Below, in pieces: positions 1 to 24,244 of a DNA stretch of 24,244 nucleotides. The stretch spans positions 1 through 24,244 of the IMG/VR virus record IMGVR_UViG_3300023210_000216; one strand, 5' to 3'. Position 1 is the first letter of the stretch. Each line of letters opens with the position of its first letter. The position numbers and the translations under genes were made by a program. This stretch comes from a virus. The notes beneath the pieces were generated by a model that saw only the letters and a program-made list of their open reading frames with translations, was not told where the DNA came from and made no database searches.

Positions 1-111
1 CTTCTTTACTTCAGACCAAGCCCAAGCCCATGATAAGTATGTGAACTTACCTTTAGCTTCTGTATGCTCATTAACATTTACTTTACTTAATTCTTTAAAT
101 ACGTTACTCAT
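1..111 (-). CDS. Single-strand annealing protein (DUF1071/Sak type), N-terminal 37 residues only
   Basis: The gene runs leftward off the window edge, so only residues 1-37 are visible. The start is fixed by AGGAG seven bases upstream of ATG at 111. The N-terminus has the pattern FKELSKVNVNEHTEAKG followed by YLSWAWAW (residues about 25-32), the hallmark opening of the DUF1071 family of phage recombinases (Sak-type annealing proteins). These coat single-stranded DNA and pair homologous strands during phage recombination and replication. The first 8 bases overlap the end of the small membrane-protein gene upstream (104-283), so the two are probably translationally coupled. It is the last visible gene of the leftward early operon. 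The family call is from recognition of the N-terminal motif; the rest of the protein is not in view. Confidence 0.78.
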   Translation of the reverse strand, partial: MSNVFKELSKVNVNEHTEAKGKFTYLSWAWAWSEVKK

Positions 112-283
112 TATCTTCTCCTAAAATTAAATATAAAACCCATCCTTGAAACAGAACCATCAAGCCTATGAGTGTCTCACCAACATCAGCTCCAAAGAAG
201 CCGTTGGCAGTTTGTAATATCAAAGCTACAGTTACCATAGCCATTGAGAACATTACTATAAAGTTGTCTGTAATCTTAATCAT
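104..283 (-). CDS. Small two-helix membrane protein, 59 aa
   Basis: This gene begins at ATG 283 and ends with TAA at 104. The product is 59 residues with two hydrophobic stretches, about residues 8-24 (FIVMFSMAMVTVALILQ) and 37-54 (ETLIGLMVLFQGWVLYLI), separated by a short turn and ending in an acidic tail (GEDNE). An AGGGG Shine-Dalgarno lies just upstream. It overlaps its upstream neighbour by 8 bases (ATGATTAA) and its downstream neighbour by 8 bases (ATGAGTAA), the same spacing style as the rest of the operon, which is strong support for a real gene. The size and two segments would fit a class II holin. Its place among recombination genes argues more for an early membrane protein such as a host-interference factor. 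Function unknown. Confidence 0.75.
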   Translation of the reverse strand: MIKITDNFIVMFSMAMVTVALILQTANGFFGADVGETLIGLMVLFQGWVLYLILGEDNE

Positions 284-581
284 TCCATCCCCTCAATTCT
301 TCCTTAACAGTTTCTTGCAGGCTGTGTCGTTTCTTATACTTATCGCCCCGTAACAACGGGTTCGTTTCTTGCAGCTTACGCCTAACTCTTGTAATGCTTT
401 CTGGTGTTGATAGCTGACCAAGATGTAAACTGACTAAAAACGCAATATAACCATCATCATCTAATGACTTTAATGCGTATTCATCACGCCAAACTTCAGC
501 TAATAACACGTTGTCCGAATCTCTACTGGGTATGTTTCTTTTTAAGATGGCCTCAACTATTTGTCTTTTTTCTTTTATCAT
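276..581 (-). CDS. Conserved phage hypothetical protein, 101 aa
   Basis: A 101-residue leftward protein. The N-terminal half is charged and helical; the centre reads LSTPESITRVRRKLQE (about residues 57-72), a segment I associate with small early proteins found near annealing recombinases in many phages. The C-terminus is basic and then helical (KYKKRHSLQETVKEELRG). ATG at 581 overlaps the previous stop as ATGA, behind a G-rich GGGCGGGGC stretch. It overlaps the membrane-protein gene downstream by 8 bases. The S/T-P-E-S-I-T-R-x-R-R pattern could be part of a winged-helix or DNA-binding fold, but I cannot assign a function. Confidence 0.8.
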   Translation of the reverse strand: MIKEKRQIVEAILKRNIPSRDSDNVLLAEVWRDEYALKSLDDDGYIAFLVSLHLGQLSTPESITRVRRKLQETNPLLRGDKYKKRHSLQETVKEELRGWND

Positions 582-766
582 AATAGCCCCGCCCTAGTTT
601 CTTTATACTCGTCATAACCCTGGTCTTGGTCAACTTCGATCATGTCTTGTTCAAACTCTTTTGAAGCCATCACCTTGTGGGCGTATGACATGAAGTCAGG
701 CTCTTGGTCTTGTATGTGAGCGTTATGTTCTTGCTCATCAATATCTAGGTCGCTGAAATATCCCAT
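578..766 (-). CDS. Small acidic hypothetical protein, 62 aa
   Basis: A leftward gene of unknown function. The reading frame is open further upstream (to a TTG at 793), but ATG 766 is preferred. It has GGGAG seven bases upstream and begins three bases after the preceding stop codon, removing a 26-base overlap. The product (MGYFSDLDIDEQEHNAHIQ...) is strongly acidic and rich in Asp, Glu, Gln and His, with no membrane segment and no recognised motif. It ends in ATGA overlapping the next gene. Small acidic early proteins of phages are often inhibitors or DNA mimics, but nothing in the sequence shows this here. Confidence 0.68.
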   Translation of the reverse strand: MGYFSDLDIDEQEHNAHIQDQEPDFMSYAHKVMASKEFEQDMIEVDQDQGYDEYKETRAGLL

Positions 767-767
767 C

Positions 768-1082
768 TTAAATCTCCCATCCGTATTCATCAAGAAGAAT
801 CATCCTTAAATCATTAGTAAGGTCATACTCGATAATGTTGTCGTCTGCGTCAATAAAGTCGAACAATGCCATCTCCTTCATCTTCTCAACAGACTTAACA
901 AACAAAGCGTAGGTTGAGTAAGGTGTATCACCAAGAGCATCGTCATTTAATAAGTGTTCAAACTTCTGCTTGATAGGTTCGATTGCTTCATAGAACTCTA
1001 TCTTTGCGTCCATCTTGTTTGCTTCGTAGTTCGTTTGGTAATCCTCTTCGATTTGGTAATCGGTAGTAGTCATTGTGTCCAT
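768..1082 (-). CDS. Hypothetical acidic early protein, 104 aa
   Basis: A leftward 104-residue protein starting at ATG 1082, which overlaps the upstream stop as TAATG. GGAGG lies seven bases upstream, an excellent ribosome site. A second in-frame ATG three codons in is less well placed. The protein is acidic and mostly helical by eye (QIEEDYQTNYEANKMDAK, EAIEPIKQKFEHLL), with a hydrophobic C-terminal part (LRMILLDEYGWEI). No known domain is recognised. It is the second gene of the operon driven by the promoter at 1378-1406. Confidence 0.75.
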   Translation of the reverse strand: MDTMTTTDYQIEEDYQTNYEANKMDAKIEFYEAIEPIKQKFEHLLNDDALGDTPYSTYALFVKSVEKMKEMALFDFIDADDNIIEYDLTNDLRMILLDEYGWEI

Positions 1083-1345
1083 TACGCTACCTCCATTAAA
1101 AATGTATCAATATCAACATGGTCAAAGTTTTCCAAAATAACCTCAATATCCATGCCTTTTGAAATTGTCGTGAATCTATTAAAAGCGCCATCGAAAGTTT
1201 TAAATGCCTTTCTGCCCATTTCAGTTTCTACAACAAACATATCAAATTCTTGCGATAGGAAATGTACATTCCCAGAATCCATATCCCACGCTTGAACATT
1301 CTCAATAGTTTCGTTTTTAAATGCTTGTTTGATTTCTTGTCTCAT
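1082..1345 (-). CDS. Hypothetical early protein, 87 aa, first gene behind the leftward promoter
   Basis: This 87-residue protein starts at ATG 1345, with GGAG nine bases upstream and a near-consensus sigma-70 promoter 33 bases upstream of the start. It is therefore the first gene of the leftward early message. The sequence (MRQEIKQAFKNETIENVQ..., ending VDIDTFLMEVA) is of mixed helix and strand character with no recognised domain. The repeated hydrophobic-aromatic pattern (FDMFVVETEMGRKAFKTFDGAF) suggests a small globular fold. It shares a one-base TAATG overlap with the next gene. Function unknown. Confidence 0.75.
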   Translation of the reverse strand: MRQEIKQAFKNETIENVQAWDMDSGNVHFLSQEFDMFVVETEMGRKAFKTFDGAFNRFTTISKGMDIEVILENFDHVDIDTFLMEVA

Positions 1346-1377
1346 TTTTGTATCTCCGTTTTGTTTAAAGTACCTCC

Positions 1378-1406
1378 ATTATATAGAACCTTTTATACAA
1401 TGTAAA
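1378..1406 (-). promoter_or_regulatory. Sigma-70 promoter for the leftward early operon
   Basis: Read on the minus strand: -35 TTTACA (1406-1401), a 17-base spacer and a perfect -10 TATAAT (1383-1378). The start point would fall near 1371, about 25 bases before ATG 1345. The flanks are very AT-rich. This is the best match to the host housekeeping promoter for the left arm. Confidence 0.85.
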
Positions 1407-1422
1407 GTATTTTATATAATAT

Positions 1423-1605
1423 TTATTTATACTTCATAAATATTTGCATAAGCCGCCTATCAACATAGCGCTCTTTAAGGATATTATTACCTATACGTCT
1501 TAGTTCCAATTTATGCTGCGGATGAACATTATGCTTTTCAGGATCAACAATTAATTGATTTAAAAGAACAATATCTTTATTACACCAATGTTGTTTTTGC
1601 TTCAT
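1423..1605 (-). CDS. Small basic hypothetical protein, 60 aa
   Basis: A 60-residue leftward protein rich in Lys, Arg and His (MKQKQHWCNKDIVLLNQL..., ending RRLMQIFMKYK), with predicted charge strongly positive. Its ATG overlaps the TGA of an 8-codon reading frame (MSKIKVKK) that continues from a gene end duplicated around HNH A. A weak AAAGG lies upstream. It sits between the homing endonuclease HNH A and the leftward promoter, so it is probably read by a transcript starting further right. No domain recognised; the basic charge would fit nucleic-acid binding, which is only a guess. Confidence 0.55.
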   Translation of the reverse strand: MKQKQHWCNKDIVLLNQLIVDPEKHNVHPQHKLELRRIGNNILKERYVDRRLMQIFMKYK

Positions 1606-1612
1606 TTCTTTA

Positions 1613-1645
1613 CCTTTATTTTAGACATAGCAAGCCCACTTCTAC
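1613..1645. repeat. Direct repeat, left copy, flanking HNH A
   Basis: This 33-bp stretch matches 2110-2142 at 28 of 33 positions and in the same orientation. The pair brackets HNH A: this copy includes the HNH stop codon and the other lies 12 bases before the HNH start. Read on the minus strand, this copy encodes the end CRSGLAMSKIKVKK in a frame different from HNH A. Confidence 0.75.
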
Positions 1646-2097
1646 AACCTGGGTGTGTGATACTCATTTTTAGCATTCAAATAAGCATTGTGAGCATCCT
1701 CTTCATTGTCATAACAACCTAAGTCGATCTGTTTTTGAGCTACTCTTATTCTTGCACAATATTTTTCCCTTTTTTTATGCCAATAAAAACCTTTGGCTTT
1801 TGTGTGATTCCATTGATTTTCTTGGTGGGTTACAAGTCTAAGATTTTCAATACGGTTATCATCACGAACACCGTTAATGTGGTCTATTTGTAAATTCTCA
1901 TCAATTCCACCGTTGAACATAATCCAAATCATTCGATGTGCTAGTTGAGGTTTATTATTAATACTCACCATAATATAACCATCATGATGAAGATAGCCTG
2001 CAACATCACCAATCGCTACACAGTTCGCTGTTTTAACTTTACGAATCAACTTGCCTTTCATGTAGCCGAAAAGTTTATTTAGTAGATCTTTATTCAT
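1642..2097 (-). CDS. HNH homing endonuclease with AP2-like DNA-binding tail (HNH A), 151 aa
   Basis: Free-standing homing endonuclease. The N-terminal part (1-50) precedes an HNH (HNH_3-type) core: H54-R-M-I-W-I, then I-D72-H73-I-N75-G76, N81 and N85-L86-R-L-V. The C-terminal segment (about 103-146, G-F-Y-W through LNAKNEYH) resembles the AP2 fold that gives such enzymes DNA specificity. Length and layout match the family. It is a close paralogue of HNH B (3966-4424, opposite strand): about 60% of the first 90 residues are identical with no gap. All HNH residues named are present, so it looks active. It is flanked by 33-bp direct repeats (1613-1645 and 2110-2142). No strong ribosome site is seen; AAAGGGATAAACAAAAC precedes ATG 2097. 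Confidence 0.92.
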   Translation of the reverse strand: MNKDLLNKLFGYMKGKLIRKVKTANCVAIGDVAGYLHHDGYIMVSINNKPQLAHRMIWIMFNGGIDENLQIDHINGVRDDNRIENLRLVTHQENQWNHTKAKGFYWHKKREKYCARIRVAQKQIDLGCYDNEEDAHNAYLNAKNEYHTPRL

Positions 2098-2104
2098 GTT
2101 TTGT

Positions 2105-2261
2105 TTATCCCTTTATTTTAGATACAGCTACCCCACATCTACTCTTGTGGTAAAGCGCCCATTGTTGGGTTAAGCCACCACATAAACCATAGTCACGGTC
2201 TAAGAGTATTAGTTATTGAGCCTAAGATGCTTGGTCTTAAACCCTCTATCTTCTTGGTCAT
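2105..2261 (-). pseudogene. Possible frameshifted small gene upstream of HNH A
   Basis: Two minus-strand frames look like pieces of one gene. The first starts at ATG 2261 (MTKKIEGLRPSILGSITN) and stops at 2193. The second, shifted, frame reads DYGLCGGLTQQWALYHKSRC and ends SKIKG at 2105. The second piece ends in the same C-G/S-G-x-A-x-SKIK pattern that reappears beyond HNH A near 1615-1650, so it may be the 3' end of the gene that HNH A invaded. The start overlaps the stop of another weak 60-codon frame (2258-2440). I do not recognise the protein. It could instead be non-coding. Confidence 0.3.
2110..2142. repeat. Direct repeat, right copy, flanking HNH A
   Basis: Partner of 1613-1645, with 28 of 33 positions identical and the same orientation. 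The best-conserved part is CCTTTATTTTAGA, plus CCCAC and TCTAC at the right end. It ends the coding frame ...CGVAVSKIKG on the minus strand. Confidence 0.75.
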
Positions 2262-2432
2262 TTCATTCCAAGCCAACAAACTCTAACTAACAAAACCTTG
2301 AGTTCATATCGGTGGTTCTTAAAACTTACCACGGTGACCAAGTTGACAAGTGGGCAGTCATTGCTTGGATTTATATTTCTATTGCTTCTTTGAGTTAAGG
2401 TCAAATCTAAAATTAAACACCATTGCAGTGTG

Positions 2433-2460
2433 TTGACCAATATGATTACTATGATATAAT
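2433..2460 (+). promoter_or_regulatory. Strong sigma-70 promoter, rightward
   Basis: -35 TTGACC (2433-2438), 16-base spacer, perfect -10 TATAAT (2455-2460). Transcription should start near 2467. No reading frame with a ribosome site follows; a terminator follows within 65 bases, so the product is probably a short RNA. Confidence 0.8.
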
Positions 2461-2465
2461 AGTAT

Positions 2466-2530
2466 CCAAGGTGGCTCTAACACCTAATTCTAACCCTCAA
2501 TCGATTCTAGTCTTTTGGGGGTTTTCTTTT
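2466..2530 (+). ncRNA. Candidate ~65-nt small RNA
   Basis: This is the interval between the predicted start (about 2467) and the terminator. The transcript would hold two hairpins: AGGTG/CACCT (2469-2473 with 2481-2485, 7-base loop) and the terminator stem. It contains no ATG-started frame. The arrangement recalls lambda oop RNA or a put-type antitermination leader. Existence is inferred from promoter and terminator only. Confidence 0.5.
2492..2530 (+). terminator. Rho-independent terminator
   Basis: The stem AACCCTCAA (2492-2500) pairs with TTGGGGGTT (2515-2523) over 9 bp including one T-G wobble. The loop is about 14 bases, followed by the T-rich run TTTTCTTTT (2522-2530). It works in the rightward direction; the minus strand lacks a T run. 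Confidence 0.75.
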
Positions 2531-2731
2531 GAACGTGGAATAATTATAAACTAACTTCTACTGACTGATTTAATTATTTGCACAATGTTGAGCAATCTCG
2601 TGACTTGAGCCTGTTCTTTAGGCGATTAGTTTAAGAGTTGCAAAGATATTCATTCACTAAGGTTCTACTTTTATAACACTTATCTCTATTACAACCTCAA
2701 CTCTGTTCCATGAATAAATAATAAATATTAT

Positions 2732-2762
2732 AAGTAACTGTGTGTTGTTTACTTGATATAAT
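2732..2762 (+). promoter_or_regulatory. Extended -10 promoter with inverted repeat, for the Cro-like gene
   Basis: TGATATAAT (2754-2762) is an extended -10 element; the -35 region is poor, as is usual for this class. The start point would lie at about 2767-2771, at or just before the ATG at 2771. An imperfect inverted repeat, AAGTAAC (2732-2738) and GTTTACTT (2747-2754), covers the -35 to -10 interval and is a plausible operator for the repressor encoded next to it. Confidence 0.65.
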
Positions 2763-2770
2763 GTTCACTT

Positions 2771-2971
2771 ATGATAATACAATATAACGATATTAAGAGA
2801 GAGATTAGAAAGATGGGTCTTACTCAAAAGGAAGTTGCTGCAATTCTAGGCATTACTTACCCTGCACTTTGGTCTAGGATTAAACATGGTAAGCCAGATA
2901 TTCACTTGGTTATTTATGCTTTGAGTCATTACTACAATAAAGACGATAACCTTGGAGAACGAGACCTCTAA
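2771..2971 (+). CDS. Cro/C1-type helix-turn-helix regulator, 66 aa
   Basis: Small DNA-binding protein. Residues 8-14 (IKREIRK) form the first helix. LTQKEVAAILGITYPALWSR (17-36) is a clear XRE-family helix-turn-helix with the typical T-Q-x-E-V-A-x-x-L-G-I pattern. Residues 41-55 give the following helix. There is no dimer or cleavage domain, so it is Cro-like rather than a full CI repressor. The start at 2771 is kept because it is needed for helix 1. It has no Shine-Dalgarno, and the promoter -10 ends only 8 bases upstream, pointing to a leaderless message. It is the first gene of the rightward block, as cro is in lambdoid phages, and probably acts on the inverted repeat in its own promoter. 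Confidence 0.85.
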   Translation: MIIQYNDIKREIRKMGLTQKEVAAILGITYPALWSRIKHGKPDIHLVIYALSHYYNKDDNLGERDL

Positions 2972-3111
2972 TGCTATATGACTATTCATGTAATAAATGC
3001 TTACAAAGATATACACGAAGTAACTCAATAGAACATAGAACTAAAAGTGGTAGATGTCCTTACTGTACGAGTAAAGATACTAAGCCTTCATCACAATCGG
3101 GGAAGAAATGA
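2971..3111 (+). CDS. Small zinc-ribbon protein, 46 aa
   Basis: The gene begins at ATG 2971 (TAATG overlap with the repressor gene) and ends at TGA 3111, overlapping the next gene as ATGA. The 46-residue product starts MLYDYSCNKC and carries a second pair in RCPYC. Cys7-x2-Cys10 and Cys29-x2-Cys32 make a standard zinc ribbon, similar in layout to FmdB-type regulators (Y-x-Y-x-C-x-x-C near the N-terminus). The C-terminal tail is Ser/Lys rich. Such ribbons usually bind nucleic acid or RNA polymerase; the target is unknown here. The paired overlaps and the four spaced cysteines make the gene convincing despite its size. Confidence 0.78.
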   Translation: MLYDYSCNKCLQRYTRSNSIEHRTKSGRCPYCTSKDTKPSSQSGKK

Positions 3112-3269
3112 TAGTTAAGCACACACCAGCTCAATGTAAACAAGCAATGACAGGTATCAAAGAGCTACTAGAACAGATTAGGCGTATTGATGACGAAGAC
3201 GTAAAGAAACATATTTGTGATAGTGCTATTGATATTTGTAATAACTTACTAAGAGAAGCAAAGAAATGA
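3108..3269 (+). CDS. Small helical hypothetical protein, 53 aa
   Basis: ATG 3108 overlaps the preceding TGA by 4 bases and is preceded by GGGGAAG. TGA at 3269 overlaps the next ATG by 4 bases. The 53-residue product (MIVKHTPAQCKQAMTGIKEL...) is predicted to be two amphipathic helices, about 10-28 and 30-52, with three cysteines (10, 37, 44). No domain recognised. The interlocked starts and stops are the main evidence that it is translated. Confidence 0.68.
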   Translation: MIVKHTPAQCKQAMTGIKELLEQIRRIDDEDVKKHICDSAIDICNNLLREAKK

Positions 3270-3580
3270 CTAGAAGCGAATATGACATTGTAAAAGACCT
3301 GTTTGAAGAGTGGATTAATATTTCAGAATCACGACTCAAACCTCAAAAACATGGTTCTAAACACGAGACTTTAGAAGAGTTTAATGAACAACAAGCAAAG
3401 CACAAAAAAGCGTGTGAAGAATACGACTATGAATTTGAGCCTCAAACTTATAGAATGTACAACCGCCAATATATTGAGTTTGATGGTGGGGAGATTCGTC
3501 ACCAAATGGAAATGCTACATGTTCTATTAGCAAACTATGAAGCGAAAATACTAAGAAAACGAGCAAAGGCAGGGATATGA
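3266..3580 (+). CDS. Hypothetical protein, 104 aa
   Basis: This 104-residue protein overlaps both neighbours by 4 bases. It is highly charged and largely helical: residues 1-22 (MTRSEYDIVKDLFEEWINIS) and 38-55 look like long helices, and the C-terminal third (RHQMEMLHVLLANYEAKILR) is a probable coiled coil. No conserved motif is recognised. It lies just before the VRR-NUC nuclease in the early rightward block and could be a partner of a replication or recombination protein, but the sequence does not show this. Confidence 0.75.
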   Translation: MTRSEYDIVKDLFEEWINISESRLKPQKHGSKHETLEEFNEQQAKHKKACEEYDYEFEPQTYRMYNRQYIEFDGGEIRHQMEMLHVLLANYEAKILRKRAKAGI

Positions 3581-3930
3581 ACGATCAAGAGCATCAAATT
3601 CAGAAGGCAATATGTCACTATCTAGATGTACGCAATGTCATGTATTTTGCAATTCCCAACGGTGGCAAGAGAAACTTAATCACTGCGAAGAAACTAAAGG
3701 CTGAAGGTGTAAAGGCTGGAGTGCCAGATATTTGTATTATTCATGAAGGCCAGGCATTCTTCTTAGAGGTTAAACGACCAAAGACTGTATTAGGTGGCAA
3801 AGGTAGATTAAGCCCTGCTCAGAAAGAGATGATAGGAAGACTTGAAGAGGCAGGAGGAGAAGTCAAAGTAGTGTACTCAGTGGCAGATGTTATTGAGGCT
3901 TGTATTGATTGGCAGATAAACGTACTATGA
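3577..3930 (+). CDS. VRR-NUC domain nuclease, 117 aa
   Basis: Stand-alone nuclease of the PD-(D/E)XK superfamily, VRR-NUC type. Visible motif residues are E5 in the first helix, NGGKR (28-32), G48-V-P50-D51, E64-V-K66 and the trailing SPAQKEMIGRLEEAGG (about 80-95) typical of the family. In other phages and in eukaryotic FAN1 this domain cuts branched or flapped DNA, and the short phage form is about 90-120 residues, as here. It probably resolves recombination or replication intermediates together with the NinB-like and annealing proteins. It overlaps both neighbours by 4 bases; the downstream ATGA opens the broken DUF1364 start. Confidence 0.92.
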   Translation: MNDQEHQIQKAICHYLDVRNVMYFAIPNGGKRNLITAKKLKAEGVKAGVPDICIIHEGQAFFLEVKRPKTVLGGKGRLSPAQKEMIGRLEEAGGEVKVVYSVADVIEACIDWQINVL

Positions 3931-3962
3931 GTAAGATAACTAAATCAGCGAGGGGTCAATAG
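3927..3962 (+). pseudogene. Orphaned 5' end of a DUF1364 gene (11 codons)
   Basis: ATG 3927 overlaps the VRR-NUC stop as ATGA, exactly how genes join elsewhere in this operon, but the frame reads MSKITKSARGQ and then hits TAG at 3962. The same protein start (MSKITKSARNQ) opens the intact DUF1364 gene at 4424. This is therefore the original start, cut off from its body by HNH B. Its codons may still serve as a coupled ribosome-loading site for HNH B, whose ATG lies 4 bases beyond. Confidence 0.8.
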
Positions 3963-3965
3963 GAA

Positions 3966-4424
3966 ATGACAAAAGACTTATTAAAAGAATTATTTGAATA
4001 CAAAGATGGTAATTTGATTCGTAAAGTCAGCAGAAGTAACCGTGTAAAGGTTGGCGATGTTGCAGGCTGTCTTAATGATAATGGCTATATAGTAATTAGT
4101 GTCAATGGCACTAGGTATTTTGCTCATCGTATGATTTGGATATACCATAATGGTGAAATAGATAAAGATTTATGTGTTGACCATATCAACGGAAACAAGG
4201 ATGACAATAGTATTGGCAATTTAAGACTTGTTACAAACCAAGAGAATAGTTTTAATAGACCTAATGCAAAAGGATACTATTGGAATAAGCCTACTAATAA
4301 GTTTAAAGCGGAAATAAAACTCAATGGAAAAAAGACAAGTCTTGGCAGTTATGATAACGAGAGAGAAGCGAGAAAGGCGTACCTAAATGCAAAAGAAAAA
4401 TACCACAGGATTGAATTGCACTAA
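3966..4424 (+). CDS. HNH homing endonuclease with AP2-like tail (HNH B), 152 aa
   Basis: Paralogue of HNH A, on the opposite strand. The HNH residues fall at identical positions: H54-R-M-I-W-I, D72-H73-I-N75-G76, N81, N85-L86-R-L-V. The C-terminal part (about 104-147, G-Y-Y-W through LNAKEKYH) is AP2-like. All motif residues are intact. The gene lies between two versions of the DUF1364 start codon region: it begins 4 bases after the truncated copy and its TAA overlaps the new ATG (TAATG). It is thus inserted in the target gene without destroying it. It probably cuts alleles of DUF1364 lacking the insertion, which is the usual homing behaviour; the cleavage site is not shown. Confidence 0.93.
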   Translation: MTKDLLKELFEYKDGNLIRKVSRSNRVKVGDVAGCLNDNGYIVISVNGTRYFAHRMIWIYHNGEIDKDLCVDHINGNKDDNSIGNLRLVTNQENSFNRPNAKGYYWNKPTNKFKAEIKLNGKKTSLGSYDNEREARKAYLNAKEKYHRIELH

Positions 4425-4705
4425 TGTCAAAGATAACTAAATCAGCACGAAACCAAGCATGTACTATTCGCTTAGAAGGTTGTTATGGTGGTCCTAATAA
4501 TGAAACAGTTGTCTTTGCACATTTAAACGGTGGTGGCATGGGTGGCAAGGTACTAGATATTCATGGTGCTTACTGTTGTGCTAATTGTCATGACGTTCTT
4601 GATGGTCGTAAGCAGTCTATTCACGAAAGAGAGTATTTATTATTGAGTCATTTATTCGGCATGGTTAGGACTCAAACTATCTTAGTTGAGAAGGGGTTGA
4701 TGTGA
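4424..4705 (+). CDS. DUF1364 family HNH-like nuclease, 93 aa
   Basis: Small nuclease-type protein common in lambdoid nin regions. Visible are C13 and C20 (first metal pair), the A-H33-L-N-G-G-G-M-G segment, D45-I-H47-G-A, and C52-A-N-C55-H56-D-V-L-D60-G-R, which matches the family's zinc-bound HNH-like core. Length is normal for the family, so despite HNH B inserted at its 5' end the protein is whole. Its start is a second, recoded version of MSKITKSAR; compare 3927-3962. The last 4 bases overlap the NinB-like gene. A role in recombination or DNA processing is likely from context. Confidence 0.85.
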   Translation: MSKITKSARNQACTIRLEGCYGGPNNETVVFAHLNGGGMGGKVLDIHGAYCCANCHDVLDGRKQSIHEREYLLLSHLFGMVRTQTILVEKGLM

Positions 4706-5118
4706 AGCGAGTAATTGAACGCAAGAAAGAGAAGAGACATATTATCGAATCAATGATAGTAAGTCACTTTAGTCAGTTCCCTGAAGACGAGAAGGCTATT
4801 ATTTCTATAGAGAGAGATGTATTAACTAGAAGTGGCGCTCAAAACAAATTACTGTGGATGTGGAATAAAATTATAGGTGACGAGATAGGGCATAGTAAAG
4901 ACGATATGCACGATAAGCTCGTTAGGAAACTACTAGGAACGGTTGATTCTACAGATTTAGATGGTAATATAACAAGTAGAGCAATAGAAACTAAGAAGTT
5001 AAAGGTAGCAGAGATGAAGGATTACCTAGAAGAAGTAGATAGATTTGTAGCTGAGTTTGGAATAATACTGCCAAGACCCGAAGACCTATGGTGGAAGTCT
5101 ATGGGAATTAAGGTGTGA
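4702..5118 (+). CDS. NinB-like recombination protein, 138 aa
   Basis: A 138-residue protein placed directly after DUF1364, as ninB-like genes often are. The centre reads LTRSGAQNKLLWMWNKIIGD (about 40-60), matching the R-S-x-x-Q-N-x-x-L-W core of NinB-type proteins. This is followed by a charged helix (KDDMHDKLVRKLLG), and the C-terminus carries LPRPEDLWW. Lambda NinB (Orf) binds single-stranded DNA and helps strand annealing by modulating access of recombination proteins. The family call rests on the central motif and context, so it is moderate; a similar DUF is possible. It overlaps both neighbours by 4 bases. Confidence 0.65.
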   Translation: MKRVIERKKEKRHIIESMIVSHFSQFPEDEKAIISIERDVLTRSGAQNKLLWMWNKIIGDEIGHSKDDMHDKLVRKLLGTVDSTDLDGNITSRAIETKKLKVAEMKDYLEEVDRFVAEFGIILPRPEDLWWKSMGIKV

Positions 5119-5216
5119 GTCAATTGAAAGAGATACCTGAAGACTATTGGGAAAGACAAAAGAGATTCAAGAAGTTAGCTGAGAAAGCAAGAGAAGCAAA
5201 AAAGGAAAAAAGATGA
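5115..5216 (+). CDS. Very small basic helical protein, 33 aa, GTG start
   Basis: GTG 5115 overlaps the preceding TGA (GTGA), and the frame ends in TGA at 5216, overlapping the next ATG (ATGA). The product (SQLKEIPEDYWERQKRFKKL..., ending KKEKR) is 33 residues and very rich in Lys and Arg, a single helix by eye. It fills what would otherwise be a gap in an operon without gaps, which is the main evidence. The ribosome site is weak. Function unknown. Confidence 0.55.
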   Translation: MSQLKEIPEDYWERQKRFKKLAEKAREAKKEKR

Positions 5217-5401
5217 CAGCACACAAATGGGCAGAAGTAATACACGCATTCGCTGAAGGCTACACCATCCAAAAGCTAGAGGTGTTATGTTGTGATAGAA
5301 GCGTTCAACACTGGGAAGACATAGAAGTACCTATGTTTATTGAAACAGAACAATACAGAATTAAACCTTATAACGAACAATGGGAAGAAGGCAATGAGTG
5401 A
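5213..5401 (+). CDS. Small conserved-type phage protein, 62 aa
   Basis: A 62-residue protein with the pattern MTAHKWAEVIHAFAEGYTIQ at the N-terminus and EQYRIKP near the C-terminus (about 46-52). Many phages have short proteins with this arrangement: a helix beginning H-x-x-x-I-x-A-x-A-x-G and a final Y/F-R-I-K-P. Their function is not known. It overlaps the gene before by 4 bases and the gene after by 8 bases. Confidence 0.72.
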   Translation: MTAHKWAEVIHAFAEGYTIQKLEVLCCDRSVQHWEDIEVPMFIETEQYRIKPYNEQWEEGNE

Positions 5402-5639
5402 TTTACAACAATTTCTAACAATGATGACTAAGACCATAAGTCCTGGAAATGTTAGTGCAGGCTTGAGTGGTAAGCTTTATATTGAGGGTGACAATGTAAC
5501 AACATATGTTTCTTTTTTTCAAAGAGGCATGAACGGCAAAGATGTGTGTGATTGTATAGACAAGACTAACCAAGAAGTTACGTTTATGTTTGATGCGCAC
5601 GATGGATCATTCAGAGGCGTAGAGGGAGCGATAGGATGA
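5394..5639 (+). CDS. Hypothetical protein, 81 aa
   Basis: The start is taken at ATG 5394, which has GAAGG close upstream and overlaps the previous stop by 8 bases. The frame is open back to a TTG at 5340, but that would give a 62-base overlap. The product (MSDLQQFLTMMTKTISPGNV...) has an N-terminal helix followed by a beta-rich part with Gly turns (SGKLYIEGDNVTTYVSFFQR). It has no recognised motif. It ends 4 bases into the small terminase gene. Confidence 0.68.
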   Translation: MSDLQQFLTMMTKTISPGNVSAGLSGKLYIEGDNVTTYVSFFQRGMNGKDVCDCIDKTNQEVTFMFDAHDGSFRGVEGAIG

Positions 5640-6037
5640 CCGATTTACCTATACTGATAGGCGCTGGATTAAGCGATAAACAGATCAAGTTCATCAATGG
5701 CTTGGTGTCTGGTTATTGCAATATCTCTAAAGCCTGTAGAACTGCTGATATACATAGATCAACGTATTATGAGTGGTTAAACACATCCGACAACTTCGCA
5801 GAGGCGGTAGATCAGGCTAAAGAAGCACTAAGAGATAGATGGGAAGATGAGATAGCCAAGCATGTATTTGAAGACCGTAACCCTGTTGTATTGAATAAGT
5901 TTGCACCCGCAGTATTAAAGGATCGTGGATATGGTGATGCTAAAGATATTAACTTAGCTGGATCAATGCAGAATGACAATGAAGTGATTGTAACCATTAT
6001 TGATGGTGGAGAAGTAGAAGAGTACGATGAAGGTTAA
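5636..6037 (+). CDS. terS: Terminase small subunit, 133 aa
   Basis: DNA-recognition subunit of the packaging motor. The N-terminal part has SDKQIKFINGLVSGYCNISK followed by ACRTADIHRSTYYEWLN (about 14-52), a helix-turn-helix of the kind seen in phage small terminases (K-Q-x-x-F-I...N-I-S-K-A-C-x-x-A-x-I-x-R-x-T-Y-Y-x-W). The middle (55-80) is helical and would form the oligomer; the C-terminus is acidic (GGEVEEYDEG) and would contact the large subunit. Position immediately before terL, overlapping it by 11 bases, confirms the assignment. The pac or cos site is not identified. Confidence 0.88.
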   Translation: MTDLPILIGAGLSDKQIKFINGLVSGYCNISKACRTADIHRSTYYEWLNTSDNFAEAVDQAKEALRDRWEDEIAKHVFEDRNPVVLNKFAPAVLKDRGYGDAKDINLAGSMQNDNEVIVTIIDGGEVEEYDEG

Positions 6038-7283
6038 TGTAGATGTAACCAGAAAGTTTGAACCTTTCCTAAAGCCACATAGATATAAGATTGCTTATGG
6101 TGGGCGTGGATCAGGTAAGTCTTGGACTATTGCATCAATGCTAGTAAAGAAAGCATGGGAAAAACCAGTAAGAATACTATGCTCTCGTGAGATACAACGA
6201 TCTATTCAAGACTCAGTGTTACAACTACTAGGTGATACTATTGAGCGCATGGGCTTAGGTGCTTACTTTGATGTACAAAAGACTCAGATACTAGGTACTA
6301 ATGGTTCAAGGTTTATCTTTGAAGGTATGCGTTCTAACATCACTAAGATTAAATCAATGGAAGGCCTGGACATAGTTTGGGTGGAAGAAGCAGAATCAGT
6401 TACTCACACATCATGGGAAACTTTGATCCCCACGCTGCGTAAGGAAGGCTCAGAGATCTGGTGTTCATTCAATCCAAACGATGAAATGGATAATACCTAC
6501 GATCGCTTTGTACTACATCCACCTAGTGATTCATACGTTGTTAAAGTAAATTACAATGACAATCCTTGGTTTCCTAAAGAGTTAGAGGCCGAGAGATTAC
6601 AGCTCAAAGAAAAGAATGAAGACTTATACAACCATGTCTGGGAAGGTGAAGTCTTATCTAATAGAGATGGATCATACTATGCTAAGTTTATTGACGATAG
6701 TCAGATCATGAACTTTGTTGTAGAGCCTAACATTCCTGTTGATACTTACTGGGATCTAGGTGTGGCAGATGCTACTTCTATATGGTTTGTTCAGCAAGTA
6801 GGTATGGAGCTACGTATTGTTCATGCGTTTGAGAATCAAGGTGAAGGACTAGGATTCTACATCAACTATCTACATGATTGGAGAGTTAAGAACCAAGCAG
6901 TGATGGGAAGACACTACGCACCACATGATATTGCAGTACGTGAACTAGGCACAGGTAAATCAAGATTAGAGACAGCACGTAAGCTAGGCATTAACTTCCT
7001 TGTAGTACCAAGACTATCAGTTGAAGATGGCATCCATGCTGCTAGAGCTATACTACCTAAGTGTTATTTTGAGAAGACAGGCACTAAAGATGGCCTTAAT
7101 GCTCTTAGACGATACCGCAAAGAGTTTGATGAGAAGAAGGGTGTGTACAAACCACATCCATTACATGACTGGAGTTCACATTTCGCAGATGCGTTTAGAT
7201 ACTTTGCTATTGCCTTTAGAGAGAATAGACCAGAAGCAGGTAAGAGACAACCTATGGCAAATACATCGTGGTTGAACTCGTAG
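6027..7283 (+). CDS. terL: Terminase large subunit, 418 aa
   Basis: ATP-driven DNA packaging motor and nuclease, Terminase_3/PBSX type. The ATPase half shows Walker A G25-G-R-G-S-G-K31-S32, Walker B with catalytic acids (IVWVEEAE, 116-123), and the coupling segment C-S-F-N-P-N (about 146-151). The nuclease half shows W-D243-L-G-V-A-D and, near the C-terminus, D381-W-S-S-H-F-A-D388-A-F-R-Y, the usual metal-binding aspartates of the RNase H-like fold. Length is typical. It is complete and without anomalies. It overlaps terS by 11 bases and the next gene by 16 bases. Confidence 0.97.
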   Translation: MKVNVDVTRKFEPFLKPHRYKIAYGGRGSGKSWTIASMLVKKAWEKPVRILCSREIQRSIQDSVLQLLGDTIERMGLGAYFDVQKTQILGTNGSRFIFEGMRSNITKIKSMEGLDIVWVEEAESVTHTSWETLIPTLRKEGSEIWCSFNPNDEMDNTYDRFVLHPPSDSYVVKVNYNDNPWFPKELEAERLQLKEKNEDLYNHVWEGEVLSNRDGSYYAKFIDDSQIMNFVVEPNIPVDTYWDLGVADATSIWFVQQVGMELRIVHAFENQGEGLGFYINYLHDWRVKNQAVMGRHYAPHDIAVRELGTGKSRLETARKLGINFLVVPRLSVEDGIHAARAILPKCYFEKTGTKDGLNALRRYRKEFDEKKGVYKPHPLHDWSSHFADAFRYFAIAFRENRPEAGKRQPMANTSWLNS

Positions 7284-7705
7284 AAAATGAAATAGACTGG
7301 TTCGTGTGTTTCGTGGATGGTGGGCGATGGCATATATGGGATCTATTCACATCAAAGGGTTTCAGACATTGCTTTGCGTTTCGTTATGATGGATTCAACT
7401 GGATATTAGTAGATCCACTTGGATCATGGCTAGAAGTTCAGGTTATGCCATACACTCATGAGGATAATGTACCAGAAATGATGCTAGAATTAGGCCATAC
7501 GGTGCTATATGTAAGGAAAAGTAGAGAGAATAAATTTATTTTCCGCGGAGTCATGACTTGTGTTAATATAATCAAGCATCTAATAGGGGTTAGAGCCTTT
7601 TGGATCGTAACACCTAAGAAATTGTATAACTATTTACGGAGAGAAAACCATGGGATTCCTATCACCATCAGCACCAGGACCGAGCGAGTCACAATTGAAA
7701 GCTGA
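7268..7705 (+). CDS. Possible permuted NlpC/P60-like (papain-fold) protein, about 145 aa
   Basis: The start is uncertain: GTG 7268 lies inside the end of terL and has no good ribosome site. The protein has WFVCFVDGGRWHIWDL, then G-F-R-H34-C-F-A-F-R-Y-D-G, W-I-L-V-D49-P, and later M-T-C98-V-N-I-I-K-H-L-I-G, ending in TPKKLYNYLRR. A His followed by an Asp and then a Cys at the head of a helix is the order expected of circularly permuted NlpC/P60 enzymes, some of which are known in viruses; related short proteins sit beside terL in other podoviruses. It could be a cell-wall or thioester-cleaving enzyme. The last 56 bases overlap the next gene in another frame. Confidence 0.6.
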   Translation: MVELVENEIDWFVCFVDGGRWHIWDLFTSKGFRHCFAFRYDGFNWILVDPLGSWLEVQVMPYTHEDNVPEMMLELGHTVLYVRKSRENKFIFRGVMTCVNIIKHLIGVRAFWIVTPKKLYNYLRRENHGIPITISTRTERVTIES

Positions 7706-7844
7706 AGAGCAAAGAGATCGTGAGACTAGAAAAGAAGAATTTGCAGCAAAGAAAAGACAATCAGCAGGCTTCAGACGTAGAATGGGTAGATCACTACTTA
7801 TTTCAGGCGATGAAAAGGGTGTAAAGTCAACGACACTGGGGTAA
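7650..7844 (+). CDS. Small basic head-module protein, 64 aa
   Basis: ATG 7650 has GGAGAG six bases upstream. The protein starts MGFLSPSAPGPSESQLKAEE, has a highly charged helix (EEQRDRETRKEEFAAKKRQS), and ends with RRRMGRSLLISGDEKGVKST. Short proteins of this pattern (M-G-F-L at the start, a charged helix, R-x-x-L-I-x-x-G-x-x-G near the end) commonly lie between terL and the portal in BPP-1-like podoviruses; their function is not established. It overlaps the previous gene by 56 bases, and only three bases separate it from the portal gene. Confidence 0.75.
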   Translation: MGFLSPSAPGPSESQLKAEEQRDRETRKEEFAAKKRQSAGFRRRMGRSLLISGDEKGVKSTTLG

Positions 7845-7847
7845 ACA

Positions 7848-9407
7848 ATGCCAAGCTATAGCAAGAGCAACCAAGCAGTAGGCTCTATCATTAAAAGATA
7901 CGAGACTGCAAAAGCACATAGAGGTTCGTGGGAGTCACACTGGAAAGAGTGTTACGAATATGCACTGCCACAACGTGAGGTGTTCAATCAACATGCCTCT
8001 GGTGCTAAAAAGAATACAAGAATCTATGACTCTACAGCATTAATTGCTACTCAGAGATTTGCATCAAGACTACAGTCAACACTAGTACCACCTTTTAAGA
8101 AGTGGGCGAAGTTGGCAGCAGGTACTGCAGTTCCTAAAGAACAACAGACTAAGATTGATGCTCAACTAGAGAAGGAAACAGATACTTTATTCTCGTATAT
8201 CAACAATTCCAACTTAGCTACAGAAGCTAATGAGGCATTCCTTGATCTTGCTGTAGGTACAGGCGCATTACTATTAGAAGAAGGTGAAGGTGAGGATCTA
8301 TTAAGATTCAAGGCCGTACCTTTGAAACAACTTATTATCGAAGATGGCCCAAGTGGTACAGTCGAGAACGTATTTAGAGATCACTCAGTAGCAGCACGAG
8401 ACATTGAGCGTATCTGGCCTAAAGGTAAAGCATCAGAAGCAGTACATAAAATGATGCAAGAGAAGCCAGATGAGTTAGTTCACATTATTGAAACTACTAT
8501 CTGGGATGACAAAGAGAAGCAATATACATTCTGTGTAATTGAGTCAGCTACTAAGCACGTTGTATTTGAAGATTACTTTGAGCAGAGTCCTTGGATTGTG
8601 TTCAGATGGTCTAAGGTAGCAGGCGAGCGTTACGGTCGTGGTCCTATCATGACAGCATTACCAGACATTAAGACAGCTAATGAAGTTGTTAAGTTTGTAC
8701 TGAAGAATGCCGAGAAAGAAATTGCAGGTGTATATACAGCAGTAGATGATGGCGTATTAAACCCATGGACTATCAGTGTAGCACCAGGTGCGATTGTACC
8801 AGTTGGTCAGCAAGGCTCATTACAGCCGTTAGTATCAGGTGGCAACTTCAACGTATCAGAGTTAATCCTTGGTGATTTAAGAGACTCTATTCGTAAAGCT
8901 TTATATCACGATCAGTTAGGTGCAGTAACAGGCCCAACTAAGTCAGCAACTGAGATCAGTATTAGACAACAAGAGTTAATGTCAGACATCGGTTCATCAT
9001 TTGGTAGATTACAGATTGAGTTTATTAATAAGCTAATTAAACGAGCTTACTACATCCTAGAACGCAATAAGAAAGTAGCACCTATTAAGGTAGGTGGTCA
9101 AGTCGTAGAGATTAAAGTTATTTCACCACTTGCTCAACAGCAAGACATGGATGAAGTTAATAAGCTTGCACAGTTTGTACAGTATGCAGGCATGGTTGGT
9201 CCAGAGGCAATGCAGATCGGACTAGATCTAGAAGCATTCCCTGAGCATATCGCTAAACTATTGGGTGTTGATAAGTCATTAATTAGAGATGAAGAAGCAA
9301 GAGCTGAGATAAAGCAGCAGATGCAGCAAGCACAACAGCAGCAACAGATGGCAGAAGCAGCAATGCAAAACCCTGAAGCAGCACAACAACTTGTAGAGGG
9401 TCAATGA
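7848..9407 (+). CDS. Head-tail connector (portal) protein, 519 aa
   Basis: Portal of the T7/BPP-1 head-tail connector family (Head-tail_con). The N-terminus reads IIKRYETAKAHRGSWESHWK and ECYEYALPQ, then STALIATQRFASRLQSTLVP (about 60-82), all characteristic of this family. The centre has R-W-S-K-V-A-G-E-R-Y-G-R-G-P (about 256-269). The C-terminus is a Gln/Met/Ala-rich tail (from about 485), typical of connector barrel extensions. It forms the dodecameric ring at one capsid vertex through which DNA is pumped and the tail attaches. Ribosome site GGGGTAAACA precedes ATG 7848; the stop overlaps the next gene by 4 bases. Confidence 0.95.
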   Translation: MPSYSKSNQAVGSIIKRYETAKAHRGSWESHWKECYEYALPQREVFNQHASGAKKNTRIYDSTALIATQRFASRLQSTLVPPFKKWAKLAAGTAVPKEQQTKIDAQLEKETDTLFSYINNSNLATEANEAFLDLAVGTGALLLEEGEGEDLLRFKAVPLKQLIIEDGPSGTVENVFRDHSVAARDIERIWPKGKASEAVHKMMQEKPDELVHIIETTIWDDKEKQYTFCVIESATKHVVFEDYFEQSPWIVFRWSKVAGERYGRGPIMTALPDIKTANEVVKFVLKNAEKEIAGVYTAVDDGVLNPWTISVAPGAIVPVGQQGSLQPLVSGGNFNVSELILGDLRDSIRKALYHDQLGAVTGPTKSATEISIRQQELMSDIGSSFGRLQIEFINKLIKRAYYILERNKKVAPIKVGGQVVEIKVISPLAQQQDMDEVNKLAQFVQYAGMVGPEAMQIGLDLEAFPEHIAKLLGVDKSLIRDEEARAEIKQQMQQAQQQQQMAEAAMQNPEAAQQLVEGQ

Positions 9408-9640
9408 TAGAGAGTCAAAGAGATTTCGATGCGATGATCGCAAAGCTATTCAAATCAAAGGACGGTAAGAAGGTTCTTGAGTGGCTTGAAGATCGTTACA
9501 TCAAAGCAGCAGTGTGTACACCTGGCCAAGTGGAAGGTACAGGATACTATCGAGAGGGTCAAAATAGTGTGGTACGGATGTTTAAGTCCTGCATTATGAG
9601 ACAAGAAAACGGAGCTTATAACGGAGACAACAATGAGTGA
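9404..9640 (+). CDS. Bbp19-like small head-module protein, 78 aa
   Basis: A 78-residue protein between portal and scaffold. The pattern FDAMIAKLFKSKDGKKVLEW followed by LEDRYIKAAVC and Y-x-R-E-G-Q-N-S-V-V-R-M (about 49-60) matches the Bbp19 family named from Bordetella phage BPP-1, which occupies the same position in related phages. The E-G-Q/R-x-x-V motif is the best-conserved part of that family. Its role in the particle is not known. It overlaps the portal by 4 bases and the scaffold gene by 8 bases. Confidence 0.75.
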   Translation: MIESQRDFDAMIAKLFKSKDGKKVLEWLEDRYIKAAVCTPGQVEGTGYYREGQNSVVRMFKSCIMRQENGAYNGDNNE

Positions 9641-10400
9641 AGAATCATTACTAGACGAGGCAGTAGCCTCAAGTGAAGTAGCGGATACGAACGCAACTTC
9701 AGAAGCAACAACAGAAACAACAGAACCAACGATTGATGATACTGCATGGTATCTTTCAGAAGGTGTAGCAGGTGAGGGAGAAACACCAGAGTGGTTTAAG
9801 TCAGGTAAATATCAGACTGTAGAAGAACAGGCAAAGGCTTATTTAGGTTTAGAATCTAAACTAGGTTCATTTACTGGTGCGCCATCAGATGGATATGAGA
9901 CAGTTATTCCTGAAGGACTAGAGGTAGAGATTCCATCAGATGATCCACTACTAGCTAACTTCAATGACTGGGCGCAGAAAGCAGGCTTATCTCAAGATGC
10001 TCATAGTGAGTTACTTGGTGTGTATATAGAAGGCATGATGGGTTCTCAACCTGACATGGAAGCTGAGATGAAGAAGATTGGTCCAGATGCTAACCAAAGA
10101 ATCACAGATGTTGTTCAGTGGGCGAAGGGTACTTTAGATCAAGGTGAGTTTGAGACACTACAATCTTTAGCTACTACTGCTGACGGCTTCAAGTTGTTAG
10201 AAAGAATGAAGTCTTTAACAAGAGAGACACAGATTTCAGCACCTGATACAGCAAGACCTGCCAACTCAGTTACTAAAGAAGCTTTATATGATCTAATGGC
10301 GGATGAGAAGTACCAATCATCAGCAGCATTTAGAGATGAAGTTAAACAGAAGTTTGATGACTTCTTCGGTAAAGAACCTGCAAAGACAATTAGACAGTAA
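9633..10400 (+). CDS. Capsid assembly scaffold protein, 255 aa
   Basis: The protein has the composition of a scaffold: a very acidic, Glu/Thr/Ser/Ala-rich N-terminal region (residues 1-45), the motif T-P-E-W-F-K-S-G-K-Y-Q-T-V-E-E-Q-A-K-A-Y (about 52-71) found near the start of many podovirus scaffolds, and a helical C-terminus ending in a basic segment. The family guides capsid subunits into a procapsid and is then lost. It lies directly before the capsid gene, separated by a 164-base leader with its own promoter-like sequence. No anomaly seen. Confidence 0.85.
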   Translation: MSEESLLDEAVASSEVADTNATSEATTETTEPTIDDTAWYLSEGVAGEGETPEWFKSGKYQTVEEQAKAYLGLESKLGSFTGAPSDGYETVIPEGLEVEIPSDDPLLANFNDWAQKAGLSQDAHSELLGVYIEGMMGSQPDMEAEMKKIGPDANQRITDVVQWAKGTLDQGEFETLQSLATTADGFKLLERMKSLTRETQISAPDTARPANSVTKEALYDLMADEKYQSSAAFRDEVKQKFDDFFGKEPAKTIRQ

Positions 10401-10411
10401 ATAATTAATAC

Positions 10412-10437
10412 TTGACTTAACTTTAAGTTATAATCAA
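10412..10437 (+). promoter_or_regulatory. Promoter-like -10 within a dyad, upstream of the capsid gene
   Basis: A perfect TATAAT (10429-10434) lies inside an extended dyad: TTGA (10412-10415), the palindrome TAACTT-T-AAGTTA (10418-10430) and TCAA (10434-10437). TTGACT at 10412 is only 11 bases from the -10, too close for a -35 box; TAATAC at 10406-10411 is correctly spaced but weak. The site could start capsid transcription and bind a regulator, or could simply fold in RNA. Confidence 0.5.
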
Positions 10438-10440
10438 GCC

Positions 10441-10560
10441 ACAGATACCCGTTAATCGGCCTGTATGAGTAGTTTAAGCGCCTCTAAAGCGCTAGATTCG
10501 AACCCATATATGGCCACTTTGAATCGAGAAAGTAAGATAATTTTTTTATTCATAGGAGAT
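10441..10560 (+). promoter_or_regulatory. Structured 5' leader of the capsid gene
   Basis: The 164-base gap before the capsid gene is the longest non-coding stretch in the late block. It can fold as AGCGC/GCGCT (10477-10481 with 10489-10493, 7-base loop) and as GATTCGAA/TTTGAATC (10495-10502 with 10518-10525, 8 bp with one G-T). The second loop contains the palindrome CCATATATGG (10504-10513). The strong ribosome site AGGAGAT follows 4 bases before ATG 10565. I see no open frame. A stabilising or translation-enhancing leader is likely; a tRNA was considered and rejected. Confidence 0.55.
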
Positions 10561-10564
10561 TAAC

Positions 10565-11398
10565 ATGTCAGTTAATTTAAGTTCTTCGGCATCAGCACAG
10601 TTTGACGCAGAAGTAAAACATGCCTTTCAAGGCGCAGGTAAATTACGTGATACAGTACGAGTTCGTACAGGCGTAGTAGGTGATACACATAACTTCCGTA
10701 CTATGGGCAAAGGCACAGCTGCTGCTCGTGGTACTACTCAATCAGACGTTACAGCAATGGACGTTTCACATGCTAAAGTTGCATGTACTCTTGCTAACTA
10801 CGTTGCACCTGAGTACACAGACATCTTTGATGCTGCTGAAGTAAACTTTGACGAGCGTACAGAACTAGCAGGTACTATTGCTGGTGCTTTAGGTCGTAGA
10901 GTTGATCAGTTAGTATTAGATGCTCTTGAAGCTGTTACTTCACCGCCTGCTATTGCAAACGGTGGTACTAACATGACTTTGGCTAAGATTACAGAAGCTG
11001 CTTCTAAACTAAATGATGCTGGTGTTCCGATGGAAGGCCGTGTTATGGTTTGTTCTGCTGCTGCAATTGAGTCAATGATGAACAACACAACTATCACTTC
11101 ACAAGATTACAACGCACTACGTGTATTGATGTCAGGTGAAATGAACACATTCATGGGCTTCGAGTGGAAGATGATCGAAACTCGTTCTGAAGGTGGCTTA
11201 GTTGTTGCTTCTAACATCCGCTCTTGTTGGGCGTACCATAAATCAGCTGTTGGTTTAGCTGTAGGTATTGATGTTTCTACTGAAGTTAACTACGTACCTG
11301 AGAAGGTTTCTTGGTTATCACTAGGTAAAGTTAAAGCTGGTGCGGTAGTTGTTGATAAGACAGGTACAGTACAAGTAGACATTGACGAAACTGCGTAA
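10565..11398 (+). CDS. Major capsid protein, 277 aa
   Basis: Shell subunit. The sequence pattern (SASAQFDAEVKHAFQGAGKL, then R-V-R-T-G-V-V-G-D-T-H-N-F-R-T-M-G-K-G, later LANYVAPEYTDIFDAAEVNF and L-G-R-R-x-D-Q-L-V-L-D-A-L) matches the capsid family of BPP-1-like and HTVC010P-like podoviruses, a variant of the HK97 fold. Length is normal. It has its own promoter-like leader, a strong ribosome site (AGGAGAT) and a terminator immediately downstream, so it can be made in excess over its neighbours. Its codon choice leans to GCT/GTT/CGT more than neighbouring genes, as expected for the most highly made protein. Confidence 0.92.
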   Translation: MSVNLSSSASAQFDAEVKHAFQGAGKLRDTVRVRTGVVGDTHNFRTMGKGTAAARGTTQSDVTAMDVSHAKVACTLANYVAPEYTDIFDAAEVNFDERTELAGTIAGALGRRVDQLVLDALEAVTSPPAIANGGTNMTLAKITEAASKLNDAGVPMEGRVMVCSAAAIESMMNNTTITSQDYNALRVLMSGEMNTFMGFEWKMIETRSEGGLVVASNIRSCWAYHKSAVGLAVGIDVSTEVNYVPEKVSWLSLGKVKAGAVVVDKTGTVQVDIDETA

Positions 11399-11412
11399 GT
11401 TGCGTTAAGACT

Positions 11413-11437
11413 GGCCCTTTTCACGAGGGGCTTTTCT
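11413..11437 (+). terminator. Rho-independent terminator after the capsid gene
   Basis: The stem GGCCCTTT (11413-11420) pairs with GAGGGGCT (11425-11432, with wobbles) around the loop TCAC, followed by TTTCTT. It lies 15 bases after the capsid stop. Some read-through must occur, since no clear promoter precedes the tail genes. Confidence 0.8.
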
Positions 11438-11459
11438 TAAAATAATTTAGGAAGAGAAC

Positions 11460-12038
11460 ATGTCAGCAGTTAAAAACTATACAGATATTGACATTGCATC
11501 AAATGCTTTATTGTTAATCGGTGAAAGCCCAATTGCTTCATTTACCGAAGACACAGTAGCAGCGCTTATTGCAGCCAACCTATACTCTTCAACATTTGAG
11601 AGTCTATTAACACTTCATCCTTGGCGCTTTGCTTCTACTAAAGCTACATTATCAAGACTAACAGCAGCACCAGTTAATCAGTGGAAGTACGCATATCAAT
11701 TACCTGCTGACTTCTTAGTAGCTCAACACATAGACGAAGGTAACGATAATTACCAGATCTATGCTGATAAGCTATATTCAGATAATACAACGATGGTTCT
11801 TGATTACACATACAAACCTGATGAGTCATTCCTTCCTGCTTACTTCACACAGCTATTAGAATTAAGACTAGCATCAGTATTTGCTATTCCTATTACTGAG
11901 TCTGCTACTCGTGGTGACTACTACGCAGGACTGGCAGAAAAACAATTACAAAGATCTAAGACTATTGATTCACAATCTACACCATCAATTGGCCCACCAG
12001 CCTTAGAGGGATCTAGATTAATTAATTCGAGGTACTAA
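11460..12038 (+). CDS. Tail tubular protein A (T7 gp11-like), 192 aa
   Basis: Adaptor ring between the portal and the tail nozzle. Family features: DIASNALLLIGESPIASFTE near the N-terminus (about 11-30), LHPWRFAS (about 53-60), K-x-A-Y-Q-L-P-A-D-F-L (about 75-86), and a C-terminal helix of the type LAEKQLQRSKTIDSQ. Length matches T7 gp11 (about 196). Ribosome site AGGAAGAG; ATG 11460 is the first gene after the capsid terminator. It joins tail tubular protein B with a one-base TAATG overlap. Confidence 0.93.
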   Translation: MSAVKNYTDIDIASNALLLIGESPIASFTEDTVAALIAANLYSSTFESLLTLHPWRFASTKATLSRLTAAPVNQWKYAYQLPADFLVAQHIDEGNDNYQIYADKLYSDNTTMVLDYTYKPDESFLPAYFTQLLELRLASVFAIPITESATRGDYYAGLAEKQLQRSKTIDSQSTPSIGPPALEGSRLINSRY

Positions 12039-13999
12039 TGGCTAAAGCAATTGCATCTCAAGCATCATTCATTGCTGGAGAGCTTGATCCAAGACTAGCA
12101 GCAAGGATTGATACTGAGAGTTATACTAAAGGTGCTGAAACATTAACTAATGTTATTTGCCTAGGCCAAGGTGGCGTTAAGCGCAGACCTGGTATGAAGT
12201 ATATTGATACAGTTACAGAGTCATCAGTACGTCTAGTTAGGTTTGAGTTCAATGTTACGCAGACATATCTTTTGGTGTTCGTTGATTCTAAGATGTACAT
12301 CTATAAAGATGGCGTATTACAGACTAATATCAACGGAACTGTTTATGATTATCTAACAGTGCCTTATAGCATATCTGAGATTAAAGAGATCAACTGGACT
12401 CAGAGTGCTGACACTTTGATTATCTGTCATAACGACTATGTACCTAGAAAGATTGTGCGTGGTGCTACAGATACAGACTGGACTATTAGTTCAATGACGT
12501 TTACTTACTATCCAACCCATGACTTTAATAGGGATTATGATGGTGCTACATTTACTACACCTGCATCAGCTAAGGTTGTGGGCGATGTTATTACTATCTC
12601 ATTAGATGCTGGCCATAATCCTGTAACAACAGAACATGTAGGTGGTATGTTTGAAGGAAACGCAGGTGTTGTTAGAATTACATCAGTTGACACTACATCA
12701 GGCGCACAAACACTCACAGGCACAGTATTACAAGAATTTACAAACACGAATACCATTAGTGGTGTTGATGCTTCACTAGAAGAGCCAGTATGGACAGCAA
12801 CACATGGCTACCCTGGCTCAGTAACATTCCATGAATCAAGACTATGGTTATCTAATTCAACTGCACGCCCTCAGACATTATGGGGATCAGTGACAGGTGA
12901 CTTCTTTAACTTTGATCGTGGCTTTGGTGATGCAACAGATTCAATTGACATTACGATGGACACAGACCAGGTTAATGCGATCTACCATCTAGTATCGGGA
13001 AGACATTTACAGATCTTTACGTCTGGTGGTGAGTTCTTTATTCCAGATCGTCCTATCAAGCCTGCATCAGTGGGCGTGTTACGTCAGACAAGATTCGGAG
13101 TTCTCAAGGCTGTACCACCTATTAACGTAGATGGCGCTACAATGTTTATTCAAAGGAACGGCAAGCAGGTTCGTGAGTATTTATTTACTTATACCGAAAA
13201 CTCGTATGTCTCCACAGAGGTGAATTTGCTTGCCCCTCATCTTATTAATTCACCTGTATCTATGGCAGCACAAACTGGTGATGTTGATAACGAAGGAAAC
13301 TACTTATATATCGTTAATGCAGATGGTACAGTAGCTGTGTTTATTACTAATAGAGCAGAATCAGTAACAGCTTGGACCAGGTTTACTACAGATGGCGATA
13401 TCAAAGACGTTGCAGTAGTAGAAGATGTGGTGTACTTCCATGTGAAGCGAACTATGAACGGCTCTACTATCTATACAATTGAAGCGCTTGATAATAATAC
13501 TTATACAGACTCAGCAGTGCATGTGGTTAATAGTCCAGCATCAGCAACAGTTACAGGCTTAGATCATTTGAACGGTCAAGAGTGTAGAGTGAGAGCAGAT
13601 AGTTCAGTGATGGACAATGCTACACCAGCATCAGGATCTATTACATTAGCACGTACAGCTACTAACATTGAAGTAGGCATGAACTACGAGCTAGAAGTTA
13701 AGACTATGCCTGTTAATATTACGTTTGGATCTGGTCCTATCAATGCTACTAAGCGTAGAATATTACGTGTATCAGCTCAACTATATCAAGCAAACGGTAT
13801 TAAAATAAACGGCAAGGCAGTGACAGATAAAGGCTTTGGCGTAGGTGTTTTAAACTCAACTCCAACAGGATTCACAGGTATGAAGACAGTACCTATGTTG
13901 GGATATTCTAAAACAACACAAGTAACAGTAACACAATCAGATCCTACACCGATGACCCTACTTGGTTTGACGTTAGAGATCCAGGCACAAGGCGGATAA
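12038..13999 (+). CDS. Tail tubular protein B (T7 gp12-like), 653 aa
   Basis: Tail nozzle protein. The N-terminus (QASFIAGELDPRLAARIDTE, then Y-x-K-G-A-E-T-L-T-N-V, Q-G-G-V-K-R-R-P-G) is the signature of the gp12-like family. Further motifs are L-L-V-F-V-D-S-K-M-Y-I-Y, H-x-x-Y-P-R/P-G-S-V-T-F-H-E-S-R-L-W (about 252-272) and G-F-G-D-A-T-D-S-I. The rest is beta-rich, consistent with the six-fold nozzle through which DNA leaves and onto which fibres attach. The protein is complete, with a 2-base gap before the next gene. Confidence 0.94.
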   Translation: MAKAIASQASFIAGELDPRLAARIDTESYTKGAETLTNVICLGQGGVKRRPGMKYIDTVTESSVRLVRFEFNVTQTYLLVFVDSKMYIYKDGVLQTNINGTVYDYLTVPYSISEIKEINWTQSADTLIICHNDYVPRKIVRGATDTDWTISSMTFTYYPTHDFNRDYDGATFTTPASAKVVGDVITISLDAGHNPVTTEHVGGMFEGNAGVVRITSVDTTSGAQTLTGTVLQEFTNTNTISGVDASLEEPVWTATHGYPGSVTFHESRLWLSNSTARPQTLWGSVTGDFFNFDRGFGDATDSIDITMDTDQVNAIYHLVSGRHLQIFTSGGEFFIPDRPIKPASVGVLRQTRFGVLKAVPPINVDGATMFIQRNGKQVREYLFTYTENSYVSTEVNLLAPHLINSPVSMAAQTGDVDNEGNYLYIVNADGTVAVFITNRAESVTAWTRFTTDGDIKDVAVVEDVVYFHVKRTMNGSTIYTIEALDNNTYTDSAVHVVNSPASATVTGLDHLNGQECRVRADSSVMDNATPASGSITLARTATNIEVGMNYELEVKTMPVNITFGSGPINATKRRILRVSAQLYQANGIKINGKAVTDKGFGVGVLNSTPTGFTGMKTVPMLGYSKTTQVTVTQSDPTPMTLLGLTLEIQAQGG

Positions 14000-14001
14000 T
14001 T

Positions 14002-14481
14002 ATGGCATTTTTAGCACCATTAGCAGCAGCAGGAACAGCAGCAGGAACAGCAGCAGCGGTATCGACAGTAGCAGCACCAACATTCTTAGGGATGACGGCA
14101 GCAACATGGGGTGGTATCTCAGCAGGTGTGGGCGCACTAGGCGCTATTCAATCAGGACAAGCACAGAAGTCAGCTTTTGAACAACAAGCTAGAGCTACTG
14201 AGCAAGCAGCAAAGGATAGAGAGCTAACAAGATTACAGAATTTAAGAAGAGCGCAGGCAAGCCAAAGATCTTACTGGGCAGGTAGAGGTGTTTCAGCTAC
14301 TTCAGGATCAGCTGCAACTATTGCACAACAGTCTAGACTGGGTTATGAATTAGAGCGTGGTGCAGATATATCGTCTACTGGTCGTGAGATACAGAAATTA
14401 CAGTCAGCAGGTAGTGCAGCTCAAACAGCTGGATGGATTAAAGCTGGTGGTGGTTTGGCTAGTTATAAGGCAGGTTTATAA
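14002..14481 (+). CDS. Internal virion protein (gp14-like), 159 aa
   Basis: The N-terminus is Ala/Gly/Thr-rich and hydrophobic (AFLAPLAAAGTAAGTAAAVS, then GMTAATWGGISAGVGALGAI; about residues 2-50), capable of inserting in membranes. The middle is a Gln/Arg-rich helix (QKSAFEQQARATEQAAKDRE), followed by RGVSATSGSAATIAQQS (about 91-107), a segment I recognise from the short internal core proteins of T7-like phages. Such proteins are ejected first and form a pore in the outer membrane. One-base overlap with the next gene. Confidence 0.8.
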   Translation: MAFLAPLAAAGTAAGTAAAVSTVAAPTFLGMTAATWGGISAGVGALGAIQSGQAQKSAFEQQARATEQAAKDRELTRLQNLRRAQASQRSYWAGRGVSATSGSAATIAQQSRLGYELERGADISSTGREIQKLQSAGSAAQTAGWIKAGGGLASYKAGL

Positions 14482-16109
14482 TGGCTGATTTCCAACAGTA
14501 CACATTCCAACAAGGTAGAAGAGTTGGACAAGTAGATATGAGTGAGGCTAATGCCTGGGAATCTCTATCTAATACAATGACTAATTTCTCTCAGACTTTA
14601 TTACAAGTTGATAAGGCACAGAAGAAGGCATACAACGCAGAAGTAAAAGAGTATGTAGAAGGCATGGAGTCAGACATCATTACTAACCTAGGTAAGGTTG
14701 CTATTGATCGTGAGAATGACTACGAGCATTACGAGCGTTTTGTTACTGCTTATAAGAAAGGCACATTAGCTGGCATTGAAGATCCTAATATCAAGGATGC
14801 TGCAGGCAAGATGATTGATGATAAGGCTGTTCAGTATGGCCAGAAGGTATTCCAAAACCACATTAATCTTAGAAGTGCTAGACAGCTTCAATCGGCAGAG
14901 GATTCTTTAGAGATTCATGCTGTAGATACAGAACATTTGATTGATTCAACTATTAACACTTGGCATCAACAACCAGAGTTCAGAGATGGCTACATTGATA
15001 GTGTGTCTCCTATCTTCCAGACCCAAAGAGACATGTTTGCTAATAAGATCGATGGTCTATTAGAACTTGGTAAGACAGGTGATGCTGCATTTAAGCAAGA
15101 GCAAGCACTATTAGGTCGATTCTATAAGAAGGCAGCAATGGCCGAATTAACGGCTAATATGGAAGAAGGCAAAGGATGGCAAACCATTCAGGACTTTAAC
15201 GCTGATCCGAGCAAATTCTTTAGCTCTAGACCACAATTACAAGCATTATTCCCAGAGGTTAAGATCTCTATGAGTGATGAAGACAAGAATGCTACGTTTA
15301 AAGACATGATGTCTATGCTTAACGGTTATCAAGGTCAACAAGATCGTGTTCAAAATGCAATAGCTGCGGATAAGTTAGAAGGCCAAGAGTTCTTCTATTC
15401 TAATATCCAAGGTCAGATTGCAGATGATCCTGAGAATATTGATAAGGCAAACCTCCAGTCATGGTTAGAAGAAGACAAGATTACTACTAAGCAACATGAT
15501 TCATTATTGAAGATGGTGCAAAGTGGTGGCTTATACAGTGAAGATGATAATATCGTATCTGGATTATGGGATACGTTATTTGATCCAACAGCAGATCAGT
15601 TTGCAGTTTATGATCAGATCAGACAAGCAGTAGATAACAATCAGATTACACCAGCAACACAGAAACAAATGCTTGCTACTCTAAGAGATGGTGGACTGAA
15701 AGATGTTACTAAGGATGAAGACTATCAGATGGCTATTAACGAGGTTAAGACTGAGTTTAGAACTACTGGTCCATTAGCTGCATTCTTGCCTAACGAGTCT
15801 AAGAATATCAATAGAGCAATCAGAGAGATCTACGAACTGAAAAAGACATTACGTCCAGATCAGAACTTCCTTGATGAAGTGGATGCTATTAAGTCTAAGT
15901 ACAAGCGTACGTCTGAATCTGCCAAGCCTAAAGTAAGCTGGAGTAGCAACTGGTCAGGCTCCGCAGACGCACCAGAGCCTGATGTATCTAAGGATATGTT
16001 GGCTATCTTGCTAGAGTCTAAACAGATTACAAAGGCTGAATACCTAGAGCAATTCGAGGCGATCGATGAGTACATGAAAGCCTATAAGTTAAGGGAAGGT
16101 AGAAAGTAA
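14481..16109 (+). CDS. Internal virion protein, 542 aa
   Basis: Second protein of the ejection set. It is hydrophilic and mostly helical, opening MADFQQYTFQQGRRVGQVDM, with long charged helices (around DKAQKKAYNAEVKEYVEGME, residues about 44-63) and a C-terminal helix rich in Glu, Lys and Tyr. No transglycosylase motif is visible. Size, composition and position after the gp14-like gene and before two larger proteins fit a core protein that is stacked on the portal inside the head and ejected with the DNA. It shares one base with each neighbour (TAATG). Confidence 0.78.
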   Translation: MADFQQYTFQQGRRVGQVDMSEANAWESLSNTMTNFSQTLLQVDKAQKKAYNAEVKEYVEGMESDIITNLGKVAIDRENDYEHYERFVTAYKKGTLAGIEDPNIKDAAGKMIDDKAVQYGQKVFQNHINLRSARQLQSAEDSLEIHAVDTEHLIDSTINTWHQQPEFRDGYIDSVSPIFQTQRDMFANKIDGLLELGKTGDAAFKQEQALLGRFYKKAAMAELTANMEEGKGWQTIQDFNADPSKFFSSRPQLQALFPEVKISMSDEDKNATFKDMMSMLNGYQGQQDRVQNAIAADKLEGQEFFYSNIQGQIADDPENIDKANLQSWLEEDKITTKQHDSLLKMVQSGGLYSEDDNIVSGLWDTLFDPTADQFAVYDQIRQAVDNNQITPATQKQMLATLRDGGLKDVTKDEDYQMAINEVKTEFRTTGPLAAFLPNESKNINRAIREIYELKKTLRPDQNFLDEVDAIKSKYKRTSESAKPKVSWSSNWSGSADAPEPDVSKDMLAILLESKQITKAEYLEQFEAIDEYMKAYKLREGRK

Positions 16110-19100
16110 TGCTAGAAGCAACAATCTATTTAAACGACAAACCAAAAGGCGATGTATCAGATGATATGATGGGTGGATTCAAGGATAGACTGGAAGATAG
16201 AGCTATTCAGACTTCACCTGCTATGAAATACTTCAATGACTACAAAGCACAGCAAGTAGTTGAAGAGGTGGATGAGCAAGAAGAGTTACCATCTTCAATC
16301 ATGGGCAAGACTGTTCGTGAGCCAGAGGTAGATGCTTTAACTCAGATCTATGCTTTAGATGCTCAAGAGCCTGTTGTACAAGAGCCTATTCAACCTGAAG
16401 TAGATAAGCCTCTATTACAAGACGCATGGGATATGCTACCTGCTGAAGCACAAAAGATAGCGTGGCCATTTGCTGCACCGTTTGTTAAAGGCGCAGGTGA
16501 AGAGAATCCTATCTTACGTGGTATGACTGAAGGCGCATTACATGACGCACCACAAGGGATGGTTGATCTATCTCGTGATGTTGTTAATGCTCTTGGTGGT
16601 GACTTCAAAGAAGAAGACTGGTTAAAGATTCCACAGATACTTGAATCAAACCCAGACTCTACTACAGAAGGCGTTGTTAGAGGTCTATCACAGTTCATGT
16701 CAATATTTGGCGCAGCAGGTGGTATTGGTAAAGGCGCAACTATATTCAAACAAATGATGGCTGGTGGATTAGCAGATGCTACATTTGATCCTACTGGCGG
16801 TAACGTGGCTACTCTACTAAGAGAGCTAGACATGGATAATGCGCTAACTCAGTTCCTTGATTCTAAGGTGGGCGAAGATGCTGATGCTTTAGAGAGACTA
16901 CAAGCTAGAGGTAAACAAGTATTAGAAGGTGCAGGTATTGGTTTCGCTATTCCTACCTTGATCGGTGGATTGAGATGGGCCAAGAACAATGCTAAGGACT
17001 TATTACAGGATTCAGATCCTAACCTAGTGCCTGGTGTGATGAAGAAGTTTGGTATTGATCTGCCACAGAAGGATATATTTGCTGGTGGATCAGCAGTACA
17101 ACCACCTGAAGGTTTAGAGCAGGCTAAGGCTATGCTTGAAGGTGAAAGGTGGTCTCCATATCTAGAAAGTAAAGTTTGGGAAAAGACTGGATGGCATAAA
17201 TTACCAGATGGAAACTACGCATTTGAGATTGACGATTCAGCGGCAGCCATTAATAACCTTGATGCTAATAATGAGGTTATGCGATTTGAAAAGGTTGAGC
17301 TAGATAAGTATCTTGATGATCGTGCTGACGGCTTAGATGACATCATAAGAACAACTAATGTTGGCTCAGGCGAGCGCTTATACGATACTAAACTAGGTGA
17401 GGTTTTAGATCACGAACAGCTTTACAAACAATACCCTTATCTTAGAGATATGGACTTACAGGTACTTGATGGCCTGACTAACACCCAAGGTGAGTCAATG
17501 AGTCGACTTGGTGAGGGCGCTTCATATAACTCCATCAGTCAGCAAATTCAAATATATGTTGATCCAGTGAAAGGACTTACAGACAGTAGCCTATCTTCAT
17601 TGGTTCACGAGATTCAGCACGCAATTCAAGACAAAGAAAACTGGATGAACGGTGGTTCTGCTAGTGAGCAGTGGATAAGAAGATTAAAACAGTCTTTATG
17701 GAAAGATAAGGAAGTATTCGCTAAAAACAAAGAGCAATACAAAGAAGACATGAAGGCATACTCTTATGCCAATAAACTAAAGCAGGTTGATTACTGGGAT
17801 GAGCTTTCAAAGAGAGATAGTGTTACAGGTATAGCTAGACACTTCTACAATACAGATCTTTGGTACACACACAGTGATGAGATAACCAAGAAGTTTGGAC
17901 CAAGACCTAAGCCTTATAAGAAAGAAGAACACAACGAATATTTAAAGAACGTGGGCGCATTCTATAGAGACAAGATGCAGGATGAAGTAGATGATCTGAT
18001 TGATATTGCTATTGAGTCTAGAGACATTGAGCGTAATTACGACATGATTAACATGATCAAGTCTGTTGATGGCATGAAGCAAAAAGATAAAGTTAAAGCT
18101 ATTGAAAGAAAGCTAAACGAGAATGTGAAAGATGCACAGGAATATCGTAAGATTGAAAGCCTGATTCAGAAGGTTGAGAAGTCTTATTTTAGCAGCGGAA
18201 CTCAATTAGAGAAAAAGAAAAGAAGACATCAGATATACGAGCAACTTCAGGGTGAGTGGCAAGCTAGAAATGCTCAAGCCAGAAGAATGATGAGCGCTAC
18301 AGAAAGAGTAGAGCAAGCACCTTATACAACGTCTGCAAAGACAAGTAGCTGGGGTGACGTACAAAGAGAAGATGTTATTACTACTAAGAGCAAGAGCTAT
18401 TTATATGGCCCTGGTTATGGAAAAGTAGATAGCAATGTAGGAGAAAACCCTATAACTGTTTACCGTAGTTCAACTACAGGCGGTTATGATAAACTAGATC
18501 CTACTAAACAACGCAATGCCACATTAGACAAAGGTAACTATGTATTCCTAGATGAAGGTGATGCTAATAAATGGCCAGGTGAGACATTAGTAAAAATCGA
18601 AGTACCAGGTGACATTATAGAAAAGTCTATTAACTGGGGTGATGGTGGCCAATCAGACTTTGTCACTAAAGCATTTAAAAATATTGAAAAGGAAGTTGAC
18701 TTCCCGTTAGACCTAGAAGATGGTGGCATTGATGTTTATCCTACTCTTAAAGCAGAGCTTGGCACTGAAGGCGCTCAAAAGTTATTATTAAAGCATGGTA
18801 TCAAAGGCAATAGACGCAAGGGAGAGCTTAATATCTTTGATGTGGAAGACACCAATATCATCTCTAATGAGCCAAAAAAAAGCAAAGTAAACAACGAACC
18901 AGAGGCCAAGCCTGACAAAACACTAGACGTTATGCAAGAGCTAGAAAAAGAGGCTTTGGAGTATAGCGATAGTAATGAGTTTGTTACAAAAGTGTTTAAA
19001 AGGCAGAGTACCCAAAAGCACGCTATTAGAAGTTCTATTGCCAAAGACCTTGGTGGAGAATACTCAGGAAATGTTGAAGTGCCTGAAGGCATTGCTAATA

Positions 19101-19468
19101 GTATTGGAGACCGTGGAAGTAGAATATCTGTAGATGGAAACGATGTTTACTTTCACATAAGTGTTGAAAGAGACATAGGTGGAAACGATGTAATATTTTT
19201 GCCAAACATAGCAGTCTCAGGCAAGAACAAAGGATTGGGAACAAAGTTTATGGAAGCAATGAAAAAATTTGCCGATACAACATCTCAAGACATAGTTATT
19301 TACAAAGTAACAAACGATGATTTCTTTAGAAAATTTGATTGGCTAGAAGAGACGGAGTTGGGTGGTACCTTTAAATATAAAGCAAAAAAAGGTAATGAAT
19401 CATTAGGGTTAGGTCAGTTAGACGACATTTGGAAGAAGGCACACAGTAATGGAAACAAAGGTAAATAA
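16109..19468 (+). CDS. Large internal virion protein with polyvalent-type domains, 1119 aa
   Basis: The first ~310 residues look like an ejected core protein (Ala/Gly-rich hydrophobic patches at about 200-230 and 270-290). After that come accessory domains. Residues about 330-525 match the LPD23 type of polyvalent proteins: W348-S-P-Y-L-E-S-K-V-W-E-K-T-G-W-H, L-G-E-V-L-D-H, and L-V-H500-E-I-Q-H504-A-I-Q, a zincin-like site. Residues about 530-770 are charged helices. Residues about 780-910 start V-Y785-R-S-S and have G-N-Y-V-F-L-D-E, possibly an ADP-ribosyltransferase-like fold. Residues about 985-1105 look like a GNAT acetyltransferase (G1038-K-N-K-G-L-G1044). Polyvalent proteins are thought to be injected and to modify host targets. 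The stretch encoding the last third is richer in runs of A than its neighbours. Domain calls are from motifs only. Confidence 0.75.
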   Translation: MLEATIYLNDKPKGDVSDDMMGGFKDRLEDRAIQTSPAMKYFNDYKAQQVVEEVDEQEELPSSIMGKTVREPEVDALTQIYALDAQEPVVQEPIQPEVDKPLLQDAWDMLPAEAQKIAWPFAAPFVKGAGEENPILRGMTEGALHDAPQGMVDLSRDVVNALGGDFKEEDWLKIPQILESNPDSTTEGVVRGLSQFMSIFGAAGGIGKGATIFKQMMAGGLADATFDPTGGNVATLLRELDMDNALTQFLDSKVGEDADALERLQARGKQVLEGAGIGFAIPTLIGGLRWAKNNAKDLLQDSDPNLVPGVMKKFGIDLPQKDIFAGGSAVQPPEGLEQAKAMLEGERWSPYLESKVWEKTGWHKLPDGNYAFEIDDSAAAINNLDANNEVMRFEKVELDKYLDDRADGLDDIIRTTNVGSGERLYDTKLGEVLDHEQLYKQYPYLRDMDLQVLDGLTNTQGESMSRLGEGASYNSISQQIQIYVDPVKGLTDSSLSSLVHEIQHAIQDKENWMNGGSASEQWIRRLKQSLWKDKEVFAKNKEQYKEDMKAYSYANKLKQVDYWDELSKRDSVTGIARHFYNTDLWYTHSDEITKKFGPRPKPYKKEEHNEYLKNVGAFYRDKMQDEVDDLIDIAIESRDIERNYDMINMIKSVDGMKQKDKVKAIERKLNENVKDAQEYRKIESLIQKVEKSYFSSGTQLEKKKRRHQIYEQLQGEWQARNAQARRMMSATERVEQAPYTTSAKTSSWGDVQREDVITTKSKSYLYGPGYGKVDSNVGENPITVYRSSTTGGYDKLDPTKQRNATLDKGNYVFLDEGDANKWPGETLVKIEVPGDIIEKSINWGDGGQSDFVTKAFKNIEKEVDFPLDLEDGGIDVYPTLKAELGTEGAQKLLLKHGIKGNRRKGELNIFDVEDTNIISNEPKKSKVNNEPEAKPDKTLDVMQELEKEALEYSDSNEFVTKVFKRQSTQKHAIRSSIAKDLGGEYSGNVEVPEGIANSIGDRGSRISVDGNDVYFHISVERDIGGNDVIFLPNIAVSGKNKGLGTKFMEAMKKFADTTSQDIVIYKVTNDDFFRKFDWLEETELGGTFKYKAKKGNESLGLGQLDDIWKKAHSNGNKGK

Positions 19469-19471
19469 ATA

Positions 19472-19576
19472 ATGTTAATAAAAGACTACACAGGCGCGCT
19501 TACTTTAGTTAAAATAAAAGAAAGCCGTTTGACCCTTGCAGGACACTCAAACCAATTAATCAAAAGGATTTGGTAA
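19472..19576 (+). CDS. Very small basic protein, 34 aa
   Basis: ATG 19472 lies three bases after the previous stop and has AAAGG upstream. TAA at 19576 overlaps the next ATG as TAATG. The product (MLIKDYTGALTLVKIKESRL, ending LIKRIW) is 34 residues, basic and amphipathic. It fills the only gap between two late genes that otherwise touch, which supports translation. It might be a linker frame that couples translation across the boundary. Unrecognised. Confidence 0.55.
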   Translation: MLIKDYTGALTLVKIKESRLTLAGHSNQLIKRIW

Positions 19577-22281
19577 TGGGTACTCCTCTAGCAGAAATAA
19601 GCAAGGCATACATAAAAGCAGGCGCTAAGAGAACTGAAGATATTGTAGAAGCTGGTGCTACTGGTCAATTAAAGACTGAAGCACAAGAGGCCGCATTAAA
19701 GACAGCCACTCCAGAAGTAAAGCCTGTAGCGGTTACAGAACCTGTAGCGGTAACACCTACAGAAGTTACACCTGTAGAAGCACCTATAGAAACTCCAACC
19801 ATACAACCTATTGATGAAGTCGCACAAGCCGAAGCAATCACTGCGCAAAAAGATATTGAGATGGGGCTTCCTTCAGCTGCTACTCCAGGCGCACGTAACA
19901 TTAATTTTGATAATATTAAAGAGCCTGATGAAGTCTTAGCTGTCATTGACAACATAGGCGCACAGGAAGATCAGTTTATTAAAGCTCGTGGTGGTGTTGT
20001 ATCACAAGATCAAACAGTTGTTGATGCTCAGAAAGTAGAGTTGGAAGACATCCTAGGCTTTAAGCTTGGTGATGGTGTGACACCTGCTAGAGTAACAGGC
20101 GCTAGAATTGCTTTAACTGATTCAGCATCAAGACTACAGAAATTAGCTAAGAATGTATTAGATGGCGAAGCCACTACAGCAGAGAAACTAGCATTCAGAC
20201 AGTCGGTATCAACACACGTTGCTATTCAACAATCAGTAGCAGGAATGTCAGCAGAGGCTGGACGTTCACTAAACGCATTTAGAATTCCAGTACAAGCAGG
20301 TATGCAGACTGGTGATAAGACAGCAGTATTTAGATCACAACTACAAGAGACATTTGAGCGCTCTGGTGGTGATGACACATTGTACAAATTAGCAGAGTAT
20401 ATTGAAGAGGCTGGCGATGACTTAGCTGAAGTAACTAAACGTGCTAAAGAGGCAAATTCAGCCACTACAGGTGACTTTATCCTTGAATACTGGATCAATG
20501 GTCTATTATCTAGTCCAGCTACTCACATGGTGAACGTAACATCTAATGCTATGGTGGCCACATGGTCTATCCCAGAGCGTATGTTAGCATCTGGCTTCTC
20601 TAAGATTCTAAGATCAGAGAAAGGTGTAGAGATCCAAGAGGCAGTAGGCCAGGTATTTGGATTGATGCAAGGTACTCGTGATGGTCTAAGAATGTTTTGG
20701 AAGACTCTAAAGACTGGTGAGCCTTCAGATCCTGCAATGAAATTAGAGGCTCGTAAGTATAGAGCTATCACAGCTCAGAACGTGGGCATCAACACTGAGG
20801 GTTATTTATCTAAGGGTGTTGATCTACTAGGAAACATGATTAGAATGCCAGGTAGATTCCTTGGTGCTGAAGATGAGTTCTTCAAGTCTATTGGCTACCG
20901 AATGGAATTGAATGCTCTAGCTTACAGAAAGGCAACAAGCGAAGGCTTAGAAGGCGAAGACCTAGGTAAGCGCATTGTAGAGATCGTTAATAATCCTACA
21001 GAAGAGATTCACTTGGCAGCATCAGATGTTGCACGAGTACAGACATTTACAAACCCATTGGGCGAGTCAGGACAGAAGGTACAGCAATTAGCTAACTCTC
21101 ATCCTGCTCTTAAACTGATCCTTCCATTTGTTAGAACACCAGTAAACATTGTTAAGTTTGTGGGCGTACGTTCACCTTTCGCACCTTTTGCTAAGTCATT
21201 CCAAGCAGATATGAAAGCAGGTGGTGCAAGACGTGACATGGCCTTATCTAAGATGAGCTTAGGTTCGTTAGTATTAGGTTATGGCGCTACTATGGCAGCA
21301 GACGGTGTTATCACTGGTGGTGGCCCTAAGAATAAAGCACAGAGAGATGCTTTACGCAGACAAGGATGGCAGCCTTATTCAATGAAGGTGGGCGATAAGT
21401 ATTATTCATTTAATAGACTTGATCCATTGGGCATGTTCCTTGGTTTATCAGCAGACTTAACAGAAGTTATTAAATATGCTGAAGACGATCAAGATGCTTT
21501 AGATATAGCCACAATGTCCACAATTGCATTAGCTAAGAACTTAACTTCTAGAACATATCTTAGAGGTTTATCCGATGCGATGAATGTATTATCAGACCCA
21601 GATCGCTATGCTGAGAGATTCTTCCAAAGACAAGCAGCATCATTTACACCAATGACATCATTAGTGGCAGGTATCGAGAGAGAGTTTGACCCTATGATGA
21701 GAGCTACTTATTCAGCTATGGACTTGATTATCTCAAGAACACCTGGACTATCTGATTCATTACCACCTAGACGTAACCTATATGGTGAGCCTATTGTATT
21801 ACAGGGTGGTCTAGGCTTAGACTTTGTATCACCTATCTATTCATCTACACGTAAGTTTGATTATGTAGATGACCAAATCGTAGAGAATGAAATAAACGTA
21901 ACCATGCCTAGAAGAAGTATTGGCACTGGTAACTTCTCTATTGAGCTTAACGCAGACGAATATGATAGATATGTTGTTTTAGCAGGTAAAGAGCTGAAAA
22001 TGCCTTATACTAACCTCAAGACTGGCAAGACCAAAGACTTGAACTTACATAAGTATTTACAAGGCATGATGGCTAGTGATATGTATCAAGATGCTAGTGA
22101 AGGCCCAGATGGTGGTAGATCAATGCTTATTACTACTATCGTAAATGCGTTTAGAGATGGCGCAAAGGCAACACTACTAGATGAGAACGAAGCATTGGCT
22201 GCTGAATGGGATTACCAAAAACAATTAAAAGTGGAAGCAAAGACAGGCAAGCCACTAGAAGAATTACTACAGGGATATTAA
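19576..22281 (+). CDS. Largest-class internal (ejection) protein, gp16-like position, 901 aa
   Basis: The start is taken at ATG 19576 with AAAGGAT upstream; a TTG six bases earlier in the same frame is less likely. Residues 1-35 are a charged helix. Residues about 50-80 are a low-complexity Pro/Val/Thr/Glu linker made of short TEPVAVTP-like units. The remaining 800 residues are helical with conserved-looking patches: YWINGLLSSPATHMVNVTSN (about 315-335), L-P-F-V-R-T-P-V-N-I-V-K-F (about 513-525), S-F-N-R-L-D-P-L-G-M-F-L. I recognise these from large internal proteins of pelagiphage-like podoviruses. The protein probably forms the periplasmic conduit during DNA entry. No lytic transglycosylase site is evident. 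Confidence 0.8.
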   Translation: MGTPLAEISKAYIKAGAKRTEDIVEAGATGQLKTEAQEAALKTATPEVKPVAVTEPVAVTPTEVTPVEAPIETPTIQPIDEVAQAEAITAQKDIEMGLPSAATPGARNINFDNIKEPDEVLAVIDNIGAQEDQFIKARGGVVSQDQTVVDAQKVELEDILGFKLGDGVTPARVTGARIALTDSASRLQKLAKNVLDGEATTAEKLAFRQSVSTHVAIQQSVAGMSAEAGRSLNAFRIPVQAGMQTGDKTAVFRSQLQETFERSGGDDTLYKLAEYIEEAGDDLAEVTKRAKEANSATTGDFILEYWINGLLSSPATHMVNVTSNAMVATWSIPERMLASGFSKILRSEKGVEIQEAVGQVFGLMQGTRDGLRMFWKTLKTGEPSDPAMKLEARKYRAITAQNVGINTEGYLSKGVDLLGNMIRMPGRFLGAEDEFFKSIGYRMELNALAYRKATSEGLEGEDLGKRIVEIVNNPTEEIHLAASDVARVQTFTNPLGESGQKVQQLANSHPALKLILPFVRTPVNIVKFVGVRSPFAPFAKSFQADMKAGGARRDMALSKMSLGSLVLGYGATMAADGVITGGGPKNKAQRDALRRQGWQPYSMKVGDKYYSFNRLDPLGMFLGLSADLTEVIKYAEDDQDALDIATMSTIALAKNLTSRTYLRGLSDAMNVLSDPDRYAERFFQRQAASFTPMTSLVAGIEREFDPMMRATYSAMDLIISRTPGLSDSLPPRRNLYGEPIVLQGGLGLDFVSPIYSSTRKFDYVDDQIVENEINVTMPRRSIGTGNFSIELNADEYDRYVVLAGKELKMPYTNLKTGKTKDLNLHKYLQGMMASDMYQDASEGPDGGRSMLITTIVNAFRDGAKATLLDENEALAAEWDYQKQLKVEAKTGKPLEELLQGY

Positions 22282-22284
22282 GAT

Positions 22285-24244
22285 ATGGCAGATTTAATAG
22301 TTGGTGACTTAACACCAAGAAACCAATATACAGCGACAAGTGGTCAGACAGACTTTACGTATGCCTTTCCTATCTTTGTAGATGCGGATTTAAAAGTATA
22401 TATTGGATCAACACTTAAAACATTAACTACTGATTACACAGTTTCAGGTGCAGGCACAGACAATGGCGGCATAGTTACTCTAGTCACAGGTGCTACGACA
22501 GGTGATATTGTTACGGTTTATAGAGACGTGCCTATTGCTAGAACTTCAGATTACCAAGTGAACGGTGATTTACTAGCGACAACATTGAACGATGACCTAG
22601 ACAAGCTAACCATGATGTCTCAACAAAATGAGGATCAGGTTAATAACAACACACTTAAAGTAGATCAGTTTGATGAATATGGTGATTTAACACTTCCTGC
22701 CAAAGCAACACGTGCTGGTACGGTTCTAGGTTTCAATGCAACTACAGGTGATCCAGAAGCTGGCCCTACTATTGCAGACACACAATCATTAGCTAACATT
22801 ACAGCAGATATTGCAACTCTAGCAGATATTGAAGATGGTACTGATGCAACTGATGCTATTCAAACAGTAGCTGGAATCAGTGCTAATGTAACTACAACAG
22901 CTGGTATTTCAGCCAACGTAACTACAGTCGCAGACAACGATGCTAGGATTACTATTCTAGGTGATGATATAGATAGAGGGTTCAGTTCTGGTTACACGGA
23001 TGCTGCTTTAACAGCTGTTAAAGATGAAATGCTGGCTATTATTGTAGCTACCGCACCTGTTGACCAAGTTCTATATGATTTAATAACCTCTACTGTTGAT
23101 GGCTATCAGCGTGGTGATATTGACAACGATGGTGATATTGACATAAGTGACACAATAGATGTCCTTAGATTTATCACTGGGCTTGAGGATTATGAGTGGA
23201 TTCGTAATAACATCCTTGGTCCTATGTTGGCTGATATGCCTACTTACGGCTCATATTTTGATTCAGCAATTCTAACTATATCAAACGATTTAGATAAAAT
23301 AAACACAGTGGCTACTGATATTACTAATGTAAACAATGTAGCTTTAAACAAGGCCAATGTGGACACAGTAGCTGGCATTAATGCAAGCATAACCACAGTC
23401 GCAGGTATCTCGGCTAACACTACAACAGTAGCTGGCATTAGTTCTAACGTAACCACAGTGGCAGGTATAAGCTCAGATGTAGCCTCGGTGGCTGCAGACT
23501 CCACTGATATTGGTACAGTAGCAGCTAAAGCTACAGAGATTGGTAGACTAGGTACTGCTGATGCAGTAACAGACCTTAATACTCTAGGTACAGCAGATGT
23601 AGTATCTGATATGAACACCTTGGGTACTGCTGGTAACGTAACTAATATGAACACCTTAGCGGGTATCTCTACTGATATTACTACAGCTGTAGGTAACGAA
23701 GCTAACATCACGACTGTTGCAGGCATTAATACTGATGTAACTACAGTAGCTGGTAAAGCTACAGAAGTAGGACGTTTAGGTACTGCGGATGCGGTGTCTG
23801 ATATGAATACACTAGCTGTAACAGCAATCATTGATGATATGGATACTGTTGCAGGTATCTCTAGTGATGTAACAACTGTAGCAGACAACACTACCAATAT
23901 TAACTCAGCGGTATCTAACGCTTCTAATATTAATGCAGTAGTGAGTAATGCGACTAACATTAACACAGTAGCAGGTATTGATGCTAATGTAACTACCGTT
24001 GCAGGCGTAAGCTCTAATGTAACCACAGTCGCTGGTATCTCAGCAGATGTCACAGCAGTGGCAGCCGATGCTACAGACATTGGTATTGTATCTACTAACA
24101 TTGCAGATGTATCTACAGTAGCTACTAACATTGCAGATGTCATTAAGGTGGCAGATGATTTAAACGAAGCTATCAGTGAGATTGAAACAGCAGCAGATGA
24201 TTTAAATGAAGCTGTCTCAGAGATTGATACTGTAGCTACTGCCA
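22285..24244 (+). CDS. Tail fibre with T7-type N-terminus, dockerin-like module and decapeptide repeats (3' end missing)
   Basis: The frame is open from ATG 22285 to the right edge, 653 codons, with no stop, so the C-terminal receptor-binding end is not seen. Residues 1 to about 150 resemble the T7 tail-fibre attachment domain (R-N-Q-Y-T-A-T-S-G-Q-T-D-F-T-Y-A-F-P-I-F, D-Y-T-V-S-G-A-G, V-Y-R-D-V-P-I-A-R-T-S-D-Y-Q). Residues about 193-215 and about 342 to the end are decapeptide repeats of the type VAGISANVTT. Between them, residues 277-300 read G-D278-x-D280-x-D282-G-D-I-x-x-S-D289, a dockerin or EF-hand calcium loop. The fibre probably forms a trimeric shaft. The gene follows the internal protein with a 3-base gap. 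Confidence 0.88.
   Translation, partial: MADLIVGDLTPRNQYTATSGQTDFTYAFPIFVDADLKVYIGSTLKTLTTDYTVSGAGTDNGGIVTLVTGATTGDIVTVYRDVPIARTSDYQVNGDLLATTLNDDLDKLTMMSQQNEDQVNNNTLKVDQFDEYGDLTLPAKATRAGTVLGFNATTGDPEAGPTIADTQSLANITADIATLADIEDGTDATDAIQTVAGISANVTTTAGISANVTTVADNDARITILGDDIDRGFSSGYTDAALTAVKDEMLAIIVATAPVDQVLYDLITSTVDGYQRGDIDNDGDIDISDTIDVLRFITGLEDYEWIRNNILGPMLADMPTYGSYFDSAILTISNDLDKINTVATDITNVNNVALNKANVDTVAGINASITTVAGISANTTTVAGISSNVTTVAGISSDVASVAADSTDIGTVAAKATEIGRLGTADAVTDLNTLGTADVVSDMNTLGTAGNVTNMNTLAGISTDITTAVGNEANITTVAGINTDVTTVAGKATEVGRLGTADAVSDMNTLAVTAIIDDMDTVAGISSDVTTVADNTTNINSAVSNASNINAVVSNATNINTVAGIDANVTTVAGVSSNVTTVAGISADVTAVAADATDIGIVSTNIADVSTVATNIADVIKVADDLNEAISEIETAADDLNEAVSEIDTVATA
23113..23185 (+). 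other. Dockerin-like calcium-binding segment inside the tail fibre
   Basis: Codons 277-300 of the fibre encode a loop with Asp at positions 1, 3, 5, 7 and 12 (D278, D280, D282, D284, D289), Gly at position 6, and a following helix D-V-L-R-F-I-T-G. This is the pattern of a single type I dockerin repeat. Only one repeat is present, whereas cellulosomal dockerins have two. Confidence 0.75.
23311..24244 (+). repeat. Degenerate ~30-bp tandem repeat coding decapeptides
   Basis: Units encode V-A-G-I-S/N-x-N/D-V-T-T with period ten residues, interspersed with variants R-L-G-T-A-D-A-V-x-D-M-N-T and V-A-T-N-I-A-D-V. More than 25 units are visible before the window ends. At the DNA level the copies are diverged by synonymous changes, so the repeat is old or under protein selection. 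A first short run of the same unit lies at about 22861-22930. Confidence 0.85.

Follow-up and report, generated by a model that had tools for sequence, protein, structure and literature searches.

The window, by which we mean the whole stretch of viral DNA that was analysed (24,244 bases), contains a small HNH endonuclease gene, HNH B, lying between a VRR-NUC gene and a ybcO gene, and direct reading places on its two sides two 33-base gene starts that encode the N-terminus of YbcO, one on the VRR-NUC side and the other opening ybcO itself. The features of the locus are the following:

3577..3930, plus strand: VRR-NUC gene (PF08774, E 8.1e-9), the same neighbour as in the empty locus L005
3927..3959, plus strand: left copy of the ybcO start, a mini-ORF cut off after 11 codons, ATGAGTAAGATAACTAAATCAGCGAGGGGTCAA = MSKITKSARGQ, with its stop TAG at 3960-3962
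3933..3949, plus strand: left 17-bp core, identical to the right core
3960..4456, plus strand: 497-bp mobile unit (TAGGAA spacer, HNH B and recoded start), missing as a block in L005
3966..4424, plus strand: HNH B, putative homing endonuclease of 152 aa, Pfam HNH_3 (PF13392) with E 2.7e-19, above cutoff
4424..4456, plus strand: right copy, the recoded first 11 codons of ybcO, ATGTCAAAGATAACTAAATCAGCACGAAACCAA = MSKITKSARNQ
4430..4446, plus strand: right 17-bp core, within which the hybrid alleles L008, L011 and L014 switch from left to right
4424..4705, plus strand: rebuilt ybcO, intact (PF07102 YbcO, E 5.1e-20), with the body of the empty L005

The stop TGA of the VRR-NUC gene overlaps the ATG of the left copy, the right copy overlaps the stop of HNH B (TAATG), and the junction of the 497-bp unit is ambiguous by a shared CAA. 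Between the two copies 9 of the 33 positions differ, or, in terms of codons, seven are the same, three are synonymous and one is non-synonymous. The differing positions include six of the seven consecutive bases that directly precede the CAA shared by both junctions; the change in codon 2 (AGT to TCA) is synonymous and well away from the point of insertion, as would fit ordinary divergence better than the destruction of a site. The resemblance of the left and right copies exceeds chance: a start-anchored comparison, with a null of cross-locus pairs that still includes other copies of element B, gave them a similarity score of 41, the 99th percentile being 21 (p 0.0012).

The original prediction, made from the letters alone, that HNH B would be framed by two differently coded starts of one gene (assigned there to DUF1364, which we take to be the YbcO family, PF07102) with an identical core of 17 bases, is confirmed by this reading. 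It had also regarded the ARG of the left copy as typical of the family. When IMG/VR was scanned for relatives of the YbcO protein, at least 73 ybcO loci were covered: among the matches listed, residues 9-10 read RG in 38 of 73 and RN in seven, and RNQ is found only in the four HNH-bearing and three hybrid loci.

As for the protein, an AP2 match (E 1e-5) reaches 26.2 bits against the Pfam cutoff of 33.3 bits, and the residues D72, H73, N81, N85, N94 and N97 are invariant across 12 aligned sequences. Homologues of HNH B occur in 2,994 of 50,697 phage records, each at less than 60% identity; a blastn search of window positions 3500-5200 against the phages collection gave no match, and none was found in the genome contig scan with HNH B. 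A group I intron or an intein was considered and rejected, given that the insert opens with an in-frame TAG, that the gene restarts with its own ATG, and that positions 1-6000 have no Rfam intron match; Rfam returned for these positions nothing relevant and one sub-threshold chance match, and the tRNA scan likewise gave nothing relevant.

Empty sites, carriers and hybrid alleles

The closest comparison is offered by L005, in which the neighbouring genes are as in the window, the HNH gene is absent, and an uninterrupted ybcO starts exactly as the left copy does. Here 995 of 996 bases agree on the left, and there is no mismatch over 4457-6021 (1,565 bp) on the right, the sole difference within the matching stretch, besides one base, being the block of 497 bp at 3960-4456; HNH B is thus present (window, L001) or absent (L005) at one exact site among close relatives. 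This near-isogeny is local only, with 94.3% identity over 4430-17076. The left copy also corresponds to the uninterrupted ybcO start of ten contigs, at 33/33 bases in six of them (L002-L005, L010, L024) and at 32/33, with GTG for ATG, in the other four (L006, L007, L019, L021), and the string formed by its bases 2-33 is found in 13 IMG/VR contigs, ten uninterrupted and three with HNH B.

An ORF that is methylase-like by resemblance lies between VRR-NUC and ybcO in L008, L010 and L011, and upstream of VRR-NUC in L007 (303-1061). The neighbourhood of these two genes looks like a hotspot of gene insertion.

In every element-bearing contig found, that is, in four from IMG/VR (L001/L105, L009, L012/L108 and L013), the recoded start accompanies HNH B. 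The first of these is the window's own phage type, with one mismatch in 8,264 bases. The insert (464/464) and the right copy (33/33) are identical to those of the window in L001, L009 and L013, and L012, which reaches only part of the insert, is identical over 354/354 and 33/33 bases, while the flanks of the diverged carriers are only about 70-86% identical: 102/119 bases on the left in L009 and 207/242 in L013 (L012 ends short of this flank), and 264/374, 271/374 and 260/374 on the right in L009, L013 and L012, respectively. The exact string of the right copy, ATGTCAAAGATAACTAAATCAGCACG, occurs in only four IMG/VR contigs, all of them HNH-bearing, and no HNH-free source of the recoded start ATGTCA...ACGAAACCAA appeared in the exact-match scan of IMG/VR. 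In L009 the left copy starts with GTG, as do the empty relatives L006, L007, L019 and L021, and the right copy is unchanged. The recoded start, moreover, sits on a type-1 ybcO body in the window and L001, and on a type-2 body in L009, L012 and L013.

Because the right copy is constant across backgrounds and the left one follows the local phage, the former belongs to the mobile unit and the latter to the recipient; at the level of sequence comparison, the right copy is shown to travel with HNH B and the left copy to be the start of the invaded gene itself. The element, in other words, carries a piece of its target gene, and beyond the nuclease gene the matching piece of the recipient persists as a fragment. 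Since all copies of element B are identical, they may trace back to one lineage.

These comparisons uphold the earlier idea that the invading DNA brings its own recoded gene start, which moves with HNH B as an identical 497-bp unit into different backgrounds, and that the invader preserves the host gene, ybcO remaining complete after insertion. Uninterrupted alleles matching the left copy had been anticipated, and are present in ten contigs, L005 included, but the prediction that such an allele would have a different body failed, as the nearest empty allele, that of L005, has the same one. Among the relatives compared it is excluded that the two starts come from unrelated adjacent genes, or that the uninterrupted allele does not occur. 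Neither the scar-like hybrids described next nor the recurrence with further HNH genes and targets had figured in the original prediction.

The recoded half of the start is found in seven contigs, four that bear the HNH gene and three hybrids (L008, L011, L014) without an HNH at the start of ybcO. The hybrids read xTGAGT, core and ACGAAACCAA, so that a left-copy beginning is joined within the core to a right-copy end. Downstream, L014 is identical to the HNH-bearing L012 at 3,272 of 3,273 bases; with L009 it shares 142 of 142 bases upstream and 99.2% downstream. The simplest reading of these alignments would be that the hybrids are scars of the loss of HNH B by recombination between the copies, with the start altered and probably immune. 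The hybrids share one body type (type-2) with L009, L012 and L013, so the N-type bases might originally belong to that body, with no loss of an HNH gene behind the hybrids; and L011 and L014 agree from the start's second base on, so that the hybrids may go back to one event. They may thus reflect an N-type allele that is native, or one event that recombination has spread.

Recurrence at other targets

The arrangement is not restricted to ybcO. In L032, which is about 99% identical on both sides to the empty L031, an HNH gene enters the VRR-NUC gene after its first 16 nt and is fused in frame to MKDYE, and the VRR-NUC gene restarts with MRNDEHLVQKAIAQ, its ATG being at L032 905. This restart is 5/33 bases apart from the start in L019 and 12/33 from the native start in L031, and, being nearer to the former, is probably foreign. 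The right end of L033 is the same as that of L032. When L032 433-912 and L033 815-1282 are compared by blastn, the first parts of the HNH genes do not align, but from roughly the gene's midpoint on the loci are 94% identical, a pattern that suggests recombination inside the nuclease gene of these contigs.

Two further cases rest on diverged copies of a start, without an empty site for comparison. The HNH ORF of L166, which has one partial match of 40% in the genome contig scan, starts with MPKNKVSEWSATAS, and the next gene, of tail-collar or fibre type according to annotated relatives, restarts with MAKNKVSEYSSTAANNT, a diverged copy; in L090 the peptide METKLYR is found at the N-terminus of the HNH and again at the start of the next gene, with a synonymous Leu codon. 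A weak candidate is L129, where the HNH ORF (2480) and the downstream gene (2973) both start with MAES, with two synonymous differences. The HNH frame ends in ...NHG-stop both in L166 (2979-2986) and in L129 (2973-2980), the stop being made by the ATGGCTAA or ATGGCTGA start of the next gene, and thus the C-terminus of the HNH seems to be built on a captured gene start.

The window itself holds a second example, around the following features:

1642..2097, minus strand: HNH A, paralogue of HNH B (56% aa identity), by profile match and protein comparison
2111..2140, minus strand: leader segment, upstream copy, present only once at the corresponding position of L016, L022 and L031
1616..1645, minus strand: leader segment, downstream diverged copy, overlapping the 3′ end of HNH A and preceding the next gene

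By translated similarity alone this case is weak (1/60 shuffles in one survey, p about 0.05 in another), and it rests on the empty loci L016, L022 and L031; the viral scan with HNH A returned no relative. Beside HNH A, in the minus sense, the segment 2111-2533 comprises about 420 bases with no evident gene and no Rfam match, 83-91% identical in L016, L022 and L031, and is possibly a regulatory or structured RNA.

The generality of duplicated starts was surveyed in several ways. A survey with a cross-locus null could take 96 of 97 loci, some of which repeat one contig (L127 with L082, L131 with L085, for instance). In it L172 proved to be an artefact in which a segment was compared with itself, and L191 and L081, which exceed or approach the 99% line, were discarded as their gene starts do not match. 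The comparison of start against start covered 72 of the 87 loci with a recognised HNH ORF, and seven reach the 99% line: three copies of element B, L090, and also L171, L126 and L139, whose starts we judge to look non-homologous, like chance, and which were set aside. The shuffle test (24 entries, two with flanks too short) also flagged the copies of element B and HNH A; its scores for L081 (0/60 shuffles), L091 (2/60) and L085 (4/60), which do not compare start with start, were not accepted, and its row for L033 is an artefact of a wrong ORF. Among HNH loci of named phages, 16 testable of 18 fetched (two near-identical and two from one phage), there was no convincing duplicated start, the best prefix scores being 10-18 with no null computed, so the layout is not shared by all HNHs of this kind. 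The automated tests nevertheless underestimate, because L032 went unflagged by them and was found only against L031, and L166 falls outside the start-against-start test, its gene running off the contig. As far as these sequences go, the arrangement recurs but is confined to a minority of loci, and examples like L032 escape a comparison of each locus with itself.

Proposed mechanism and rival explanations

We consider it probable that HNH B and the 33-nt recoded start of ybcO home together as one element, which substitutes a 5′ end of its own for that of the target gene. The proposal builds on what the contig alignments show: a precise insertion of 497 bp, a nuclease and a recoded start that are constant, a left stub that derives from the recipient, and hybrid alleles. 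HNH B would cut empty ybcO alleles near the point where ...GGGGTCAA meets GCATGT..., and repair of the break, with an element-bearing phage that shares the cell as template, would install both the nuclease and the changed start. In this repair the left end of the recipient would pair with the left start fragment of the donor, and its right end with the gene body that both have in common. The product would be the recipient's own start as a stub, followed by HNH B and by the recoded start of the donor on the gene body of the recipient. The ybcO gene would be kept complete and still in its operon, and the change of six of the seven bases before the shared CAA would probably prevent recutting. The stub would remain useful as a homology arm, and ribosomes would be passed on via the overlaps of stops and starts, operon translation being maintained by the ATGA overlap between VRR-NUC and the stub, by the stop of the stub three bases before HNH B, and by the TAATG overlap between HNH B and ybcO. 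Finally, recombination within the 17-bp core could delete the HNH gene and leave an HNH-less hybrid allele that retains the altered bases.

Other explanations have been put against this one. The recoded start could be the native start of the type-2 ybcO body, with HNH B having entered just upstream by normal recombination, in which case the left stub would be an accident of uneven crossover, and L008, L011 and L014 would be native or recombinant alleles rather than scars. This would account for the type-2 body that stands right after the recoded bases in all hybrids and in L009, L012 and L013, for the identity of L011 and L014 from the second base of the start, and for a codon 2 that differs synonymously far from the junction. 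We nonetheless find it rather unlikely, for the window and L001 have the recoded start on the type-1 body, the one seen in the empty alleles, so that it moves apart from the type-2 body; no HNH-free contig of IMG/VR has codon 2 as TCA together with the right-copy bases that follow; and at VRR-NUC, in L032, a foreign-looking start is placed before the recipient's own body. Duplications are common at insertions, and the two copies do encode the same peptide save one residue, as they would after a simple duplication of the target followed by mutational drift of one copy. However, left copies equal to the local empty alleles and right copies identical across diverged backgrounds, differences clustered in six of seven adjacent bases when the copies of the 497-bp unit are otherwise unchanged, and a right start in L032 that is nearer the gene of another lineage make such an origin very improbable.

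That the upstream mini-ORF should be an unrelated leader peptide, or a match by chance, is scarcely credible. An ORF as short as this, with its end 3 nt upstream of HNH B, could couple translation, a role that is compatible with the homing-element explanation as well, but this one is the uninterrupted ybcO start of ten contigs and in L005 stands in the same place with the same genes around it; identities of 33/33 in six contigs and 32/33 in four rule out chance. The contigs are, it is true, assemblies from uncultivated metagenomes, in which two strains might be joined artificially. To this we give almost no credence, as the same junctions are found in the window, L001, L009 and L013, separate records, two of them with different flanks, the hybrids appear in three contigs, and the shared core, at only 17 bases, is judged to be below the usual assembly k-mers, which are longer.

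Relation to known elements and significance

The nearest parallels to the homing element proposed here are fungal. According to Coughlan et al. (2020; PMC7282813), the WHO elements of Torulaspora and Lachancea yeasts have FBA1 as their homing target; a resistant version takes the place of its 3′ end, and the old 3′ end of the recipient remains as a fragment that gives homology for repair. With these the phage element has in common the pairing of an endonuclease with a replacement piece of the target gene (cleavage-resistant in WHO, resistance being inferred for HNH B), a chimera of recipient and donor, and a layout of carried piece and left fragment. In contrast, the WHO nuclease as described there is of LAGLIDADG type, related to HO, with allele-specific cutting established by experiment, and its target is the 3′ end of FBA1 in yeast; the phage nuclease is of HNH_3 type (AP2-like), neither HO-related nor LAGLIDADG, its resistance is inferred, and it replaces the 5′ end of small genes (ybcO) rather than the 3′ end of FBA1. 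The mORFs reported from the mitochondria of Glomus and Allomyces (Beaudet et al., 2013; PMC3630166) carry foreign C-termini, and here also an endonuclease ORF has next to it a portion of the invaded gene in duplicate, the copies being diverged and one of foreign origin, and the hybrid gene of the mORF is transcribed; those described are, however, C-termini in fungal mitochondria with LAGLIDADG or GIY-YIG nucleases, and the phage element has N-termini and an HNH.

Among phages, Seg and Mob of T4-like phages (PMC2988022) are free-standing endonucleases that spread by break repair with co-conversion of the flanks; they are presented there with separate sites of cleavage and insertion, and no replacement piece of a target gene is described in the passages on them, whereas HNH B splits a coding start and carries it. 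The HNH endonucleases of lactococcal Skunavirus (PMC12724721) and the ICP1 nucleases at exchange boundaries (PMC10448857) are similar in being HNH or other homing nucleases at variable positions, tied to marker exclusion or gene exchange, and the relevant passages of these two sources describe no duplicated gene start. A keyword search of the phage literature, limited to titles and the beginnings of abstracts and hence no proof of absence, retrieved no phage HNH with a replacement gene start. The phage element would, in short, work like a 5′-end mirror image of WHO and the mORFs, and it is not a member of either, as nuclease family, target and replaced end all differ.

A small selfish nuclease gene of marine phages seems to break a phage gene, to bring a rewritten start, to mend the gene and to alter the cut site. 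The usual view is that introns, inteins or intergenic sites are what makes homing nucleases tolerable; in this case a free-standing nuclease inserts into a coding sequence and gives a replacement gene start in return. On balance, and by a modest degree, we favour the broader view that some phage HNH genes are natural home-and-rescue drives, in which invasion would overwrite the start of the target in cut-proof form, the old start would be reused as leader and homology arm, and loss via a short repeat would leave an immune scar, and which would have arisen for several targets (ybcO, VRR-NUC, tail-fibre-like and others). Should HNH B prove to cut the empty allele but not the recoded one, it would be the phage 5′-end counterpart of the WHO elements, with engineered home-and-rescue gene drives as its artificial analogue. 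Such a system would open to experiment the ways in which selfish genes enter protein genes when no splicing is involved, and in which immune alleles outlast a drive that has been lost. Annotators should be aware that an odd HNH N-terminus, or a short "leader" ORF in front of a phage HNH gene, can be a stub of the gene that follows.
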